This document shows positions 1 to 64,000 of a DNA stretch of 64,000 nucleotides, in pieces. The DNA is from Sulfurospirillum sp. UCH001 (lineage in GTDB: Bacteria; Campylobacterota; Campylobacteria; Campylobacterales; Sulfurospirillaceae). The number at the start of each line of letters is the position of its first letter. Within the stretch, counting starts at the first letter, position 1. Location of the stretch: positions 124,001-188,000 of the forward strand of contig NZ_AP014723.1 in the NCBI RefSeq assembly GCF_001548035.1, written 5' to 3'. Both the position numbers and the translations under genes were made by a program. The notes beneath the pieces are model-generated. The model did not search any database, was not told where the DNA came from, and worked only from the letters and a program-made list of their open reading frames with translations.

Positions 1-348
1 TTTACGAATTCTTAAAAGTTTAGTTTGAATAAGATCACGAAAAATGACTCTAAAGATTGTTTGCGGGCATGACCATCCACACCAAACGCGACCACCAAGT
101 GTCGTAATAAAAAAGATACTTAAGAAAAAGAGCATAATGACAAAAGGCATTAAATAGAGCTCTTGCATATCAAAGGTTGTGAAAAGAAGATGGAGCTGTT
201 TTTTATCAAAACTGAGTAAAAAGAAATGATTTCCTTCGATACGAATAAATGGCAATATAAGAGCAATAAGCGTAATAATGCCAAAACTAATGTAACGTTT
301 CGGCCTATAATAAGTAGGCTGAACAGAACAATTGCTATTACAATTCAT
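1..348 (-). CDS. ccoG: CcoG/RdxA/FixG family cytochrome oxidase accessory protein (5' part only)
   Basis: The first 116 codons are visible; the gene runs off the left edge. The reading gives a short cytoplasmic tail, a membrane segment at about residues 20-36, a second at about 66-85, and then CGWSCPQ at 90-96, the signature of the polyferredoxin-like CcoG family. CcoG proteins are membrane iron-sulfur proteins that handle copper during assembly of cbb3-type cytochrome c oxidase. The ferredoxin part would lie outside the window. The ATG at 348 overlaps the end of the upstream regulator gene by 11 bp, so the two are translationally coupled. Campylobacter also keeps ccoG next to rpsU, divergently, which supports the call. 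Confidence 0.9.
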   Translation of the reverse strand, partial: MNCNSNCSVQPTYYRPKRYISFGIITLIALILPFIRIEGNHFFLLSFDKKQLHLLFTTFDMQELYLMPFVIMLFFLSIFFITTLGGRVWCGWSCPQTIFRVIFRDLIQTKLLRIRK

Positions 349-1036
349 GATGTATTCCTTCTATATGATCTGTTGGTTGTTTAATGAGTGAGCACTCTTT
401 TGCAACATTAGATTTAGTAGTTATTAATGGTTGTTTATGAGTCGATTGAAGTAGATTGATTTTTGCTTTGACAAGCTCTTTAAGGCCTCTTGAGTTGACG
501 TAATCTTTTAAAGAAGTACGACTGACTTGTAATATTTTCGCTATTTCACTGATAGAAGTGCGATTTTCAAGAAACTCAATAATTTGAGGACGATAGGCAT
601 CAAATTTTGATTTTGACATTCGCCCTTTAGGTCTTCCTTGTGCTTTTTCTTTATCTAACTTTTTGTTCAATTCTCTTTGTTTGACAAGAAGTTCAAGAAG
701 CACTAGTGGTTTTGATTCAACATGAATGCAGACGTTGACATCAGCAATATGAACCGAAATAGAACGTTTGAGTAAACATTCAAAGACTTTAACTAACTCT
801 TCAACATTGTTTGAAAACGTAAGAAGATCAAAGATAATCACATGATCATGTTTTGAAAGAGATCGTAGAAAACCTTTAAATTCTTTGCGCTCTTCAAGTT
901 CAAGCGTAGGATCAGAGTTTTCAATCTCTGTCGTATCTATCTTGAGATCATGATGATGTGCGTATTTTAAAATCTGTTTCTGCTGAACGATGATTGGAGC
1001 ATTATCGCTTCTGCTTTTTAAAAGGACAATATTCAT
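338..1036 (-). CDS. Resolvase-fold, helix-turn-helix regulator-like protein (probably catalytically inactive serine recombinase)
   Basis: This 232-residue protein has the layout of a small serine recombinase: an N-terminal resolvase-like alpha/beta domain (about 1-115), a GRPKGR arm at 134-139 and a helix-turn-helix at about 161-181 (ISEIAKILQVSRTSLKDYV). The usual active-site block is not intact. Where resolvases have DRLGRS-type arginines this protein reads DLLTFSNN (70-77), and the N-terminal serine motif reads LKSRSD rather than YxRVST. I infer a DNA-binding regulator rather than an active recombinase. A good ribosome site (AAGGTGA) precedes the ATG. It overlaps ccoG by 11 bp, so it may be cotranscribed with, or regulate, oxidase-assembly functions. 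An active recombinase with a diverged site is less likely. Confidence 0.65.
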   Translation of the reverse strand: MNIVLLKSRSDNAPIIVQQKQILKYAHHHDLKIDTTEIENSDPTLELEERKEFKGFLRSLSKHDHVIIFDLLTFSNNVEELVKVFECLLKRSISVHIADVNVCIHVESKPLVLLELLVKQRELNKKLDKEKAQGRPKGRMSKSKFDAYRPQIIEFLENRTSISEIAKILQVSRTSLKDYVNSRGLKELVKAKINLLQSTHKQPLITTKSNVAKECSLIKQPTDHIEGIHHEL

Positions 1037-1080
1037 AAAAATGTCACCTTTTTATCATTTTGATAAATAGAAGTATACAG

Positions 1081-1127
1081 ATATTGACGTAGAAAGTCAA
1101 TATTAAATTACATTTTTACGTCAATAT
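1081..1127. promoter_or_regulatory. Operator-like cluster of three inverted half-sites in the regulator/rpsU spacer
   Basis: ATATTGACGTA at 1081-1091 is repeated as its exact reverse complement at 1117-1127; extending inward gives 15 positions with one mismatch. A third half-site, GTCAATAT, lies at 1096-1103 and forms a second, tighter palindrome with the first. The cluster is about 45-92 bp upstream of the resolvase-like regulator's start. Autoregulation by that protein is an inference from position. Confidence 0.6.
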
Positions 1128-1195
1128 GAGTAAATAAAGCTTATACAGTAAAGAAGTAGTCATACTTTTTAAGCTAATATGTAAAAGGAGTTAGG

Positions 1196-1201
1196 TACAA
1201 T
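1196..1201 (+). promoter_or_regulatory. Probable -10 box of rpsU
   Basis: TACAAT about 37 bp before the rpsU ATG. Transcription would start near 1208, leaving a short leader that contains the strong ribosome site AAAGGTGGTGG (1221-1231). No clear -35 is needed or seen, as is common in this phylum. Confidence 0.5.
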
Positions 1202-1238
1202 GCATGCCTAAATTCATCAGAAAGGTGGTGGATAGAGT

Positions 1239-1451
1239 ATGCCAGGAATTAAAGTACATCCTAACGATTCATTTGATGAAGCGTATAGAAAGTTTAAAAA
1301 ACAAGTTGATCGTAACCTAGTTGTAACGGAAGTGCGTGCAAGACGTTTCTATGAAACAGCAACAGAAAAACGCAAAAAAGATAAAATTAGTGCGCGCAAA
1401 AAACAGTTGAAAAGACTTTATATGCTTCGCCGTTACGAGTCGAGACTCTAA
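1239..1451 (+). CDS. rpsU: 30S ribosomal protein S21
   Basis: A 70-residue, very basic protein matching bS21 from its start ([20 protein letters not shown]) to an arginine-rich tail ([12 protein letters not shown]). S21 sits on the 30S platform near the anti-Shine-Dalgarno end of 16S rRNA and helps initiation. Length is normal for the family. The ATG follows an unusually purine-rich ribosome site. The gene is followed directly by a strong hairpin terminator, so it is probably monocistronic. Its place beside ccoG and the UPF0323 gene matches the Campylobacter order as I recall it. Confidence 0.97.
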
Positions 1452-1459
1452 CACACACG

Positions 1460-1491
1460 GCCAAGAAGTTAGCTTCTTGGCTTTTCTTCTT
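1460..1491 (+). terminator. Rho-independent terminator of rpsU
   Basis: GCCAAGAAG (1460-1468), loop TTAG, CTTCTTGGC (1473-1481), then TTTTCTTCTT. A perfect 9-bp stem with a T-rich tail, 9 bp after the rpsU stop. Confidence 0.9.
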
Positions 1492-1585
1492 AACCCCTCA
1501 AAAAACTTTCTCAAAATAAACTAATCAAAGCTGTGATAACATAAGAGCAAATATATTTCTCTTTGTTAGCAAAAAGGGTCACAAG

Positions 1586-2305
1586 ATGGATAAAAAACTA
1601 ACGGTTATTGAGGCGGCAAAACTTTTAGGTGTGAGTAAAGAGGCTATCTACAATCGTTTGCGAAGAGGCTCCTTACAAAGTGTTATCGAGAATGGTGTCA
1701 AGTACATTTTACTAACAAAAAGCAGTCTAAAAGAAGGACCATCTGCACGCAAAATTGAACATGCTACCAATGAAAGTGCTTATGTAGAACTCTTAAAGAT
1801 TCAGCTTGAAGAGATGAAGCTAAAGAATGAAAAATTAGAAGCAGACAAAGAGCGTCTCATTGCCGATAAAGAACGTCTACTCATTGAATCTAAAGAAAAA
1901 ATAGAGATGATTTATAAAGAAAGAGATGAACAGCTTAAAGCGATTTTGTCACTTGCAAATAGACAAATAACACATACCAATAGTGAGACGATGACATCTT
2001 CTCATACGTCTAATGCAACTATAAATACTCCAAAAAACTCTAATACATCGCCCTATGCTTTTGAAGAAGCAGATGTTCTTGATGAAGATGACGATGATAA
2101 AGCGACAGAAGATATGTTTGAATCGTACAGTGACTGGAGAGATTTGCGTAGTTACCTCAAAGAAAAAGGCTTTTCAAAAAAAGAGAAACAACACATTAGT
2201 GATAAGATTGGTAGAAAAGTTGGTCAATTGAATGACGTAATGGATAAAAATGGCAAATTGTTTATAAAAAAAGGGAAAAAGCTTAAAGAGATATTGGGAG
2301 AATAA
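1586..2305 (+). CDS. HTH (excisionase/MerR-like) protein with long coiled coil
   Basis: 239 residues. Residues 4-45 form a winged helix-turn-helix of the excisionase/MerR type (TVIEAAKLLGVSKEAIYNRL). Residues about 62-125 are a charged coiled coil with a DKERLIADKERLLI repeat. A Ser/Thr/Asn-rich linker (130-156) leads to an acidic patch (DVLDEDDDDKATED, 163-176), and the C-terminus (180-239) is basic. It lies 6 bp before the UPF0323 lipoprotein gene and is likely in the same operon. The fold suggests a DNA-binding protein that oligomerises; its target is unknown. I do not recognise a characterised homologue. Confidence 0.75.
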   Translation: MDKKLTVIEAAKLLGVSKEAIYNRLRRGSLQSVIENGVKYILLTKSSLKEGPSARKIEHATNESAYVELLKIQLEEMKLKNEKLEADKERLIADKERLLIESKEKIEMIYKERDEQLKAILSLANRQITHTNSETMTSSHTSNATINTPKNSNTSPYAFEEADVLDEDDDDKATEDMFESYSDWRDLRSYLKEKGFSKKEKQHISDKIGRKVGQLNDVMDKNGKLFIKKGKKLKEILGE

Positions 2306-2311
2306 TAAGAG

Positions 2312-2944
2312 ATGAAGTATATTCGTAAAATTTCAGATTATATGATTGCTGGGGGAATAGGCGTTCTCGTTATTGCTAGTATGCAAGGCTGTGAAAAGAA
2401 AGAGGACAATAAAAACGTTTTAGCAGATGCCGCAAAAACACAAGGTGCTTTGGTTATTGTGGATGAAATTGCTCCAGGTGAGTATAAAATTGCAGAAGAA
2501 TACCCAAGCTCTACAACAAGAGTTATTGTGCGAAAACCTGATGGAAGCGAACGTATTTTGACTCAAACAGAAATTGATGCACTAGTAAAAGAAGAGGCTG
2601 CAAAAATTGATAATAATACCTCTGCTTTGACAAACCCCAGTATAGGCTCAGGGCAAATGGGATTAGGGGGCATTCTTCTTTCGAGTATCGCAGGCGCGAT
2701 GATAGGTAGTTGGATTGGTGGAAAACTTTTTAACAACCCAACGTATCAGAATCAAAGAGCTGCAAATTATTCGAGCCCACAAGCATACTCTCGTAGTACA
2801 ACCAGTTTTAATAAACCTATGTCCACATCAAGTACGAGTAGTACAACCAAAAGTAGTGGTTATTTTGGATCAAGCTCGGGAAGTAGTAGTTCGTCATCAA
2901 GTGGAACCAGTAGTTCAAGTACTCCAACCAGTTCAGGAAGTTAA
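2312..2944 (+). CDS. UPF0323 family lipoprotein
   Basis: 210 residues with an N-terminal hydrophobic segment and a lipobox-like end, SMQGC, with Cys27 as the probable acylated residue. The mature part begins charged (EKKEDNKN), then carries a glycine-rich hydrophobic stretch around 117-140 (GLGGILLSSIAGAMIGSWIG) that could insert in a membrane. The last 50 residues are almost all Ser/Thr/Gly. This layout, and its place before the glutathionylspermidine synthase-like gene, match the UPF0323 family of Campylobacter and Helicobacter. Function is unknown. The repetitive serine tail probably varies in length between strains. Confidence 0.85.
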   Translation: MKYIRKISDYMIAGGIGVLVIASMQGCEKKEDNKNVLADAAKTQGALVIVDEIAPGEYKIAEEYPSSTTRVIVRKPDGSERILTQTEIDALVKEEAAKIDNNTSALTNPSIGSGQMGLGGILLSSIAGAMIGSWIGGKLFNNPTYQNQRAANYSSPQAYSRSTTSFNKPMSTSSTSSTTKSSGYFGSSSGSSSSSSSGTSSSSTPTSSGS

Positions 2945-2946
2945 GT

Positions 2947-4128
2947 ATGTTACATATAGAAAAAGTTAAACCTTTAAGTAAAGAATTTTTAGAATCGATT
3001 GGTTTTTATTGGCATACCGATGCGGATAAAACATCGTATGTTGCAGATGAGTTAGTGCTTGTCAGTAATGATGAAGTAGAAGCGTACTATGAAGCAGCCA
3101 ATGAGTTGTACGATATGTTTGCAGAAGCAGGGCAATATGTAATTGATAATAACCTTTTTCATGAACTCAATATTCCCTTTAATTTAGTAGAACTGATTAA
3201 AAATTCATGGTCAAATGATGTTCACTGGCATTTATACGGACGTTTTGATTTTGCAGGTGGAGTGGACGGTAAACCCATAAAACTTTTGGAGTTTAATGCA
3301 GATACGCCAACATCACTGTATGAAACAGCTATTATTCAATGGGCAATGCTTAAAGCGAATGGTATGGATGAAGCAAAACAGTTTAATACTGTTTTTGAGG
3401 CACTCAAGGAAAATTTCAAGCGCCTTGTAGTCCTTGGTGGCAATACAGAAGATTTCGCAAAATACTATGATGGTTGGAAAATTCTCTTCTCTTCCATTCG
3501 TGGCAATATTGAAGATGAAAATACAACCAGATTACTTCAAAGTGCAGCCAATGAAGCTGGGTTTCATACAGATTTTGCGTATGTTGATGAGGTAGGATTT
3601 AGTGGAAGCGAAGGTGTTTTTAAAGGTGATGAAAATTTTGAATTTTGGTTCAAACTGGTTCCTTGGGAAAACATCGCAATAGAAGAGGGTGATTTGGCAC
3701 TTCTTCTTGATGAAATTGTACAAGAACAACGTGCGATTATCCTGAACCCTGCGTATACACTCTTGTTCCAAAGTAAAGCATTTATGAAAGTGTTGTGGGA
3801 TTTGTTCCCAAATCATCCACTCTTGCTTGAAACTTCTTATACGCCACTCAAAGGCAAAAAACAGGTTGAAAAAAGAGCTTTTGGACGAGAAGGTGCTAAC
3901 ACGGTTATCTATAATGATGATATGTCAATTATGGCAAAAACAGAAGGTGAATATGGTAATTTCAAACCGATTTACCAAGAATATGTGGAACTTGCAAAAG
4001 ACAGCGAAGGCAGATCCTACCAAGCAGGTGTTTTCTTTGCCTATGAGGGGTGTGGGCTTGGATTTAGAAGAGGAGGGCTCATTATGGAAAACTTCTCAAA
4101 ATTTGTGGGTCACCGAATCAAAGACTAA
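2947..4128 (+). CDS. Glutathionylspermidine synthase-like ATP-grasp ligase (YgiC/YjfC type)
   Basis: 393 residues, the size of the stand-alone ATP-grasp synthetase domain and much shorter than bifunctional E. coli Gss, whose N-terminal amidase is absent. The core motif LLEFNADTPTSL at 113-124 and NPAYTLLFQSKAF further on fit the GSP_synth family, as does KRAFGREGANTV (substrate/ATP loop) in the C-terminal third. Family members join an amine to a peptide-like carboxylate using ATP. Whether this one makes glutathionylspermidine is unproven; many bacteria with it lack glutathione. Its start is 2 bp after the UPF0323 stop, a pairing also seen in Campylobacter, so the two may act together. Confidence 0.85.
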   Translation: MLHIEKVKPLSKEFLESIGFYWHTDADKTSYVADELVLVSNDEVEAYYEAANELYDMFAEAGQYVIDNNLFHELNIPFNLVELIKNSWSNDVHWHLYGRFDFAGGVDGKPIKLLEFNADTPTSLYETAIIQWAMLKANGMDEAKQFNTVFEALKENFKRLVVLGGNTEDFAKYYDGWKILFSSIRGNIEDENTTRLLQSAANEAGFHTDFAYVDEVGFSGSEGVFKGDENFEFWFKLVPWENIAIEEGDLALLLDEIVQEQRAIILNPAYTLLFQSKAFMKVLWDLFPNHPLLLETSYTPLKGKKQVEKRAFGREGANTVIYNDDMSIMAKTEGEYGNFKPIYQEYVELAKDSEGRSYQAGVFFAYEGCGLGFRRGGLIMENFSKFVGHRIKD

Positions 4129-4147
4129 AATAGCATAAGGAGATAAA

Positions 4148-4645
4148 ATGGCGAAAGAGCACAGTTTTGATATTAGTGCTGAGATTGACAAGCAAAAATT
4201 TAAAGATGCATATGAGCAAGCTAAAAAAGTGATCACCAATAGATGGGATTTTAAGGGCATTACATGTGAATTTGAACACAATGAAAAGGCGAAGACAGTT
4301 ACATTGTTAACAACAAGTGATAGTAAAGCCGATGCAATGGTTGATGCATTGATTTCTGAAGCGATTAAGCGGGATATCTCATCTAAAGCCCTTAAAGAAA
4401 GTAAACGTGAGCCAGCAGGTGGCGCGAAGGTTAAAGTCACCGTAAGTATTGTGGATGCAATATCGAGTGATGATGCTAAAAAAATTGTGAAAGAAATCAA
4501 AGATCTTAAACTTAAGGTTCAAACATCTATTCGAGGTGATGTCGTGCGCGTTGAAGGAAAATCCATTGATGATTTGCAAGAAGCAATAAAAGCCATTCGC
4601 GCATGTGATTTTGATTTCCCAGTCAATTTTACCAATCTCAAATAG
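4148..4645 (+). CDS. yajQ: YajQ family nucleotide-binding protein
   Basis: 165 residues, full family length. The N-terminus (MAKEHSFDISAEIDKQKF), NRWDFKG at 32-38 and the closing DFPVNFTNLK are hallmarks of YajQ. The family folds as two ferredoxin-like domains; a Xanthomonas member binds cyclic-di-GMP and works with a transcription factor, while others bind RNA or nucleotides. An AGGAG-type ribosome site (aaggagataaa) precedes the ATG, 19 bp after the ligase gene. In Campylobacter the order is similar, with one extra dehydrogenase gene between. The ligand here is not determined by sequence. Confidence 0.93.
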   Translation: MAKEHSFDISAEIDKQKFKDAYEQAKKVITNRWDFKGITCEFEHNEKAKTVTLLTTSDSKADAMVDALISEAIKRDISSKALKESKREPAGGAKVKVTVSIVDAISSDDAKKIVKEIKDLKLKVQTSIRGDVVRVEGKSIDDLQEAIKAIRACDFDFPVNFTNLK

Positions 4646-4648
4646 CCG

Positions 4649-4951
4649 ATGGATGAATTACCACCTGTTATAGAACTTGTCCCAAAAATCCATGGATTTT
4701 GGTGTCGAACTGTTATGTTCATTCTTTATGGTACATTGACGTTTGTACCACTTTTGATGGGTATTTGGATAGGTTATATGTACAATCCTTGGATAGGCAT
4801 TGCATTCTTTCTTTTTTTAACACTCGTGAGTGGTGTCATAAGTTCTAAAATGCGTATCGCTTCTATTCCTTTTGAACAGCGAGAAATGAGCTATTCAACG
4901 ATGGCGATTGTGAAGTGGTACGTAGCAAAAAATATTTGTTTAAAAAACTAA
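4649..4951 (+). CDS. Small two-helix membrane protein, unknown function
   Basis: 100 residues beginning 3 bp after the yajQ stop, so translated from the same mRNA. Two membrane helices are clear, about 21-43 and 47-66, with a cytoplasmic-looking basic tail (SSKMRIASIPFEQREMSYSTM). There is no ribosome site beyond the end of yajQ, which fits coupling. I do not recognise the family. It may be a small membrane partner of YajQ or simply a cotranscribed gene. Confidence 0.6.
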   Translation: MDELPPVIELVPKIHGFWCRTVMFILYGTLTFVPLLMGIWIGYMYNPWIGIAFFLFLTLVSGVISSKMRIASIPFEQREMSYSTMAIVKWYVAKNICLKN

Positions 4952-4953
4952 AC

Positions 4954-4959
4954 TATACT
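4954..4959 (+). promoter_or_regulatory. Probable -10 box of eptA
   Basis: TATACT immediately downstream of the stop of the small membrane protein gene, 35 bp before the eptA start. It implies that eptA-dgkA can be transcribed separately from the upstream genes. Confidence 0.4.
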
Positions 4960-4993
4960 TTAGAGACAAAAAAGAAATTTCAAGTGAGAATGG

Positions 4994-6583
4994 ATGCAAT
5001 TTAAATTAACCAGTAGTAGACTTATAGTGATCGTAGCACTTTTTTTAGTGTGTGTTGATAATATATCGTTTTTTAAACATGTTTTAGAAGTCTATGAATT
5101 TTCTTTATCAAATATAGGTTTTTTACTCTCTTTAGGGGTTGTTTTAACGGCTGTTATTACACTGTTAGTGACTCTACTTAGTAGTCGTTATACGCTTAAA
5201 CTACTGCTAATTACGTTGGTTTTAATTGCCTCATTGTCAAACTATTTTATGAACACGTATAACGTAATTCTTGATGACACCATGATCCAAAATGCGATGG
5301 AAACAAATATCAATGAATCGATGGATCTGCTCACTTGGAAACTTATAGCGTATTTTTTCTTTCTGGGAATTCTTCCTTCATTACTGATTTATCGTGTTCC
5401 TGTTGCGTATGGAAGTTTTAAAGAAGAAGTTTGGGGCAAAACAAAATGCATTGCCCTTATGATTCTTATCAGTCTTGTTATGCTTTTTTCATTCAATCGT
5501 TTTTACACCTCATTTTTTAGAGAAAATAAGCCTCTTCGTTACTATACAAATCCAACGTTTTGTCTGTATTCAACTGGTAAATATATCTACAATACATTCT
5601 ATAAAAAAGAGACAACCCTCAAACAGATTGGCTTAGATGCGAAAAGAGCGGAAAATGGGGGGCGAAAATTGACGATTGTTGTTGTAGGTGAAGCTGCACG
5701 CGCTAATCGTTTTTCTCTGAATGGATATGAAAGACAAACCAATCCGTTGTTAGAAAAAGAAGAGATTGTTAACTTTTCTAAGGTTTATTCGTGTGGAACA
5801 TCAACCGCTATTTCCGTTCCATGTATGTTTTCCATGCTAGAGCGCAAAAATTACAGTGATAAAGAGGCGAAAGCAACTGAAAATGTTCTTGACATAGTGA
5901 AGCGCAGTGGTGCAAGTGTACTATGGAGAGATAATAATTCGGACTCTAAAGGAGTTGCATTACGCGTTGCTTATCAAGATTATCGATCGTCTCAAAATAA
6001 TACGCTATGTGATGAGGAGTGCCGTGATGAGGGGATGCTAGTAGGATTACAGGAGTATGTGGATGCTCAAAAAGGTGATGTTGTGATCGTTCTTCACCAA
6101 ATGGGTAACCATGGACCTGCGTATTATAAACGTTATCCTAAAAACTTTGAAAAATTTACACCAGTATGTCAAACGAATCAAGTAGAAAAATGTACATCAG
6201 AAGAGATTGGCAATGCATACGATAATGTTATTTTATATACCGATTATTTTCTATCAAAGACTATTGCCTTTTTAAAACAAAATGACAAAAACTTTCAAAC
6301 AGCAATGATTTATATGGCAGATCATGGAGAATCATTAGGTGAGAAAGGGCTTTATTTGCATGGAATACCCTACTTTATGGCACCAGATGAACAGACGCAT
6401 GTAGGGGCATTGATGTGGTTTGGTGAGAAAAGCAAAGAGCGAATTGATGTGCAAACAGTGCGACAAAAAGCTGGAGAAGAGTACTCACATGACAATCTTT
6501 TTCACACCATTTTAGGTGTCATGGGCGTACAAACAGCGCTATATGATCAGACAAAAGATATACTAATATACCAAAAAAAGTAA
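4994..6583 (+). CDS. eptA: Lipid A phosphoethanolamine transferase (EptA/EptC type)
   Basis: 529 residues: about five membrane helices in the first 170, then a periplasmic alkaline-phosphatase-like domain. Catalytic features are intact: metal ligand Glu233 (VVGEAARANRF), nucleophile Thr271 in CGTSTAISVPC, flanked by Cys267 and Cys277 that should form the family's disulfide, WRDNNSDSKG, HQMGNHGPAYYKRY and the metal site DHGESLGEKGLYLHG. The enzyme moves phosphoethanolamine from phosphatidylethanolamine to lipid A; the Campylobacter homologue also modifies the flagellar rod protein FlgG. Such modification raises resistance to cationic peptides. Followed 9 bp later by dgkA, which recycles the diacylglycerol by-product, the same pair as in Campylobacter. 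Confidence 0.93.
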   Translation: MQFKLTSSRLIVIVALFLVCVDNISFFKHVLEVYEFSLSNIGFLLSLGVVLTAVITLLVTLLSSRYTLKLLLITLVLIASLSNYFMNTYNVILDDTMIQNAMETNINESMDLLTWKLIAYFFFLGILPSLLIYRVPVAYGSFKEEVWGKTKCIALMILISLVMLFSFNRFYTSFFRENKPLRYYTNPTFCLYSTGKYIYNTFYKKETTLKQIGLDAKRAENGGRKLTIVVVGEAARANRFSLNGYERQTNPLLEKEEIVNFSKVYSCGTSTAISVPCMFSMLERKNYSDKEAKATENVLDIVKRSGASVLWRDNNSDSKGVALRVAYQDYRSSQNNTLCDEECRDEGMLVGLQEYVDAQKGDVVIVLHQMGNHGPAYYKRYPKNFEKFTPVCQTNQVEKCTSEEIGNAYDNVILYTDYFLSKTIAFLKQNDKNFQTAMIYMADHGESLGEKGLYLHGIPYFMAPDEQTHVGALMWFGEKSKERIDVQTVRQKAGEEYSHDNLFHTILGVMGVQTALYDQTKDILIYQKK

Positions 6584-6592
6584 AGGCTTAAT

Positions 6593-6955
6593 GTGAGAAA
6601 TCAACCAAAATATCATTTTTTTAAAAATACAACGTATGCACTAAAAGGATTAAGAGATATTACTGCGAATGAAACTTCTTTTCGTGTAGAGCTTATCATT
6701 GTTGCATGCTTGTTACCAGTGATTTTTTTCGTTCCATTAGAACTTTCATATAAGCTTTTAATGTTTATTGCCCTCATGGGAATGCCTTTAGCGGAAGCAA
6801 TGAACAGTGCGATTGAGCGTGTAACGGATTTGGTAACTTTAGAGTACCATGAAATGGCAGGACGTGCAAAAGATGCTGGTAGTGCAGTTGTTTTTTTAAG
6901 TATTGTAATTTTTGTCGTAGTGTGGGGATTTTGTCTCATAAAGATTTTTATTTAG
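6593..6955 (+). CDS. dgkA: Diacylglycerol kinase (DgkA)
   Basis: 120 residues, three membrane helices, with the family's catalytic stretch AEAMNSAIERVTD followed by LEYHEMAGRAKDAGSA. DgkA phosphorylates diacylglycerol to phosphatidic acid at the inner membrane. The start is GTG at 6593 with AAAGG ahead of it; the ATG two bases earlier runs straight into a stop. Placement behind eptA makes biochemical sense because phosphoethanolamine transfer releases diacylglycerol. The position usually written EILNSAIE is AEAMNSAIE here, a modest departure. Confidence 0.95.
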   Translation: MRNQPKYHFFKNTTYALKGLRDITANETSFRVELIIVACLLPVIFFVPLELSYKLLMFIALMGMPLAEAMNSAIERVTDLVTLEYHEMAGRAKDAGSAVVFLSIVIFVVVWGFCLIKIFI

Positions 6956-7041
6956 GCAAAACCGATTTTAAAATAATCTATTAAAACTCAAAAGTTCTTC
7001 AAAAAAATCAGCTTATTATCATATTGACATGATACTCTTTC

Positions 7042-7080
7042 TTTTAGACTTTTTGTATAATATAATCAAAAAGTCTAAAA
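7042..7080 (+). promoter_or_regulatory. 13-bp perfect inverted repeat around the malate synthase promoter
   Basis: TTTTAGACTTTTT (7042-7054) and AAAAAGTCTAAAA (7068-7080) are exact reverse complements separated by 13 bp. The spacer, GTATAATATAATC, holds two overlapping TATAAT-like -10 boxes (7056-7061 and 7061-7066). A TTGACA lies at 7024-7029. The repeat ends 21 bp before the glcB ATG, so a dimeric regulator bound here would cover the promoter. A hairpin in the leader is the alternative, but the repeat spans the likely start point, which favours a DNA operator. Confidence 0.7.
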
Positions 7081-7101
7081 AACTAAAAAAGGAGTTCATG
7101 T

Positions 7102-9276
7102 ATGCCTCAAACAATTACCGTTGGAACACTTAAAATTAATGCCGCTTTATACCATTTTATAGCCAATGAGGCACTTCCTCATACGGGTGTAAGTCTTGAA
7201 CAGTTTTGGAATGGATTTGAAAAAACACTTCATGAACTTTCTCCTATCAATAAGACTCTTTTAGAGAAGCGTGATGTTTTTCAAGAAAAACTTGATGCGT
7301 GGTATTTAGCTCATCGAACAGAACCTTTTACGTTAGAAGAACATCGCAATTTTTTAAAAGAAATAGGTTATTTAGTTGACGTGCCTACCAAAGAGACCAT
7401 TACAACGCTACACCTTGATCCTGAAATCTCGCATGTTGCAGCACCGCAATTGGTTGTACCAGCGGATAATGCACGTTATGCGCTCAATGCAGCAAATGCA
7501 AGATGGGGAAGTTTATTTGATGTTTTCTATGGAACAGATATGATTGATGAGGTTGAGCCTTATCAAAAAAAAGAGCATTATAATCCTGAACGTGGTAAAA
7601 AAGTTTTTGAGTTAGCATTTGCTTTTTTAGATCAAGTTGCACCATTAAAAGGACATTCTTATGCCGATCTTCATGGCTTTATACTTCAAGAAGGAAAGCT
7701 CTATGGCACTCTTTCTGACCATGAGATCGTAGAGCTTAAAGAGCCTGAAAAATTTGTAGGTTACACTCTTAATGAAAATAAAATAAGCTCTCTTTTACTG
7801 AAAAACAATGGTCTACATGTGGAAATTCAGATTGATAAGTGTAGCCTCATTGGACAAAGTCATCCGTCGGGAATTAAGGATGTTATTATCGAGTCAGCAC
7901 TCAGCGCTATTCAAGATTGTGAAGATTCAGTAGCGGTGGTAGATGCAGAAGATAAAGTAACGATTTATCGAAACTGGAATGGATTAATGAAAGGTGATTT
8001 GTCTGCCTCTTTTGAAAATAAAGGCAAGACAATACATCGTGTATTAAACCCTGACAAAACATTCACCTCACCAAAAGGTGAACCATTTAGTTTAAAGGGA
8101 AGGGTACTGTTATTGATACGTAATGTCGGAATACATATGTACACTGACGCGGTTACCTTTCACGATAAAGAAATCCCTGAAGGTTTTTTAGATGCTTTTG
8201 TAACAACGCTGTGTGCTATACATGATCTTAGAAAAACAGAAGGGAATCGCAATAGTGTTAATGGAAGTGTCTATATCGTTAAACCAAAATGCCATGGCCC
8301 TGAAGAAGTAGCTTTTATCAACACTCTGTTTGGACGCGTAGAAGATGTATTGGCATTGCCGCGACATACCATTAAAATGGGAATTATGGATGAAGAGCGA
8401 CGTACAACAATTAATTTAGAAGCAACGATTCAACAAGCTAAAGAAAGAGTATTTTTTATCAATACAGGCTTTTTAGATCGTACAGGTGATGAAATTCACT
8501 CGTGTATGGAACTAGGAGTGGTTGTTCCTAAAGAAGCGATGAAAAAAGAGATATGGCTAAAAGCATATGAAGACCACAATGTTGATGTTGGCTTGAGCAT
8601 GGGATTTAAAGGGAAGGCTCAAATTGGTAAGGGAATGTGGACGATGCCTGATTTGATGAAGAAGATGGTGGAAACAAAGATCGCTCATCCAAAAGCAGGA
8701 GCAACAACAGCGTGGGTACCTTCTCCAACAGCAGCAACACTTCATGCGTTGCATTATCATTCTGTAAATGTACAAAATGTACTTGAAGAGATTGCAAAGC
8801 GTCCTAAAGTAAGTATTGATGCTATTTTAACACCACCAATGCTCCAGAATACATTAAGTAAAGAAGAGATCACGCAAGAGATTGAAAATAATATACAAAG
8901 TATCTTAGGTTATGTTGTTCGTTGGATTGATCAAGGTATTGGATGTTCTAAAGTACCAGACATCAACAATGTTGAGTTGATGGAAGATAGAGCAACGCTT
9001 AGGATTTCAAGTCAACATCTTGCAAACTGGTTGCATCATGGTATCGTAACACAAGAAGAGGTCAAACATGCATTTGAAAAAATGGCAACAGTCGTTGATA
9101 AACAAAATAGCAACGATAAACATTATAGCCCTATGGCAGGTCATTTTGAGCAAAGCATAGCATATAAAGCGGCGCTAGATCTTGTTTTTAAAGGAAGAAA
9201 CCAACCAAATGGATACACAGAATTTATCTTGCATGCAAGAAGAAGAGAAGTAAAAGAACAAAAGGCAAAAAGCTAG
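7102..9276 (+). CDS. glcB: Malate synthase G
   Basis: 724 residues, essentially the length of E. coli malate synthase G. The enzyme condenses glyoxylate with acetyl-CoA to give malate and CoA. Family regions seen include the N-terminal helical clasp, GIMDEERRTTINLEATI and FINTGFLDRTGDEIHS in the TIM barrel, MGFKGKAQIGKGMW, and WIDQGIGCSKVPDINNVELM with NWLHHGI near the C-terminal catalytic aspartate region. Isoform G normally serves glycolate/glyoxylate use rather than the acetate shunt, and no isocitrate lyase gene is in the window. GGAG precedes the ATG; an out-of-frame ATG sits 4 bp upstream. The gene appears monocistronic and probably regulated through the flanking inverted repeat. Confidence 0.96.
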   Translation: MPQTITVGTLKINAALYHFIANEALPHTGVSLEQFWNGFEKTLHELSPINKTLLEKRDVFQEKLDAWYLAHRTEPFTLEEHRNFLKEIGYLVDVPTKETITTLHLDPEISHVAAPQLVVPADNARYALNAANARWGSLFDVFYGTDMIDEVEPYQKKEHYNPERGKKVFELAFAFLDQVAPLKGHSYADLHGFILQEGKLYGTLSDHEIVELKEPEKFVGYTLNENKISSLLLKNNGLHVEIQIDKCSLIGQSHPSGIKDVIIESALSAIQDCEDSVAVVDAEDKVTIYRNWNGLMKGDLSASFENKGKTIHRVLNPDKTFTSPKGEPFSLKGRVLLLIRNVGIHMYTDAVTFHDKEIPEGFLDAFVTTLCAIHDLRKTEGNRNSVNGSVYIVKPKCHGPEEVAFINTLFGRVEDVLALPRHTIKMGIMDEERRTTINLEATIQQAKERVFFINTGFLDRTGDEIHSCMELGVVVPKEAMKKEIWLKAYEDHNVDVGLSMGFKGKAQIGKGMWTMPDLMKKMVETKIAHPKAGATTAWVPSPTAATLHALHYHSVNVQNVLEEIAKRPKVSIDAILTPPMLQNTLSKEEITQEIENNIQSILGYVVRWIDQGIGCSKVPDINNVELMEDRATLRISSQHLANWLHHGIVTQEEVKHAFEKMATVVDKQNSNDKHYSPMAGHFEQSIAYKAALDLVFKGRNQPNGYTEFILHARRREVKEQKAKS

Positions 9277-9300
9277 ATATTTTAATAGTGTTTAGTAGAG

Positions 9301-9330
9301 TTAGTGAAGGGACTTTAAGTCCCTCACTAA
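9301..9330. terminator. Hairpin between convergent glcB and cytochrome c genes
   Basis: TTAGTG-A-AGGGACTT and AAGTCCCTCACTAA form a 14-bp stem with one bulged A and a tiny loop. There is no strong T-run on the plus side. It sits exactly between the two convergent stop codons, so a shared terminator is likely. Confidence 0.55.
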
Positions 9331-9333
9331 AGA

Positions 9334-9630
9334 TTATTTGATGCTTGAGATATAAGTAGCAAGTGCCTTAATATCATCAGCGCTGAGGTTTTTAACTTGT
9401 GGTGTCATTGTACCCTTTAATGGACCACCATATGTGCCATCTTTATATCCATTAAGTGCAGCTGTAATTTTAGCAGCATCCCATCCCGCAATGATTTGAG
9501 ATTTGTTAAGAGCTGCTTTTTCTGCTTTTGCACCATGACAGGTTGCACATGTTTTAAACAGTGTTTCACCATCTGCTGCAAAAATAGATGTAGCCCATAC
9601 AAGACTTGCCAAAAACAATACCTTTTTCAT
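9334..9630 (-). CDS. Periplasmic monohaem cytochrome c (c553 class)
   Basis: 98 residues with a signal peptide ending near AADGE and a haem-binding CATCH at 28-32. The motif GTMTPQV carries the probable axial methionine, and the C-terminal helix LSADDIKALATYISSIK is typical of c553 electron carriers. Such proteins move electrons between the bc1 complex and oxidases or peroxidases in the periplasm. A strong ribosome site (AAGGAGTTACA) precedes the ATG. It lies 72 bp after the next cytochrome gene on the same strand and may have its own promoter. Confidence 0.92.
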   Translation of the reverse strand: MKKVLFLASLVWATSIFAADGETLFKTCATCHGAKAEKAALNKSQIIAGWDAAKITAALNGYKDGTYGGPLKGTMTPQVKNLSADDIKALATYISSIK

Positions 9631-9702
9631 TGTAACTCCTTATAAGAATAATAGAAGAATTATATAGATTAAAAGTGAATTTATCGTGAAATAAAAAAGT
9701 AA

Positions 9703-10038
9703 TTATTTTAATTTATCAAAAACTTGGTATTGCTCCCAATAAGTATCGAGTGCTTCTTGAAGTTGCTCATCATTGAGCGTTGTTTTTTTCTTGACTCCAA
9801 AGCGGTTAATAAGTCCATCAACTAAGATAGAATTCTCAGCTTTAGGGTTTTTGAGGTAACTTTTCATCGCATTTTTCACTTCGACTTCACTGCTGTATTT
9901 GAGTAAGTAACGATAAAAAAATTTATCAATTTTAACTGCCATATCTTCATGACATGGAATACAATTTTTTTCATAAACACCCGTTTTGGCATAGATGAAT
10001 GAAGTTAAAAGGATACAGTAAAGGGCTATTTTTACCAT
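9703..10038 (-). CDS. Small monohaem cytochrome c-like protein linked to a two-component system
   Basis: 111 residues, with a signal peptide of about 17 residues and one haem site, CIPCH, at 26-30. After the haem site the sequence is unlike c553: helical, charged and without an obvious axial methionine loop (KIDKFFYRYLLKYSSEVEVKNAMKSYL). Its start overlaps the end of the histidine kinase gene by 7 bp, so it is translated from the kinase mRNA. It could be an electron carrier or a haem-based sensor subunit; only the haem motif and the export signal are visible evidence. Confidence 0.75.
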   Translation of the reverse strand: MVKIALYCILLTSFIYAKTGVYEKNCIPCHEDMAVKIDKFFYRYLLKYSSEVEVKNAMKSYLKNPKAENSILVDGLINRFGVKKKTTLNDEQLQEALDTYWEQYQVFDKLK

Positions 10039-11219
10039 GAAATTCTCACCGTTGTTCCCTGTGATAAAATAGAGTCTATTTTGATATGTAAGTTATACTC
10101 TTTAGCGATGGATGCAACGATGCTAAGTCCAATGCCAAAGCCTCCAACACTTCTATCAAAACGCGAATAGCGCTCAAAAACTTGATTGATCTTACTTTTT
10201 TCGATGCCTCTTCCACTATCTTTAATTTCAATCTCATGTTGAGTGAGCTTTATATGGATTGTACCACCTATTTTGTTGTATTTGATAGCATTAGAGAGAA
10301 TATTGTCGATTAATTTTGCCATTTTTTTACGATCAATGGTCAGTACAACACCCTCTGCAAGTTCGGTAAAAAGCTCAATCTTTTTTGATTCAAATAGAAG
10401 TGAAAAATACTCTAATCGCTCTTCAATGAGAACTTTCAGATCAATTTCTACATCTTGAGAGAGAATTTGGTGAGACAGTACCAAGTAGGTTAAATCATCA
10501 TAAAGATTTGAAATGGTCTTAGAGGCAATAGTAATACGCCTTATTTTTTTGAGAAGACTTTCATCTAGGGATTGTTCATCAATCATTTCAATGTTGGTAA
10601 GGATAGCATTTACAGGCGTATTGAGCTCATGGGTAGTATCTTTAATAAAACGATCTAAAAGTGCGATAGTGTCTTTCATAGGACGAAGTAATAGATTGAG
10701 TAAGAAATAACCGATAACTACTAAAACAGTGAAAATTAATGCGCCATACCCTAACAGTTTTCGAAGTACTTTTTTGTCCCACGAAGATGGCTCAGGCACT
10801 TCAATAACAATGTAGCGTGCACCCAAATAGTAAGATTCTAACTCTTTAATAAAGTAAATATAATTGTTTTTGAGGTAAATATCTTCATAAAGATTGACTT
10901 TTTTAGCCTTTAATGTTGAGAAGATTTGCTTGAGGCTACTATCATAAATAGCTGAATTAAAACGTTCATCCCTTGGATACGTTTGGTCTTTGTCAAAATT
11001 AATATGGAGTGCTTTGAGTTTAGCAATTTGTTCATTTGTTAGGTTGGAGAGTGTCTCTCTTTGGTGTTGAAGCATCAAATCGCGCTCCAAGCCATAATAC
11101 AAAAATGCGACAAATGCTAAAATGAGTAGGGTTAAAAAAGCATAGAGAAGTAAAAACGACCGAAGCGTTTTCTTCTCACGCGATCGTAAATTTATATCCC
11201 AGTTTTTTAATGCTAACAA
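10032..11219 (-). CDS. Sensor histidine kinase (OmpR-partner type)
   Basis: 395 residues. Membrane helices at about 25-43 and 156-177 enclose a periplasmic sensor of roughly 110 residues. The phospho-acceptor is His197 in DTTHELNTPVNA. An N box (LIDNILSNAIKYN), DSGRGIEKSKI and GGFGIGLSIV complete the kinase domain. The likely start is TTG at 11219, preceded by GGGGAAAG; no ATG exists before the first helix. The start lies inside the response regulator's coding region, a 44-bp overlap. It pairs with that regulator. The signal sensed is unknown; the neighbouring DUF1104 protein, lipid transporter and cytochrome point to an envelope or redox cue. Confidence 0.9.
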   Translation of the reverse strand: MLALKNWDINLRSREKKTLRSFLLLYAFLTLLILAFVAFLYYGLERDLMLQHQRETLSNLTNEQIAKLKALHINFDKDQTYPRDERFNSAIYDSSLKQIFSTLKAKKVNLYEDIYLKNNYIYFIKELESYYLGARYIVIEVPEPSSWDKKVLRKLLGYGALIFTVLVVIGYFLLNLLLRPMKDTIALLDRFIKDTTHELNTPVNAILTNIEMIDEQSLDESLLKKIRRITIASKTISNLYDDLTYLVLSHQILSQDVEIDLKVLIEERLEYFSLLFESKKIELFTELAEGVVLTIDRKKMAKLIDNILSNAIKYNKIGGTIHIKLTQHEIEIKDSGRGIEKSKINQVFERYSRFDRSVGGFGIGLSIVASIAKEYNLHIKIDSILSQGTTVRISW

Positions 11220-11850
11220 TGCGGTCTTTCCCCATGATTTTACGAAGATTTTTTATATATGTGCGAAGAGTATCGTCACTGCCTTGTTCATCATATTCCC
11301 ATAAGTGCGCCATTATCATTTCGTGGTTGATAATCTCATTTTTCTTTTGTAAAAAGAGTTTGAGTAGTTTTGCCTCTTTATTTTGAAGTTGTACTGCGTG
11401 ATTGTGAACTAACAATTGGTTATTAAGTGAGTCATACTCTATACCTTCATCAATGCGTATTTTAGGGCTTGGAGCATGAAAAAACTCACGTTTTAAAATG
11501 GTTTCAATACGAAAGAGCAGCTCTTTTAGTGCAAACGGTTTGCGCAAATAGTCATCGCAGCCACTCTCATATCCGTGTTCCAAATCTTCAATAGCATTGA
11601 GTGAGGTGAGAAAGATAGCAGGAGTTGTATTGCCTTCTTTGCGAATGGTAGAAAGAAGTGTAAAACCGTTCAGTGAAGGAACATTGACATCGAGCAAAAA
11701 AAGATCAAATTGATGCTCATAGATGAGTGTTTCTGCTTCTTCTCCGTCGTATACAGGTGTAACATCATACCCTTTGGATTCTAGAAATTCACATACGGTT
11801 TCGCTGAGATTGAGGTCATCTTCTAAAAGGAGAAGTTTAGTTTTTGGCAT
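11176..11850 (-). CDS. OmpR/PhoB-type response regulator
   Basis: 224 residues from the ATG at 11850, chosen because AAGGAGAGACC lies just before it; an in-frame ATG at 11871 would leave this site inside the gene. Receiver domain 1-120 with acidic pocket (LEDD, 9-12) and phospho-acceptor Asp54 in LFLLDVNVP; the lysine is in LRKPF. The C-terminal winged helix ends in RIVSIKKLGYKFTIA, standard for OmpR members. Overlaps the DUF1104 gene by 14 bp upstream and the kinase gene downstream. It resembles the regulator at 32265-32930, suggesting a shared subfamily. Confidence 0.94.
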   Translation of the reverse strand: MPKTKLLLLEDDLNLSETVCEFLESKGYDVTPVYDGEEAETLIYEHQFDLFLLDVNVPSLNGFTLLSTIRKEGNTTPAIFLTSLNAIEDLEHGYESGCDDYLRKPFALKELLFRIETILKREFFHAPSPKIRIDEGIEYDSLNNQLLVHNHAVQLQNKEAKLLKLFLQKKNEIINHEMIMAHLWEYDEQGSDDTLRTYIKNLRKIMGKDRIVSIKKLGYKFTIA

Positions 11851-12064
11851 GGTCTCTCCTTTTTTTATCATCTTCGTAAAGTGCCTTTTGTTCTTCGCTC
11901 ATCTGTCCAACTCGTTTATCCAGTTCTTGATAAAAGCGTTCTTCTTTGCTCTGGTCAACATAACCGATAAGTGCAATGAGCTCTTCAGTGCTCATTTCGC
12001 TAAAGTCTGCTTTTGCCAAAAGTATTGAGCATAAAAAGAGCCAGAGAAAGAAGATTTTTTTCAT
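11837..12064 (-). CDS. DUF1104-like small periplasmic protein
   Basis: 75 residues: signal peptide of about 19 residues ending LLAKA, then a short, highly charged helical mature part (FSEMSTEELIALIGYVDQ ... MSEEQKALYEDDKKRRDHA). It resembles the DUF1104 proteins of Campylobacter and Helicobacter. The repeated MSxEE helix starts recall, loosely, the Spy/CpxP style of small envelope-stress proteins, but I do not claim homology. It is 3 bp after the lipoprotein gene and overlaps the response regulator gene by 14 bp. A plausible inference is an accessory sensor or target of that two-component system. Confidence 0.65.
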   Translation of the reverse strand: MKKIFFLWLFLCSILLAKADFSEMSTEELIALIGYVDQSKEERFYQELDKRVGQMSEEQKALYEDDKKRRDHAKN

Positions 12065-12067
12065 GGT

Positions 12068-12664
12068 TTATTTGCGTACCTCATTGATCCACAAAGATAA
12101 GCTTTTGATGACTTCAGCGGTAGCTGCATTGAACGCTTCAACCGTACCTGCTGCACCGTTAGTATTTGTTACATCTTTTTTAGAAGAGAGTTTAACACTG
12201 CCTAACACTTCTCCACTTTTAATCTCAACAACTCGAAAACGAAGGCTCACATACACGTATGAGCTGCCATCTTCACGGAAAACCTCTTCAAAATTTTGAA
12301 GGATGGGCTCTAGCACAAGGTTGTTTGATGCCATAGAAGTACCTGCGATAACGGAGCTAAAATGGTGTTGATCCATGAGTGCTTCTGTGATGAGATGTTG
12401 TAGTTTTAATGGAGGTGTTTCACTCCATGTTCCGTATTTGTAAGGTTGCATCGCACCATCTTTTTTGTATAAGATCGCCCTTGTATTGAGCCCACTTGGA
12501 GCATCAATGTAAGCAACCTTGAGAACGTCTTTGTTATGTTCACTAAAACGCTCTAATTTGAGCATTGGCTCTAATGTATAGCTGTAAGGCTTTAAAGAGG
12601 TCTCTTTAACGCTACAACCGCTAAGGAGCATTAAGGTCAAAATTGCAAGGATGGTCTGTTTCAT
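12068..12664 (-). CDS. ABC-type transport auxiliary lipoprotein (PqiC-like) of the Mla-type system
   Basis: 198 residues from the ATG at 12664, chosen for its AAAGGAAATAGA ribosome site; the frame is open further upstream but lacks one. The signal peptide ends LMLLSGC, so Cys17 would be lipidated. The body (VLKVAYIDAPSGLNTRAILY ... LITEALMDQHHFSSVIAG ... NLVLEPILQNFEEVFREDG) fits the ABC_trans_aux/PqiC family of outer-membrane lipoproteins that work with MCE transporters. It follows the MCE gene by 10 bp and should form the outer-membrane end of the lipid path. Confidence 0.85.
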   Translation of the reverse strand: MKQTILAILTLMLLSGCSVKETSLKPYSYTLEPMLKLERFSEHNKDVLKVAYIDAPSGLNTRAILYKKDGAMQPYKYGTWSETPPLKLQHLITEALMDQHHFSSVIAGTSMASNNLVLEPILQNFEEVFREDGSSYVYVSLRFRVVEIKSGEVLGSVKLSSKKDVTNTNGAAGTVEAFNAATAEVIKSLSLWINEVRK

Positions 12665-12674
12665 TCTATTTCCT

Positions 12675-13628
12675 TTATCGTTCATTTGGAGCAGGTTGAA
12701 TAGTCTCTTCTTTAAAGAGAAGATCACTTGGGCTATCTTTTAGATTGGTGACTAAGTCTTTTGTTTCATTAAGAAGTATATGCAGCTCTTGGAGTGTTTT
12801 CTGTAATGGCATCAGATTTTCTTTTACCAAGAGATCTACGTCAAATGCGCCTTTTTCAATTTTTTGATTGAGTCCTCCCATAACAGTTGAAACACTTTTG
12901 GAGGCTTCTCTTACTTTATTCATTGTATCAACACCCGTATCATCAATAGCCGTTCTAAACGAATAAGACATCTCTTTAACGCCACGAGCCGCTGCCGTTG
13001 CTTCATGTAAAAGCTGGTTAATTTCTTTATTTTGGGCTTCGATGTTCGACATCGTTTTGCTGGTAGATTCAGCAATTTTCGCGCTATTCTCAATAATAAT
13101 TTCAAGATTTTTAACGTTTTTTTCACTCATAATGGATTCAGCTCGAGCAAAAATCATCTCTGCTTTTTGACTTAGCGATGTAATGGTTTTATCGAGTCTT
13201 GAAAATGTCGATGGGCGAGAATAAATAATACCATATTCTTCTGCTTTACCACTGGTTTTGAGATCTTTCGCTTCATTAGTTCCGCCTTGCAATTGAATAA
13301 AGCTAAGTCCTGTAATGCCTTGGGCTTCAATCGTCGCATAGGTATCTTCTTTAATAGGTGCATCATCTTGAACCCGAATAAGGACTAAAACTTCTTCTGC
13401 ATTTTTAGGGTTGATGGTAATAGTACGAACTTCACCGATTTGTACACCTCTAAGTTTAACAGGTGCTTTTTCATTGAGCCCCGATACAGACTCTTTGGTT
13501 GCAACTTTGTAAAATTTAAAAGTACCCTCATCAGAATAATTTCCAAGCCACAGAATGGAAAAAACACCTCCAATGAGCAATACAAAAACAAATGCTCCTA
13601 CTAAAATATAACTTAGCCTATTTTCCAT
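12675..13628 (-). CDS. mlaD: MlaD-type MCE domain protein
   Basis: 317 residues: one N-terminal membrane helix (about 7-28), an MCE domain (about 37-115, with VSGLNEKAPVKLRGVQIGEV and GITGLSFIQLQGG), then a long helical tail with coiled-coil character to about residue 300. MCE proteins form hexameric rings that bind phospholipid in the periplasm, anchored to the MlaFE ATPase-permease. The long C-terminal helices may build a needle toward the outer membrane, as in PqiB or LetB-like systems, though only one MCE domain is present. It lies 7 bp after the ATPase gene. The ortholog group in Campylobacter sits with the iamAB genes. Confidence 0.9.
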   Translation of the reverse strand: MENRLSYILVGAFVFVLLIGGVFSILWLGNYSDEGTFKFYKVATKESVSGLNEKAPVKLRGVQIGEVRTITINPKNAEEVLVLIRVQDDAPIKEDTYATIEAQGITGLSFIQLQGGTNEAKDLKTSGKAEEYGIIYSRPSTFSRLDKTITSLSQKAEMIFARAESIMSEKNVKNLEIIIENSAKIAESTSKTMSNIEAQNKEINQLLHEATAAARGVKEMSYSFRTAIDDTGVDTMNKVREASKSVSTVMGGLNQKIEKGAFDVDLLVKENLMPLQKTLQELHILLNETKDLVTNLKDSPSDLLFKEETIQPAPNER

Positions 13629-13635
13629 TTTTCCC

Positions 13636-14370
13636 TCAACTTAAAAATTTTTTTAATTCGTTGTCAGTTGTCTGTTTTAAAACGTCCATAGTGCCTTCAA
13701 ATTGTACTTTTTTATTACCTAAAATCACAAATCGATCGAGTACATTTGCAATGGTGTCTTTATCGTGTGTGACCATAACTACGGTAATACCCAATGTATC
13801 ACGCAGTGTTACAATCAGTTCATCAAAAGCTCTCGCACTTTGTGGATCAAGACCAGAAGTAGGCTCATCTAAAAAAAGAAGCTTTGGATCAAGCGCAAGA
13901 GCACGTGCAAGCCCCGCTCGTTTTTTCATACCACCACTCAGTTCAGAAGGGTACATATTTGCCACTTTTGGGGGAAGCCCAACCATAGAGAGTTTCATCA
14001 ACGCAGATTCTTCGATCAACCAATCAGGAAGATTGGTGTACTCTTTCATCGCAACAGCCACATTTTCCAATATGGTTAAAGAGGTAAAAAGAGCGCCAAA
14101 TTGAAAGAGCACACCCCATTTTTGCCTGAGTTTTTGAGCCATCTTGGAGGATGTTGTCATAACGTTAGTTCCTAAAACAAGCATTGCACCTGCACTTGTT
14201 TTTTGGAGCATAATCATTTCGCGAAGCAGGGTTGTTTTACCACTACCACTACCACCAAGAAGTCCAAAAATTTCACCTTTGTGGATTTTGAAACTCACAC
14301 CATCGTGAATAACATGTTTGCCAAAACGTGTTACAACGTCTCTGGCTTCGATCATCACATGGTTTTTCAT
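13636..14370 (-). CDS. mlaF: MlaF-type ABC ATPase
   Basis: 244 residues with all ABC ATPase motifs: Walker A GGSGSGKTT, signature SGGMKKRAGLARAL (the SGGM variant and following KKR are typical of MlaF), Walker B LLFLDEPTSGLDP and the switch histidine in VMVTHD. It drives phospholipid movement between the membranes together with the MlaE permease and MCE protein. Its ATG overlaps the permease stop codon by 4 bp (ATGA). In Campylobacter the homologous ATPase is IamA, an invasion-associated marker. Confidence 0.93.
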   Translation of the reverse strand: MKNHVMIEARDVVTRFGKHVIHDGVSFKIHKGEIFGLLGGSGSGKTTLLREMIMLQKTSAGAMLVLGTNVMTTSSKMAQKLRQKWGVLFQFGALFTSLTILENVAVAMKEYTNLPDWLIEESALMKLSMVGLPPKVANMYPSELSGGMKKRAGLARALALDPKLLFLDEPTSGLDPQSARAFDELIVTLRDTLGITVVMVTHDKDTIANVLDRFVILGNKKVQFEGTMDVLKQTTDNELKKFLS

Positions 14371-15497
14371 AATCCAAGCTCCGTAAGCAGTACAGAAATA
14401 ATAGCATCAATGGCGATAACCCAAAAAATGGCATTAACCACACTGATGGTTGTGTATTTACCAACACTTTCAGTACTACTATCGATTTGAAATCCACGAA
14501 AACAGCCAATCGTTGCAATAATACAGCCAAAAATAGGAGCTTTGATCAGCCCGATGATAAGATGCTTTAGTGCCACCGTTTGTTTAATACGGTCGATAAA
14601 TTCCACAAAGCTAACATCCAATTTTGTACTAGCGATAACCATACCTCCAAAAACGGAAACGACATCGGCAAAAAAAACTAAAAGAGGTAAAGAGAGAATA
14701 AGTGCAAAAAGACGTGGTAAAACTAAAAAATTCCATGGTGAAAAACCCATAGCACTCATTGCATCGACTTCATCAGTAATTTTCATAACGCCGATTTGTG
14801 CGGTATAGGCGGAAGAGCTTCGTCCGGCAACAACAATAGCGGTTAGAAGAGGTGCAAGCTCACGTACTGCAGAAATAGTTACCATCTCAACGATGAAGAT
14901 ATTAGCACCAAATTTTTCAAGTTGTGTTGCACCTTGATAGGCAATAACAATTCCGATGAGAAAAGAGGTCAGTAAAATAATAGGTAATGCCCCAGCACCG
15001 CTTTGTTCAATATGATACAGTGTTGCTTTAAGACGAATATTTAAAGGTTTTAAAAAAGCAGCAATTACGTAATGCGTAAGTTCACCTGTAAATGAAAAGA
15101 AAGAAGAGAGCGTTTTATACCCTTGAAACATATCCTTGCCAACATTTTCAAGGTATGAGAGCAAAAAAATCTCTTTTTTTTCAACGATTTTTTCTTGTGG
15201 GTAGTGTTGCTCACAAATAGTGAGCAGTTTTTCTAACGATTCATTGGCTCCTACTTTGTTGATTGAACATTGCAGTGCCTCAAATTTTTTAACATAGTGC
15301 AAAATTAGCATAATTCCATGTGTGTCAAATTCACTAATGCCAGAGAGATCAAACGTGTAGTGCGTATTTGGTTTGCATGTAAGTGCACTTAATGCTGGTT
15401 CGAGTTTTTGAATTGATTCTTTTACCCATGTCCCCTGCAATATAACATTAAAACTTTCGTTGTTTTGCGTTACTTGCAGTGAGGGGATTTTTTTCAT
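14367..15497 (-). CDS. mlaE: MlaE-type permease with N-terminal STAS domain
   Basis: 376 residues. The first ~105 form a STAS-like domain (NESFNVILQGTWVKESIQKLEP ... HYTFDLSGISEFDTHGIMLI), which in E. coli is the separate MlaB subunit. The remainder is the permease (GAGALPIILLTSFLIGIVIA, ELAPLLTAIVVAGRSSSAYTAQIG, DEVDAMSAMGFSPWNFLVLPR). The fusion means the complex needs no separate MlaB. First gene of the operon; a -10 candidate lies 25-31 bp upstream and AGGGG precedes the ATG. Direction of lipid transport cannot be read from sequence. Confidence 0.93.
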   Translation of the reverse strand: MKKIPSLQVTQNNESFNVILQGTWVKESIQKLEPALSALTCKPNTHYTFDLSGISEFDTHGIMLILHYVKKFEALQCSINKVGANESLEKLLTICEQHYPQEKIVEKKEIFLLSYLENVGKDMFQGYKTLSSFFSFTGELTHYVIAAFLKPLNIRLKATLYHIEQSGAGALPIILLTSFLIGIVIAYQGATQLEKFGANIFIVEMVTISAVRELAPLLTAIVVAGRSSSAYTAQIGVMKITDEVDAMSAMGFSPWNFLVLPRLFALILSLPLLVFFADVVSVFGGMVIASTKLDVSFVEFIDRIKQTVALKHLIIGLIKAPIFGCIIATIGCFRGFQIDSSTESVGKYTTISVVNAIFWVIAIDAIISVLLTELGL

Positions 15498-15522
15498 TGA
15501 GGTTACCCCTATTTTTTTGTTT

Positions 15523-15528
15523 ATTATA
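15523..15528 (-). promoter_or_regulatory. Probable -10 box of the mla operon
   Basis: TATAAT on the minus strand, 26 bp before the mlaE ATG, in the divergent spacer with msrA. Confidence 0.55.
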
Positions 15529-15579
15529 ACATAATTAAATTACTCAAAACGGCACAGAGTGGCTTTTATATGAGCATGC

Positions 15580-15585
15580 TATAAT
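15580..15585 (+). promoter_or_regulatory. Probable -10 box of msrA
   Basis: TATAAT preceded by TGC, 19 bp before the start, followed by AAAAAAGGAG as ribosome site. Confidence 0.6.
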
Positions 15586-15603
15586 CGCACAAAAAAGGAG
15601 TTT

Positions 15604-16206
15604 ATGATGAAAAGAATACTCTTTTTGGCTCTATTGTTCATAGGTTTTATAAACGAAGTAAGTGCGAAGGAGGCATCAATGAAACAAGAAGTAGCAACCT
15701 TTGGTGGGGGCTGTTTTTGGTGTTTGGAGGCAGTTTTTGAAGAGACAAGAGGTGTTTTAGATGTCGTGAGTGGCTACGCAGGTGGTGAAGTAAAAAATCC
15801 AACGTATGAGCAGGTGTGTAGTGGTACAACAGGTCATGCTGAGGTTGTTCAAATTACATTCGATCCAATGATTATCTCTTATGAAGAGTTACTTAAAATT
15901 TTTTGGTTAATCCATGATCCCACAACACTTAACCGACAAGGAAATGACATAGGGACACAGTATCGCTCTGTTATTTTTTATCATGATGAAAAACAAAAAG
16001 AGCAAGCACAAGCATCTATGAAAACATTTTCTTCCAAATTTATCAAACCGATTGTGACGGAAGTGAAACCTTTAGAGGTTTTTTACAAAGCAGAAGCGTA
16101 CCATCAAGACTACTTCAAAAATAATCCAACACAAGGGTATTGTGTTTTTGTTGTTTCGCCTAAAGTGCAGCATTTTAAACACGAATATAAGGATTTGGTT
16201 AAATAG
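15604..16206 (+). CDS. msrA: Periplasmic peptide-methionine (S)-S-oxide reductase
   Basis: 200 residues. The catalytic motif GGGCFWC places the nucleophilic Cys37 and Cys40 after a signal peptide (about 1-21, ending VSAKEA), so this MsrA is exported, unlike cytoplasmic E. coli MsrA. Further family sites are SGYAGGEVKNPTYEQVCSGTTGHAE, NRQGNDIGTQYRS and the late GYCVFVV cysteine that could resolve the disulfide. It repairs S-methionine sulfoxide in envelope proteins. No MsrB domain is fused or adjacent. Start at 15604; the second ATG at 15607 is equally possible. Confidence 0.93.
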   Translation: MMKRILFLALLFIGFINEVSAKEASMKQEVATFGGGCFWCLEAVFEETRGVLDVVSGYAGGEVKNPTYEQVCSGTTGHAEVVQITFDPMIISYEELLKIFWLIHDPTTLNRQGNDIGTQYRSVIFYHDEKQKEQAQASMKTFSSKFIKPIVTEVKPLEVFYKAEAYHQDYFKNNPTQGYCVFVVSPKVQHFKHEYKDLVK

Positions 16207-16216
16207 CTAAATCCTT
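16188..16216. terminator. Hairpin at the msrA stop codon, shared with convergent marC
   Basis: TAAGGATTT (16188-16196) pairs with AAATCCTT(T)A at 16209-16218 across the msrA stop. The 12-mer AGCTAAATCCTT (16205-16216) recurs in the hairpin at 18705-18716. Confidence 0.45.
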
Positions 16217-16227
16217 TATATTTGATG

Positions 16228-16833
16228 TTAGAAAGTATGAACAAGTCCTCTGACACCATCAATAAACATTTGCACTGACATCATCAAAAGGAGCATTCCC
16301 ATCAAGCGCTCAAGTGCGGAAAGCCCTTTTTCTCGTAACAGTTTGTACAAAATAGGAGAGAGGTACATAATGAGTGCGGAAATAAGCCATGCTAAAATGA
16401 GAGCAATAAAAAGACTTCCCATGGCATTGGTATGTGATTTACCTAAAACTAAAAGGGTTGCAAGTGTTGAAGGTCCTGCAATGAGTGGCATGGCAATGGG
16501 CACCATAAAAGGCTCTTTGGCTGAGCCATAAAGTGCACTGCTTCCTTCCTCTCCTGGGAAAATCATCTTAATGCCTATTACAAAAAAGATAACAGCTCCT
16601 GCGATACGTACCGCTTCTGTTTCAAGATGGAAGATATTTAAAAAGAGCTCTCCCCCAAAAAGGAAGAGCATCAAAATAGCAAGTCCAAAGATCATTTCTC
16701 GAAGAATAATGAGCCGTCTTCGCGCGATGTCCACATCTTTTAGGATGGAGAGAATGACAGGAACGGCTCCAAAAGGATCAATAACAAACATCAATAAAAT
16801 AGCAGTTGAAACAATCGAAAAATCAGCATTCAT
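16228..16833 (-). CDS. MarC family integral membrane protein
   Basis: 201 residues, six predicted membrane helices, with family sequence FVIDPFGAVPVILSILKDV at the start and GPSTLATLLVL in the middle. MarC proteins were once linked to multiple antibiotic resistance, but that link was withdrawn and the function is unknown. The ATG at 16833 is used here; a TTG one codon earlier is the alternative. No clear ribosome site. The gene is 13 bp after the chemoreceptor stop and may be cotranscribed with it. Confidence 0.88.
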   Translation of the reverse strand: MNADFSIVSTAILLMFVIDPFGAVPVILSILKDVDIARRRLIILREMIFGLAILMLFLFGGELFLNIFHLETEAVRIAGAVIFFVIGIKMIFPGEEGSSALYGSAKEPFMVPIAMPLIAGPSTLATLLVLGKSHTNAMGSLFIALILAWLISALIMYLSPILYKLLREKGLSALERLMGMLLLMMSVQMFIDGVRGLVHTF

Positions 16834-16846
16834 CAATACAAATCCA

Positions 16847-18538
16847 TCATGTTCTAAACTCAGAGAGTTTTAGGTTGAGTGTTTCAGTCATACGGCTAAG
16901 GTGTTCTGCTGCACTTGCTATCTCTTCAACACTGCGTGCATTTTGACTTGAAATGTCGTTAATACGACTCACATCATCGATCATTGATTCTATATCTGAA
17001 CCAGTTTTGAGATAATTCTCGGCTGTTTTGTCAGAAACTTTTGTTGCATTATTCATCACTTGGAACATATTGTTAATCTTTGTTTCAACATCACATGCTG
17101 TGGTTGCTAAAGATTCAACTTTTTTAGAGTTAGACGTCATTTGATCACTACTATCAACAATAGCTTGAACGATAACATTGATCGTAGCATTGATCTCTTG
17201 AAGACTTTTTTGTGTACGCTCTGCGAGCTTTCGTACTTCATCGGCAACAACAGCAAAACCACGTCCATGTTCACCCGCACGTGCTGCTTCAATCGCCGCG
17301 TTAAGAGCAAGCAAATTGGTTTGATCGGCAATATCGCCAATAACCACCAAAACTTCTTTGACCTGTTCTGCATCGTGACTGAGCTGTTGGATTTTTCTAG
17401 CCAGTTCGATTTCTGTAGCGGCACTGCTTTGAATGTCTTTTGTAAGCTCCAAAATCGCACTGTTTGCTTCTTTAAGATAGCCATTTGCTTTAATAAGCTC
17501 TTCTTTACCCGCTTTAGCTTCACCCATTCCCGTATTCATCTCCGTTTTGAGGGTAGATGCTTTGCTTGTTGTATTTCCTACAATTTGCATAGAGGTTTCT
17601 ACAGCACGTCCAACTTCAAGCGATGTAGAAGAGAGTTCATGAGAAATAGACGAGTTTTCGTTGGAAAGGTTTTTTGCTTCACTGATTAAGATGCGTACTT
17701 TCTCTATAAAGCGATTAATACTTGTACTGGCTTGTGCAATTTCATCACTGCCAATGACTTCAAGCTTACGTGTAAGATCGCCATCACCACTTGAGAGATT
17801 GTCGGCTTTATCGATAAGATCATTGAGTGGACTAGAAATCGTTTTTTTAATGATAAAGGCAGTTGCCGCAATACTTAAAATAACTAAGACCAAAGAGATA
17901 AGTAAGAAAGAGCGGATTTGTGATGTAACATTGTCTGAAATTTGTGTTTTGAGTTTTCCTACTTCTGCTTCAACGTTATCGACATAGATACCTGTTCCTA
18001 ATGTCCATTTATAAGGCTCAAACGGAATTGAGTAGGCATATTTTAAGAAAGGTTGTCCATCTTTCACTTTAGGGAAGAAGTATTTAACAAGCCCGCCACC
18101 TTTTTGAGCAGTTTCTATAAGTTCTTTTACAAAGAAGACACCATTGCTATCTTTGAGGTGACTTAGGTTTTTTCCTTGAAGCGATTTATTGGTTGGGAGC
18201 ATAACGTTTGTTCCATCAGGCTCATAGATGAATAAATAACCACTTTTGTCGTCGAAAAAGCGTAATCCATCGAGTTGAGAGACGATCATCTCTTTTATTT
18301 TTTCATCAGGTGTGCCTTTGGCTTTTTCAGCTTTATAGATCGCACTAGCAGTTTGTTGCATGATTTCCATAATGGTTTTGAGTTCATTCTCATAAAAAGA
18401 GTAAGCACTCTTTTCATAATCACTTATAAAAATCTCTGCATTGTGTTTCGTATTGGTCGATGAGATCCCAATTAAACAACCGCCTAATATAAGCAAAGAT
18501 AGGATAAGTGAGACTAAAATCCGCGTTGAGATTTTCAT
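16847..18538 (-). CDS. Methyl-accepting chemotaxis protein, single-Cache sensor (copy 1)
   Basis: 563 residues. Membrane helix about 7-27, periplasmic domain to about 205 of the sCache_2 type ([23 protein letters not shown] ... [21 protein letters not shown]), second helix about 208-230, HAMP with [16 protein letters not shown], then a signalling helix with the hairpin tip [29 protein letters not shown]. No pentapeptide CheR tether at the C-terminus. sCache_2 receptors usually bind small organic acids. AGGAGGAAACT precedes the ATG. The signalling half is nearly identical to the next gene upstream, whereas the sensors have diverged. Confidence 0.95.
16851..16963 (-). repeat. Near-identical 3' block of the tandem chemoreceptor genes (copy 1)
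   Basis: 113 bp matching 18734-18846 with one mismatch by eye (offset 1883 bp). Further near-identical blocks follow inside both genes, for example around 17077-17330 and 18960-19213. Confidence 0.9.
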
Positions 18539-18567
18539 AGTTTCCTCCTGTAAGGCTATTGGTACTT

Positions 18568-18573
18568 ATTGTA
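18568..18573 (-). promoter_or_regulatory. Probable -10 box of chemoreceptor copy 1
   Basis: TACAAT on the minus strand in the context GTTACAATAAG, 30 bp before the ATG. Confidence 0.4.
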
Positions 18574-18686
18574 ACACAAATAGCACCCAATGCGATTAAA
18601 ATCGTCAGGAATAAAATAGTTGAGGAAGAAAAGTCATGAAAAAAAGGAACATTTTTTGGCAAAAGCTAAGAATATAGTATGAAATG

Positions 18687-18717
18687 TAAGGATTTAGCAA
18701 ACAAAGCTAAATCCTTA
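18687..18717 (-). terminator. Terminator of chemoreceptor copy 2
   Basis: TAAGGATTTAGC (18687-18698) and GCTAAATCCTTA (18706-18717) form a perfect 12-bp stem with a 7-nt loop, 12 bp beyond the stop of the upstream receptor. It separates the two tandem receptors into separate transcripts. Confidence 0.7.
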
Positions 18718-18729
18718 TAAAAGCAGTCT

Positions 18730-20421
18730 TTACGTTCTAAACTCAGAGAGTTTGAGGTTGAGTGTTTCAGTCATACGGCTAAGGTGTTCTGCTGCACTTG
18801 CTATCTCTTCAACACTGCGTGCATTTTGACTTGAAATGTCGTTAATTTGGTTAACGTCTTTAATCATTGACTCAATATCCAAGCCTGTTTTGAGGTAATT
18901 TTCAGTTGTTTTATCGGAAAGAGTTGTGGCATTATTCATCACTTGGAACATGTTGTTGATCTTCGTTTCAACATCACATGCCGTGGTTGCTAAAGATTCA
19001 ACTTTTTTAGAGTTAGAGGTCATTTGATCACTACTATCAACAATGGCTTGAACGATAACATTGATCGTAGCATTGATCTCTTGAAGACTTTTTTGTGTAC
19101 GTTCTGCAAGTTTTCGTACTTCATCGGCAACAACTGCAAATCCTCGTCCATGTTCACCCGCACGTGCTGCTTCAATTGCCGCGTTAAGAGCAAGCAAATT
19201 GGTTTGATCAGCAATATCGCCAATAACTACTAAAATGTCTTTAACTTGAGTAGCATCTGAACTCAGTTGCTGTATACGATGCGCCAACTCAATCTCTGTA
19301 GCGGCACTGCTTTGAATGTCTTTTGTAAGTTCTAAAATGGCGTTATTTGCATCTTTGAGGAAATCATTGGCTTTAATGAGTTCGGTTTTTCCTTCTTTAG
19401 CCTCACTAATACCTTCTGTCAGTTCATCTTTTAAGGTAAATGCTTTGTTCGTTGTATTTCCCACAATTTGCATAGAAGTTTCTACAGCGCGTCCAACTTC
19501 AAGCGATGTTGAAGAGAGTTCATGAGAAATAGACGAGTTTTCATTGGAAAGGTTTTTTGCTTCACTGATTAAGATACGTACTTTCTCGATAAAGCGATTA
19601 ATGCTACTGCTTGCAACTGCAATTTCATCATTGCCAATGACTTCAAGCTTACGTGTAAGATCACCATCACCGCTTGAGAGGTTATCGGCTCTTGCAATAA
19701 GATCATTAAGTGGTTTTGAGATCGTTTTTGAAATAATCACAAAAGTCGCACCGAGGCTTAAGAGCAATAATACTACAGAGATCGCAAGGAAAGATTGGAT
19801 TTGAGAAGCTGTATTTTCATCAATATTTTTTTGAAGATGTGCAACCTCTTCTTCAACATTATCTACATAGATGCCTGTACCCATCATCCAGTTATAAGGC
19901 TCAAAGGAGAGGGCATAAGAGAACTTTGGAAATGGCTTACCATCTTTTGTTTTTGGAAAATGATACTTAACAAGACCACCACCTTTTTTAGCAGCTTCAA
20001 TCAATTCTTTAATGAGGAAAACACCATTACTGTCTTTTACCGTGATTAAATTTTTTCCCTCTTGTGTTTTATTGGTAGGGAATAAAACAGATGTTCCATC
20101 ATATTTATAGACAAAAATATACCCTTCTTTGTCGTCGAAAAAGCGTAGGTCATTAAACTTATCTAAGATCGCTTCTTGGATCTTTTCATCACTGACACCC
20201 TTTGCTTTTTGTGTTTTATAGATAGATTCTGCTGTTTGCTTCATGATATCCATAATGGTTTTGAGTTCATTTTCGTGAAAAGCATAAGCGCTTTTTTCAT
20301 ATTCTTCGATGAACATACGTGCATTATTTTTTGTGTTGCTGTAGGCCACACCAATAATACAGGCTCCTAACACTATCAAAGATAGTATAAGGGAGATTAA
20401 AATCCGAGTCGAAATCTTCAT
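18730..20421 (-). CDS. Methyl-accepting chemotaxis protein, single-Cache sensor (copy 2)
   Basis: 563 residues, the same length and architecture as copy 1: helix 7-27, sCache_2-type sensor ([23 protein letters not shown] ... [22 protein letters not shown]), second helix, HAMP and signalling domain. The two share almost all residues of the signalling half, while the sensor differs at many positions, so they probably read different ligands through the same kinase. A local tandem duplication with later exchange in the 3' half explains this. Divergent from the MFS gene. Confidence 0.95.
18734..18846 (-). repeat. Near-identical 3' block of the tandem chemoreceptor genes (copy 2)
   Basis: Partner of 16851-16963; 112 of 113 bases agree by eye. 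Confidence 0.9.
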
Positions 20422-20463
20422 ATGGAGGCCCCTTGTTTTATTAGGTTTATGAGTTAAACGTGC

Positions 20464-20469
20464 ATTTTA
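20464..20469 (-). promoter_or_regulatory. Possible -10 box of chemoreceptor copy 2
   Basis: TAAAAT on the minus strand (GCTAAAATGC), 43 bp before the ATG. Weak evidence; a flagellar sigma-28 promoter was looked for and not recognised. Confidence 0.3.
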
Positions 20470-20497
20470 GCATAAAAAAAGTTTCAATGAAAAGCGC

Positions 20498-20503
20498 TAC
20501 AAT
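20498..20503 (+). promoter_or_regulatory. Probable -10 box of the MFS transporter gene
   Basis: TACAAT in GCTACAATGG, 27 bp before the ATG, followed by the ribosome site TTAGGAGCAG. Confidence 0.45.
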
Positions 20504-20529
20504 GGCAATGAAAGAAATTAGGAGCAGAA

Positions 20530-21720
20530 ATGAAACAGTATGTTGAGTTGTTGAAAGACAACACAACGCTTCGTCGTTTAAGTATTGTTCAGTTGATTAG
20601 TTATTTTGGTGCGTGGTTTAGTCACATGGGAATTTACACCTTATTAATTCAACTAAACGCCCCTGTATGGGCACTAAGTGCAGCAGCAGCATTGACGTTT
20701 TTACCCTCTATGCTTTTAGCACCTTTTAGTGGTGCGATTATTGATAAAGTTGATACTAAAAAGTTTATGCTCTTTTTGACGGCTATTGAGATCATTACCG
20801 TTTTTTGGCTAATCTTTATTCATTCTTTGGATGCACTTTGGATTTTATTGGGGCTTATTTTTATTCGTATGGGGACTGGGAGTATCTATTTTCAAACAGA
20901 AATGTCTCTTTTGCCAAAAATTTTGAGTAATGAAGAGTTGAAAATTGCCAATGAAATTCATTCTATTATTTGGTCTATTTCATATGCTTTTGGAATGGCA
21001 GTTGCAGGATTTTATGTTCACTATTTTGGTACGACAAGCGCGTTTGTTGCTGATATGATGCTTTATAGTATTAGCTTTTATCTTCTTTTAGGTCTAGATA
21101 TTCCTTCCATTGCAAGTGAACAAGCGTCGAAGGTTAAAGAAATGATTTGGAGTGGTTTTGTCTATATCAAAGAAAATCCAAAAATCATGCATCTTATTTT
21201 TCTTCATGCCAGTGTTGGGTTAACCGCATATGATGCACTCATTGCCCTTTTGGCGGACCATCAGTATAAACATCTTTTATCGGTTGCCCTAGTTATGGGT
21301 TTTATCAATGCTTCTCGTGCATGTTCACAAGTCCTTGGGCAATTTTTGCTGAGTCGATACATTACTCCTCAAACGCTTTTTTATATTTTTCTCATTCAAG
21401 GTGTTGGGATTATGGCATGGGGTGTATTGCAGTACGATTTTTATCTGAGTTTTATTGGAATTTTCTTTTGTGGACTTTTTACAACAAGTTTATGGTCCTA
21501 TACTTATACCCTTTTGCAGTATGAGACAGATGAGGCTTTTTATGGCCGTGTTATAGCTTATAACGATATGGTTTTTATGGGAATGTGCACATTGGTTTCA
21601 TTTATGATTGGTGCACTTTTCGAGTGGGGTGCTCCTTTATGGGCAATTACCTCTGGTTTAGGGCTTTTATTTATCTTTTTTGGGTTTTATTGGAAGTGGG
21701 TACAAAAAGTGATAAAATAG
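20530..21720 (+). CDS. MFS transporter
   Basis: 396 residues with about twelve membrane helices. The loop between helices 2 and 3 (FSGAIIDKVDTKKFM) matches the major facilitator signature GxxxDrxgrrk, and the general pattern resembles the MFS_3/EntS-like group of exporters. Substrate is unknown. The coding region closes with a short basic tail. It is followed 22 bp later by an HD-GYP gene and the two may share a transcript. Drug or small-molecule efflux is a family-level guess only. Confidence 0.85.
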   Translation: MKQYVELLKDNTTLRRLSIVQLISYFGAWFSHMGIYTLLIQLNAPVWALSAAAALTFLPSMLLAPFSGAIIDKVDTKKFMLFLTAIEIITVFWLIFIHSLDALWILLGLIFIRMGTGSIYFQTEMSLLPKILSNEELKIANEIHSIIWSISYAFGMAVAGFYVHYFGTTSAFVADMMLYSISFYLLLGLDIPSIASEQASKVKEMIWSGFVYIKENPKIMHLIFLHASVGLTAYDALIALLADHQYKHLLSVALVMGFINASRACSQVLGQFLLSRYITPQTLFYIFLIQGVGIMAWGVLQYDFYLSFIGIFFCGLFTTSLWSYTYTLLQYETDEAFYGRVIAYNDMVFMGMCTLVSFMIGALFEWGAPLWAITSGLGLLFIFFGFYWKWVQKVIK

Positions 21721-21742
21721 TTTCTTTTTGAGGAGGAAGTTG

Positions 21743-23332
21743 ATGAATATTCGTACAAAAGTAAAATTGAGCTTTAGTATTATCATTGCGATGTTGCTAT
21801 TTTTGGGCTTTATTAGTGCGATTATTACCTACCAAATCAAAGAAAATAGCAATTTTAGAGAAAGTATCGCAGCTATTCTTTTGATGCAAGAAGGGATGAA
21901 CGATATTATCAGAGAAAGTACTCAAAGCACAGAAATCGCCAAGTTAGAACAACTTCATACGAAATTTGTGGCATTTGAAAAGAATTTTGAAGTGATGAGA
22001 GAAACACTTTCATCGCATAAAAATTCTTTATTAGCAAGTGTCGTGATGCTAAATATTCGCGAAGATAAAACAATTCAAAACTATTTGAATGAACTCTATA
22101 CAAATGAACATCGCATTGAGTTGATGTATGATGAGATTTTTAAACTTGCACGTGAAAAATTAGATTATATCACTATTTTTAATGCACTCTATCCAGAAGA
22201 AAATCGTGCGCGTCTTGAGATTCAAGAGCATATTTTAAAAACTAACCGTATAGACCAAATCAAAGCCTTAAGTGATTTAAGATATTACAGTAAAGAGACA
22301 CTTTATCAACATGGTAACGAAGCAACATTGCAAAAATGGCTCGTACCTATTAACCTGCTGATTGATTTAACCCATAAAGAAAACAATGTTATAGCAGAAA
22401 ATCTGCGACAGTATCGAGAAATTGTGAGTATCATAGCAGATAAAGCTATTAAAATCGAGCAGACAAAAGCTATTGAAAACAAAACGATTTTAGAAGCTTC
22501 AAAAGTATTGGAAAGTAACAAAAATGTAAGTGTCTCTCTCGAAGAGACTCTCTCGAAATTATCAAGTGGTTTTATTGACCAGATGCGATTCATTCAGCTT
22601 TTTGTAGGAATAGTGACCATTCTTTTTATTATTTTCCTTGCTATCAAAGTTTCTCGCAATGTTTCTTTGACTATGGATGAAGTTGAGGCAAAAATAGAAG
22701 AAGGATTACAAGAGGTTAATGCACTCAATCATGAAATTGAAGATACCCAAAAAGAAGTTCTTTTTACGATGGGTGCTATTGGTGAGAGTAGGTCTCGTGA
22801 GACAGGAAATCACGTTAGACGCGTCGCAGAGTATTCTAAAATGCTTGCATTGCACTATGGTTTGGATGAAGAAGAAGCAGAAATGCTCAAACTTGCTTCT
22901 CCAATGCACGACATAGGAAAAATTGCTATACCTGATGCTGTGCTCAATAAGCCAGGGCGATTTGATGAAGAAGAACGCAAAATCATGGACACGCATGCAA
23001 TGAAAGGGTATGAGATGCTCCAACACTCGCAAAGACCTCTTTTAAAAATGGCAGCCATTGTTGCTAAAGAGCACCATGAACGTTATGATGGCAAGGGTTA
23101 TCCTGATAAAAAAAGTGGTGAGGATATTCATATTTATGGACGTATTACAGCACTTGCGGATGTTTTTGACGCATTAGGGAGTGCTAGGGTATACAAGCCT
23201 GCATGGGAAGATGAAAAAATCTTTGCTTTATTTAAAGAAGAGAGAGGTAAGCAGTTTGATCCTAAACTGATCGATATCTTTTTTGAACACTTAGATGAGT
23301 TTTTAGAGATACGAGAAAAAATGAAAGATTGA
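21743..23332 (+). CDS. Membrane HD-GYP domain protein (probable c-di-GMP phosphodiesterase)
   Basis: 529 residues from ATG 21743, chosen because GAGGAGGAAGTTG precedes it. Helices at about 8-30 and 280-305 flank a large helical periplasmic domain. After a short coiled coil comes the HD-GYP domain: HDIGK (the HD metal ligands), HAMKGYEML, HHERYDGKGYP with the GYP triad, and DVFDALGSARVYKPAW. HD-GYP enzymes hydrolyse cyclic-di-GMP, so this should link an external cue to motility or biofilm decisions. All metal ligands that I can recognise are present. Confidence 0.92.
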   Translation: MNIRTKVKLSFSIIIAMLLFLGFISAIITYQIKENSNFRESIAAILLMQEGMNDIIRESTQSTEIAKLEQLHTKFVAFEKNFEVMRETLSSHKNSLLASVVMLNIREDKTIQNYLNELYTNEHRIELMYDEIFKLAREKLDYITIFNALYPEENRARLEIQEHILKTNRIDQIKALSDLRYYSKETLYQHGNEATLQKWLVPINLLIDLTHKENNVIAENLRQYREIVSIIADKAIKIEQTKAIENKTILEASKVLESNKNVSVSLEETLSKLSSGFIDQMRFIQLFVGIVTILFIIFLAIKVSRNVSLTMDEVEAKIEEGLQEVNALNHEIEDTQKEVLFTMGAIGESRSRETGNHVRRVAEYSKMLALHYGLDEEEAEMLKLASPMHDIGKIAIPDAVLNKPGRFDEEERKIMDTHAMKGYEMLQHSQRPLLKMAAIVAKEHHERYDGKGYPDKKSGEDIHIYGRITALADVFDALGSARVYKPAWEDEKIFALFKEERGKQFDPKLIDIFFEHLDEFLEIREKMKD

Positions 23333-23392
23333 TTTCACAAAGAGTTCACAATTTTGCGTTAGGATTTCTTCATAAAAGCAAAGGAGTCCCAA

Positions 23393-23734
23393 ATGAAAAT
23401 CGTAAAAACTGTTTTGATCTCAATTGTGTTAGTCTTAAGTGGCATCACAAGCGCTCATGCAATGGGCGATAGAGAAAAGGGTGCTCTCATGGGTGCGGGA
23501 GCTGTGCTCTTGTTACCATCATTACTTGAAGGTGCAGGCAATTTATTTAGTGGAGGACAGAGAACCTATACAACGACAACTTATGTTGAACCAAGACCAA
23601 CAGTAGTGTATAGAGAACCTGTGTATGTGCAAGAGAGAGTGATCTACATTGATAATCCTCCTCCAAGATACTATTACCCACCACGTCATCATCACCATGA
23701 TTATGATGATAGATACTACCGCTCTTATCGATAA
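23393..23734 (+). CDS. Small exported protein with Tyr/Pro/His/Arg-rich tail
   Basis: 113 residues. Signal peptide of about 23 residues ending TSAHA, a glycine-rich hydrophobic patch (KGALMGAGAVLLLPSLLEGAGNLF, described by its position 30-53), then a tail rich in Tyr, Pro, Arg and His (RYYYPPRHHHHDYDDRYYRSYR). The histidine run could bind metal. I do not recognise a family. AAAGGAG precedes the ATG, and a perfect hairpin follows, so the gene is probably transcribed alone. Confidence 0.7.
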   Translation: MKIVKTVLISIVLVLSGITSAHAMGDREKGALMGAGAVLLLPSLLEGAGNLFSGGQRTYTTTTYVEPRPTVVYREPVYVQERVIYIDNPPPRYYYPPRHHHHDYDDRYYRSYR

Positions 23735-23752
23735 GATCAAAAAGTTCAAAAC

Positions 23753-23790
23753 ACAGGTAGCGACACCCATCGCTACCTGTCTATCTCTTT
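23753..23790. terminator. Bidirectional terminator
   Basis: ACAGGTAGCGA (23753-23763), loop CACCCA, TCGCTACCTGT (23770-23780): perfect 11-bp stem, then CTATCTCTTTT. It lies between convergent genes and abuts the methyltransferase stop. Confidence 0.8.
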
Positions 23791-24419
23791 TGCAATACTG
23801 CTATACGTTTTCCATCCGTTTTAATCAACGCTAATCCACATTTTTTTGCCAAGATTTCAAGTGTTCTTGGTGTATAAAAAATAATATGCGTAGGATCTCT
23901 GCGATACCACCATTTCAAAAAGTGTTCTTGTTCATTTTGATGAAATAGTGTCATGAGTGCGATGATACCCTTAGGTTTTAAATGATTCGCTAAAAGAGTA
24001 AGTGTTGCTTGTGGATCATCTAAGTGCTCAAAGACTTCCGTTGAGGTGATAAAATCATAACTTTGGTTTTCAAAACACTTTATAGGTTGATAAAACTTAT
24101 CATAACAATCGACATAAGTACCTCTTTTGTGGAGCAATTGGCTAAGTACAGGTGTTGGACCTGAGCCAAAATCAAGCGATCTTTCTTTGTTTGAAAGATC
24201 ATCCCAAAAATAATCTAAAAAATCTTCAAACATCTTCACATAACCACTGTTTTCAAGTGAATTTTGATGGTTGTTATAAAGCGCATTTTCTTTTTCTAAA
24301 GAGAGAAAATACGTTGGATCAAGTGCAATACAATCGCAATTTAGGCAATGATAATAGTGTTTGTTAAGCTGTGGATCGTTAAAAGATTTTGTATCGCAAT
24401 CGCAAATTTTACATTTCAT
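23781..24419 (-). CDS. Class I SAM-dependent methyltransferase with N-terminal Cys-rich knuckle
   Basis: 212 residues. The first 35 hold cysteine pairs (KCKICDC, HCLNCDC) typical of a zinc knuckle. A Rossmann methyltransferase follows, with the SAM-binding motif LDFGSGPTP and the acidic/aromatic stretch FITSTEVFEHLDDP, ending in TPRTLEILAKKCGL. The substrate is unknown; methyltransferases with such knuckles often act on sugars, small molecules or tRNA. It stands alone on the minus strand, divergent from the binding-protein gene. Confidence 0.82.
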   Translation of the reverse strand: MKCKICDCDTKSFNDPQLNKHYYHCLNCDCIALDPTYFLSLEKENALYNNHQNSLENSGYVKMFEDFLDYFWDDLSNKERSLDFGSGPTPVLSQLLHKRGTYVDCYDKFYQPIKCFENQSYDFITSTEVFEHLDDPQATLTLLANHLKPKGIIALMTLFHQNEQEHFLKWWYRRDPTHIIFYTPRTLEILAKKCGLALIKTDGKRIAVLQKR

Positions 24420-24505
24420 TGTTTAACTCTTTTTTCTTTTTTCGAAAAAAATTATTTAAGTAAATATTTTTTTACTAATTAAGCATTTTTATAAAAAATA
24501 CTTGA

Positions 24506-24511
24506 TATTAT
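24506..24511 (+). promoter_or_regulatory. Probable -10 box close to the Liv-type binding protein start
   Basis: TATTAT in TTGATATTATAG, only 14 bp before the ATG at 24526, so the leader would be about 8 nt and without a ribosome site. Confidence 0.4.
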
Positions 24512-24525
24512 AGCTACAAAATATT

Positions 24526-25704
24526 ATGAAAGTTCAAAAAATGCGTAAACTTCTTGGAGTTCTCCTTGTAGTATTAGCCCTTTTACTACCTTACTATATC
24601 TCCAATACTAAATTTCAAGGTGATGTTATACGTTTAGGCATGAGTGGACCTTTTAGTGGTGGGCTTAATAGCGTTGGAAATGAATTTTTACTTGGTGCCG
24701 AAATCTATCTAAAAAATCTTAATGATCATGGCGGCGTGAATGGTAGGAAAATAGAGATCATTGCAAAAGATGATCGATATGAACCTAAAATTGCTGTTGA
24801 AAATGTTCATGAGCTTATTAATAAAGAGAAAGTGTTTGCTTTATTTGGGATTATTGGTACACCTGTAGCAGAAGCTGTTTTCCCTATTGCTATTGAAAAA
24901 CGCATTCCTTTTGTGGGTGCATATTCAGGTGCAGAGTTTTTACGAAATCCCCCTAACCCTATCGTTTTAAATGCAAGAGCAGGTGATCTTGATGAGATCG
25001 AAAAGCTCGTGCAGTACTATGCTGATGATCTAAAATATAAACGTTTTGCGCTGTTTTATCAGAATGATGGTTATGGAAGAGCTGGGCTAAATGGTGTTAA
25101 GAGTGCGCTTGCAAAGCGCAATTTAGTACTCGTTGGTGAGGGAAGTTATAAGAGAAATACACTCTCCGTAGGTAATGCACTTTATGAAATTGAATTGTGT
25201 AATCCAGAAGTTATTTTAATGATAGGCTCAACAACTCCTGTTGCAGAATTTATTAAACGCGCTCGAAAGAGCACAAAAATTCGTAAAGAGGTTCAGTTTG
25301 GACTTTTCTCTTTTGTTGAACCAAAACCTTTAATTGATCTTTTAGAAGGCAAAGGAGCAGGGATTACCTTTGCGCAAGTCGTTCCTTCCCCTTGGACATC
25401 TGAAGTTGATGAAGTAGAGACTTATCGTATTTTGATGCGAAAATATTATCCAAAAGAAGAATTGGGACATGTCTCTTTGGAGGGATATTTTGCGGCACGT
25501 ATGATTGCGGAAGTCTTTAAAAGTTTAGGGCGTGATTTTACAAAAGAAGAATTTATCAAAGCATTAGGGGCTTTTTCGAAAACCCTTGATGAAACAGCAG
25601 TCTCTAAAAACAGAGATGAGCGTTGCAAATGTTTGCATCGTGTACATTTGAGCGAATATGTGGATGATGACTTTTACTCTGTAGGGAAAAGTGATGAGCG
25701 CTAA
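24526..25704 (+). CDS. Liv-type periplasmic binding protein acting as a sensor subunit
   Basis: 392 residues. An N-terminal hydrophobic segment (about 6-25) is followed by a Peripla_BP_6 fold: IRLGMSGPFSG-like start, NDHGGVNGRKIEIIAKDDRYEP, ALFGIIGTPVAEAVFPIA, FALFYQNDGYGRAGLNGV and a C-terminal GHVSLEGYFAARMIAEVFK. Such proteins bind amino acids, amides or related small molecules. No Liv permease or ATPase gene is nearby; instead the stop codon overlaps a histidine kinase start by up to 14 bp. I infer that it presents a ligand to the kinase rather than to a transporter. The N-terminus may stay uncleaved as an anchor. Confidence 0.88.
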   Translation: MKVQKMRKLLGVLLVVLALLLPYYISNTKFQGDVIRLGMSGPFSGGLNSVGNEFLLGAEIYLKNLNDHGGVNGRKIEIIAKDDRYEPKIAVENVHELINKEKVFALFGIIGTPVAEAVFPIAIEKRIPFVGAYSGAEFLRNPPNPIVLNARAGDLDEIEKLVQYYADDLKYKRFALFYQNDGYGRAGLNGVKSALAKRNLVLVGEGSYKRNTLSVGNALYEIELCNPEVILMIGSTTPVAEFIKRARKSTKIRKEVQFGLFSFVEPKPLIDLLEGKGAGITFAQVVPSPWTSEVDEVETYRILMRKYYPKEELGHVSLEGYFAARMIAEVFKSLGRDFTKEEFIKALGAFSKTLDETAVSKNRDERCKCLHRVHLSEYVDDDFYSVGKSDER

Positions 25705-27307
25705 TCCTTTTAATGATTTTATGGGTAGCATCGATGAGATGACCATCGCGAAAAAGACAACGCTTCTTTTTCTCATTATGGTTGTGGGTATGCTGTTCAT
25801 TGGTAGTTTTGCACATATGAGTATTAACCGTATTAAAGATAACTTTGATATTTTATATACCAAACGTATGCTTCCTACCATTCGTCTTGAAAACCTCAAA
25901 GATATTTATACCGTAAATATCTTGGATACTATTCGAGATATTGAAAAGGGCTCTATTAGCGCAAAAGAGGGACAAGTGGTCATAGCTCTTGCCCAAGATT
26001 TAATTAAAATCGAACTGCAAGAGTATAAAAATAGCTTGGGAATTGATGAAAGTGACTGGTTGATTAAGCTAGCGCGTTCATGGGGACTTATGCATGAAAG
26101 TCGTCAGCCATACTATAAAACAAAAGAGGATGATATCCTAACTTCTAAAATTGAACAGAAAATACATACCATAGATGGAATTTTGCTCAAAATGTTTAGT
26201 TATTTTGAAACAAGACAAGGTTTAAAAGCGATAGAAACGTTGCAAAATGAACTATATCCGAGTGTTTATTCGATCAATATTGATTTAACGGGTCTTATCA
26301 ATCTCAATCTTGACGGTGCAAAAGAAGGATATGCTAGAACCGCTAAAGTATATGACAATACCTTTGAGTGGATTGTTGTTGCTACACTTGGTACTATCGC
26401 TTTTGCGGCACTTCTAGCTATTGTGCTTTTACAAAATATTCGTTTACTTCATGCCAGACTTGCCAAAATGGTTGATGCAAAAACACAAGAGTTACAACAG
26501 CTGAACCGCGATCTAGAACTCAAAGTGCAATACGAAGTTGAACAAAGTCGCCAAAAAGATCAGATCATGTTTCGTCAATCAAGACTCGCTTCAATGGGCG
26601 AAATGATTGGAAACATTGCACATCAGTGGCGTCAACCGCTGAATGCCATTGTGCTTATTATTCAAAGTTTTCAGATGAAGCGTATGGCAGGATTAGAATT
26701 AAGTGATGAATTTATTGATAAGCAGGTCAATGAAGGGATTCAGTTAGCCTCACTGATGTCTCGTACCATTGATGATTTTCGTAATTTCTTCAAACCAAAC
26801 CATAGCGAAGAAGATTTTAGTGTTAAAGAGACAGTGTTATATAGTCTTAAATTGATACAAGAGTACTACGCAAAATCAGGGATTGAGATTTTTCTAAATT
26901 GTAGCAATGATATTCAAATTAGCGGCTATCCTAATGAATTTTCACAAGTAGTTATGAATCTTCTTAGTAATGCCAAAGATGCGCTTGAAGAAAAAGAGAT
27001 AGAAGAAAAACTCATTGAAGTAGTCATAACAAAAGAAGCAAATAATGCAGTTATCAGTGTGATAGACAATGGTGGAGGGATTAGTGAAGAAGTGCAAGAT
27101 AGGATGTTTGAACCCTATTTTACAACGAAGCATAAAGCCTCAGGAACAGGTATAGGGCTTTATATGTCCAAGCAGATTATTGAAAAACAGATGAAAGGAA
27201 GTATTAGTGGAACGAACATTACCTATATTTTCCAAAATGGCAAACGTTATGAAAAATGTGCGATTCTAACAATTTTAGTACCACTTAAGAAGAAGGAGGA
27301 AAAATAA
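25691..27307 (+). CDS. Sensor histidine kinase coupled to a binding protein
   Basis: 538 residues from the GTG at 25691 (an ATG follows at 25694). Membrane helices near 20-42 and 222-246 enclose a helical periplasmic domain of about 180 residues. A coiled coil leads to MGEMIGNIAHQWRQPLNAI, the HQWRQPL form of the phospho-acceptor site widespread in Campylobacterota, then VVMNLLSNAKDALEE, DNGGGISEEVQDRMFEPYFTT-type G boxes (in two parts) and GTGIGLYMSK. It should be switched by the upstream binding protein and signal to the regulator that starts 1 bp later. Confidence 0.93.
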   Translation: MMSANPFNDFMGSIDEMTIAKKTTLLFLIMVVGMLFIGSFAHMSINRIKDNFDILYTKRMLPTIRLENLKDIYTVNILDTIRDIEKGSISAKEGQVVIALAQDLIKIELQEYKNSLGIDESDWLIKLARSWGLMHESRQPYYKTKEDDILTSKIEQKIHTIDGILLKMFSYFETRQGLKAIETLQNELYPSVYSINIDLTGLINLNLDGAKEGYARTAKVYDNTFEWIVVATLGTIAFAALLAIVLLQNIRLLHARLAKMVDAKTQELQQLNRDLELKVQYEVEQSRQKDQIMFRQSRLASMGEMIGNIAHQWRQPLNAIVLIIQSFQMKRMAGLELSDEFIDKQVNEGIQLASLMSRTIDDFRNFFKPNHSEEDFSVKETVLYSLKLIQEYYAKSGIEIFLNCSNDIQISGYPNEFSQVVMNLLSNAKDALEEKEIEEKLIEVVITKEANNAVISVIDNGGGISEEVQDRMFEPYFTTKHKASGTGIGLYMSKQIIEKQMKGSISGTNITYIFQNGKRYEKCAILTILVPLKKKEEK

Positions 27308-27308
27308 T

Positions 27309-27968
27309 ATGGATTTTAATAGTTTAAAAGATTGTGTCGTGTTGTATGTTGAAGATGAAAAATCAGTACAAATGCAAACTCAAATGATTTTAAGAGATTT
27401 TGTTAAAGAGGTTTACCTTGCATCAAATGGTGAAGAGGGTCTTAAAATAGCATTAGAGAAAGATGTAGATATTATCGTCACTGATATTGTTATGCCTGTA
27501 ATGAACGGCATAGAGATGCTCAAAAAACTTAAAAAAGAGTATAACCGAGACATTCCTGTCATCATTACAACAGCGTTTACGGAGACAGATTATTTGATTG
27601 AAGCGATTACGCTGAAAGTGGATGGTTTTATTATGAAGCCAATCAATGTTAAAGATTTGATTAGCAATATTTACACCGTTATGCTTCCAAAACTTCACAA
27701 CAAAGAGTTGCAAGGATGTTCTTTTATTATTGAAGGACTTGCAGCGCTTATTGGTGGTAAAAAGATTGAGATTTTGAAGTATATCATCAACCATTTGGAT
27801 GAAAATAAGATATTTAATGGTTCGTATCAAGATATTATTGATAATATTGGTGTAAGTAAACCTACCGTTGTACATATGTTTCAACAACTCATTAAAGTAG
27901 GTATATTAGAAAAAGTGAAAAATAAAATGTATCGATTCCGCAATACAAAACTCATTGGAGATCAATAA
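27309..27968 (+). CDS. Response regulator with RepL-like winged-helix output
   Basis: 219 residues. Receiver domain 1-120: acidic pair EDE near 16-18, phospho-acceptor in DIIVTDIVMPVMNGIEM, and lysine in FIMKPINVKDL. The C-terminal ~85 residues (GGKKIEILKYIINHLDENKIF ... SYQDIIDNIGVSKPTVVHMFQQL ... ILEKVKNKMYRFR, in parts) look like the helix-turn-helix of RepL plasmid initiators rather than OmpR, NarL or NtrC outputs. It starts 1 bp after the kinase stop and is clearly its partner. Targets are unknown. Confidence 0.88.
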   Translation: MDFNSLKDCVVLYVEDEKSVQMQTQMILRDFVKEVYLASNGEEGLKIALEKDVDIIVTDIVMPVMNGIEMLKKLKKEYNRDIPVIITTAFTETDYLIEAITLKVDGFIMKPINVKDLISNIYTVMLPKLHNKELQGCSFIIEGLAALIGGKKIEILKYIINHLDENKIFNGSYQDIIDNIGVSKPTVVHMFQQLIKVGILEKVKNKMYRFRNTKLIGDQ

Positions 27969-28487
27969 ATGAAAAAAGTGGTTTTAGTTTTACTCTTAGG
28001 CATTTGGAGTGCTCTTGTAGCAAGTGAAGTTGTGTTTGAAACAACACAAGGAAAGATAGTGTTCGCACTTAAACCTGAAGTGGCACCCAAAGCGTGTGAA
28101 AACTTTGAAGGATTAGTCAAGAAAGGGTATTATGATGGCATAACATTTCATCGTATTATTAAAAACTTTATGATTCAAGGTGGCGATCCTACTGGAACAG
28201 GTCGAGGTGGGCAGTCTATCTATGGTCAACCGTTTGAAGATGAGTTCAAACCCAATGTTATGTTTAATAAAGCAGGCATCCTAGCAATGGCAAATGCAGG
28301 TCGCAATACCAATGGAAGTCAATTTTTTATCACCACTGTTCCTACACCACATTTGAATGGAAGACATACAATTTTTGGTGAAGTGATTGAGGGAATGGAT
28401 GTTGTGCATAAGCTTGAAAATGTTGTAACTGATGGTAGAGATATGCCAATGCAACCACAAAAAATTCTCAAAGCGTATTTAAAATAA
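27969..28487 (+). CDS. Periplasmic cyclophilin-type peptidyl-prolyl isomerase
   Basis: 172 residues with a signal peptide (about 1-19, ending ALVAS). Catalytic arginine in FHRIIKNFMIQGGDPTGTG, plus ILAMANAGRNTNGSQFFIT and HLNGRHTIFGEV. The tryptophan that confers cyclosporin binding in human cyclophilin is histidine here (TPHLNG), as in many bacterial enzymes. It catalyses proline isomerisation during folding of exported proteins. The ATG follows the regulator stop directly, so the gene is the last of this operon. Confidence 0.93.
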   Translation: MKKVVLVLLLGIWSALVASEVVFETTQGKIVFALKPEVAPKACENFEGLVKKGYYDGITFHRIIKNFMIQGGDPTGTGRGGQSIYGQPFEDEFKPNVMFNKAGILAMANAGRNTNGSQFFITTVPTPHLNGRHTIFGEVIEGMDVVHKLENVVTDGRDMPMQPQKILKAYLK

Positions 28488-28492
28488 TTTAA

Positions 28493-28873
<381 letters not shown>

Positions 28874-28878
28874 AATTT

Positions 28879-28920
28879 AAGCCAAGTGATTAAATTTTAA
28901 CCACTTGGCTTTTCCTCTTT
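28879..28920 (+). terminator. Terminator between glnB and amtB
   Basis: AAGCCAAGTG (28879-28888) and CACTTGGCTT (28902-28911), 13-nt loop with partial pairing, then TTCCTCTTTTTTG. It separates, or attenuates between, the two genes. Confidence 0.8.
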
Positions 28921-28924
28921 TTTG

Positions 28925-28930
28925 TACAAT
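28925..28930 (+). promoter_or_regulatory. Probable -10 box of amtB
   Basis: TACAAT right after the terminator's T-run, 39 bp before the amtB ATG. No sigma-54 GG-N10-GC element was recognised. Confidence 0.4.
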
Positions 28931-28968
28931 TATCCGTTACACTTTATTTCACTCAAAGGGCATATGTA

Positions 28969-30150
28969 ATGGATGTATCTCATATTCAATATGTTATTGA
29001 CACTTTCTTTCTCCTTTTTGCTTCCGTTTTGATTATTTTCATGGTTCCTGGCTTTGCCATGCTTGAAGCAGGGCTTGTCCGTAGTAAAAACGTTTCGGCA
29101 GTGCTTACTGGCAATGTGATGCTTTATGCTATTACCTCATTTATCTTTTTGCTTTGGGGATATAACCTTATGTTTGGAGGCAGTGGCTTTTTCTTAAAAG
29201 GCGTTGCTGTTGAAGGGTACAGTGCCTATGCTTATTTTTTCTTCCAGATGGCATTTGTGAGTAAAACAGTCTCCATTATGAGTGGTGGTGTGAGCGAGCG
29301 TATTCGTATTATCCCCTTTATGATTTTTGCAGTTTTAATGAGTGGATTTATCTATCCTATGGTTGGTAATGCTATTTGGGGTGGAGGATTTTTAAAAGAC
29401 GTTCATGATCTTGCAGGATGTACTGTCATTCACTCTGTAGGCGGGTGGGCATTATTTGCTGGTATCTTGGTTTTAGGTGCTCGTCGTGGAAAATACAGTA
29501 AAGAAGGGCATGTTAGAGCAATTCCCGCGTCTAATATACCTTTAGTCACTCTTGGTGGGATGCTTCTTTGGATTGGTTGGTTCGGTTTTAACGGCGGAAG
29601 TGCATTTAATATATCGAGTCCTGAAAAAGCAGATCTTGTAGGTTCTATTATTGTAAATACCAATACAGCAGGGCTTGCTGGTGCGATTATCGCAGCGTTT
29701 ATTGTCTATTTTCAGTATAAGAAACTTGATATTACGATGATTCTCAATGGGGCTCTTGGTGGACTCGTCGCCATTACTGCAAGTGCTGATGTGGTAGGTC
29801 TTTGGGAACCAATCGTTATTGGTGCTGTTGGTGGTGCATTGGTTGTTTTTGCTGTTCCTCTGTTTGATAAATTTCAGATTGATGATCCAGTAGGTGCGCT
29901 TTCTGTTCACCTAGTAAATGGTATATGGGGAACAATTGCAGTAGCTCTTTTTGCTGATTTTTCACTTCTTACACAACTTAAAGGCATTGTATTAACAGGG
30001 CTTTTCACTTTCCCTGTCTCTTATATTGCGTTTGTGATTATCAAAAAAGCGATTGGTCTTAGAAGCGATGAAGAGCATGAATATGTGGGACTTGATCTTG
30101 AAGAGTGTGGTTTGGAAGCATATCCTGAGTTTGTTAAATCAAAAGTCTAA
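28969..30150 (+). CDS. amtB: Ammonium transporter
   Basis: 393 residues, eleven membrane helices. The conserved pore histidines are present in VIHSVGGWALFAG and VHLVNGIWGTIA, with FMVPGFAMLEAGLVRSKN at helix 1 and NGALGGLVAITASAD in the second half. Conducts ammonium/ammonia into the cell and is blocked by PII at low nitrogen demand. No signal sequence of the E. coli type is evident; the protein starts directly with helix 1. Paired with glnB upstream. Confidence 0.96.
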   Translation: MDVSHIQYVIDTFFLLFASVLIIFMVPGFAMLEAGLVRSKNVSAVLTGNVMLYAITSFIFLLWGYNLMFGGSGFFLKGVAVEGYSAYAYFFFQMAFVSKTVSIMSGGVSERIRIIPFMIFAVLMSGFIYPMVGNAIWGGGFLKDVHDLAGCTVIHSVGGWALFAGILVLGARRGKYSKEGHVRAIPASNIPLVTLGGMLLWIGWFGFNGGSAFNISSPEKADLVGSIIVNTNTAGLAGAIIAAFIVYFQYKKLDITMILNGALGGLVAITASADVVGLWEPIVIGAVGGALVVFAVPLFDKFQIDDPVGALSVHLVNGIWGTIAVALFADFSLLTQLKGIVLTGLFTFPVSYIAFVIIKKAIGLRSDEEHEYVGLDLEECGLEAYPEFVKSKV

Positions 30151-30157
30151 TAGAAAA

Positions 30158-30180
30158 GAGGGGAGCCTTTTGCTCCCTCT
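30158..30180. terminator. Bidirectional hairpin between amtB and the aldo/keto reductase gene
   Basis: GGGAGC (30161-30166) and GCTCCC (30172-30177) with flanking purines/pyrimidines; a T-rich tail is clearest on the minus strand. Confidence 0.6.
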
Positions 30181-30181
30181 C

Positions 30182-31201
30182 TTATCCCATTGGATACAAA
30201 ATCTCTTTTTGAACTTTCTCACACTCGTTTAAAATCTCAGGTGTTAATTTTATTTCAAAGGCTTTGAAGCTCTCTTCTAACTGTGTTGCATAGCGCGCTC
30301 CAATAATCGTTGAAGCCACAAAATCAAAATGCATGCTCCAGCTCACGGCAAGCGTTACAGGGCTCATACCGTATTTTTGTGCAATTTCTATATATTTAGC
30401 TGTCGCGGTAACGGTTTTATCATTTACAAAACGCTTATACATGGCTTTTTGTCTAGGCTCTCCTGCATGCAAGTATTCTCCAAAACGTGTTTTTGGGTCG
30501 ATAAAGGCTTGATTGTATTTTCCACTTAAAACACCACCCGCTATAGGAGAATAAGGAAGTAGAGAAACTTTTTCTTTACGGCAGACGTTGGCAAGCTCAT
30601 CTAAAAATCGTGGGTTTAGGAGAGAAAAGTTATTTTGGATGGACTCGAAGCGAGAAAGTTTTTCATACTGTGAAATTGTGTTTGATTTGGTAAGTCCATA
30701 AGCGGTGTCGTTAGACGTACCGATGTAGCGTACTTTTCCTGATTTTACGAGTTCATCGAGGGCTCGCATGGATTCTTCTTTAGGAACAATTTCATCCGGC
30801 CAGTGAACTTGGTAAAGGTCGATGTAGTCTGTTTTAAGGCGTTTTAAACTTCCTTCAATCGCTTTTTGAATGTGAAAACGATCGATTGCTGTATACCCAT
30901 GGCGAATAGGGGGTACAAACCAACCATTTGCAGCACCTGCGATTTTGCTCGCAAGTATGATGCTTTCACGAGGCTTTGTGGCAAGCCATTCACTGATAAT
31001 TTCTTCAGTAACTCCAGCATAACTCTCTTTGGGAGGAACGGGGTAAAGCTCAGCAGTATCAAAAAAATTAATACCGCGATCAAATGCCGTATCAAGAATT
31101 TTAAAAGACTCTTTTTTGTCGCTCCAACTGCCAAAACTCATGGTTCCCATGCAAATAGGGGTAACTCTAAGACCACTTTTCCCAATGTAACGATATTCCA
31201 T
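30182..31201 (-). CDS. Aldo/keto reductase
   Basis: 339 residues from the ATG at 31201 behind AAAGGGTTGAAA. Family features: LGxSGLxVSPICMGTMSFG-like start (GKSGLRVTPICMGTMSFGSW), FFDTAELYPVPPKESYAG with the catalytic Asp and Tyr, ILASKIAGA with the Lys, and YIDLYQVHWPD with the His. An NADPH site is in the late IIGARYATQLEES. It reduces aldehydes or ketones; the physiological substrate is not evident. Sequence style is closest to Tas/YghZ-type members. It stands alone, divergent from pyrC. Confidence 0.9.
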   Translation of the reverse strand: MEYRYIGKSGLRVTPICMGTMSFGSWSDKKESFKILDTAFDRGINFFDTAELYPVPPKESYAGVTEEIISEWLATKPRESIILASKIAGAANGWFVPPIRHGYTAIDRFHIQKAIEGSLKRLKTDYIDLYQVHWPDEIVPKEESMRALDELVKSGKVRYIGTSNDTAYGLTKSNTISQYEKLSRFESIQNNFSLLNPRFLDELANVCRKEKVSLLPYSPIAGGVLSGKYNQAFIDPKTRFGEYLHAGEPRQKAMYKRFVNDKTVTATAKYIEIAQKYGMSPVTLAVSWSMHFDFVASTIIGARYATQLEESFKAFEIKLTPEILNECEKVQKEILYPMG

Positions 31202-31239
31202 TTTCAACCCTTTTAGTATTTGCTTGTGCAATTTTATCG

Positions 31240-31245
31240 TATAAT
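31240..31245 (+). promoter_or_regulatory. Probable -10 box of pyrC
   Basis: TATAAT (CGTATAATTAAA) 23 bp before the pyrC ATG, giving a short leader with AAAGG. Confidence 0.55.
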
Positions 31246-31267
31246 TAAATCAAAAAAGGCATTTATA

Positions 31268-32275
31268 ATGACCCATACTCTTATTTCCCCTTTAGATATG
31301 CACTTACATGTACGTGACGAAGTCATGCTCAAAGTAGTTGCACCTTTGAGTGCCCATAGTTTTTCAGGTGGAATTATTATGCCAAATATTATTCCTCCTA
31401 TTACAACAATTGAAGCGGCAATTGCGTATAAAGAGCGCATTATAAATGCTATTGGAAATAATGTGTTTGAGCCTTTGATGACACTTTTCTTTCGCAGCGA
31501 TTATACGCGAGAGTTTTTAAAAAAAGCTTCTTCACATGTCAAAGCACTTAAGCTTTATCCTTCAGGTATTACAACCAATTCTGAAGGCGGTGTAGCAAGT
31601 ATGGATATTGAAACATTGCGTCCTGTTTTAGAAGTTATGAGTGAGTTAGGACTCATTTTATGTGTACATGGTGAAACAAATGGCTTTGTCATGGACAGAG
31701 AAAAAGAGTTTGGTTCTATTTATGAAAGTCTAGCATCGGCATTTCCAAAACTGAAAATCGTAATGGAACATATAACATCCAAAGAGAGTGTTGCTCTTTT
31801 AGATAAATATGAAAATCTTTACGCAACCATTACGTTGCATCATTTGTTGATTACTCTCGATGATGTTGCTGGAGGAATGCTTCAACCCCATCTTTTTTGT
31901 AAACCAATTGCAAAACGCTATGAGGATCGTGATGCTCTTTTAAAAGTAGCTCTTGAAGCACATCCTAAAGTAATGTTTGGGAGTGATTCTGCGCCACATC
32001 CTATTCATAAAAAAGAGTGTTGTGGTTGTGCTGCGGGTGTTTTTACTGCACCTATTGCGTTGCAAGTTTTAGTGGAGTTATTTGAAAAACATAACGCATT
32101 AGCTTCGTTACAAGCATTTGTGAGTAACAATGCACAAACAATTTATGCCTACAAACCCCCTTATAAAGAGGTTGTTTTAGAAAAAAAACCATTTCAAGTA
32201 ACACACAGTTATGGTGATGTTGTCCCTATGTTTGCAAACGAAACACTCAGTTGGAGTATCAAACATGTCTTATAA
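31268..32275 (+). CDS. pyrC: Dihydroorotase (class II)
   Basis: 335 residues from ATG 31268, matching the class II PyrC length. Metal ligands HLH in DMHLHVRD, the carboxylated lysine in ALKLYPSGITTNSEGG, CVHGE, VMEHIT and the catalytic Asp in FGSDSAPHP are all present. Converts carbamoyl aspartate to dihydroorotate in pyrimidine synthesis. The end overlaps the start of a response regulator by 11 bp, an unexpected coupling of a housekeeping enzyme with signalling. Confidence 0.95.
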   Translation: MTHTLISPLDMHLHVRDEVMLKVVAPLSAHSFSGGIIMPNIIPPITTIEAAIAYKERIINAIGNNVFEPLMTLFFRSDYTREFLKKASSHVKALKLYPSGITTNSEGGVASMDIETLRPVLEVMSELGLILCVHGETNGFVMDREKEFGSIYESLASAFPKLKIVMEHITSKESVALLDKYENLYATITLHHLLITLDDVAGGMLQPHLFCKPIAKRYEDRDALLKVALEAHPKVMFGSDSAPHPIHKKECCGCAAGVFTAPIALQVLVELFEKHNALASLQAFVSNNAQTIYAYKPPYKEVVLEKKPFQVTHSYGDVVPMFANETLSWSIKHVL

Positions 32276-32930
32276 AATTCTCATTTTAGAAGATAATACA
32301 CTTCTTCTTCAAACACTTGAAGATTTTTTAAATGAGCATGGATATGAATGTACATTAGTGAAGAGTGGGAAAGAGGCTTTAAAACAATGTTTTGAGCATA
32401 AGTTTGATCTTTATCTCTTAGATGTTAAAGTTCCAGATATGAATGGTTTTGAGTTCCTCCAATCACTGAGAAGCTCAGGAGACCATACTCCTGCCATTTT
32501 TGTAACATCATTGAACGATCAAGAAAGTCTGACCAAAGGGTTTATGCTTGGAGGAGATGATTATATTAAAAAACCATTTGAATTAAGTGAATTACTGCTT
32601 CGTATCAAAGCACTTTTAGCCAGGGCAAAAGGCATTGTGGATGATTGGCTCATTATTGATGAGGTATATAAATTAAATTTGGCACGCAAACGCCTTTTTT
32701 ACAAGCATGAAGAGCTTGATATCAATCTTAAAGATTTTGAACTACTCTATTTGCTAGTCAAAGAACGAGGTAAAGTGGTAACCAAAGAGATGATACATGA
32801 GTGTCTTTGGAGCAGTAGTGAGGAGATTAATGAGGGTTCTATTAGAGTCTATATCAATAACCTCAAAAAAATTTTTGGAAAAGATGTCATTTTAAATATT
32901 CGGGGAATTGGGTATCGCTTTGAGAAGTAG
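32265..32930 (+). CDS. OmpR/PhoB-type response regulator
   Basis: 221 residues from ATG 32265, inside the last codons of pyrC. Acidic pair (LEDN, 8-11), phospho-acceptor Asp53 in YLLDVKVPDMNG, lysine in YIKKPFELSELL, and a C-terminal winged helix ending NIRGIGYRFEK. It is a near relative of the regulator at 11176-11850 in both receiver and layout. The overlapping kinase gene downstream is its partner. Confidence 0.93.
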   Translation: MSYKILILEDNTLLLQTLEDFLNEHGYECTLVKSGKEALKQCFEHKFDLYLLDVKVPDMNGFEFLQSLRSSGDHTPAIFVTSLNDQESLTKGFMLGGDDYIKKPFELSELLLRIKALLARAKGIVDDWLIIDEVYKLNLARKRLFYKHEELDINLKDFELLYLLVKERGKVVTKEMIHECLWSSSEEINEGSIRVYINNLKKIFGKDVILNIRGIGYRFEK

Positions 32931-33768
32931 TGATAAAATCTTTTTTATCCGCTCTATCATTGCTTTTAGCATTGCGATGTGTCTTCTTGCCGCTTTTGGA
33001 ATTCTTTTATGGGAATATTCAGGCGAATCTAAAATCTGGGTTATCGGCTCTATAGTTCTAGCATCATTCATCGGAGGGTATTTAATCGTTTCTTATACAC
33101 TCTCTTCACTCTTTAAAACGAATCGATTTTTAGATATTTTATTGAAAGATACGCTGCATGAACTCAATATCCCATTATCGGTTATCAATGCTAATCTTCA
33201 AATGCTTCAAGCAGAAGAAGATGATGAAAAAAAGATTAAGCGATTAGGTCGCATTGACTTGGCTAGTAAAGATCTTTATACACTTTATAAAGAGGTTGAT
33301 TATTACATCAAAAAAGAGATTCAAGAAGATGTGCGAGAAAAGTTTTATCTTGATGAACTTATTTGCGGTGTTGTTGAAAAACAAAAAGAGATGGCCGATG
33401 GCGTAGAAATTAACTATGATGTTTCTCATATAGAAATATTTGCTGATAAACATGGTTTGGCAAAAGTAATTTCTAACTTGGTGCATAATGCGCTGAAATA
33501 TAATAAAGATCATCAAGCAATTCGTATTTTTCAAGAAGAAGAGAATTTAATTATTCAAGATCATGGTGTGGGAATGAGTGAAGCAGAGCTTTTCTTAGCC
33601 TTTGATCGTTACTATCAGGTCGATACAACGAAAGAGGGATATGGTATAGGGTTGAGCTTAGTTAAGGCGTATTGTGATGAATTTAAAATCCCTTTACGTA
33701 TTAATTCGCAAAAAAATGTTGGAACCGATGTTATTTTAGATATTTCACACCTTCTAAATAAAAAATGA
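32908..33768 (+). CDS. Short sensor histidine kinase
   Basis: 286 residues if the TTG at 32908 is used; the TTG at 32920 is the alternative, and there is no in-frame ATG before the first helix. Two membrane helices (about 11-34 and 39-62) are joined by a very short periplasmic loop, so there is almost no external sensor. Phospho-acceptor in DTLHELNIPLSV, N box LVHNALKYN, and DHGVGMSEAEL with GYGIGLSLVKAY. It probably senses the membrane itself or a partner protein. The start overlaps the regulator gene by 23 bp. Confidence 0.87.
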   Translation: MGIALRSSDKIFFIRSIIAFSIAMCLLAAFGILLWEYSGESKIWVIGSIVLASFIGGYLIVSYTLSSLFKTNRFLDILLKDTLHELNIPLSVINANLQMLQAEEDDEKKIKRLGRIDLASKDLYTLYKEVDYYIKKEIQEDVREKFYLDELICGVVEKQKEMADGVEINYDVSHIEIFADKHGLAKVISNLVHNALKYNKDHQAIRIFQEEENLIIQDHGVGMSEAELFLAFDRYYQVDTTKEGYGIGLSLVKAYCDEFKIPLRINSQKNVGTDVILDISHLLNKK

Positions 33769-33774
33769 TATAAT
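33769..33774 (+). promoter_or_regulatory. Probable -10 box of the PilZ gene
   Basis: TATAAT directly after the kinase stop and 19 bp before the PilZ ATG; the leader would be about 12 nt with no ribosome site. Confidence 0.5.
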
Positions 33775-33792
33775 CAATTCCAAATCATCATT

Positions 33793-34956
33793 ATGGACAC
33801 TTCGATGGAAAAAGAGACTGTTTCCCAAAGTGACAAAGAGAAATTTTTGGCCACATCTGCGCTTTTTTTAAAAGAGTTTGAGGCATCTTTTGTAGATTAC
33901 TTTGTTTGCTTGTGCTCAAGCTATGATAAAGCAATTACAAAAGAGGAGTCAAAAAAGATAGCTTTGAACATCTATCAGGGACTTTTCAAATGTGATTATG
34001 ATATCAGTGAGCTAAGAGAAGATCTTTTCATTCGAATGCATGAAGATGGCATTATGATAGGTTTTCTTATCAATCGCAGTATGTTTTATCTTATTGAGAA
34101 CTATATCTCTTTTACACGTGAGCATGGTATTCCCCTACAAGTAGAACTTTTAATTGGTTGTCTAAGCCATTTTATTAATCTTATTGAAAATGAAGTAACG
34201 CCAAAAGTATGTAATTCTACTGCTGCGTTTGATATTAGTTTTAGTGATGATGTGATGTTTTCACCTACAAACAATATTATTGATGCATTTCATCAAATGA
34301 AAGAAGAGAAACAAAATATTGTGTTTCTTAATCTTTATAAGGGCGTGCCGATCAGTTCTGAGGCAAGCATTGTTGAGATTGAGGGCGAGAATGTGACATT
34401 TCGTATTGATAAATTACAAGAAATTGCAATGAAGCTTGATGGTCAAGCCTTTATCGTTAAAAATAACTATTTCAATAAACATCTCAAAGCTGACATTGTT
34501 TACAACAATTTTCAAGCCAATACAGTCATTCTTACGAATTTTATCTATCTTCTCAATATGCCAGCACTTCAAAGAGAATTTATTCGTGTGCATCCTGATA
34601 TTGTTGCAAAAGTCTTTTTACATCAATTTGGAAATCTTCAAACGAGCGGAAGACTTTATGATCTCTCTATGAATGGTTTAGGTGTTGTAAGTAATGATAA
34701 TAATGGCATTTTTGTTGGCGCTAAAGTGCTTGTTGAGTTTGAACTCAATAGTGCTTCTGTTGCAACAGAAGGCGATAGAAGAATTGAAGTACAAGGCGAA
34801 GTGATTAATGTTATAGAGTATAAAGACTCATACCGTTATTGTATGCGTATCTTTCCTAATCGAGAGATGAGCCAAAAGATACTTCACTATATCACACAAC
34901 GAGAACATGAAATTTTAGAAGATTTAAAGAATGAATTGAAAGAGTATATAGTGTAA
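33793..34956 (+). CDS. PilZ domain protein with long N-terminal region
   Basis: 387 residues. The C-terminal part carries a PilZ domain with both cyclic-di-GMP signatures: RxxxR in REFIR (about 285-290) and the DxSxxG loop in YDLSMNGLGV. An additional N-terminal domain of about 150 residues is alpha-helical (KEFEASFVDYFVCLCSSYDKA ... IYQGLFKCDYDISELRED, in parts) and resembles no family I can name; a middle segment looks like a diverged PilZ-like barrel. No membrane helices or signal peptide. Likely a cytoplasmic c-di-GMP receptor. Two in-frame starts exist (33793, 33805). Confidence 0.8.
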   Translation: MDTSMEKETVSQSDKEKFLATSALFLKEFEASFVDYFVCLCSSYDKAITKEESKKIALNIYQGLFKCDYDISELREDLFIRMHEDGIMIGFLINRSMFYLIENYISFTREHGIPLQVELLIGCLSHFINLIENEVTPKVCNSTAAFDISFSDDVMFSPTNNIIDAFHQMKEEKQNIVFLNLYKGVPISSEASIVEIEGENVTFRIDKLQEIAMKLDGQAFIVKNNYFNKHLKADIVYNNFQANTVILTNFIYLLNMPALQREFIRVHPDIVAKVFLHQFGNLQTSGRLYDLSMNGLGVVSNDNNGIFVGAKVLVEFELNSASVATEGDRRIEVQGEVINVIEYKDSYRYCMRIFPNREMSQKILHYITQREHEILEDLKNELKEYIV

Positions 34957-34965
34957 TAAAGAGAA

Positions 34966-34989
34966 GTATGTAAGCCTAAGCCTACATAC
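34966..34989. terminator. Weak hairpin between convergent PilZ and permease genes
   Basis: GTATGTA (34966-34972) and TACATAC (34983-34989) pair across the permease stop; the 10-nt loop contains a repeated GCCTA. No long T-run. Confidence 0.35.
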
Positions 34990-35947
34990 CACCTTGTTGT
35001 TTCATTTTTGTTTCGATTTTATGTCCAAGTACTGAGAGTAAGAATGTAATCGAAAAATAGACTGCTGCAATAATAAGCCATGTTTCAAAAGGTGAAAAGG
35101 TATTTGCAACGATTTCTCGACCTACTTTAGTTAAATCTGTAATAGAAATGACAGAGACTAACGAAGAGTCTTTGACAAGTGCGATCATCTCACCAACAAG
35201 TGTCGGAAGTGCGCGCTTAAGTGCTTGAGGCATAATAATATATACCATTGTTTGAGTATAGTTCATACCAAGAGATTTCGCTGCTTCGTACTGACCTTTA
35301 TCAATAGACTGGATAGCTCCACGTAAAACTTCTGCGATATAAGCTCCAAAAAAGAGCCCCAACGATATAGCGCCTGCTAAAAAGCGTTCTAATTCAAAAA
35401 TGGTAGCAATAATAAAATAGAAAATAAAAATTTGAACCAGAAGAGGTGTTCCCCTGATAATAGCAATATAAACAGTTGCAATATCTTTTAAGAACTGGAA
35501 ATTGGAAATACGCATAAATGCAAGCAAAGAGCCTATAGAGAAAGCTAAAATTGCTGCTAAACCTGATATCTCAAGTGTAACGATTAATCCTTCGAGTAAA
35601 GGTCCTATTTGCATAGAGGTAATCTGTGCCAAAGTGTCATTTGCATAGACATTATCACCATCTTTGACCTGAAGTACATAACCTTTTTCAATCTCGATTT
35701 CTTTACTGTCTTCTTGCCCTTGAATAATAACTTTTGTACCGCGAACTCTAACAGTACCATCTAATGGTGAAGAGACAGTGTCCGTTTTTTCATAAGCAAA
35801 ATATTTTGGAACACTGGTCCACTTCCAAATGTAATTCATATTGGAGGCAGCCATAAAGAGTAGGTACCCAACAGCAACATAGAAAGCAACGGCCACTACG
35901 TGACCGAATGCTTTATTGTGCAAAAGATTTTGTTTTCCTTTAGCCAC
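34982..35947 (-). CDS. Polar amino-acid ABC transporter permease with extra N-terminal domain
   Basis: 321 residues, about 100 more than GlnP/HisM-type permeases. Helix 1 at about 15-35, then a beta-rich periplasmic insert (about 50-112: SPLDGTVRVRG ... GYVLQVKDGDNVYANDTLAQI) that looks like a biotinyl/lipoyl-type barrel, then the normal permease with GLIVTLEIS, RGTPLLVQIFIFYF and the EAA loop EAAKSLGMNYTQTMVYIIMPQA. Start is GTG at 35947, 3 bp after the binding-protein stop. Third gene of the operon. Substrate is probably a polar amino acid such as glutamate, glutamine or aspartate. Confidence 0.9.
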   Translation of the reverse strand: MAKGKQNLLHNKAFGHVVAVAFYVAVGYLLFMAASNMNYIWKWTSVPKYFAYEKTDTVSSPLDGTVRVRGTKVIIQGQEDSKEIEIEKGYVLQVKDGDNVYANDTLAQITSMQIGPLLEGLIVTLEISGLAAILAFSIGSLLAFMRISNFQFLKDIATVYIAIIRGTPLLVQIFIFYFIIATIFELERFLAGAISLGLFFGAYIAEVLRGAIQSIDKGQYEAAKSLGMNYTQTMVYIIMPQALKRALPTLVGEMIALVKDSSLVSVISITDLTKVGREIVANTFSPFETWLIIAAVYFSITFLLSVLGHKIETKMKQQGGM

Positions 35948-35950
35948 TGC

Positions 35951-36751
35951 TTACATTACCTTTTTTTGCCAAGAAGTATCTGTGAACCATCTGTCATAGA
36001 TTTTTTTGTATGTGCCATCATGTTTTGTTTGATTCAAGAAGTTATTGAGCCAGTTAAGGAAATCTGGATCACCTTTACGAATAGCAAAACCTAGAGGTTC
36101 ATAAGTGAGTTCTTCGTCAATGTGTACAAGCTTGTCTTTACCTTTTTCAGCAAAGAAAATAGCATTGTATGGTTTGTCATATACTAAACCATCTGCATTA
36201 CCGTTAAGTACTTCTTGTGCTGCATCTGCTTCAGTTTCAAATGTTCTAATTTTAGCTTTTTTAAACATTTTACGTGTTGCAATTTCACCGGTTACACCAA
36301 TTTTTGTAACGATAGTGTATTCTGGTTTATCCAAATCACTCCATTTTTTGCCCGCATGTTTTTTAGGTGCAAGAATGGTTTGTCCAACACTGATGTAAGG
36401 ATCAGCAAAGTTGATTTTGAGATTTCTCTCTTGTGTAATGGTCATACCAGACATAATAATGTCATATTTGCCTGTTAAAAGACCTGCAATAATGCCATCC
36501 CAAGCCGTTGGTACAAGCTGTAGCTTAACGCCCATTGCTTTTGCCATTTCATTTGCCATATCAACATCAAACCCGATGATGTTACCTTGTTTGTCTTTCA
36601 TCTCAAAAGGCATATAACCAGGCTCTAGTCCTACAGTTAAAACACCTTTTTGCACGATGCTATTCAAGGTTGATTTTTGCCATAGGTTGATATCATCAGC
36701 CATAGCATTGATGCCTAGCATTACGAGTAATGCTGCTAACAGTTTTTTCAT
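35951..36751 (-). CDS. Polar amino-acid ABC transporter binding protein
   Basis: 266 residues with a signal peptide (1-18, ending INAMA). SBP_bac_3 fold: LTVGLEPGYMPFEMKDKQG, IGFDVDMANEMAKAMGV, WDGIIAGLLTGKYDIIMSGMTIT and the late GFAIRKGDPDFLNWLNNFL. Captures a polar amino acid in the periplasm. Placed between the ATPase and permease genes of one operon, 26 bp after the ATPase gene. Confidence 0.93.
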   Translation of the reverse strand: MKKLLAALLVMLGINAMADDINLWQKSTLNSIVQKGVLTVGLEPGYMPFEMKDKQGNIIGFDVDMANEMAKAMGVKLQLVPTAWDGIIAGLLTGKYDIIMSGMTITQERNLKINFADPYISVGQTILAPKKHAGKKWSDLDKPEYTIVTKIGVTGEIATRKMFKKAKIRTFETEADAAQEVLNGNADGLVYDKPYNAIFFAEKGKDKLVHIDEELTYEPLGFAIRKGDPDFLNWLNNFLNQTKHDGTYKKIYDRWFTDTSWQKKVM

Positions 36752-36777
36752 TCCTTCTCTCCTTAAAGATGTAGTTT

Positions 36778-37518
36778 TTAGTGTGTTAATATTTCTTGTA
36801 AAAATTTTTGAGCACGTTCAGTTTTTGGATTAGCAAAAAATGCTTCAGGGGTTGCTTCTTCTATAATGACACCTTCATCCATAAAAACAATACGATCACA
36901 AACTTCTTTGGCAAAGCCCATCTCATGTGTAACACAAACGATGGTAAAGTTCTCGTGAGCTAGTTCACGCATAACATCCAAAACACCACCGATCATTTCA
37001 GGATCAAGGGCACTTGTTGGCTCATCAAATAAAATGATTTTAGGTTTCATCGCTAATGTTCTAGCAATAGCGACACGCTGTTTTTGACCACCACTGAGTT
37101 CATTAGGATAGCCTTCTGCTTTATGCACAAGCCCTACGCGCTCTAACAGTTTAAGTGCTGCTTCATTAGCATCGTGTTTACTCATACCTTTGACTTTTCG
37201 TTGTGCAATGGTGATGTTCTCTAGAATTGTAAGGTGAGGAAAAAGATTGAAGTGTTGAAAAACCATACCTGTTTCGGCACGTACTTGGTTAATATTCGTT
37301 TTTTTATCATAAAGATTGTATCCATCAATGATGATTTCACCATTGTCAATTTCTTCAAGTTTATTGATGCAGCGAATAAGAGTTGATTTTCCGCTACCAC
37401 TAGGTCCACAGATGACAACAATTTCACCTTCGGTAACAGAAAAATTAATATTTTTAAGAACATGAAACGTGCCGTAATATTTATCGACATTTTCCATGTG
37501 AACGATAGCTTGACTCAT
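36778..37518 (-). CDS. glnQ: Polar amino-acid ABC transporter ATPase (GlnQ type)
   Basis: 246 residues, standard for GlnQ/HisP. Walker [26 protein letters not shown] (Q loop), signature [19 protein letters not shown], Walker [16 protein letters not shown] and the switch histidine in [10 protein letters not shown]. First gene of the ABC operon; a TATAAT-like box lies on the minus strand about 20 bp upstream. The symbol is given by family, not by known substrate. Confidence 0.92.
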
Positions 37519-37616
37519 TCAAACCTTTCTTTCATTATATGGCGTAAACTATAATTGTAGCAGTAGAATATAAAAGTAAGATAAAGGGTTTTAATATATT
37601 TACACGAGAAAATCCT

Positions 37617-37931
37617 TTAGTTACATGAAGGTACATTACCGCTATCACTAGCGAAGGAACTTAAAAAATGGTACAAATTAGTTAGATCTTTCTCTTCTGT
37701 AATTAAGGGAGCATTTGGGCAAAGATCTTTAATGGCAAGATAGAGTTGATTATTGTCATAAAAAGTTTTCCATTCTTTGACCGTATGTTTTTTACCCATA
37801 ATTTCACCATTAAAACCACACGCAGATTTTAAATTTTGTGCGTAAAAATTTTTTCCTTTAACGGTGCTTGCTTGTAAATGTGTTGAAAGCAATGAAAGTC
37901 CTAGAAGCAATGCTATGCATAAAGGCTTCAT
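37617..37931 (-). CDS. Cytochrome c-family-like periplasmic protein lacking a haem motif
   Basis: 104 residues with a signal peptide (about 1-21, ending LQAS). The layout GKNFYAQNLKSACGFNGEIMGKKHTVKEW recalls the c-type cytochrome start, but the CXXCH is gone: a single Cys is followed by GFNGE and later by KKHT. A second half, LYHFLSSFASDSGNVPSCN, ends with Cys. Proteins of this type are often labelled cytochrome c in Campylobacterota. I infer a haem-free relative, with two or three cysteines that might form disulfides. It follows the c553 gene by 18 bp on the same strand. Confidence 0.6.
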   Translation of the reverse strand: MKPLCIALLLGLSLLSTHLQASTVKGKNFYAQNLKSACGFNGEIMGKKHTVKEWKTFYDNNQLYLAIKDLCPNAPLITEEKDLTNLYHFLSSFASDSGNVPSCN

Positions 37932-37949
37932 TCGTCATCCTTTAAAGCG

Positions 37950-38264
37950 TTATTTTTTTAATTTTGAGATATACGTTGCAACATCAATAATATCTTGCAT
38001 ATTCATATTTTTGACTTGCTTAGACATAACAAGTGATGTACTATGTGTTTTAAATTCACTTTCTTTGTAAAATTTTAGACTTTCCATGAGTTCTTCAACA
38101 CTTTGTCCAGCGATAATACCACTTTTGCCAAAAGCTTTATTATGTCCATCGGCTCCGTGGCAACCCGCACATTGTTTAAATAGGGCTTCACCATTACCTT
38201 GAGCGTTTAAAAAAGAAGAGAGAAGGAGAACTGAGAGAAGGGAAATTCTAATGTTTCGCACCAT
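37950..38264 (-). CDS. Periplasmic monohaem cytochrome c (c553 class)
   Basis: 104 residues with a signal peptide of about 22 residues ending FLNAQ. Haem site CAGCH in LFKQCAGCHGADG, axial methionine probably in VMSKQVKNM, and closing helix DIIDVATYISKLKK. An electron shuttle in the periplasm. It resembles the cytochrome at 9334-9630 in size and end. It is followed by the haem-less relative and the two are likely cotranscribed. Confidence 0.92.
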   Translation of the reverse strand: MVRNIRISLLSVLLLSSFLNAQGNGEALFKQCAGCHGADGHNKAFGKSGIIAGQSVEELMESLKFYKESEFKTHSTSLVMSKQVKNMNMQDIIDVATYISKLKK

Positions 38265-38444
38265 GACAAAGAGCCTCCAAAATTAAATAAGTATAAAAAT
38301 ATTTTACTAAGTTTTGATTATATCATGTTCTTAGAAGAGAGATAAATAAAATTTTCTCTTTTGTATATTTTTTGATCGAAGTGCTCTGTATTTCTACACT
38401 CCATTGTGATACAATTTCGGTTTTTATCAAAGCTGAGGTGTGTA

Positions 38445-39350
38445 TTGATTAGTCATAAATTAAGAGAATTGGGTGCAGATTTTTTACTTTTGATGGTTGC
38501 TGTGGCATGGGGCAGTACTTTTTTTGTGGTGCAAGCTGCGGTGAATGAAACACCTGTGTATACGTTTTTATTTTGGAGATTTTGTTTAGCAGGCCTTTTG
38601 ATGGCTCTCATTTCATTTAAACAACTTCGTTATCTTAATCTTCAGGTTTTAAAAGCAGGCGCTCTTTTAGGTCTTTTTATGTTTTTAGGGTATGCTTTTC
38701 AAACGTTTGCATTGACATATACGTACTCTTCAACTGTTGGCTTTATCACAGGACTTAGTGTTATTGTTGTTCCTTTTGTGACTTATCTTATTTTTAAACA
38801 AAAAGCATCAATGTTTTCAACGCTTGGTGCTATCGTCGCTTCTGTAGGACTTTACTTCTTAACGCTCAATAATGAGTTAGGTTTCTCATTAGGAGAGTTT
38901 TATGCATTTATTTGTGCAATGATGTTTGCTTTGCATATTGTATTTACAGGGCATCTCTCTAGACAACATAATGTATATCTTCTCGTAACGATTCAATTTT
39001 TTATGGTGGGGATATGTTCATTAGTGGGTGGTTTAGTGATGGAGGGTTCTATCATTCCTCCTAGAACCGACATGTTGTTTATGAATGCAATCGCGATTAC
39101 AGTTATTTTTGCAACGATCTTTGCTTTTTGGGTACAAACAGCAATGCAGCGTTTTACCACAGCTGCAAAAACAGCGATTATTTTTACGATGGAGCCTGTA
39201 AGTGCAGGTATTTTTGGTTATTTTTTCGCAAATGAATTGTTAACTTTTCCACAAATGTGTGGTGCGGTAATGATTTTATGCGGTATGCTCATTGCAGAAC
39301 TCGGTTCATACTTTATGGAACAATACCGCAGACGGAAAAATGCAGTCTAG
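38445..39350 (+). CDS. EamA/DMT family transporter
   Basis: 301 residues from the TTG at 38445, selected for its GAGGTG ribosome site; the frame is open to a GTG at 38406. Ten membrane helices in two EamA repeats, with AVAWGSTFFVVQAA in the first and TTAAKTAIIFTMEPVSAGIFGYFF in the second. Drug/metabolite transporters of this group export small metabolites or amino acids; the substrate is unknown. A -10-like TACAAT lies near 38410. The stop shares CTAG with the convergent znuB stop. Confidence 0.87.
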   Translation: MISHKLRELGADFLLLMVAVAWGSTFFVVQAAVNETPVYTFLFWRFCLAGLLMALISFKQLRYLNLQVLKAGALLGLFMFLGYAFQTFALTYTYSSTVGFITGLSVIVVPFVTYLIFKQKASMFSTLGAIVASVGLYFLTLNNELGFSLGEFYAFICAMMFALHIVFTGHLSRQHNVYLLVTIQFFMVGICSLVGGLVMEGSIIPPRTDMLFMNAIAITVIFATIFAFWVQTAMQRFTTAAKTAIIFTMEPVSAGIFGYFFANELLTFPQMCGAVMILCGMLIAELGSYFMEQYRRRKNAV

Positions 39351-40153
39351 GATTTGATGTATTTACTATAAAGCAGTTGTGCAAAAAAGGTTGTTGTAGC
39401 AACTAAAATGATGGAAGCTCCTCCGCTAAGGTTAAAGCTATAAGAGAGATATAATCCTACGATACAGAATAGAGCTGAAAGAAGCGATGAAACAACCATC
39501 ATCCCTCCTACAGAATTGGTAAACTTTTCTGCAATATACGGTGGAATAGTAAGTAATGCAATAACTAAGATCAGTCCAACTGCACGAATAATAATGACAA
39601 CTCCAAGTGCGACCATCAACACTAATGCAAAATAGAGCAGTGTAACGTTAATGCCACGAAGTTTAGCAAATTGCGCATCAAAGCTCATCGCTAAAAGCTG
39701 CTTGTAAAAGATGATTGCAAAGGCAAGGACTGCAACAAGCACGGTACTCATACCGTAAATGTCTTCTTGTGTTACTGATAAAATGGCACCAAAAAGATAA
39801 CTCATAAGATCGACATTATAGCCAGGCGTAAGATCTGTCATAATGATACCCAGTGCCATACCAAATGCCCATAATACGCCAATGAGTGCATCAAGCCTTG
39901 CATTGTTTTGATGAGTAATATAGGCAATGATTGCTCCTAAAAACAGTGAGAACAGTGAAGCGCCAAGCATTGGTGCAATGCCAAAATAGAGGGCTAACCC
40001 AATACCACCGTATGAACCATGGGCAATACCACCTGCAATAAAAACCATGCGGTTAATAACGGTTAATGTTCCAATCACACCGCAAATAACACTGACTAAA
40101 AGTGAAGCTAAAAGTGCGTTTTGCATAAAATCAAAGTTTAATATATCGATCAT
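39347..40153 (-). CDS. znuB: Zinc ABC transporter permease
   Basis: 268 residues, about eight membrane helices, ABC-3 family: FIAGGIAHGSYGGIGLALYFG near the start, DALIGVLWAFGMALGIIMTDL, and VGLILVIALLTIPPYIAEKF late. Moves zinc (possibly manganese) delivered by the binding protein. Its ATG overlaps the znuC stop (ATGA). The stop overlaps that of the convergent EamA gene. Confidence 0.92.
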   Translation of the reverse strand: MIDILNFDFMQNALLASLLVSVICGVIGTLTVINRMVFIAGGIAHGSYGGIGLALYFGIAPMLGASLFSLFLGAIIAYITHQNNARLDALIGVLWAFGMALGIIMTDLTPGYNVDLMSYLFGAILSVTQEDIYGMSTVLVAVLAFAIIFYKQLLAMSFDAQFAKLRGINVTLLYFALVLMVALGVVIIIRAVGLILVIALLTIPPYIAEKFTNSVGGMMVVSSLLSALFCIVGLYLSYSFNLSGGASIILVATTTFFAQLLYSKYIKS

Positions 40154-40911
40154 GCGCGCTCTTTATGTGTATGATTACAGCGTGTCGCGCTGATGAGTTC
40201 AACAGGACAAACATGTTCATTTTGATTTTCAAAAACTCTGAAATTTTGACTTTTTGGTACATCATGCATGAAAAGTGTTCGATTGACATGCACCACTTTG
40301 GTGGCGTAATTGAGAGCAACATTGATGTCATGGCTGATAATGACAATGCCTACGGTTTCATTGAGCGATTTTAGGAGCTTAAACATATCGATTTGACCTG
40401 CCGTGTCGATACTTGCGGTTGGTTCATCAAGAAACATGATTTTTGCTTCACACGCAAGAGCGCGGGCAATGAAAACGCGCTGACGTTGTCCGCCAGAAAG
40501 CGTATTGATTTTTTGATTTTCAAAGCCTTTCATTCCGACTCTCTCAAGCATACGAAGTGCTATTTCTCGGTCTTCTTTAGAATACGTTGCAAAGGCTTTT
40601 GATTTAGAGAGTCTGCCCATAAGAACAACATCCATCACTTTGATGGGGAAGTCTTTATTGGCAATAGTATCTTGAGGAACATACGCGATTTCATGACTAA
40701 CCTGTAAAGGTTTTTCACCAAAAAGTAACACTTCGCCACGTTCTGGTTCCAACAAGCCTATCATCATCTTCAGCAATGTACTTTTACCACCACCATTGGG
40801 TCCAATAATGGCTAAAAATTCATTTTTGTTATATGAAAGGTTAATATCCTCTAAGACAGTAGCGCCATCATAACTAAAATAGAGGTGATTGATTTGAATG
40901 TCGTTTTGCAT
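40150..40911 (-). CDS. znuC: Zinc ABC transporter ATPase
   Basis: 253 residues: Walker A GPNGGGKSTL, signature LSGGQRQRVFIARALA, Walker B IMFLDEPTASID, switch ISHDI. The C-terminus has a Cys/His-rich tail (HVCPVELISATRCNHTHKERA) that may sense or hold metal. Lies 12 bp after znuA and overlaps znuB by 4 bp. Confidence 0.93.
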   Translation of the reverse strand: MQNDIQINHLYFSYDGATVLEDINLSYNKNEFLAIIGPNGGGKSTLLKMMIGLLEPERGEVLLFGEKPLQVSHEIAYVPQDTIANKDFPIKVMDVVLMGRLSKSKAFATYSKEDREIALRMLERVGMKGFENQKINTLSGGQRQRVFIARALACEAKIMFLDEPTASIDTAGQIDMFKLLKSLNETVGIVIISHDINVALNYATKVVHVNRTLFMHDVPKSQNFRVFENQNEHVCPVELISATRCNHTHKERA

Positions 40912-40923
40912 AAAACGATTATA

Positions 40924-41802
40924 TCATTTTAGTTCTGATTGAAAGGTTTTGGCGATACTTAAAAGATTTTCACTCCAAGCGTAAGCAAGGGGATCAATAG
41001 GAACAACTTTTCCATTGATTTGTTTTGCAATACTCACGGCGCTTTTTTGTGAGAACTGAGGAGCGACAAAAATCACTTTAGCATTCTCTTCTTTTGCCTC
41101 TTTGATGATAGTAGCAAGTTCACTTGGCTTTGGTTCTTTACCACTCACTTCAATAGCAATTTGCTCTAGGTTATAACGTTTTGCAAAATAGCCATAAGAA
41201 GGGTGGAAGACGATAAATTTACGGCTTTTAATATCACTCAGTGTTTTTTGGATGGTTGCATCTAGTGCATCTATGGAAACAAGAAACGCTTCATAATTTT
41301 TTGTAAATTCATTGGTTTGTGTTGGATAGAGCGCTATTAGTGCTTCATAAATATTTTTAGCTTGAATTTTTACTAACGTAGGATCAAGCCAAACATGGGG
41401 GTCAAGACTCTCTTCTTCATGGTCATGATGCACATTTCCTTTTGAATTTGCTTTTTCATCTTCGTGATGGTGCTCTGCCATTGCTATTTTTTCTATACCT
41501 TTGACGGTATCGACCATGAGCATTTTTGGATTACTACTTTTAAATTTTGGAAGCCATGCTTTTTCAAAGCCATCACCAATACTAAAATAAGCCTCTGATT
41601 TGGCGAGCTCTTTCATTTGAGCAGGTTTTGGCTCATAGGTGTGTTGATTAGCCCCAGGAACTACCATGACATTAACATTGACATAATCTTTTGCAATTTG
41701 TTCAACAAAGTATTTTTGAGGAAGAATGCTGACGGTCACCGTTGGAGCAGCACTTAAAAGTGAACCAAAAAGAAAAGAGAAAAAGAGGAAAAAAGATTTC
41801 AT
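40924..41802 (-). CDS. znuA: Zinc ABC transporter binding protein
   Basis: 292 residues with a signal peptide (about 1-18). Cluster A-I metal-binding fold: VNVMVVPGANQHTYEPKP carries the first ligand His, followed by a His/Asp/Glu-rich flexible loop (HHHEDE ... VHHDHEEE) typical of zinc rather than manganese proteins, then LDPHVWLDP and FIVFHPSYGYFAKRY with further ligands. First gene of znuABC, divergent from zur, with paired palindromes in between. Confidence 0.94.
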   Translation of the reverse strand: MKSFFLFFSFLFGSLLSAAPTVTVSILPQKYFVEQIAKDYVNVNVMVVPGANQHTYEPKPAQMKELAKSEAYFSIGDGFEKAWLPKFKSSNPKMLMVDTVKGIEKIAMAEHHHEDEKANSKGNVHHDHEEESLDPHVWLDPTLVKIQAKNIYEALIALYPTQTNEFTKNYEAFLVSIDALDATIQKTLSDIKSRKFIVFHPSYGYFAKRYNLEQIAIEVSGKEPKPSELATIIKEAKEENAKVIFVAPQFSQKSAVSIAKQINGKVVPIDPLAYAWSENLLSIAKTFQSELK

Positions 41803-41815
41803 AACCTATCCTTTG

Positions 41816-41866
41816 CGACTAAGTTGCATAATTTTGGTGAAATCTTAATCAAATGCAACTTAGTTG
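41816..41866. promoter_or_regulatory. Paired palindromes in the znuA/zur spacer (candidate Zur operators)
   Basis: ACTAAGTTGCAT (41818-41829) and ATGCAACTTAGT (41853-41864) are a perfect 12-bp inverted repeat. Each arm also sits in its own short palindrome: CAACTTAGTTG at 41856-41866 is exact (5-1-5), and CGACTAAGTTG at 41816-41826 deviates at one position. The site lies 14-64 bp from the znuA ATG, in the divergent spacer. Confidence 0.7.
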
Positions 41867-41917
41867 TGACTTAATACTTTTTTCGATACCATTCACTATT
41901 AACTAATGAGGACAATT

Positions 41918-42289
41918 ATGAGTGAACAGATTAAAACATTGTTTCAAGAACATGACATCAAGTTTACAGCCGCGCGTTCCTCTATTTTAGAGGTATTAAA
42001 AGAAGCGCATCATCCCCTTAATTATGAACAAATCAAAGAAAAAATGAACGTTATAATGGATAAAGCGACGTTCTACCGAAACATTGCTATGTTTGAGGAA
42101 GCAGGAATTGTACATAAGTTTGAAAGCGATGATCGTAAATGGTATTTTGAACTCTCCAGTACAACACATGCCCATTTTATTTGTGAACATTGCCATCAAA
42201 TTACCTGTATGGATGTTGATTTGGGAAAAGTCGAGGGAGAAGTAAAGAGTATTGTACTTAAAGGAACTTGCAAGGAGTGCCACGTATGA
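41918..42289 (+). CDS. zur: Fur-family regulator, probable zinc uptake regulator Zur
   Basis: 123 residues from ATG 41918, preceded by TGAGGA; the ATG at 41906 would include this site. Winged helix HDIKFTAARSSILEVLKEAHHPLNYEQI, recognition helix DKATFYRNIAMFEEAGIV, metal-site HAHFICEHCHQITCMD with one CXXC and a C-terminal CKECHV with the second. The structural zinc motif and divergence from znuABC indicate Zur rather than Fur or PerR. It is slightly shorter than usual at the C-terminus. Confidence 0.88.
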   Translation: MSEQIKTLFQEHDIKFTAARSSILEVLKEAHHPLNYEQIKEKMNVIMDKATFYRNIAMFEEAGIVHKFESDDRKWYFELSSTTHAHFICEHCHQITCMDVDLGKVEGEVKSIVLKGTCKECHV

Positions 42290-42768
42290 AAATAGTTTGG
42301 TATGCAACTCTTTGGATAGCGCTTTTTTTAAGTGGCTGTGCAACAAAACAGGAGATTACTTCTTCTGAAACCTATGTGATTACGATTAAAAATAAACAGA
42401 TAGCACTTTCTGATACTGGCTTTATCAATCAAGGTAAAGACTACACCAATGTACAAATTTTTTCTGCAGGAAGTGTACTTTTTAATCTTGAAATGATGGG
42501 CAGCAATATTTGTTTGGATGGAAGATGTATGGATAAGTTGGCTTTTAACCAGCAATTTTTTCAAGAAGAACATTATGCAGGATTGATGCAAGACATCATT
42601 GCTAAGCAGCCTATTTATGAGAAAAAAAATCTTAAACAAACGAGTATGGGCTTTGAGCAAGAATTGGAGTTTTCAAATAGCCATCTTGTTTACAAAGTCG
42701 AAGGACAAAATCTCACATTTAGAGATACAAAAAACGGTATTTTACTACGCCTAAAACCATTACAATAA
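42286..42768 (+). CDS. Lipoprotein of unknown function
   Basis: 160 residues from the ATG at 42286, which overlaps the zur stop by 4 bp. Signal peptide ends FLSGC, so Cys18 should be lipidated. The mature part is beta-rich with a paired-cysteine segment ([18 protein letters not shown]) that may form a disulfide. No family recognised beyond similarity to small lipoproteins in related genera. Translational coupling to zur raises the possibility of a metal-linked role, but that is only context. Confidence 0.75.
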
Positions 42769-42778
42769 AGGAATTTTG

Positions 42779-43621
42779 ATGAAATTTGTTGGAGCACACG
42801 TGAGTGCAAGTGGTGGAGTATTTAATGCTCCTATTAATGCCACAAAAATTGGAGCAAAAGCATTTGCACTTTTTACAAAAAATCAACGTCAATGGGAAGG
42901 AAAATCTTTAACACTAGAAGAAATTGATAGGTTTAAACGTGAATTAGAGATTGCGCAGATTTTACCCAAGCATGTTCTACCTCACGATAGTTACCTGATC
43001 AATCTCGGTCATCCAGAACCTGAAGCACGTGAAAAATCACTCAATGCGTTTATCGATGAAGTAAAACGTTGTGAAATGTTAGGCTTAGATAAGCTCAATT
43101 TTCATCCTGGAAGTCATCTTAAGCAAATAAGCGAAGAAGGATGTTTAGAGCTCATTAGTGCTTCGATGAATGAAGTGTTGCGTCAAACAAAAGGTGTGAC
43201 ATTAGTTGTTGAGAATACAGCAGGGCAAGGAAGCAATCTTGGTTACAAAATGGAACATTTAAGCTACCTCATGTCTAATTCGATTGATAAAGAACGGGTA
43301 GGGGTTTGCATCGATACCTGCCATCTATTTACTTCTGGTTACGATATACGAACAGAAGAAACTTATAGGCAAACGATGGAAAAATTTGCTACAATCGTCG
43401 GATTTAAGTATCTTAAAGGCATGCATTTGAATGATTCTAAGCCTGATTTGGGCGCTCGTGTTGATAGGCATGATTCTCTTGGTAAAGGAAAACTAGGAAT
43501 TGAGCCATTTCAATTTATCATGAATGACGAACGCATGAATGACATCCCTTTAGTACTTGAAACAATCGATGAGTCGATATGGGCAGAAGAAATTGCACTG
43601 CTTTATAGTCTTGTCAAATAA
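42779..43621 (+). CDS. nfo: Endonuclease IV
   Basis: 280 residues from ATG 42779 behind AAAGGA. The TIM-barrel AP endonuclease motifs are complete: GAHVSASGG at the start, [58 protein letters not shown] and LVLETIDE, containing the trinuclear zinc ligands. Cuts abasic sites in base-excision repair. Zinc dependence fits its placement after zur, though this may be chance. Confidence 0.96.
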
Positions 43622-43640
43622 AAAATTCTAAGGATAATAT

Positions 43641-44861
43641 ATGAAACAAACAGTAAGAGTAGTCACGTTATTAAGTCTTAGTGCGGCGACACTTTTAGCT
43701 TCAGGGTATCGCATTCCTGAGCAATCTCTAAACTCAGTAGCACTTAGTGCTGCTTATGTCGCTGGTGCAAATGGTGCAGATGCCAGTTATTATAACCCCG
43801 CAAATATGTCTTTTATGGCACAAGGTGCTTATACAGAAATGGCATTAACATATATTAATTTGCCAAAAGTAAAATACACAGATGCGCAAAATAATGCGTT
43901 GAGTGGCGACTCTAAAGAAGAAAATTTCTTAATGCCAAACTTACATTATGTCTCTCCAATGGTAGGAAACTGGCGTTATGGTCTATCCATCACAGCTCCT
44001 GCAGGTCTTTCAAAACGTTGGGATGAAGCTTTTGCAAAAGCAACAGCTGAAGAATTTACACTCAAAGTCATTGAAGTCAATCCAACGGTCAGTTATCTTG
44101 TAAATGATCAATTATCTTTAGGTTTTGGATTACGTGGTGTTTACACAGATGGTGTAGTAAAAAGTAATGCTAATGGTTTAGGTACCAATGCAGTACGAGA
44201 TTTAACAGGAGATTCGATTGATTTTGGTTATAACCTAGCATTTAGTTATAAGCCTATCAAAGATCTAACATTTGCAGCTACCTATCGTTCAAAAATAGAT
44301 TTGACGGTTGAAGGCGATGCAACATTGGTGCATCCATTAATTGCTGGTGGCTATAATGGCGGTGCATCTGTTACAATCCCTCTCCCTGCTTCTTTAGCGT
44401 TAGCTACAGCATATACGTATGATAAAACAACCGTTGAGTTTGTTTTTGAGCGAACCTATTGGTCATCATATAAAGATTTAGATTTTGATTACGATAGAGC
44501 TTTAGCAGGGTTTGATAGTCCAATAGCAAAAAATTGGAAAGATTCTAATGCGTATCGTATTGGTTTAAGTCACCAATGTACTGATAATCTTAAAATGATG
44601 TTAGGTTTCGCTATTGATAAATCACCTGTACCTACAAATACTCTTGGATTTGAACTTCCTGATTCAGATGCCAAATTGTACTCCATTGGTTTTGAGTATA
44701 AAGTGACTCAAAATCTAAAAATGGGTCTAGCGTATTTATATGATGATAAAGAAGATAGAACAGTTGCAAATAGATCTGGTAGCAATACGACAGCACCTTA
44801 TGGAACGTTTAGTGATTCAGGGGCTCATCTTTTAACAGCTTCATTTAAATATAAGTTTTAA
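43641..44861 (+). CDS. FadL/TodX-family outer membrane transporter
   Basis: 406 residues. Signal peptide ends LLASG; the FadL plug sequence GYRIPEQSLNSVALSAAYVAGANGADASYYNPANMSFM (given by position, 22-60) is clear, and the C-terminus KYKF ends in Phe as outer membrane barrels do. FadL proteins pass long-chain fatty acids or other hydrophobic molecules. The next gene, 2 bp later, is an acyl-CoA ligase, which fits uptake followed by activation. Confidence 0.9.
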   Translation: MKQTVRVVTLLSLSAATLLASGYRIPEQSLNSVALSAAYVAGANGADASYYNPANMSFMAQGAYTEMALTYINLPKVKYTDAQNNALSGDSKEENFLMPNLHYVSPMVGNWRYGLSITAPAGLSKRWDEAFAKATAEEFTLKVIEVNPTVSYLVNDQLSLGFGLRGVYTDGVVKSNANGLGTNAVRDLTGDSIDFGYNLAFSYKPIKDLTFAATYRSKIDLTVEGDATLVHPLIAGGYNGGASVTIPLPASLALATAYTYDKTTVEFVFERTYWSSYKDLDFDYDRALAGFDSPIAKNWKDSNAYRIGLSHQCTDNLKMMLGFAIDKSPVPTNTLGFELPDSDAKLYSIGFEYKVTQNLKMGLAYLYDDKEDRTVANRSGSNTTAPYGTFSDSGAHLLTASFKYKF

Positions 44862-44863
44862 AC

Positions 44864-46429
44864 ATGTTAAGTTATCCGTATCAGAACTTTTATGAGGTCA
44901 TGGAGGCAAATGCCAAAAATGCCCCTAAAAAGGCAGCTATTTTTATAGATGATCGCAAAGTAACGTATGCAAAGCTCAAGCAAAACATCGATACTTTTGC
45001 GCGTTTTTTAGAATTTAGCGGGATTAGAAGCGGAGACAGAGTTGCCATGATTGTTGGCAACTCTGAAGAGTTTGTTGTCTCCTTGTTTGCCATTACAAAA
45101 ATTGGTGCTATTGCTGTTCCTTTAAATACCTTTTTGAAAAAAGAGGAGTTTGAATACATTCTGAATGATTGTGGTGCACGTATGCTCATTTCATCGGCTT
45201 CATTCGCCAATGAGACTAAAAATCTACTTGATACTACAAAAATTGAGAAAATTGTTTGGACAGATAAATACGACAATTTAGATGAGCGCAATTATAGTTT
45301 TACAGAAATTGATGCAAGTCTTGAGACACATGAACGTTTAGCAAAAAGCCCTCGTTTAGATGATTTAGCGTGTATCGTCTATACATCAGGAACAACAGGT
45401 AAACCTAAAGGGGCAATGCTCTCTTATCGAAACTTTTTTTCTAATGCTATTGCTGGTTCGATCTCATTTCAAATCACAGAAAAAGATCGTTTTATTGTCT
45501 TTTTACCAATGTTCCATTCATTTACGCTCTCTATTATGGTACTTCTTCCTATGTTTACATGTTCAAGCATTGTAATTGTTCGCTCTGTTTTTCCTTTTGC
45601 GAATGTTCTTAAACAAACACTTCTAAAACAAGTAACAATCTTTTTAGGAGTCCCTACGCTTTACAATGCCCTTTTAAAGGCAAAAATTCCATGGTATTTT
45701 ATGTGGTTTAACAAGGTGCGTATTTTTATTTCTGGGAGTGCCCCACTCAGTGAGCAATCTTTGAATGAATTCAACGCTAAATTTAAAAAAGCAACGCTTT
45801 TAGAAGGCTATGGTCTGAGTGAGTGTTCACCTGCTGTTTCAGTCAATCGCCTCGATCGTCAAAAAGCACTTTCTGTTGGATTACCACTTCCAAGTTATGA
45901 AGTCAAAATTGTGAATGAAGAGATGATGGAAGTGAAAACAGGAGAAGTGGGCGAAATTATGGTTAAGGGTGATTGTGTTATGCAAGGCTATCTTAATCAT
46001 GCAGATGCAACGGATGAAACTATTATGAATGGATGGCTCTTAACAGGCGATTTGGGTAAAAAAGATGAAGACGGTTTTATTTACATTGTTGATCGCAAAA
46101 AAGACCTTATTATTTCAAAAGGTATCAATATCTATCCAAGGGAAATTGAAGAGGTTATTTATAAATACGAAGGTGTTGATGCGGTTGCCGTTATTGGGCT
46201 TAGAGATGAAACAAAAGATGAAGACGTTCTAGCATTTATCCAACCAAAAGAAGGAGTTGAGCTCCAAGAAATGGAATTGCGCCAGTATCTTAAAAAACAT
46301 TTGGCAAATTTCAAGTTACCTAAACACATTTACTTTGTTGAAGAGCTTCCAAAAAATGCAACAGGTAAAGTTTTAAAGCGTGTATTAAAGGAAAAAGTAC
46401 AAGCAGGCGGATTTTTACGTAAAAAATAG
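44864..46429 (+). CDS. Long-chain acyl-CoA synthetase / AMP-forming ligase
   Basis: 521 residues, AMP-binding family. P-loop-like YTSGTTGKPKGAMLSY, FLPMFHSFT, GYGLSECSPAVSVN, TGDLGKKDEDGFIYIVDRKKD and the catalytic lysine region LPKNATGKVLKRVL are intact. It activates a carboxylic acid to the acyl-AMP and then acyl-CoA. Pairing with FadL suggests a fatty acid substrate. The first ATG, 2 bp after the porin stop, gives normal length. Other beta-oxidation genes are not in the window. Confidence 0.92.
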   Translation: MLSYPYQNFYEVMEANAKNAPKKAAIFIDDRKVTYAKLKQNIDTFARFLEFSGIRSGDRVAMIVGNSEEFVVSLFAITKIGAIAVPLNTFLKKEEFEYILNDCGARMLISSASFANETKNLLDTTKIEKIVWTDKYDNLDERNYSFTEIDASLETHERLAKSPRLDDLACIVYTSGTTGKPKGAMLSYRNFFSNAIAGSISFQITEKDRFIVFLPMFHSFTLSIMVLLPMFTCSSIVIVRSVFPFANVLKQTLLKQVTIFLGVPTLYNALLKAKIPWYFMWFNKVRIFISGSAPLSEQSLNEFNAKFKKATLLEGYGLSECSPAVSVNRLDRQKALSVGLPLPSYEVKIVNEEMMEVKTGEVGEIMVKGDCVMQGYLNHADATDETIMNGWLLTGDLGKKDEDGFIYIVDRKKDLIISKGINIYPREIEEVIYKYEGVDAVAVIGLRDETKDEDVLAFIQPKEGVELQEMELRQYLKKHLANFKLPKHIYFVEELPKNATGKVLKRVLKEKVQAGGFLRKK

Positions 46430-46521
46430 AGATTAACTTTTTAATCAAAGGGTTCTTTTATCATCATCTTGTCATTATAAGATACACTATATTTTTTTTA
46501 CTTGGATTAAAAGGTTTTGTA

Positions 46522-48255
46522 TTGCAGTATTTGGTTGATTTTTTAGAGAGTAAAACGGTTCAAACATCACAAATTTATGAGCACCTGAAATGTTCTATTG
46601 ACGAAGCAAAATTTTTACAGATGATGACCAAGGAATACGTCCTTGGCAGTGTTGATATGGGTGTTGCAGATGGTTTGATCAAACTTTTTGGTGATAAAAA
46701 ATATGCCCATTTGCAACAACTCCCTTTAGTCAAAGATTTGATTGAACAAGGGTGGATTGTTCAAAACAGTTTTCTAAGTTCTAAAGTTATGGATGTGTCA
46801 AATTTGGAACTTTTGAACAGTACAGTAACACTAAGTTCCGCTTTTTTAAAACTACTAGAGGAAGGAACCCTTGAAGTAGTGTTACCAGATGTTACGCCAT
46901 ATGAAGATCATCTTGAATATTTGAAAGATCAATTTTTTCGCATCGAACTCTATCAAAAACTAAGCCAAACAAAGCATAATGCTACTGAAAATGCACCAAG
47001 CATTGGACGCCTGAAAAATAAGCTGGAGCTTTTAGAGAGTCGCATTATTGAGCGTATAAAAGTAACACAAAACGAGATTGTTGTTGAGAATATTTTTAAG
47101 GAAAATGAACTCAATCCTAAAGAGCAGCTTATTTTTCTTGCACTTCTTAAAGAAGAGTACGCTGGAGAATTTGAAAGCTTACGCGATATGAACACGCTTA
47201 TTAGTCTTATTAGCGTTGATGATTATGAGAAGATCAAAAACCGTTCTTTGTTGGAAGAGGGTTCAAAATTGATCGAAAATTTGATTATTGATTATGATGA
47301 GATGCTCAGTACTTTTGGTGGTGTGACACGAAGCTTTTTTATCTCTGAAGAAATTTTGCAGAAGATTATGCATCCTAATAAAGAGAAGAAAAGTAAAAAA
47401 ATCAAGCTTGATATGCTCATTGGTGAGCAAGAGCTTTTTGAGTTGATTGATCCAAAAACCAGCTTGGATGATGTGATTTTGCACCCTAAAACAAAAGAAG
47501 TCCTTGATAACCTACTTAAACAGATCGATAAAAATGTAGTGAAATTGCTTCGTGAATGGGGTATTAAAGAGCGTCGTAGTGGTATTGATGCAAAGATCAT
47601 ACTGTATGGACCTCCTGGTACTGGTAAAACGATGACAGCTCTTTCGCTCGCAAAATCAATGAAAAAAAGAGTGCTTAGTTTTGATTGTTCAAAAATTCTC
47701 TCAAAATATGTAGGTGAGAGTGAAAAAAATGTACGCAATATTTTTGATACGTATAAAGAATTGTGTAAAAAGACAAAAAGCGAACCTTTATTGCTTTTAA
47801 ATGAAGCGGATCAATTTTTAAGTGCACGCTCGACTGATAGCGGAGCGAGTGCTGATAAAATGCATAATCAAATGCAAAATATTTTTTTAGAACAGATTGA
47901 ACGTTTCGATGGACTACTTATTGCAACAACAAACCTTTTAGAGACGATAGATCCAGCTTTCTCACGTCGTTTTGATTATAAAATCGCGTTTGAAAAACCT
48001 GATTTGAAACAGCGCATAGAGCTTTGGAAAAAGTTGCTACCTGAAAATGCACAATACGAAGAGGGTTTAGATGTAGAAAAACTTGCTTCGTATCCTCTCA
48101 CAGGAGGTCAAATCAAGGTGGTACTCAAAAATACAGCGTTAAAGGTAGCGACAAAAGCGAAACCACTGTTTACGTTTGAAGATTTTAAACTCTCCATTGA
48201 TCGCGAAACTAAAGGTGCTTTTGGCGATACAAAATCTGTTGGTTTTATGAATTAA
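46522..48255 (+). CDS. AAA+ ATPase of unknown role
   Basis: 577 residues from a TTG at 46522 with AAAAGG upstream. The N-terminal half is helical and unfamiliar; the C-terminal half is an AAA+ module: Walker A GPPGTGKT, pore-loop-like KYVGESEKNVRNIF, Walker B variant LLLLNEADQF in which the expected Asp is Asn, sensor ATTNLLETIDPAFSRRFDYKI with arginine finger, and a final helical lid. It looks like a classic AAA protein (SpoVK/CbbX-like or proteasomal type) that remodels or unfolds a partner. It precedes the nuo operon by about 75 bp, but no link is proven. Confidence 0.8.
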   Translation: MQYLVDFLESKTVQTSQIYEHLKCSIDEAKFLQMMTKEYVLGSVDMGVADGLIKLFGDKKYAHLQQLPLVKDLIEQGWIVQNSFLSSKVMDVSNLELLNSTVTLSSAFLKLLEEGTLEVVLPDVTPYEDHLEYLKDQFFRIELYQKLSQTKHNATENAPSIGRLKNKLELLESRIIERIKVTQNEIVVENIFKENELNPKEQLIFLALLKEEYAGEFESLRDMNTLISLISVDDYEKIKNRSLLEEGSKLIENLIIDYDEMLSTFGGVTRSFFISEEILQKIMHPNKEKKSKKIKLDMLIGEQELFELIDPKTSLDDVILHPKTKEVLDNLLKQIDKNVVKLLREWGIKERRSGIDAKIILYGPPGTGKTMTALSLAKSMKKRVLSFDCSKILSKYVGESEKNVRNIFDTYKELCKKTKSEPLLLLNEADQFLSARSTDSGASADKMHNQMQNIFLEQIERFDGLLIATTNLLETIDPAFSRRFDYKIAFEKPDLKQRIELWKKLLPENAQYEEGLDVEKLASYPLTGGQIKVVLKNTALKVATKAKPLFTFEDFKLSIDRETKGAFGDTKSVGFMN

Positions 48256-48331
48256 GATCTTAACAGGTCTTTTTGAGCGTTTAGTTTGAACGTTCAGATG
48301 GATTTGTTGTATAAAAAATGAAGGAATGATG

Positions 48332-48730
48332 ATGACCTCTTTGTCGCATATGGATTTTGCCCATCCTTATTTTGGAGCTTTTTTCCTCCTCGCATTTGGT
48401 GCAGTTGTATTTTATGGCATCACTGTATTGGCTCGTGTTGTCAGTCGAAGTATGGCACGTCTCGATACAGAAAAGCTTAAACTCACAATTTATGAGTGTG
48501 GACCAGAAGTAACCAAGCAGCCCAATAAAATTTCTGCACACTTTTATCTCTTTGCAGTTTTGTTTATTTTGTTTGATGTAGAGATTATCTTTATGTTTCC
48601 ATGGGCAGTTGATTTTAAAGTTCTTGGTATGTTTGGTTTTGTTGAGATGATTTTATTTGTGATTATTCTGACAATAGGTTTTGTATATGCATGGAAAAAA
48701 GGAGCGCTCGAATGGCACAGCATAAGATAA
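48332..48730 (+). CDS. nuoA: NADH-quinone oxidoreductase subunit A
   Basis: 132 residues from the third of three consecutive ATGs (48326, 48329, 48332), chosen by the distance from AAGGA. Three membrane helices, with [34 protein letters not shown] (by position) typical of NuoA. Small membrane subunit at the junction of the arms of complex I. First gene of the operon; a TATAAA-like box lies just upstream at 48310-48315. Overlaps nuoB by 19 bp. Confidence 0.93.
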
Positions 48731-49221
48731 ATTATCTTCAAGAAGCAGGGCTTCCTGTGGCACTCACCACAGTGGATAAACTGGTTCAATGGGGTAGAAG
48801 TAACTCGTTGTGGCCGTTAACCTATGGACTTGCGTGTTGTGCAATTGAGATGATGGCTACGGGTGCGAGTCGTTATGACTTTGATCGTTTTGGAACAATT
48901 TTTAGAGCAAGCCCTAGACAAGCCGATGTGATTGTTATTGCTGGAACATTAACAAAAAAACATGCACCATTTATGCGTCGCTTGTACGATCAAATGCCTG
49001 ATCCAAAATGGGTCATTAGTATGGGAAGCTGTGCCAATACCGGAGGAATGTTTAACACTTATGCAACGGTTCAAGGAGCGGATCGTATCGTTCCTGTTGA
49101 TATTTATCTTCCAGGGTGTGCGCCTCGTCCAGAAACCCTTCAATACGCATTGATGCTTTTGCAAAAGAAAATTCGCACTGAAAAAGCATCACGAAGACTT
49201 GCTCCTAAAAGGTTGGTATGA
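48712..49221 (+). CDS. nuoB: NADH-quinone oxidoreductase subunit B
   Basis: 169 residues from ATG 48712 after GGAGCG; an earlier in-frame ATG lies within nuoA. Ligands of iron-sulfur cluster N2: the adjacent cysteines in [19 protein letters not shown] and [10 protein letters not shown]2 is the last cluster before quinone. The ORF end overlaps the nuoC start by 4 bp. Confidence 0.97.
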
Positions 49222-50018
49222 TGAGAAGTTATAGCGATAAACAAAACGTTCAAAAAAAAGCGTATTACAATGACCGCTATTTTGTAGCACCCCAGATTCC
49301 TAAAGAAGATGTAGAAACGGATGAAATTTTTGCCAATGATGTATCGGTTTTAAAAACAAAGTTTGAGATTAAAGAAGCCTATATTCAAAGAGGGCAGTTA
49401 GTTATTTATATTGACCCAAGAGACAATGTAAGCGTATTGCAAACTCTTAGAGATGAACTTTCGTATAATTTTTTAAGTGAACACAGTGCGATTGATTGGT
49501 TAGCGAAAAGTGGTGAGTTTGAGATTTTGTACCAACTGCTTTCAACCTCAAAGCGTAAACGCCTTCGTGTAAAATGTTTTATTCAAGAAAAAGAAGTACT
49601 TAAAAGCGTCATTGGTGTTTATAAAAGTGCCGATTGGGCAGAGCGTGAGATGTATGATATGTTTGGTGTTATCATTAGCGGACATCCGTATATGAAACGT
49701 ATCTTAATGCCTGATGATTGGTATGATCATCCACTTCGTAAAACGTATCCATTGCATGGTGACGAAGTAGCACAATGGTATGAAATCGATAAAATTTTTG
49801 GCAAAGAGTACCGCGATATCATAGGACCAGAAGAAAGAGATAGCGCACGTGTCGATGAGAGCGATACCTATCGTTTTGCACGCCTTAATCACGAAGTTCC
49901 TTTTGGTGCAGAACCTAGTAGCGAAAAAACAGTCACTGACTACCAAGAAGAAGGTGGAGTGTTTATCGTGAAAAAGCTCAAAAAAGAAGATGCCAAAATT
50001 GTGAAAGAGAGATACTAA
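49218..50018 (+). CDS. nuoC: NADH-quinone oxidoreductase subunit C
   Basis: 266 residues. The 30-kDa subunit signature is present in [29 protein letters not shown], with [13 protein letters not shown] after it. An extended N-terminal and C-terminal region make it longer than bare 30-kDa domains. Not fused to NuoD, unlike E. coli. Starts on the ATGATG overlapping the nuoB stop. Confidence 0.95.
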
Positions 50019-50020
50019 TC

Positions 50021-51247
50021 ATGCAAAAAGTCAATCGTCTAAAACCGTTTTTTGAAAACATTGCTTTTGAGCGTGAAGACAATCATATGATCGTTAACTT
50101 TGGTCCTCAACACCCTAGTGCACATGGTCAGCTTCGTCTCATTTTAGAACTCGATGGCGAAAAAGTGAGCAAAGCAACTCCAGATATTGGCTATCTACAT
50201 CGTGGTATGGAGAAAATGGCTGAAAATATGATCTATAATGAGTTTTTGCCAACCACCGATAGAATGGACTACATTGCAGCAACAGCCAATAACTACGGCT
50301 TTGCCCTAGCAGTTGAAAAGCTCATTGGTCTTGAAGTGCCTCGTCGTGCGAAGGTCATTCGTATGATGCTACTAGAACTCAATCGTATCTCTTCTCATCT
50401 TTTCTGGCTTGCAACGCATGCCCTTGATGTGGGTGCTATGACCATTTTCCTTTACGCATTTAGGGAGAGAGAGTATACACTTGATTTGATTGAAGACTAC
50501 TGTGGTGCACGTTTAACACACTCTTCGGTCAGAATCGGTGGTGTTCCACTTGATTTGCCCAAAGGTTGGATAGACAATCTTAATAAATTTATTAATCATT
50601 TACCACTTGATATCGCTGATTACGAAGGCTTGCTAGATCAAAACCGTATTTGGAAAATGCGTTTAGAAGATGTGGGTGTGGTAACACCTGAGCAAGCACA
50701 AAGCTGGGGCTGTTCTGGTCCTATGCTAAGAGGTTCTGGCATCGCATGGGATATTCGTAAAGAAGAACCATATGAGCTTTATGATGAAGTCGAGTTTGAT
50801 GTACCTGTGAGTACAACCTGTGATAGTTATGGAAGGTATAAGCTTCATATGGAAGAGATGCGACAAAGCGTTCGCATTTTAAAACAACTGATTCCAATGT
50901 ATGCCCAAACATCACCTGAAATTATGGCACATGCACCTGGGTACATTTCCGCTCCAAAAGAGCAAATCATGACACAAAATTATTCATTGATGCAACACTT
51001 TGTTTTAGTAACACAAGGTATGCGTCCACCAGTGGGCGAAGTATATGTGGCAACGGAATCGCCAAAAGGAGAATTAGGTTTTTACATTAATTCACAAGGT
51101 GATCCGTACCCATACAGATTAAAACTTAGAGCACCTAGTTTCTTCCATACAGCAATTTTGCAAGAAATTTTAGTAGGTGAATACTTAGCTGACGTTGTAG
51201 CAATCATTGGTAATGCTAACATCGTTTTTGGCGAAATTGACAGATAG
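50021..51247 (+). CDS. nuoD: NADH-quinone oxidoreductase subunit D
   Basis: 408 residues, 49-kDa subunit. [14 protein letters not shown] contains the histidine and other residues lining the quinone pocket; [13 protein letters not shown] and [14 protein letters not shown] are also conserved. Lies 2 bp after nuoC. Confidence 0.97.
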
Positions 51248-51255
51248 GAGAGGCA

Positions 51256-51495
51256 ATGCAACGTTATGACTTACGCCATTTGGGCGATGATTTTTACGGG
51301 CGTATGCTTGAGATTATTGATGAGACTTCTATGGGCGAAGTATCTATCTTTATGTTTGAGATTGGTGATTTCTCTCCTGTTCAAAAAAGTGCAGATGTGA
51401 TTAAAGAAGCAGGTTGGACATTGATGAATTCGTTGAAGTTCAATGAAGCAGACTGGACGATTGTCGTAAAAAAAGTGAAAAGTGAAGTAGAGTAA
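51256..51495 (+). CDS. Small NuoE-position subunit of epsilon-type complex I
   Basis: 79 residues in the place where nuoE normally lies. It has no cysteine at all, so it cannot carry the [2Fe-2S] cluster N1a, and it is half the length of NuoE. Conserved-looking core: FYGRMLEIIDETSMGEVSIFMFEIG. Equivalent small proteins occupy this position in Campylobacter and Helicobacter. It presumably helps dock an electron donor other than NADH. AGGAGAGG precedes the ATG; the stop overlaps the next start by 1 bp. Confidence 0.88.
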   Translation: MQRYDLRHLGDDFYGRMLEIIDETSMGEVSIFMFEIGDFSPVQKSADVIKEAGWTLMNSLKFNEADWTIVVKKVKSEVE

Positions 51496-52340
51496 TGGCA
51501 AAGAAGCAATTTATAGAATCTTTAAATCAATCACGTTGTGATCAATTTGCTTTTACCTGTAAAGGATTTGATCTTATTTTGTGTGTAGGAACATTTCCAT
51601 CACGCCATGACACAGCTCTGTTAGAGAGTTTGCGTGAGAGTAACGCAAAAGTAGTCTATCTGTTCACAATGGAAGATCAAGCACTCGTTGAAAAAAGTAC
51701 GTTTTTTAGTCGTTATGAAGTAGGTTCTGAAGAGGGTATTTTTGCGCTTTTAGCCAAAAGTTTTCTTGCGCAATCCAAACTTCCAGAAACCATTAAAAAT
51801 TACTTTGAAGCGTTAGATGAAGGCTATATTAGCGCAGAGAGTAATCTTGGTGAAGAAGAGATCGAAGAGATCGAAGCATTGTATCAAGAAGCTCAAAATG
51901 TACTCATTGTCTTAGGTGATGATTTGATCTCTCATCCAAGAGCCTCAAATATAGCGCATCTTGCAGGCTTAATTGCAATGTACGGTAAAGCAAAATTATG
52001 TATTGTCGGTGCAACGCCTGAGATGGTAGTTGAAACAAAAAATGAAACTGTTTTAGAAGACGTTGAAGATATAAAAAGTTTTGATGGTGTTGTGGTCTAT
52101 CAATGCCCTGCAATGAGCAAGGATGAAGAGAATTTACTGATAGGCTCAGCCCAGTTTCAAATGGCAGCCAAAGTTCAAAGTGGCGACAAAATAAATGTTA
52201 CTATCAACCAAGAGGTCTATCCTCGTACCTTTGTACGTGATGATAGTTTAAAAGGCGTGATCGCTTTAATGTCGTGTGCAAAAGCGGATTCTAGCTATCC
52301 CTACCATGTAGTAAAAATAGTGAAGGCAGAAGTGCAATGA
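51495..52340 (+). CDS. NuoF-position subunit, resembling the C-terminal half of NuoG
   Basis: 281 residues where nuoF is expected, but there is no NADH/FMN glycine-rich motif and no [4Fe-4S] cysteine set. Instead the sequence resembles NuoG from its own operon: residues 135-160 match NuoG 538-563 at 14 of 26 positions by eye (both with DL..HPRA.NIA), residues 25-90 align with NuoG about 377-448, and the end (GSAQFQMAAKVQSGDKINVTI, part) aligns with the NuoG C-terminal region. I infer a duplication of the molybdopterin-oxidoreductase-like domain. Known as the NuoF replacement of this phylum. It is followed by nuoG with a 4-bp overlap. Confidence 0.82.
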   Translation: MAKKQFIESLNQSRCDQFAFTCKGFDLILCVGTFPSRHDTALLESLRESNAKVVYLFTMEDQALVEKSTFFSRYEVGSEEGIFALLAKSFLAQSKLPETIKNYFEALDEGYISAESNLGEEEIEEIEALYQEAQNVLIVLGDDLISHPRASNIAHLAGLIAMYGKAKLCIVGATPEMVVETKNETVLEDVEDIKSFDGVVVYQCPAMSKDEENLLIGSAQFQMAAKVQSGDKINVTINQEVYPRTFVRDDSLKGVIALMSCAKADSSYPYHVVKIVKAEVQ

Positions 52341-54814
52341 GCGATGTTTTAATAACCATAGATGGAAAACAGTGTAAAGCAACGGAGGGTGAGTACGTTT
52401 TAGGTGTTGCGCGCAGAAATGGTATCTTTATTCCAGCGCTTTGTTATGTCACCAACTGTTCACCAACCTTAGCGTGTCGTTTGTGTTTGGTGGATATTGA
52501 TGGTAAGCGTGCTTACAGCTGTAATGCTCGCGCCAAAGAGGGTATGAGCGTCATCACTAAAACGGAAGAGATCGAAAAAGAGCGCAGAGCGATCATGGAG
52601 ATCTATGACATCAACCATCCATTAGAGTGTGGTGTGTGTGACCAAAGTGGTGAATGTGAACTCCAAAACTACACCTTACATATGGGTGTCGATAGTCAAC
52701 ATCACTGCATTGCTGATACGCATCGCCCGACTAAAAATTGGGGTAAAATCCACTACGATTCTTCTTTGTGTATTGTCTGTGAGCGTTGTGTCACCGTTTG
52801 TAAAGATATGATCGGTGAATCAGCGCTTAAAACAGTTCCTAGAGGGGGCGCTGAGCTTGATAAATCATGGAAAGATAAAACCGAAAAAGACGCATACGCG
52901 ATGTGGAACAAGCTCCAAAAATCCATCATTGGAGTGGCAAGTGGTGCTGAAACACTCGATTGTACGCAGTGTGGTGAATGTACAGCAGTTTGTCCTGTAG
53001 GCGCACTCGTTGGAACAGATTTTCAATACACATCCAATGCATGGGAACTTAAAAAAATCCCTGCAGCAAATCCACACAGTTCAGACTGTTCACTTCTTTT
53101 TTATGATGTGAAGCATACAAGTATTAGCAATCCTGAACCTAAAATTTATCGTGTCAGTAGCGAACATAACTATGCACCTCTACATACCGCGGCACGTTAT
53201 GGTTTTGACTTCCACAATGAAGTTGCAGGTAAAGATGAGGCTGCCTTTAATAAAGCCGTTGAGCTTTTAAAAACCAAAGTTGATACCATTGCTTTTGACA
53301 GCTATATCACCAATGAAGAGGCGCTCATCCTTCAAAAGCTCAAAGAGAAGTTTGGTTATAAGCTCGTGAATGTTGATGCTAAAGTGTATCAAGATTTCCT
53401 CAAGAATTTTGCAAGTACATCAGGAAAAAGCTTATACAGTGGCAATTTAGAGAGTATTCGCTCTTCTAATTTTGTTGTCAGTTTTGGTACAGCGATTAAA
53501 ACCGATAGCCCAAATGCAGGCTATGCGATGAACAATGCGATTGGTATGAACAAAGGTGCGGGGGTATATCTCCATCCTGTGGCTGATCCTATTGTTTCGG
53601 CATATTCTAAAAATTTACTCAGTGTTACCCATAACATTGGTACAGAAGAAGCCATTGCTTATCTGTTGCTCGATCTTTTTGGTGACAAAGAGGCAATGCC
53701 TAAGAGTGTTGTAGACTACTTAGCATCTTTTCACACCATAGAGAAGAAAACTATCCAAGAGAGCGTCAAAGAAGAAGTCAAAGAGATGGTGAAAGACGAA
53801 GAGAGTGGTGAAGAAAAAGAAGTGGTGAACACCATTACAAAACTGGTAGATAAAGAGATTGAAATCGACACCAATGCTTTAGTCAGTATGATTGGAGCAG
53901 AAGCGGACTTAATCGAGAAAATCACAAAACTGCTAGATAAAAAAGATAGCTTTAGTCTCATCGTTGGTGAAGATCTTTACACACATCCAAGAGCTGAAAA
54001 TATTGCAAAACTTTTAGGCTTGATTGAGCGTTTTACAGCGTTTTCTTTAGTCATCATCCCATCACGCACCAATACACTGGGTGTTTCACTCATCTGTGAT
54101 TTGGATGATGCCAAGGGCAATTTTACGCTCGGCTATAACGTCAAGGGTGACTTTACACTCAGTAGCTTAGGTAAGGGTGATCTCTCTATGCCTGCTCTGA
54201 ACCAACAAGAGGGAACATTCTCTTCCATGAACAAGCGCGTTGTTCCTACCAATGCGGCATTGCATTTCAAAGGCTATTGTCTGAATGACATCGCGAATGC
54301 TCTTGGATTGGAAGCAGAGTGGACGATTGATTATACGCCGTACTTACCAAGTGAGAAAGGCTTTAAGAACGAGAAGTTTGATAATTTGCCAAATCGTTAT
54401 GAAAACGATGGTACAGAAAATAGAGGGTATGCACTTTCCTCTTTCAGTGTTACAAGCCATGATGAGGTTGAGCCAATAGCGCCTTTCTCAACAAAAGAGG
54501 GCGATGTAGTCTATAGAGCTAACCCTGTACATCAATTTAGCGCCTTTACAAACAAAGCACATCAGCTTAATGAAGCAGGAGCGCTTTATGTTTCATCTGC
54601 ATTCTTGGAAGCAAAAAATCTTCAAGATGGTTCTGTTGTTACCGTTGAAAATGAGGCAGGTGAGAAACTGGTAATTGCACTCAAAGAAGAGAAAATGATC
54701 GATGGACTGATCGCTTATCTTCCAACGTTTGATACCAAAATCGACACCACACCATTCTTTAAAGATGGGTATCGATTTGCGCATGTAGTGATTAAAGGAG
54801 TTTCTCATGTTTGA
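52337..54814 (+). CDS. nuoG: NADH-quinone oxidoreductase subunit G
   Basis: 825 residues. N-terminal [2Fe-2S] domain (cysteines 36, 47, 50, 62, cluster N1b), His94/Cys98/101/107 for N5, and two ferredoxin-like Cys sets (145/148/151/155 and 209/212/215/219) for N4 and possibly an extra cluster. The remainder is a diverged molybdopterin-oxidoreductase fold without a cofactor. Residues about 470-510 form a Lys/Glu-rich insert. C-terminal half resembles the NuoF-position protein. It carries electrons inward from whatever docks on the peripheral arm. Overlaps nuoH by 8 bp. Confidence 0.95.
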   Translation: MSDVLITIDGKQCKATEGEYVLGVARRNGIFIPALCYVTNCSPTLACRLCLVDIDGKRAYSCNARAKEGMSVITKTEEIEKERRAIMEIYDINHPLECGVCDQSGECELQNYTLHMGVDSQHHCIADTHRPTKNWGKIHYDSSLCIVCERCVTVCKDMIGESALKTVPRGGAELDKSWKDKTEKDAYAMWNKLQKSIIGVASGAETLDCTQCGECTAVCPVGALVGTDFQYTSNAWELKKIPAANPHSSDCSLLFYDVKHTSISNPEPKIYRVSSEHNYAPLHTAARYGFDFHNEVAGKDEAAFNKAVELLKTKVDTIAFDSYITNEEALILQKLKEKFGYKLVNVDAKVYQDFLKNFASTSGKSLYSGNLESIRSSNFVVSFGTAIKTDSPNAGYAMNNAIGMNKGAGVYLHPVADPIVSAYSKNLLSVTHNIGTEEAIAYLLLDLFGDKEAMPKSVVDYLASFHTIEKKTIQESVKEEVKEMVKDEESGEEKEVVNTITKLVDKEIEIDTNALVSMIGAEADLIEKITKLLDKKDSFSLIVGEDLYTHPRAENIAKLLGLIERFTAFSLVIIPSRTNTLGVSLICDLDDAKGNFTLGYNVKGDFTLSSLGKGDLSMPALNQQEGTFSSMNKRVVPTNAALHFKGYCLNDIANALGLEAEWTIDYTPYLPSEKGFKNEKFDNLPNRYENDGTENRGYALSSFSVTSHDEVEPIAPFSTKEGDVVYRANPVHQFSAFTNKAHQLNEAGALYVSSAFLEAKNLQDGSVVTVENEAGEKLVIALKEEKMIDGLIAYLPTFDTKIDTTPFFKDGYRFAHVVIKGVSHV

Positions 54815-55799
54815 AACCGCTGTCATTATTGAAACCGTTGTCAAAGCGGTAGTGGTTGTAGCTGTTGTTGCAGGTATGGCAGGCTTTGCAACGTTTATTG
54901 AACGAAAAGTGCTCGCTTTTATGCAACGCCGTCTTGGACCGATGCACGTTGGACCGTATGGTTTATTACAACTCGCAGCTGATGGTATCAAGCTCTTCAC
55001 AAAAGAAGATATTGTCCCTCAAAATGCGGTGAAACCAATCTTTATGATTGCCCCAGTTATTGCTGCAGTCACTGCATTTGTTGCGATGGCAGCAGTGCCG
55101 TATTTTCCAGAATTCACACTCTTTGGCTATGTGATTCACCCCATTATCTCCGATATTAACGTAGCACTTCTGTATGTCATGGGTGTTGCATCGGTGGGTA
55201 TTTATGGACCACTGCTTGCGGGTATGAGTAGTGCTAATAAATGGTCACTTTTAGGTGCAGCACGTGCGGTTGTACAGATGCTTTCCTTTGAAGTGGTCAG
55301 TGGTTTGTCCGTCCTTGCACCGATTATGATGATAGGTTCACTTTCATTGATTGATATTAACGACTACCAAAATGGTGGTGTAACACATTGGCTTGTTTGG
55401 AAACAACCTTTAGCATTTATTTTATTTGCAATGGCAGGATTTATGGAGACCAACCGTGCTCCTTTTGATACCGTAGAGTTTGAAGCAGAAGTTGTTGCAG
55501 GTTATGCAACAGAGTATTCAGGTATGCGTTGGGGTCTCTTTTTCATCGGTGAGTATGCCAATATGATTACGATTTCTGTCCTTGTAAGCATCATTTTTAT
55601 GGGTGGTTATAATCCAATCTGGTTTATTCCTGGTGCTATTGCAATGTTGTTAAAAGTTTCATTGTGGGTATTCCTTTTCTTGTGGGTGAGAGCAGCATGG
55701 CCACATATCAGACCTGATCAGTTGATGTGGGTCTGTTGGAAAGTATTAATGCCTTTAGCAGTAATCAATATTTTGATTACTGGCTTTGTGCTAATTTAG
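54807..55799 (+). CDS. nuoH: NADH-quinone oxidoreductase subunit H
   Basis: 330 residues, eight membrane helices. ERKVLAFMQRRLGPMHVGPYG and ETNRAPFDTVEFEAEVVAGYATEYSGMRW, with the charged E-channel residues, are conserved. NuoH forms the quinone tunnel and the first proton path. The start lies within the last codons of nuoG. Confidence 0.97.
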   Translation: MFETAVIIETVVKAVVVVAVVAGMAGFATFIERKVLAFMQRRLGPMHVGPYGLLQLAADGIKLFTKEDIVPQNAVKPIFMIAPVIAAVTAFVAMAAVPYFPEFTLFGYVIHPIISDINVALLYVMGVASVGIYGPLLAGMSSANKWSLLGAARAVVQMLSFEVVSGLSVLAPIMMIGSLSLIDINDYQNGGVTHWLVWKQPLAFILFAMAGFMETNRAPFDTVEFEAEVVAGYATEYSGMRWGLFFIGEYANMITISVLVSIIFMGGYNPIWFIPGAIAMLLKVSLWVFLFLWVRAAWPHIRPDQLMWVCWKVLMPLAVINILITGFVLI

Positions 55800-55808
55800 G
55801 AGGCAGGG

Positions 55809-56423
55809 ATGGAATTAAAAGATTTTAAACAACGTAACATTGCCCCTGGTTACATCTTTTTTGATGGTGAAAAAAAACCAGAAAATGGATGGCAAGCGTT
55901 TAAAAAAGTTGTAAGACGAACGCTTAAAAGTGAGCTTTTCGTAGGACTTTGGATTGTACTAAGAGAGATGATTCGTTTTGATATTCATACGATTCGGTAT
56001 CCAGCAGAAAAATTTGAAATGAGCCCAAGATATAGAGCAATTCACCGTTTGCTTCGTTTATTTGAAAGCGGTAATGAGAGATGTATCGGGTGTGGATTGT
56101 GCGAAAAAATTTGTATTGCTAATTGTATTCGCATGGAAACACATGTGGATGAAAAAAGCCGTAAAGTTGTTAGTGAATATAGCATTAACTTTGGTCGTTG
56201 TATCTTCTGTGGGTATTGTGCAGAAGTGTGTCCAGAACTTGCTATTGTACATGGGGTGGAGTATGAAAATGCTAGCGAGCAGAGAGCCCATTTTGGCCTT
56301 AAAGACGATATGCTTACTCCTCTTGATACTTTTAAAGCCAAACAACAAAAAGAGTTTCCAGGTTTTGGTGCATTAAGTGATAATGCTGACGAAAACGTGA
56401 AACAAACACCATTAGCGTATTGA
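55809..56423 (+). CDS. nuoI: NADH-quinone oxidoreductase subunit I
   Basis: 204 residues. Two ferredoxin-type motifs, [15 protein letters not shown] and [16 protein letters not shown], bind clusters N6a and N6b. In the first motif the usual CP after the fourth cysteine is CI. N-terminal region is extended and basic. GGAGGCAGGG precedes the start. Confidence 0.97.
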
Positions 56424-56430
56424 GGTTGCC

Positions 56431-56985
56431 ATGTTTGAAATTATTGCATTTTATATTTTTGCCGCACTCACCATTGGTATGTTTGCGATTGTGGTTATGA
56501 GTCGTAATGCACTCTATTCCATGAGCGCATTAGCAGGCGGAATGATCTTTATCTCTGGCTTCTTCTTTATTTTAGATGCAGAGTTTTTAGGGGTTGTTCA
56601 AATTGTCGTTTATTCAGGCGCAATTATGGCTCTGTACGCGTTTGGTATGATGTTTTTTGATACAACAAGAGATGTCAGTGAAAAAATGCGTTCTAAAAAA
56701 ATTGCCTATACGCTTTCTGTCATTAGTGCCATTTTAGTGGTTGCGATTTTATGCGCTCCTCTGGTTTCGGAAAATATTCAAGCTTCGTATCCAAGCATGG
56801 ATAATGTGGGCAATGTACAGATGATCGGAATTGTTTTATTTACAAAATATTTGGTACCGTTTGAGTTAGCGGCTATTATGCTCTTAGTTGCCATGATTGC
56901 GGGCATTGTGTTGGCAAGTAAAAAAATGGATGAATATTTAGCGATTGAAGATGATGAAGTAGAAGAAGCAAAGGAGGTCAAATGA
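56431..56985 (+). CDS. nuoJ: NADH-quinone oxidoreductase subunit J
   Basis: 184 residues, five membrane helices with the pi-bulge region VQIVVYSGAIMALYAFGMMFF. Membrane arm subunit. The C-terminal tail is acidic (EDDEVEEAKEVK). Its stop overlaps the nuoK start by 4 bp. Confidence 0.95.
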   Translation: MFEIIAFYIFAALTIGMFAIVVMSRNALYSMSALAGGMIFISGFFFILDAEFLGVVQIVVYSGAIMALYAFGMMFFDTTRDVSEKMRSKKIAYTLSVISAILVVAILCAPLVSENIQASYPSMDNVGNVQMIGIVLFTKYLVPFELAAIMLLVAMIAGIVLASKKMDEYLAIEDDEVEEAKEVK

Positions 56986-57284
56986 TTACCTTAACTCATT
57001 ACCTTATTTTAACAGGTATCTTATTTTCTATCGGACTTGTAGGTGTTATGCGACGTACAAATCTTTTGATGCTCTTTTTCTCAACTGAAATTTTACTCAA
57101 TGCTATTAATATTGGTTTTGTTGCAGTTTCTAAATACTACGGGGATCTTACGGGGCAAATGTTTGCCTTTTTTATCATTGCAGTAGCGGCAAGTGAAGTC
57201 GCTGTTGGTCTTGGACTTCTTATTTTATGGTACAAGCGCAATGGTTCTGTTGATCTTAATAGCCTTCAGATGATGAAAGGGTAA
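56982..57284 (+). CDS. nuoK: NADH-quinone oxidoreductase subunit K
   Basis: 100 residues, three helices, with the conserved glutamates in LLMLFFSTEILLNAINIGFVA and AASEVAVGLGLLIL. MrpC-like antiporter-related subunit in the membrane arm. GTG-free ATG start overlapping nuoJ. Confidence 0.97.
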   Translation: MITLTHYLILTGILFSIGLVGVMRRTNLLMLFFSTEILLNAINIGFVAVSKYYGDLTGQMFAFFIIAVAASEVAVGLGLLILWYKRNGSVDLNSLQMMKG

Positions 57285-57286
57285 GC

Positions 57287-59143
57287 ATGGAAAAATATCT
57301 TTATACAGCACTTTTTGCACCTTTGGTAAGCTCTTTGTTTGTGGCCATTTTTGCGGCACGCCCGAAGATGCTTTTTACAGGTATTGTGGCTTCTATGCTT
57401 ATTGCGATTTCAATGATTTCATCGTTTGTGTTGCTCATTGATGTCAATACCTATGGACCGTTACATGTCACGATGATGGATTGGATCGCAGCAGGTAACT
57501 TGGAGATTCCATTTGGCTTTGTTGTTGATGAAGTCTCTGTTATTATGATGGTTACGGTAACACTCGTTTCAACGATTGTTCATATCTATTCTATCGGTTA
57601 TATGGACCATGATAAGAGCTTTAACCGCTTCTTCTCGTACCTTTCAGCGTTTGTTTTCTCAATGATGATTTTGGTCATGAGTGACAACTTTGTAGGTCTT
57701 TTCATTGGATGGGAAGGTGTGGGGCTTTGTTCATGGCTACTGATTGGTTTTTGGTACCACAAACACTCCGCTTCGTGGGCAGCAAATGAAGCGTTTATTA
57801 TGAACCGTATCGCCGATCTTGGCATGCTTATGGGACTTTTTCTTATTTACTGGAATGTGGGCTCTTTCCAATACGATGATGTTTTCGCAAGTGTTAAAGG
57901 TATGGATCCTGTACTTCTTGCTACCATCGGTATGTTTTTATTTATCGGTGCAATGGGTAAATCAGCACAATTTCCACTCCATACATGGCTTGCAGATGCG
58001 ATGGAAGGTCCAACGCCTGTTTCAGCGCTTATTCATGCCGCAACCATGGTAACTGCGGGTGTTTATCTTGTCATTCGTTGTGGAGAACTGTATAGCCTTA
58101 TCCCAGAAGTGGGCTTTGCGATTGCTTCTCTTGGAGCTTTTGTAGCCGTGTTTGCTGCTTCTATGGCACTCGTCAATAACGATCTTAAACGTATTATTGC
58201 TTATTCTACACTCTCACAATTAGGCTATATGTTTGTTGCAGCAGGACTTGGTGCGTATTGGATTGCACTGTTCCACCTTATGACACATGCTTTTTTTAAA
58301 TCATTGCTATTCCTTGGTGCTGGTAACGTTATGCACGCGATGCATGATGAACTGAACATTAAAAAGATGGGTGGACTTTATGGTTCAATGAAAGCAACCG
58401 CTATTTTGATGAGTGTGGCTTCTGTTGCATTAGCTGGAATTTATCCGTTTGCAGGCTTCTTTTCTAAAGATAAGATCTTGGAAGTTGCCTTTAATGAGGG
58501 AGCGTATTTTCTGTGGTTTGCACTTTTCATTGGTGCTGGTTTGACAGCGTTTTATAGCTTCCGTTTAGTCATGCTCGTTTTCTTTGGCGAAAAAGAGTAT
58601 GTGAAGTATGGTTTGCATCCACATGAAGCACAACCGTTTGTTATTTATGCACTGCTTCCGTTAGGACTTTTAGCGGTTATCGCAGGTTTCTTTGAACATA
58701 CTTTTGAAGGATTTGTTACACGTCTTTTAGCCCAATATGAAATTCACATTGAGCATGGAACAGAAGTCCTTTTAATTGCAGGAACACTTGGAATTGCCCT
58801 AAGCGGTATAGCATTTGCCGTTTATATGTACAGACGTGGAGGTTTCCCAAAATCATGGGAGGGAAGTTTTGGTTACAAACTATTGAGTAATCAGTACTAC
58901 ATTCCAAAATTGTATGAATTGTATATTATGCGACCATTTAGTGCATTGGCAACATTTGCATGGCAAAAAATTGATACAAAAATTGTGGACTTTACCGTAG
59001 ATTTAATTGCAAGAATTATTTATTCAACAGGGCAAAATGCCAGAAAAATGCAAAGTGGAAATCTCTCTGATATGCTCAGGTGGATGATTGTAGGTATGAT
59101 CGTTTTACTTACACTTGCAATTTTTTATAGACCAATGGTGTAG
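57287..59143 (+). CDS. nuoL: NADH-quinone oxidoreductase subunit L
   Basis: 618 residues, antiporter-like proton channel at the end of the membrane arm. Conserved: FIGWEGVGLCSWLLIGFW with the key Glu, AMGKSAQFPLHTWLADAMEGPTPVSALIHAATMV with the proton-path Lys and His, and NNDLKRIIAYSTLSQLGYMF. C-terminal amphipathic helix region is present. 2 bp after nuoK. Confidence 0.97.
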   Translation: MEKYLYTALFAPLVSSLFVAIFAARPKMLFTGIVASMLIAISMISSFVLLIDVNTYGPLHVTMMDWIAAGNLEIPFGFVVDEVSVIMMVTVTLVSTIVHIYSIGYMDHDKSFNRFFSYLSAFVFSMMILVMSDNFVGLFIGWEGVGLCSWLLIGFWYHKHSASWAANEAFIMNRIADLGMLMGLFLIYWNVGSFQYDDVFASVKGMDPVLLATIGMFLFIGAMGKSAQFPLHTWLADAMEGPTPVSALIHAATMVTAGVYLVIRCGELYSLIPEVGFAIASLGAFVAVFAASMALVNNDLKRIIAYSTLSQLGYMFVAAGLGAYWIALFHLMTHAFFKSLLFLGAGNVMHAMHDELNIKKMGGLYGSMKATAILMSVASVALAGIYPFAGFFSKDKILEVAFNEGAYFLWFALFIGAGLTAFYSFRLVMLVFFGEKEYVKYGLHPHEAQPFVIYALLPLGLLAVIAGFFEHTFEGFVTRLLAQYEIHIEHGTEVLLIAGTLGIALSGIAFAVYMYRRGGFPKSWEGSFGYKLLSNQYYIPKLYELYIMRPFSALATFAWQKIDTKIVDFTVDLIARIIYSTGQNARKMQSGNLSDMLRWMIVGMIVLLTLAIFYRPMV

Positions 59144-59152
59144 GGGTAGGAA

Positions 59153-60679
59153 ATGGAGCATATTTTATCACTTCTTGTATTTTTTCCAGCAATGGCAGGA
59201 CTCTTAGGCTTCTTGGTCACAAAAGAGAGTATTAGAGCCTATGGTATTAGCGTTACAGCTATTGAATTTTTTCTCTCTATTGTTTTATGGATTGGATACG
59301 ATAGTAACAATGCAGGATACCAGTTTGTTGAGTATTATCCTTTTATTCCAAGCTATGGTATGAGTTATTACCTTGGTGTAGATGGCATTTCACTCTTCTT
59401 GGTTATTTTGTCTACTTTTATCACAATGATTTCATTTATTGCTCTGAGCATTAAAAACGAAATTAAAAACTTAATCATCTCTGTTTTATTCCTTGAGATG
59501 ACAATGGTGGGTGTATTCTTAATTTTAGATGTTATCTGGTTCTATGCGTTTTGGGAGCTTTCATTGGTTCCAATGCTTTATATTATCGGAGCATGGGGTA
59601 GTGCGAATCGTATGTATGCGTCTATCAAGTTTTTCCTCTACACCTTCGCAGGTTCAGTGTTGATGTTAGTGGGTATCTTGTATATGGGCTTTTTATACCA
59701 TGAAGCGACAGGCATTTGGAGCTTTGCATTGCCTGATTGGTATTTGTTGCAGTTACCTTATTCAACGCAATTGTGGCTCTTTGGAGCATTTTTCTTAGCA
59801 TTTGCAATTAAAGTACCAATGTTTCCATTTCATACGTGGTTACCATATGCTCACGGTCAAGCGCCAACGATAGGTTCTATCATTCTTGCAGCGGTGCTTT
59901 TAAAAATGGGTAGCTATGGTTTTGTGCGTTTTTCACTCCCACTTTTCCCTGATGCATCTGTTTATTTTCTGATTCCTGTAGCGGTTATTTGTATTATCAT
60001 GGTCATTTACGCTGCGATGATAGCCTATGCACAAGAAGATATGAAACAGGTCATTGCGTATAGTTCGATTTCGCACATGGGTATTGTTGTGCTTGGAACC
60101 TTTGCTATGAATAGCGAAGGTATCACAGGTTCTATCTTTTTAATGCTAAGTCACGGAATTGTGAGTGGTGCACTCTTTATGTTGGTAGGGGTGATCTATG
60201 ATCGCCGTCATACAAAAATGATGAAAGACTTTGGAGGTTTAGCCTCTGTTATGCCTAATTTTGCAACAGTGTATGGCATTATGCTGATGGCTTCTGTAGG
60301 CCTTCCTCTCACCATAGGATTTGTGGGTGAGTTCTTATCTCTAGTAGGTTTTTACCGCATTAATTGGGTTATGGCACTCCTTGCAGGAACAGGTATTATT
60401 TTAGGTGCTGTTTACATGTTAGTGCTTTATAAAAAATCATTTTTTGGTGCAGTAGTACATGAAGAGAATAAAACACTTCCAGATTTGAATGCAAAAGAGC
60501 TTACAGCATTGATTCCACTGGTCGCCCTTGTTGCACTTTTGGGTGTTTATCCAAAACCAGTACTCAGTACTATCGATATGAGTGTTCAAAAAATGCTCGT
60601 TCTGATGGAGCAAAAAGCGGTTGAACAAAGTACAAAAGATCTGATTATTAAAGCCAATACCATAGGAGGAACACACTAA
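59153..60679 (+). CDS. nuoM: NADH-quinone oxidoreductase subunit M
   Basis: 508 residues, antiporter-like. FYAFWELSLVPMLYIIGAWG with the key Glu, FAIKVPMFPFHTWLPYAHGQAPTIGSIILAAVLLKMG and EDMKQVIAYSSISHMG are conserved. Its last base is shared with the nuoN start (TAATG). Confidence 0.97.
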   Translation: MEHILSLLVFFPAMAGLLGFLVTKESIRAYGISVTAIEFFLSIVLWIGYDSNNAGYQFVEYYPFIPSYGMSYYLGVDGISLFLVILSTFITMISFIALSIKNEIKNLIISVLFLEMTMVGVFLILDVIWFYAFWELSLVPMLYIIGAWGSANRMYASIKFFLYTFAGSVLMLVGILYMGFLYHEATGIWSFALPDWYLLQLPYSTQLWLFGAFFLAFAIKVPMFPFHTWLPYAHGQAPTIGSIILAAVLLKMGSYGFVRFSLPLFPDASVYFLIPVAVICIIMVIYAAMIAYAQEDMKQVIAYSSISHMGIVVLGTFAMNSEGITGSIFLMLSHGIVSGALFMLVGVIYDRRHTKMMKDFGGLASVMPNFATVYGIMLMASVGLPLTIGFVGEFLSLVGFYRINWVMALLAGTGIILGAVYMLVLYKKSFFGAVVHEENKTLPDLNAKELTALIPLVALVALLGVYPKPVLSTIDMSVQKMLVLMEQKAVEQSTKDLIIKANTIGGTH

Positions 60680-62166
60680 TGTTAGAGCCTATTTCGATTG
60701 ATGTCGTAAGCCTCAATCTCCCATCACTCCTTCCTATGGCAATTTTAAGCGTAGGAGCACTTTCTGTTATTTGTGCTGATTTGGCAGTAAAAGGGTTGAA
60801 TCGTAGTTTTTTAACGATGATTACAGTACTTTTTATTATTTTAGATTTTGGTGCAGTCATCGGATATAACGGACCATCACGTGGATTTTTTGATGTCCTT
60901 CTTGTCGATGGGATTGCTACTATTGCGCAAGTGATTATTCTTGTTGCTTCAGCATTTTTCTTGCCGTTGTCTCTTAGTCATCGTCACTTTAGAGAATTTA
61001 GAATGGCAGAGTTTTATGCGCTCTTTATGTTTATGATTGTGGGCTTTCAGTTTATGGTCGTAAGTGACAATCTGATTTTAATTTTTATTGGGTTGGAAAC
61101 ATCAAGCCTTGCCCTTTACACATTGATCGCCATGCATAATCGTGCAAAAGCATTTGAAGCAGCAATTAAGTACTTTACTATGGGAGCATTGGCAGCTGGT
61201 TTTTATGGAATGTCAGCGCTTATTTTTTACGCACTTACGGGAAGTGTTGAAATTTATCAAATTGAAAAAGTTTTAATGCAACGTCATTTTGAGCCTCTTT
61301 TAGGTGTGCTTGCTGCAACAGTATTTATGCTCGGAGCGCTTGGTTTCAAACTCTCTTTGGTTCCATCACACACATGGACACCAGATGTGTATGAAGGAAG
61401 TTCAGCACCACTTGCAGGCTATATGTCTGTTGTTCCAAAAATTGCAGGTTTTGTCGTTGCAATGCGTCTGTTTGAGATGCTCGTTTTTTCTGGCGTAGTG
61501 TGGTTAGAACATATTTTATACGTTGCGGTTGTTCTTACAATGACACTAGCAAACCTAACAGCATTGGTTCAAGAAGATGTAAAGAGAATGTTAGCATTTA
61601 GCTCTATTGCACATGCTGGATTTATGATGGCAGCTATTCTGATTGGTACAACACAAGCCAATACAGCACTTTTCTTGTACTGGACACTCTTTATGTTCAC
61701 CAACTTAGGTGCGTTTACAATGCTCTGGATCGTAAGACACCGTAAAAATCTTTGGGATGAGCGTTATCAGCATCCGTATACTAAGTTTTCAGGACTTGTA
61801 AAAATCATGCCAACAACTGCGACTATTATGGGTATTTTTATGTTTGCTCTTGCAGGTATGCCACCATTTTCTGTCTTTTGGGGTAAGCTTTATCTTATCA
61901 GTGCAGCCATTAACAGTGAATTCATTTTTCTCGCAGTCATCATTGCCTTTAATAGTGCTATTGCCGTGTATTATTACATGAAATTGGTGATTTATATGTT
62001 TTTAAAAGAACCAACAACAGCAGATGCAAGGCTATATGCTACGAATGCATCAACACCTTTAAAAGTCATTGTTGGTTTTGCCGCAATTATCACGATTTTT
62101 GCTATTGTATTTGTAGAGCCTCTTTTAACTATTATTACCAAATATGTAACTGCTAGCGGTTTTTAA
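60679..62166 (+). CDS. nuoN: NADH-quinone oxidoreductase subunit N
   Basis: 495 residues, antiporter-like. FIGLETSSLALYTLIA, GFKLSLVPSHTWTPDVYEGSSAPLAGYMSVVPK and EDVKRMLAFSSIAHAGFM carry the proton-path residues. Last gene of the operon, followed at once by a terminator. Confidence 0.97.
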   Translation: MLEPISIDVVSLNLPSLLPMAILSVGALSVICADLAVKGLNRSFLTMITVLFIILDFGAVIGYNGPSRGFFDVLLVDGIATIAQVIILVASAFFLPLSLSHRHFREFRMAEFYALFMFMIVGFQFMVVSDNLILIFIGLETSSLALYTLIAMHNRAKAFEAAIKYFTMGALAAGFYGMSALIFYALTGSVEIYQIEKVLMQRHFEPLLGVLAATVFMLGALGFKLSLVPSHTWTPDVYEGSSAPLAGYMSVVPKIAGFVVAMRLFEMLVFSGVVWLEHILYVAVVLTMTLANLTALVQEDVKRMLAFSSIAHAGFMMAAILIGTTQANTALFLYWTLFMFTNLGAFTMLWIVRHRKNLWDERYQHPYTKFSGLVKIMPTTATIMGIFMFALAGMPPFSVFWGKLYLISAAINSEFIFLAVIIAFNSAIAVYYYMKLVIYMFLKEPTTADARLYATNASTPLKVIVGFAAIITIFAIVFVEPLLTIITKYVTASGF

Positions 62167-62192
62167 ATAAGGGGTGAAAACCCCCTTATTTT
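62166..62192 (+). terminator. Terminator of the nuo operon
   Basis: AATAAGGGG (62166-62174) and CCCCTTATT (62182-62190) with TT following; 7-nt loop. It overlaps the last base of the nuoN stop. Confidence 0.8.
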
Positions 62193-62194
62193 GC

Positions 62195-62200
62195 TATAAT
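62195..62200 (+). promoter_or_regulatory. Probable -10 box of pflA, very close to its start codon
   Basis: TATAAT preceded by TTGC. The ATG of pflA is at 62207, the position where transcription itself would begin, so the mRNA may lack a leader. Confidence 0.55.
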
Positions 62201-62206
62201 GTAGTT

Positions 62207-64000
62207 ATGAAATCTATTTTAATCTTCCTTTTAGCATCGGTACAACTTCTTGCGCTAGAGATTGTTCTAAACAGCGGTAAAGAGAGCAAAGTCAACTATG
62301 CAATCTTGCATGTTATGGATGCAAAACCTTTTTTATGTCAAACTATTCCTGATGCCCTCGATAAAAAACACTATATTTGTAAAATTGATCGCCCGATTAA
62401 CAAGCCGATTGAATCAAAAAAAATGAAGCTTGCAGAGCTTGATTTTTACGAAAAAGATGGTGAATTTTATGTGACAATCGATCCAAAGGTTGATTCAAAA
62501 CTGATTCCTGTAGAAGAGAGTCTTTATTTAAACAGTGAGATTTTGACCAAGCCTAAAGAAAAACTTTATAGCCATTGGACTATTTTACTTCAAGAAAAAC
62601 CTCTTTACGAAGAGAATAGTGCGCGTGATGGACTAGACTTTCCTGTAGATTTTCCTAAATATCAAAAACCTTATATTGGAGCGCTTGATCTTAACGGTGC
62701 GCCTATCTCTTATGCGCAAAGTAAAGATATAGGTCTTTATTTAGAAATCAAACAAGAGTATGAAAACGGATATTATGATAGTGTAGTCAAAGATGTTAAA
62801 CGTGTTTTGACACTTTTCCCTAATTCAATTTTTAGAAGTGAATTAGAGCTTTATCAGATGCGAGCAATGGATAAAATCTTAAGTGCAAAAGGCGAAGATA
62901 AATCGGATAATTTGGCATTTAATGATAATGATATCGTCAATGTAGGAAAACGCTGGACAAAAGAGTTTGCAAGTGATGAAAATATCCCAGAAGTGCTAAT
63001 GTTGATGACTAAAGCTTATATCAAAATAGGCTCTAAATCAGATGCAAATTATTTCATTGATATTTTAGTAAGCGAACATCCAGATAGTCTTTTTACCAAA
63101 AGAGCGATCTTACTTTATGCAGATAATCTTTTCCTCAAAAAAGAGAAAGATAAGGCAATGAAGCTTTATTTGGATGTACTCTATAGCGCTCAAGATTTGG
63201 ATATCGCGTCAGAAGCAGCCATTCGCTTGAGCGATCATCAAATGGATGCTGGTAAGATGAAAGAGGCAAAAGAGTATTTGCTCAAAGTACTCAATGTCAA
63301 TGCACAATTCCTCCTTAAAGATAAAGACGCAAGCTATAAACTTGCACGTCGTTTGTTTGAGCACCGTTTATACGATGTGGCTGCAAAAATTACAGATTTA
63401 TTATTGGAAAATACTCCTAAAAAAGCGGATAATCGTGAACTACTTCTGAAAGAAAGTGGTGATTGGCATGCGAAAGCGAATGAAGTTGAAGCGGCACATG
63501 CACGTTACCAAGAGTATTTGAGCGATTATAAAAATAGTGGTGAATACGTTCAAGAAGTGAATGAGAGTTTAGATGAACTCTTCTTTAAATTAAGTGAAAA
63601 TAACGAAACAAAACTTGCCAATTATTATGATAAATTGATCGAAAAATACAGCAATGAAATTGGTCAAAAAGCATTACTGGAAAAAGCAAAACTCCTTCTT
63701 AAACAACAACGTTTTGAAGAGGTGTTGGTGCTTCAAAAAGAACTTGAAAAAGTACCAGATCGATTTGAAATTAAACCAGAAGAGCTTATCTATGAGGCTG
63801 CAAAATCATTGGCTTTACAAAACCTTCAAAAAGATGAGTGCCAAGCCGTTGTCACTATGATTGAAACGTATAAACTTCAAATAGGCGAAAAAGAGTATGA
63901 AGAAAAACTCTTCCAATGCTTTATGCGTACGTCAAGGTTTGAAAGAGCGCGTGAGATTTCAAGTAGCCACTTGAAAGATAGTGCATTGCAAAGCCGTTAT
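62207..64000 (+). CDS. pflA: Paralysed-flagellum protein PflA (5' part)
   Basis: 598 codons, open to the right edge. Signal peptide of about 16 residues (ending LLALE), a beta-rich N-terminal region, then repeated helical hairpins of TPR/SLR type from about residue 180 on. In Campylobacter jejuni and Helicobacter pylori, pflA follows nuoN exactly as here, which identifies it better than the sequence alone. PflA is a periplasmic scaffold of the Campylobacterota flagellar motor, partnering PflB and needed for stator ring placement; loss gives paralysed flagella. No ribosome site is seen before the ATG. Confidence 0.85.
   Translation, partial: MKSILIFLLASVQLLALEIVLNSGKESKVNYAILHVMDAKPFLCQTIPDALDKKHYICKIDRPINKPIESKKMKLAELDFYEKDGEFYVTIDPKVDSKLIPVEESLYLNSEILTKPKEKLYSHWTILLQEKPLYEENSARDGLDFPVDFPKYQKPYIGALDLNGAPISYAQSKDIGLYLEIKQEYENGYYDSVVKDVKRVLTLFPNSIFRSELELYQMRAMDKILSAKGEDKSDNLAFNDNDIVNVGKRWTKEFASDENIPEVLMLMTKAYIKIGSKSDANYFIDILVSEHPDSLFTKRAILLYADNLFLKKEKDKAMKLYLDVLYSAQDLDIASEAAIRLSDHQMDAGKMKEAKEYLLKVLNVNAQFLLKDKDASYKLARRLFEHRLYDVAAKITDLLLENTPKKADNRELLLKESGDWHAKANEVEAAHARYQEYLSDYKNSGEYVQEVNESLDELFFKLSENNETKLANYYDKLIEKYSNEIGQKALLEKAKLLLKQQRFEEVLVLQKELEKVPDRFEIKPEELIYEAAKSLALQNLQKDECQAVVTMIETYKLQIGEKEYEEKLFQCFMRTSRFERAREISSSHLKDSALQSRY

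Follow-up and report, generated by a model that had tools for sequence, protein, structure and literature searches.

The question raised by this locus is whether a Liv-type binding protein encoded beside a two-component system belongs to an ABC transporter or acts as the receptor of the neighbouring histidine kinase. We addressed this question for a window of 64,000 nucleotides from Sulfurospirillum sp. UCH001 (contig NZ_AP014723.1), in which an earlier note had proposed a three-part sensor. At a probability of about 0.8, we read the three genes as a tethered-receptor three-component system, with a sister unit regulating formate dehydrogenase and the window copy probably regulating its own operon. 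The relevant features are:

23781-24419, minus strand: methyltransferase gene (Pfam Methyltransf_23), divergent from the receptor gene
24459-24476, no strand assigned: candidate operator AGTAAA-N6-TTTACT, upstream of the receptor gene
24526-25704, plus strand: receptor gene, Peripla_BP_6 (Liv/HAAT fold) binding protein, 392 aa
24529-24603, plus strand: N-terminal hydrophobic helix of the receptor (residues 2-26), predicted uncleaved membrane anchor
25691-27307, plus strand: histidine kinase gene (TM1, periplasmic helical bundle, TM2, HisKA-like, HATPase_c)
25826-26365, plus strand: periplasmic domain of the kinase, spanning about residues 46-225 between membrane segments placed by eye; candidate docking domain for the receptor
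25886-25930, plus strand: stretch of kinase residues 66-80 (LENLKDIYTVNILDT), in which several positions are conserved when the receptor is present and altered when it is absent
27309-27968, plus strand: response regulator gene, receiver and RepL-like C-terminal domain (Pfam Response_reg 85.7 bits, RepL 25.3 bits)
27969-28487, plus strand: cyclophilin-type peptidyl-prolyl isomerase gene ppi (Pfam Pro_isomerase), probably co-operonic with the regulator
28535-28873, plus strand: PII-like gene, named glnK from sequence, probably in the same operon as the regulator
28969-30150, plus strand: ammonium-transporter-like gene, named amtB from sequence, operon membership uncertain (95 bp gap)

The gene arrangement was found as the earlier note had described it. 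The receptor gene overlaps the kinase gene by 14 bp if the kinase starts at GTG 25691, or by 11 bp if it starts at ATG 25694, and the regulator gene (start 27309) follows the kinase end at 27307 after a gap of 1 bp. The ppi gene starts at the base right after the regulator stop codon, and the palindrome lies in the intergenic region between the methyltransferase and receptor genes. Among the ORFs listed for positions 20000-33000 there is no Liv-type transporter gene, in agreement with the claim that the receptor has no adjoining permease or ATPase.

The receptor scored 172.8 bits with the Pfam profile Peripla_BP_6 (cut-off 31.7), and at E 0.001 only Peripla_BP_6, ANF_receptor and Peripla_BP_5 were matched. 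The best solved structure for its AlphaFold2 model (pLDDT 91.7) was 4kv7 (Z 42.6, rmsd 2.2 over 340 residues); profile score and fold thus both assign the protein to Peripla_BP_6. In 298 Campylobacterales genomes, the receptor lies directly upstream of 93 of the 95 kinases whose sensor domain matched with at least 230 bits, the remaining two lying where a contig breaks off. Conversely, a matching kinase follows 93 of the 101 receptor matches, and the other eight were accounted for. Receptor-kinase adjacency exceeds chance, and the binding protein is co-encoded with kinase and regulator as in a three-component system. Altogether 148 receptor-kinase pairs were collected, 115 of which have a full kinase (>440 aa) with a matching regulator next to it, and removal of duplicates left 104 triplets; the other 33 pairs are unsorted, and in many of them the 4-kb locus breaks off within the kinase. 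For L012-L027, which make up most window-type units of the genus, reading was confined to 4-kb loci, and the formate-type matches of G020 and G249 were left out. Gene overlaps across loci may be overstated, because every ORF was counted from its first start codon.

The genome itself contains a paralogous unit, whose receptor is 39% identical and which is divergent from a selenocysteine-type formate dehydrogenase. Eighty of the 104 triplets were labelled formate type by best score, including L063 and L099, which fall outside both clades of the receptor tree. This tree, built from 75 of the 104 receptors (80% identity filter) and 13 outsiders, separated window-type and formate-type receptors into two well-supported clades.

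In the receptor model, the helix of residues 2-26 has pLDDT values of 86-93 by blocks. Under a simple motif rule for signal peptides, a peptidase-like motif past the hydrophobic core was detected in 41 of the 104 triplet receptors and in all 17 transport controls, namely 14 of 30 fetched loci (L219-L248) with a start placeable by rule and three own-genome references; this control set includes one over-long start (LivJ9), a repeat of the own gene (L219) and several near-identical sequences. Mean peak hydropathy of the N-terminus was 3.03 in triplet receptors and 2.38 in the controls. The A-x-A motif does not discriminate, because it is rare in unit receptors (1/104) and controls (1/17) alike. 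Judged from sequence and model, the receptor looks as if it were held in the inner membrane by an uncleaved N-terminal helix. The anchor suggested in the earlier note is thereby well supported, and its description of the receptor as soluble is probably wrong, because the protein looks tethered.

The kinase matched 4HB_MCP_1 with 31.1 bits (cut-off 27) across residues 17-71 only; HATPase_c exceeded the Pfam cut-off, HisKA remained slightly below it (24.1 vs 26.9) and the TorS profile matched weakly from residue 248 on (58.2 bits, cut-off 676.5). The kinase model (pLDDT 78.7) contains helices at residues 19-85, 91-116, 145-173 and 177-332. A sequence search with the first 260 residues gave no match to a solved structure up to E 1, and the 50 Foldseek matches listed for the model comprised mostly cytoplasmic kinase parts. 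Comparison of 106 receptor-linked with 13 receptor-less kinases revealed a set of periplasmic positions, K70, D71, N76, T80, V97, L100 and K157, which are kept in 92-105 of the former and in 0-2 of the latter (N76, 104 vs 1; T80, 105 vs 2; K70, 100 vs 2). Periplasmic K49, L66, W109 and K214 are conserved in both groups, and cytoplasmic F294 and E276 also differ between them. Most receptor-less kinases are distant; only L213 is an orthologous kinase locus which has lost its receptor. It keeps 10 of 26 periplasmic positions, as compared to 16-22 in 24 window-type kinases, and 85 of 111 cytoplasmic positions, as compared to 81-90, all these positions being defined on the formate type alone. The receptor gene of L118 is broken into two frames and its kinase is intact. 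Distance correlation, a weak sign of receptor-kinase contact, gave a partial r of 0.30 for receptor and kinase periplasmic part (regulator control 0.18), and 0.60 for receptor and kinase cytoplasmic part given the periplasmic part. A candidate natural receptor-kinase fusion in L169 was dismissed because the 1199-aa ORF runs in a frame other than that of the receptor. From the bundle-like modelled periplasmic part and the decay of the motif without a receptor, we infer that the receptor, rather than the kinase, would bind the ligand.

Two other explanations concern the role of the receptor. It might be an orphan transport subunit which serves one of the two Liv permeases of the genome and stands beside a two-component system by accident, as its Liv fold would allow; the genome has six Peripla_BP_6 matches and, besides two Liv operons, two orphan LivJ-like proteins elsewhere. 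Both operons, however, carry their own receptor, and the four BPD_transp_2 matches equal the number of LivH and LivM genes read in them. A linked Liv permease, which the earlier note had named as contrary evidence, was looked for and not found; a BPD_transp_2 match is missing in 22 of 74 receptor-bearing genomes (7 of the 22 being one-contig assemblies), and G257 contains both unit types and no such match. These permease-free genomes strongly disfavour the orphan subunit, as do the almost invariant kinase linkage and an N-terminus unlike that of transport receptors, so we regard it as highly improbable. The binding protein apparently serves signalling and does not look like a LivHMGF-linked or LivHMGF-dependent transport subunit, and the proposed three-gene unit is well supported by conserved linkage, permease-free genomes and the structure model. 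Alternatively, the kinase bundle itself may sense the signal and the receptor may tune sensitivity or specificity, like CuaD with CuaS. Homologous kinases without a receptor, also named beforehand as contrary evidence, do exist (13 of the 18 inspected loci L201-L218, including L213; L214, L216 and L217, with weak, other-looking kinases or receptors, were left out of the counts). This counts in part against the proposal of the earlier note, and the bundle can work otherwise. No other binding protein was found near them among eight proteins from six loci, read together with one kinase and one downstream gene; these neighbours belong to isoprenoid, cell-wall, clamp-loader and Na+/H+ exchanger genes, and one has no family. 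Both the two- and three-component forms of CuaDSR respond to the signal (PMC10384115). Against such a modulator stand the near-invariant linkage and the extensive decay of the periplasmic motif in receptor-less kinases, and we consider it unlikely.

The tethered-receptor reading extends to a candidate operator. AGTAAAN6TTTACT has a single exact site in the 2.6 Mb genome and one exact match in the window, at 24459-24476. The pattern RGTMAA-N6-TTKACY is located upstream of 73 of the 104 units (13/24 window-type, 60/80 formate-type), or of 74 with the outer base left free (13/24 and 61/80), as compared to 6 of 2080 single-base shuffles in the latter form. The spacer is 6 in these 74 units; spacers of 2-5 and 7-11 occur in 0-1 of 104. 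In formate-type units the palindrome is mostly found by the dehydrogenase start, and in the form with outer R and Y it accompanies 59 of 69 units that have a divergent dehydrogenase and 1 of the 10 that lack one (Fisher p 3.9e-6, excluding one locus at a contig end; the p-value overstates independence because the rows are related species). In G116, G167 and G100 the unit is not adjacent, yet the Fe-S gene of the dehydrogenase has a site in front of it. G007 and G136 have three sites each, none of them beside dehydrogenase genes. Site loci were read completely in G116, G007, G136 and G100, and in part in G167 (3/4), G233 (3/8) and G151 (2/10). Genome-wide, GGTAAAN6TTTACC is commoner than its reversed control (22 vs 2), AGTAAAN6TTTACT in 13 genomes is not much commoner (20 vs 13), and the wider pattern gave 4 vs 5 in the own genome. 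Scans for promoters (16 sites vs 20.6 in shuffles) and terminators (5 vs 3.8) gave numbers close to those of the shuffles. These footprints suggest that the regulator binds RGTMAA-N6-TTKACY and that the sister unit appears to control the divergent formate dehydrogenase; this sister unit probably responds to formate or to a compound connected with its oxidation.

The window unit could still be a redundant copy which shares sites and signal with the formate unit and does not regulate its own operon. Its palindrome differs from that of the sister in the outer base pair only, and in other families AGTAAA or mixed half-sites are found with formate-type units. As the two receptor clades are separate and each exact palindrome form is present once in the genome, at its own unit's locus, we hold redundancy to be rather unlikely. 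The unit probably regulates its own operon, which runs into ppi-glnK-amtB. Among nine window-type loci (L110-L118, listed with one receptor per locus), the methyltransferase gene is divergent in all nine, ppi follows the regulator in eight and glnK lies downstream in nine; the ppi-glnK order recurs in 16 loci of another set. This run would fit a sensor of nitrogen status, with an amide, amino acid or ammonium-related ligand, that controls glnK-amtB, a tentative proposal and in effect a version of the main reading with a named signal. However, amtB follows glnK in five loci (one of them cut) and is missing there in four. A tie to nitrogen fixation was looked for and not found: family members that lack a strong nifH match, such as G257, G213, G037 and G065, retain the unit.

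The mechanism favoured here would start with the Liv-fold protein as a membrane-held receptor, anchored by its uncleaved helix, that closes on a small periplasmic ligand and may dock on the membrane-distal part of the kinase bundle. Docking would change phosphorylation of the response regulator, as known for such kinases. By binding its palindrome, the regulator would control the divergent formate dehydrogenase operon in the sister unit and, in the window unit, probably its own promoter and the genes from the receptor to amtB.

For formate dehydrogenase, these results name candidates for the sensor, the kinase, the regulator and an operator of 18 bp, all of them testable in laboratory strains; they also describe a paralogue whose operator matches and whose gene run is linked to nitrogen. 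The two paralogues, like the kinase that lost its receptor, represent natural experiments on partner evolution. For Campylobacter jejuni, a review of respiratory regulation in Campylobacterota describes posttranscriptional control of formate dehydrogenase expression by FdhTU and goes on to say that exact mechanisms of regulation await clarification (PMC6682613). The Arcobacter butzleri genome paper states that the remaining two-component systems are too dissimilar to those of other bacteria for functional prediction (PMC2147049). Only about ten binding proteins had been demonstrated to act on sensor kinases by 2022 (PMC9602780), and a widespread tethered Liv-fold example would thus add a receptor type.

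Relatives in other phyla have receptors about 33-43% identical. Five loci are again found beside formate dehydrogenase-like genes in a survey of 80 loci, 8 of them uncalled owing to a longer overlapping frame. Unlike the unit described here, with its own kinase type, nine loci have an MCP as partner and nine a dCache_2-HisKA_3 kinase, assigned from resemblance to a single checked example; in L175 and L188, the two checked, the regulator is of the LuxR type. One may speculate, with considerable doubt, that members of this clade form a family of receptors for formate or a formate-linked signal, in which the Liv fold became a membrane-tethered extracytoplasmic sensor, controlling formate dehydrogenase via one operator class across Campylobacterota, through a different kinase type in Desulfobacterota and kin, and serving chemoreceptors elsewhere; the window copy would then descend from such a unit, having acquired its own operator and a PII/ammonium-transport operon as target, and would couple nitrogen control to a signal from outside.

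The unit may work in the manner of TorTSR and AioXSR, its receptor coming from a different family. The Liv/HAAT transport receptors (LivJ, UrtA; nearest solved structures 4kv7 and 3lop) have fold and Pfam family in common with the receptor, which differs from them by its kinase partner, the absence of a permease and the lack of a clear cleavable signal peptide. TorT-TorS-TorR of Escherichia coli, responding to trimethylamine N-oxide, likewise combines a periplasmic binding protein, a histidine kinase and a regulator; it controls a respiratory molybdoenzyme, as the sister unit here appears to do, and TorT belongs to a family different from Peripla_BP_6. The present unit differs from TorTSR in its anchor-like receptor N-terminus and RepL-like regulator. 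The arsenite system AioX-AioS-AioR, together with ArxXSR and ArrXSR, also places genes for a binding protein, a kinase and a regulator side by side, next to a molybdoenzyme operon; AioX is a structural homologue of PhnD, and TorT represents a binding-protein family distinct from AioX (PMC5908839). AioX is not a Peripla_BP_6 protein, and AioXSR and the present unit are likely of independent origin. CuaD-CuaS-CuaR, the cellobiose system of Ruminiclostridium cellulolyticum, provides a second membrane-held binding protein dedicated to signalling; CuaD, however, is a predicted lipoprotein of the 'Family 1' type with a lipid anchor in place of the helix proposed here, and the CuaS sensor domain differs from that of the present kinase (PMC10384115).

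The receptor, kinase and regulator genes that the earlier note had placed in this region were recovered at those positions by ORF calls and sequence. Together with a paralogous unit from the same genome, they are as follows:

24526-25704, receptor, Pfam Peripla_BP_6
GTG 25691 (or ATG 25694)-27307, kinase, Pfam 4HB_MCP_1 and HATPase_c, with HisKA just below the cut-off
27309-27968, regulator, Pfam Response_reg and a RepL-like match
L010 (own genome, C1:2334000-2350000) 6641-10092, sister unit, receptor-kinase-regulator

The window genome comprises 2.6 Mb in one contig. A cyclophilin-type isomerase gene (ppi) directly abuts the regulator stop codon, with no base between, and is followed by glnK- and amtB-like genes. 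A chemoreceptor with dCache_2/sCache_2, HAMP and MCPsignal matches is encoded near the unit (18730-20421, minus strand).

Judged from sequence, receptor, kinase and regulator appear to be one unit. A search of 298 Campylobacterales genomes with an alignment of the first ~290 residues of 22 receptor-linked kinases gave 95 sensor matches of at least 230 bits; the receptor lies directly upstream on the same strand in 93 of them, and the other two are contig breaks. In the other direction, a kinase of the matching kind stands next to 93 of 101 receptor matches, the eight exceptions being three contig ends, three kinases with a match split in two and two receptors beside other kinases. Read from the first start codon, receptor and kinase genes overlap or abut in most loci. 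These last two, relatives of the receptor within Campylobacterales, are at L068 (hybrid kinase) and L105 (a 947-aa protein with HATPase_c). At another locus, L118 (5004-6144), a window-type receptor is split into two frames (146 and 222 aa) next to an undamaged kinase and regulator; the split may reflect decay or a sequencing error.

On genomic grounds, the window receptor is very unlikely to be a transport protein. Its genome holds six Peripla_BP_6 matches: two in Liv operons having their own permeases, two tandem LivJ-like orphans, the window receptor and the sister receptor. The four permease matches equal the number of LivH and LivM genes read in the two Liv operons. The earlier note had proposed to look for units kept without a Liv permease, and such units were found: 22 of the 74 receptor-bearing genomes among the 298 lack a BPD_transp_2 match, seven of these being one-contig assemblies and some incomplete drafts. 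One genome, G257, carries both unit types and zero permease matches. The tandem pair of LivJ-like orphans lies beside an MCP-like gene at L009 (9704-12110), has no permease and shares 73-76% identity with the L008 Liv operon receptor.

Homologous kinases without the receptor, which by the earlier note would speak against a three-part sensor if functional, do exist, but much of their periplasmic motif is changed. Inspection of 18 further loci with weaker sensor matches, of which L201 and L202 carry the receptor and L214, L216 and L217 are other-looking proteins, gave 13 such kinases. Each of K70, D71, N76, T80, V97, L100 and K157 is shared by 92-105 of 106 receptor-linked kinases versus 0-2 of these 13, most of which are distant. 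Periplasmic K49, L66, W109 and K214 are conserved in both groups, as are most of the cytoplasmic positions listed (e.g. R287 and K289, not F294 and E276). The best case is L213 (genome G116), an orthologous locus without the receptor gene, flanked as in the window by a divergent methyltransferase and, downstream, by glnK. At conserved positions set on formate-type units (those like the sister) alone, its kinase keeps 10 of 26 periplasmic positions versus 16-22 in 24 window-type kinases having the receptor (L118 with its split gene included), and is equally conserved in the cytoplasmic part (85 of 111 versus 81-90). The kinase sensor of this locus (L213, 3925-7297) lacks a ~33-residue segment and part of the conserved motif; some receptor-keeping kinases (L102, L107, L109) show similar shortening. 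Residues 66-85 and 91-100 of the modelled kinase (pLDDT 78.7) lie on either side of the turn joining helices 1 and 2 at the membrane-distal end. This position, together with the altered motif of receptor-less kinases, makes the region a likely candidate for the receptor docking site.

The proposal that an uncleaved hydrophobic N-terminus could hold the receptor at the membrane was supported by sequence comparison. A peptidase-like motif past the hydrophobic core occurs in 17/17 transport controls versus 41/104 unit receptors, mean peak hydropathy is 2.38 versus 3.03 and aromatics near the core end average 0.76 versus 2.54, the controls being few and alike. A-x-A is uncommon in both (1/17 and 1/104) and does not discriminate; a lipobox-like match was found in 1/104 unit receptors. 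With residues 2-26 helical in the receptor model (pLDDT 91.7), the N-terminus is likely an uncleaved membrane anchor. For the receptor of CuaDSR, a predicted lipid anchor is described (PMC10384115).

The sister receptor is 39% identical to the window receptor. As named from sequence reading, selA- and selB-like genes lie downstream of the sister unit, and Fe-S protein, TorD-like, FdhA- and FdhB-like genes are divergent from it; FdhA is broken by TGA, as in selenocysteine enzymes. Dehydrogenase genes are divergent within three genes in 69 of 80 formate-type units, labelled by best score. A midpoint-rooted receptor tree places the formate type (56 rows) and the window type (17 rows) in clades of their own, both with 100/99 support; outside both stand relatives from other phyla and the Campylobacterales rows L063 and L099. 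Within the 298 genomes, similarity places the window type in family f1 only. A second formate dehydrogenase operon in the own genome (L287, C1:2308000-2327000, 7184-14801) reads as TorD-like, TGA-split FdhA, FdhB, cytochrome and FdhD-like genes, with a tungstate-type ABC uptake system nearby.

Upstream alignments revealed AGTAAA-N6-TTTACT before the window receptor gene and GGTAAA-N6-TTTACC in the sister intergenic region. With the outer base free and a spacer of 6, a site of this class precedes 74 of 104 units (73 as RGTMAA-N6-TTKACY, with R and Y outside), versus 0 or 1 for every other spacer length between 2 and 11, and 6/2080 shuffled sequences. Each exact form has a single own-genome copy, at window 24459-24476 and at the sister locus, respectively. 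Across 13 genomes of the genus, GGTAAAN6TTTACC outnumbers its reversed control 22 to 2; for AGTAAAN6TTTACT the counts are 20 and 13, so that this form is informative by position only. The wider pattern has four own-genome sites; the third lies 134 bp before the L287 operon, between the TorD-like and a divergent ModE-like gene. The fourth probably arose by chance, since the reversed control gives five. GGTAAA-N6-TTTACC was also seen between uppP-like and 2-hydroxyacyl-CoA-dehydratase-like genes in two other genomes of the genus (L268 and L274, around position 1501), a possible further regulatory target.

The site occurs in 59 of 69 formate-type units having a divergent dehydrogenase versus 1 of 10 without. 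Its distance to the annotated Fe-S gene start is 14-24 bp for 34 of 55 sites, versus 56-227 bp to the receptor start, which indicates that the palindrome is tied to the dehydrogenase. Of seven genomes searched for sites, five carry unit and dehydrogenase apart. In three of these a site precedes the Fe-S gene, at ~3 kb from the unit in G116 and on other contigs in G167 and in G100; none does among the sites read in G007 and G136. In G151, 6 of 10 sites are no more than 20 kb distant from the receptor gene.

From these positions, the most likely target of the sister regulator is formate dehydrogenase, and a site so near the start codon would fit repression in one state. In the window unit, a palindrome lies 50-67 bp ahead of the receptor start, suggesting that the unit regulates its own promoter. 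The gene run continuing from the unit into ppi and glnK suggests these as its output. Nitrogen fixation was rejected as the link, since members of the family lacking a strong nifH match retain the unit.

Genome contigs scanned for related receptors gave at least 80 loci. Among the matches listed beyond Campylobacterota, nine that were checked stand beside chemoreceptors and nine beside dCache_2-HisKA_3 kinases, the latter assigned by similarity to one Pfam-checked kinase; a LuxR-type regulator accompanies this kinase in 2/2 checked. Formate dehydrogenase-like genes lie near five of the nine kinase loci (L175, L184, L188 (weak), L189 and L194), labelled Desulfobacterota, delta proteobacterium or only Proteobacteria. 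Some relatives, e.g. in Rhodocyclales, adjoin neither partner. Given the chemoreceptor and kinase neighbours, the receptor clade looks largely sensory, with its partner exchanged.

No description of this receptor-kinase-regulator unit was found in the paper listings and passages searched; Peripla_BP_6 receptors with kinases may have been mentioned earlier. In combining three components with a molybdoenzyme neighbour, the sister arrangement resembles TorTSR and AioXSR. TorTSR is a three-component system beside a molybdoenzyme operon. The same setting is described for AioXSR (PMC5908839).

Follow-up and report, generated by a model that had tools for sequence, protein, structure and literature searches.

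The window analysed here, a stretch of 64,000 nucleotides (forward-strand positions 124,001 to 188,000 of contig NZ_AP014723.1, RefSeq assembly GCF_001548035.1), comes from the closed 2.6-Mb genome of Sulfurospirillum sp. UCH001. It carries an epsilon-type nuo operon on the plus strand, with nuoA to nuoD (48326..51247) followed by two genes here called Ec (51256..51495) and Fc (51495..52340), nuoG (52337..54814) and nuoH to nuoN (54807..62166). Upstream of nuoA, a plus-strand gene (46522..48255) encodes a 577-aa AAA ATPase whose orthologue in Aliarcobacter adjoins Fc even after loss of the operon. Ec encodes a 79-aa protein in the NuoE position that matches Pfam PF16514 (E = 1e-37), and Fc encodes a 281-aa protein in the nuoF slot, the position of Cj1574c and HP1265. 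The 825-aa NuoG is composed of an Fe-S N-terminal half and a molybdo-oxidoreductase-like C-terminal half. The same genome also encodes a second complex I, of the standard type, whose NuoF is canonical. In Campylobacter and Helicobacter, electrons enter respiration mainly through epsilon-type complex I; to our knowledge, the replacement of NuoE and NuoF in these genera has been an open question since their genomes were sequenced.

The positional orthologues of Ec and Fc in C. jejuni are Cj1575c and Cj1574c (PMC4178425), and the two replacement genes have been named nuoXY in a review, with Fc corresponding to nuoY (PMC6682613). An earlier reading of this DNA from its sequence alone (the sequence-only reading) had noted that the 281-aa protein lacks NADH, FMN and Fe-S motifs. 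Pfam searches agreed, with no NADH, FMN or Fe-S domain at the cut-off. The six cysteines of Fc (15, 22, 30, 169, 204 and 261) are scattered, form no cluster motif and are not among the conserved positions of the family. Absent from Fc are the NADH/FMN-binding domain and the N3 cysteine motif of NuoF, and also the N-terminal [2Fe-2S] and [4Fe-4S] cluster domains of NuoG. An origin of Fc from NuoF was rejected because Pfam detected no NuoF domain in it.

The same reading had aligned residues 135-160 of Fc (51897..51974, plus strand) with residues 538-563 of NuoG. The 14 identities that it counted over these 26 positions are exact, and the flanking strings that it quoted are all present, in the same order in Fc and NuoG. 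Against 300 shuffled NuoGs, the best ungapped 26-residue window gave no more than 11 identities. By BLASTP, Fc matched NuoG over residues 112-171 (E = 5e-9); the NCBIfam model of epsilon-type NuoG (PRK08493) matched Fc in three stretches (2e-20). Using hhalign, we compared a profile built from 57 Fc proteins with that of the NuoG family to which the neighbouring protein belongs (G2, see below). The match was significant and covered residues 6-279 (P = 99.7%, E = 1e-26), whereas seven unrelated families of the same loci, used as controls, gave P < 0.5%. These alignments indicate that Fc is homologous to NuoG along its full length, beyond the 26 residues. The homologous C-terminal region of NuoG comprises residues ~345-822 (53369..54802, plus strand).

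Structure prediction, one of the checks that had been proposed, gave a consistent result. The AlphaFold2 model of Fc, based on 57 sequences, had a pLDDT of 93.4 and a pTM of 0.91, and it was superposed on residues 138-693 of E. coli FdhF over 275 residues with an rmsd of 3.0 and a Z score of 23.6 (VIA-align). Foldseek hits of the model included Thermus Nqo3 and E. coli NuoG. With phmmer, nothing significant was found for Fc among PDB sequences; solved relatives were recovered through the fold alone. Fc is predicted to be a miniature molybdo-oxidoreductase fold, with domains II-IV and without the Fe-S domain I.

We searched 298 Campylobacterota genomes with Fc and then read the operons. Two layouts were found: A-B-C-D-Ec-Fc-G-H, as in the window, and A-B-C-D-Ec-F'-G1-G2-H. 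In the second layout, G1 and G2 are tandem full-length NuoGs of ~750 and ~820 aa that lie behind F'; the latter encodes a protein of ~670 aa, in which a NuoF-type N3 cluster domain (PF10589) at the start is followed by a GltD-like NAD(P)H/FAD oxidoreductase. The C-terminal half of G1 showed ~40% identity to Fc, with typical E values of 1e-20 to 1e-30, whereas matches of G2 to Fc were weak (typically 1e-4 to 1e-10). When the profiles of Fc and G1 were aligned with hhalign, they were collinear over residues 6-281 of Fc (P = 100%, E = 2e-67), with one internal gap at which ~130 residues are deleted in Fc.

The two families also share residues at specific positions. E75, within a G1/Fc-specific motif (YEVGSEEGIFAL, residues 74-85; 51714..51749, plus strand), is invariant across Fc, orphan Fc (see below) and G1 but is found in 6% of G2 sequences. 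In a second G1/Fc-specific motif, which is acidic (LDEGYISAESNLGEEEIE, residues 107-124; 51813..51866, plus strand), D108 and G110 are invariant and E115 and E120-122 nearly so. In the C-terminal beta domain (FQMAAK, residues 221-226; 52155..52172, plus strand), F221 is invariant and K226 reaches 93% across the Fc and G1 sequences, a conservation that G2 does not share. All of these residues are common to Fc and G1 and not to G2, and the Fc of the window carries E75, D108, G110, E115, F221 and K226. Because the match to G1 is stronger and the G1-specific residues are shared, Fc is not a half-copy of the adjacent NuoG but a remnant of the other one. Judged by these comparisons, it is a G1 without the Fe-S half and without an internal stretch of ~130 aa. 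The earlier proposal that Fc arose from a tandem copy of NuoG and not from NuoF is upheld in this respect, but the copy was a full-length G1 rather than half of the neighbouring NuoG.

In a maximum-likelihood tree of the shared region, covering Campylobacterota as had been suggested, G2 was separated from a clade of Fc and G1 with a support of 98/96. Fc of Sulfurimonas formed a clade (100/100) nested within Sulfurimonas G1 (97/82), and two G1 sequences of Helicobacteraceae clustered with Fc of the same family (100/99). A single truncation event is rejected by this tree. Because Fc nests with G1 in both Sulfurimonas and Helicobacteraceae, G1 was truncated independently at least three times. In agreement, at least six state changes were forced on the starred branches of a NuoD tree. 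F' was present with a full G1 in 29 of 29 loci and in none of the 109 loci with Fc. We infer that the Fe-S half of G1 was the docking site of F' and that both were lost as one unit.

An alternative is that Fc has no relation to G1 and is a molybdo-oxidoreductase-like protein in its own right, or else a derivative of NuoF. No Pfam family was found for Fc, and its fold is common to the whole superfamily. However, Fc matches the G1 profile at P = 100%, carries the G1-specific motif and nests inside G1, while relatives carry the NuoF-derived F' as a gene of its own. The profile and tree results refute this alternative, which retains a negligible probability.

Ec was present in 242 of the 298 genomes and absent from 56. 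In 47 of these 56, we found an orphan Fc, an ORF located outside any epsilon-type operon (profile E values of 1e-30 to 1e-86); a 48th match, in a fragmented genome with G1 (genome G198), was set aside. Fc is not limited to genomes with complex I. In 20 of the 47 orphan-Fc genomes, some of them drafts, neither a NuoA of any type nor a true NuoN was found; the best NuoN matches in these 20 (1e-19 to 1e-26) were hydrogenase-type ORFs by our reading. The other 27 have some NuoA.

Gene order places the orphans at former nuo sites. Within Campylobacter, racemase-[nuoA-N]-TPR protein (pflA-like) gave way to racemase-Fc-TPR protein in one lineage (f3/g6), and ABC transporter-[nuo]-TPR (pflA-like) to ABC-Fc-TPR in another. 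In Arcobacteraceae, ATPase-[nuo]-mqnD-murB gave way to ATPase-Fc-mqnD-murB, as in Aliarcobacter cryaerophilus LMG 9065 (locus L174), and in a genus of Helicobacteraceae (g30), [nuo]-TPR (pflA-like) gave way to Fc-TPR. Family and genus labels of this kind were deduced from gene content and from relatives that carry names; the TPR gene that flanks Fc or nuo sits where C. jejuni has pflA. At the former nuo sites, tblastn detected no remnants of other nuo subunits. Deletions have removed the nuo genes to the left and right of Fc in Campylobacter (on two occasions), Helicobacter and Aliarcobacter, and Fc itself stayed intact between the genes that had bordered the operon.

With one survivor drawn at random from 14 genes, the odds of Fc surviving four times would be ~1 in 38,000. 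The dN/dS ratio of orphan Fc was 0.12-0.17 in Campylobacter and 0.28-0.45 in Arcobacteraceae; orphan Fc genes are under purifying selection. E75, D108, G110, E115, E120, G198, F221, G254 and Y268 were found in 13 of 13 orphans. It is very improbable, in our estimate, that orphan Fc is a functionless leftover of deletion or has been kept merely for lying beside genes that cannot be deleted. The orphans do lie at the former nuo locus, and in eight Ec-less genomes both Fc and complex I are missing, so Fc is not universally required. However, deletion on both sides left no remnant of another nuo subunit at that locus, and the same gene of 14 survived in at least four lineages. We rejected a neutral leftover on the basis of the dN/dS values (0.12-0.45), the invariant site and the absence of other remnants.

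The reverse situation was found in one Helicobacter genome (G197; 1,672,681 bp), in which nuoG comes immediately after Ec and the operon is complete in all other respects, and the Fc profile matched the NuoG ORF only. In seven more genomes of the same genus, screened by profile search, Fc gave only weak matches, mostly within NuoG-sized ORFs. G197 is an example of an epsilon-type complex I with neither Fc nor G1. Since Fc occurs without complex I, and complex I of G197 without Fc, the two are doubly dissociable.

The sequence-only reading had suggested that Fc would be a structural cap or docking platform for the electron donor. As a purely structural part of this kind, Fc would serve the passage of electrons from flavodoxin or ferredoxin to NuoG within complex I. 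Where an operon has Fc, it is always in the NuoF slot; natural Ec-Fc fusions (n = 7) occur in MAGs from insect guts; and Cj1574c has been proposed to pass electrons from flavodoxin (PMC4178425). As the sole role of Fc, however, such a platform is distinctly unlikely and was not borne out, given the retention of Fc after deletion of the nuo operon (in 47 genomes that lack the epsilon-type complex, including 20 in which neither NuoA nor NuoN was found) and the full operon without Fc in G197. We also consider it unlikely that orphan Fc serves another complex I, either in trans as the missing C-terminal half of a short NuoG or as part of the 11-subunit form of family f5. The standard-type NuoG has only 459-527 aa in orphan-Fc genomes, and some NuoA is present in 27 of the 47, but the same invariant residues are kept in the 20 genomes without any NuoA or NuoN.

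The explanation that we favour, and hold to be highly likely, is that Fc is a stump of G1 that acts as a peripheral-arm subunit in the window and has been kept for a second function independent of complex I. In many Campylobacterota, G1 would work beside G2 with the F' flavoprotein; upon loss of F', the Fe-S half of G1 would have been lost too, and only the molybdo-oxidoreductase-like part (domains II-IV), which is free of cofactors, would have been kept. Alignment, tree, fold and gene order show that Fc originated as such a stump. Fc of the window would pack next to Ec and NuoG in the peripheral arm, a placement that is most likely from its operon position and the Ec-Fc fusions; the AlphaFold2 model of a natural fusion (pLDDT 51, pTM 0.44) was too poor for an interface.

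Because Fc was kept after the loss of all other nuo genes, a second job is probable. Repeated retention, purifying selection and the unchanged G1-specific site suggest that this job is independent of complex I, and it would be what selection maintains. The second function may already have been present in full-length G1 before truncation. It is likely that the stand-alone function is seated in the C-terminal half of G1, which would explain why Cj1574c is described as essential while nuo is dispensable. In the work of Weerakoon and Olson in 2008, Cj1574c was reportedly essential, whereas nuo genes could be disrupted; retention of the orphans fits this reported difference. A TraDIS study lists Cj1575c among the essential genes of both C. 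jejuni and C. coli (PMC10077673).

As a speculative guess, Fc might be a cofactor-free adaptor whose putative conserved acidic site (E75, D108, E115 and E120-122), together with F221, K226 and Y268, would serve to bind a soluble redox partner, either an enzyme or a carrier; we regard this role as possible but rather doubtful. Co-occurrence with Fc gave no signal for flavodoxin (TIGR01752) or for POR/OOR (PF01855): long-chain flavodoxin and POR/OOR were each present in nearly all tested genomes, including those without Fc. One orphan-Fc genome (G004) had no long-chain flavodoxin match.

With these results, an origin can now be given for the NuoF replacement. The electron-input module (F' plus the Fe-S portion of the additional NuoG) was swapped and shed repeatedly. 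The puzzle of Cj1574c essentiality becomes testable, as there are natural strains with Fc and without complex I, and at least one of the reverse kind. Those who model or solve the structure of epsilon-type complex I should not take Fc as a part of complex I alone. In the searchable literature, we found no description of the descent from a second full-length NuoG, of the recurrent joint loss of F' and the Fe-S half, or of the survival of Fc after loss of complex I. The gene family is already known, and there is a serious chance that its stand-alone function is new.

Among known systems, Cj1574c/HP1265 ('nuoY') occupies the same slot between a NuoE-like gene and nuoG and belongs to the same family by position (PMC6682613); in the literature, it is a nuoF-replacing gene with a proposed role with flavodoxin. 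NuoG (PRK08493; Nqo3/NuoG) shares the molybdo-oxidoreductase-like C-terminal half with Fc and is homologous to its full length, but Fc differs in lacking the Fe-S half and the internal stretch of ~130 aa and in having motifs of G1 that are not those of G2. Formate dehydrogenase H and other Mo/W-bisMGD oxidoreductases have domains II-IV that fold like the model of Fc (275 aligned residues, Z scores as high as 23.6); compared to formate dehydrogenase H, Fc lacks the Fe-S cluster of domain I and compresses ~550 residues to 275, with 12% identity. NuoF is the subunit whose position Fc has taken, but Fc has none of its FMN, NADH and N3 features, and the true NuoF piece is found in F', with PF10589 and the GltD-like part.

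In many Campylobacterota, NuoF is replaced by F' (L031:9075-11108, minus strand), in which the N3-cluster domain of NuoF is fused to a GltD-like NAD(P)H/FAD oxidoreductase. F' occupies the same operon position in 28 further loci, and in all of these, as in L031, full-length G1, one of the two tandem NuoG genes, lies downstream of it. The F' of Helicobacteraceae genus g43 (L178:3857-6643) is 928 aa long, exceeding the usual length of about 670 aa, and is followed by a divergent G1. One lineage, with the layout D-Ec-F'-G1-H (L166:472-5975; Ec, the NuoE-position protein), has G1 as its single NuoG and lacks G2; this represents either the state before the duplication or a loss of G2.

Fc, the protein in the nuoF slot of the window (51495-52340, plus strand), is joined to Ec in a single protein of 349-359 aa in Campylobacteraceae MAGs from insect gut (L131, L132, L137, L139, L141, L143 and L153; also L047). 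In the epsilon-type operon of Helicobacter genome G197, Fc and G1 are both absent and Ec directly adjoins nuoG (L180:6173-8850). An AAA ATPase is encoded upstream of nuoA in the window (46522-48255); in Aliarcobacter, its counterpart still adjoins Fc where complex I has been lost.

Two epsilon-type operons (L045, L046) were found in G207, a MAG labelled Nitratifractor. One of them is nearly Sulfurospirillum-like (NuoD identity, 86%); G207 is probably a mixed bin.

The window's genome and its relatives also carry standard complex I loci (L091, G000:C1:440000-458000; L092-L094), in which NuoG is unusually short (459-527 aa), with most of the C-terminal half missing.
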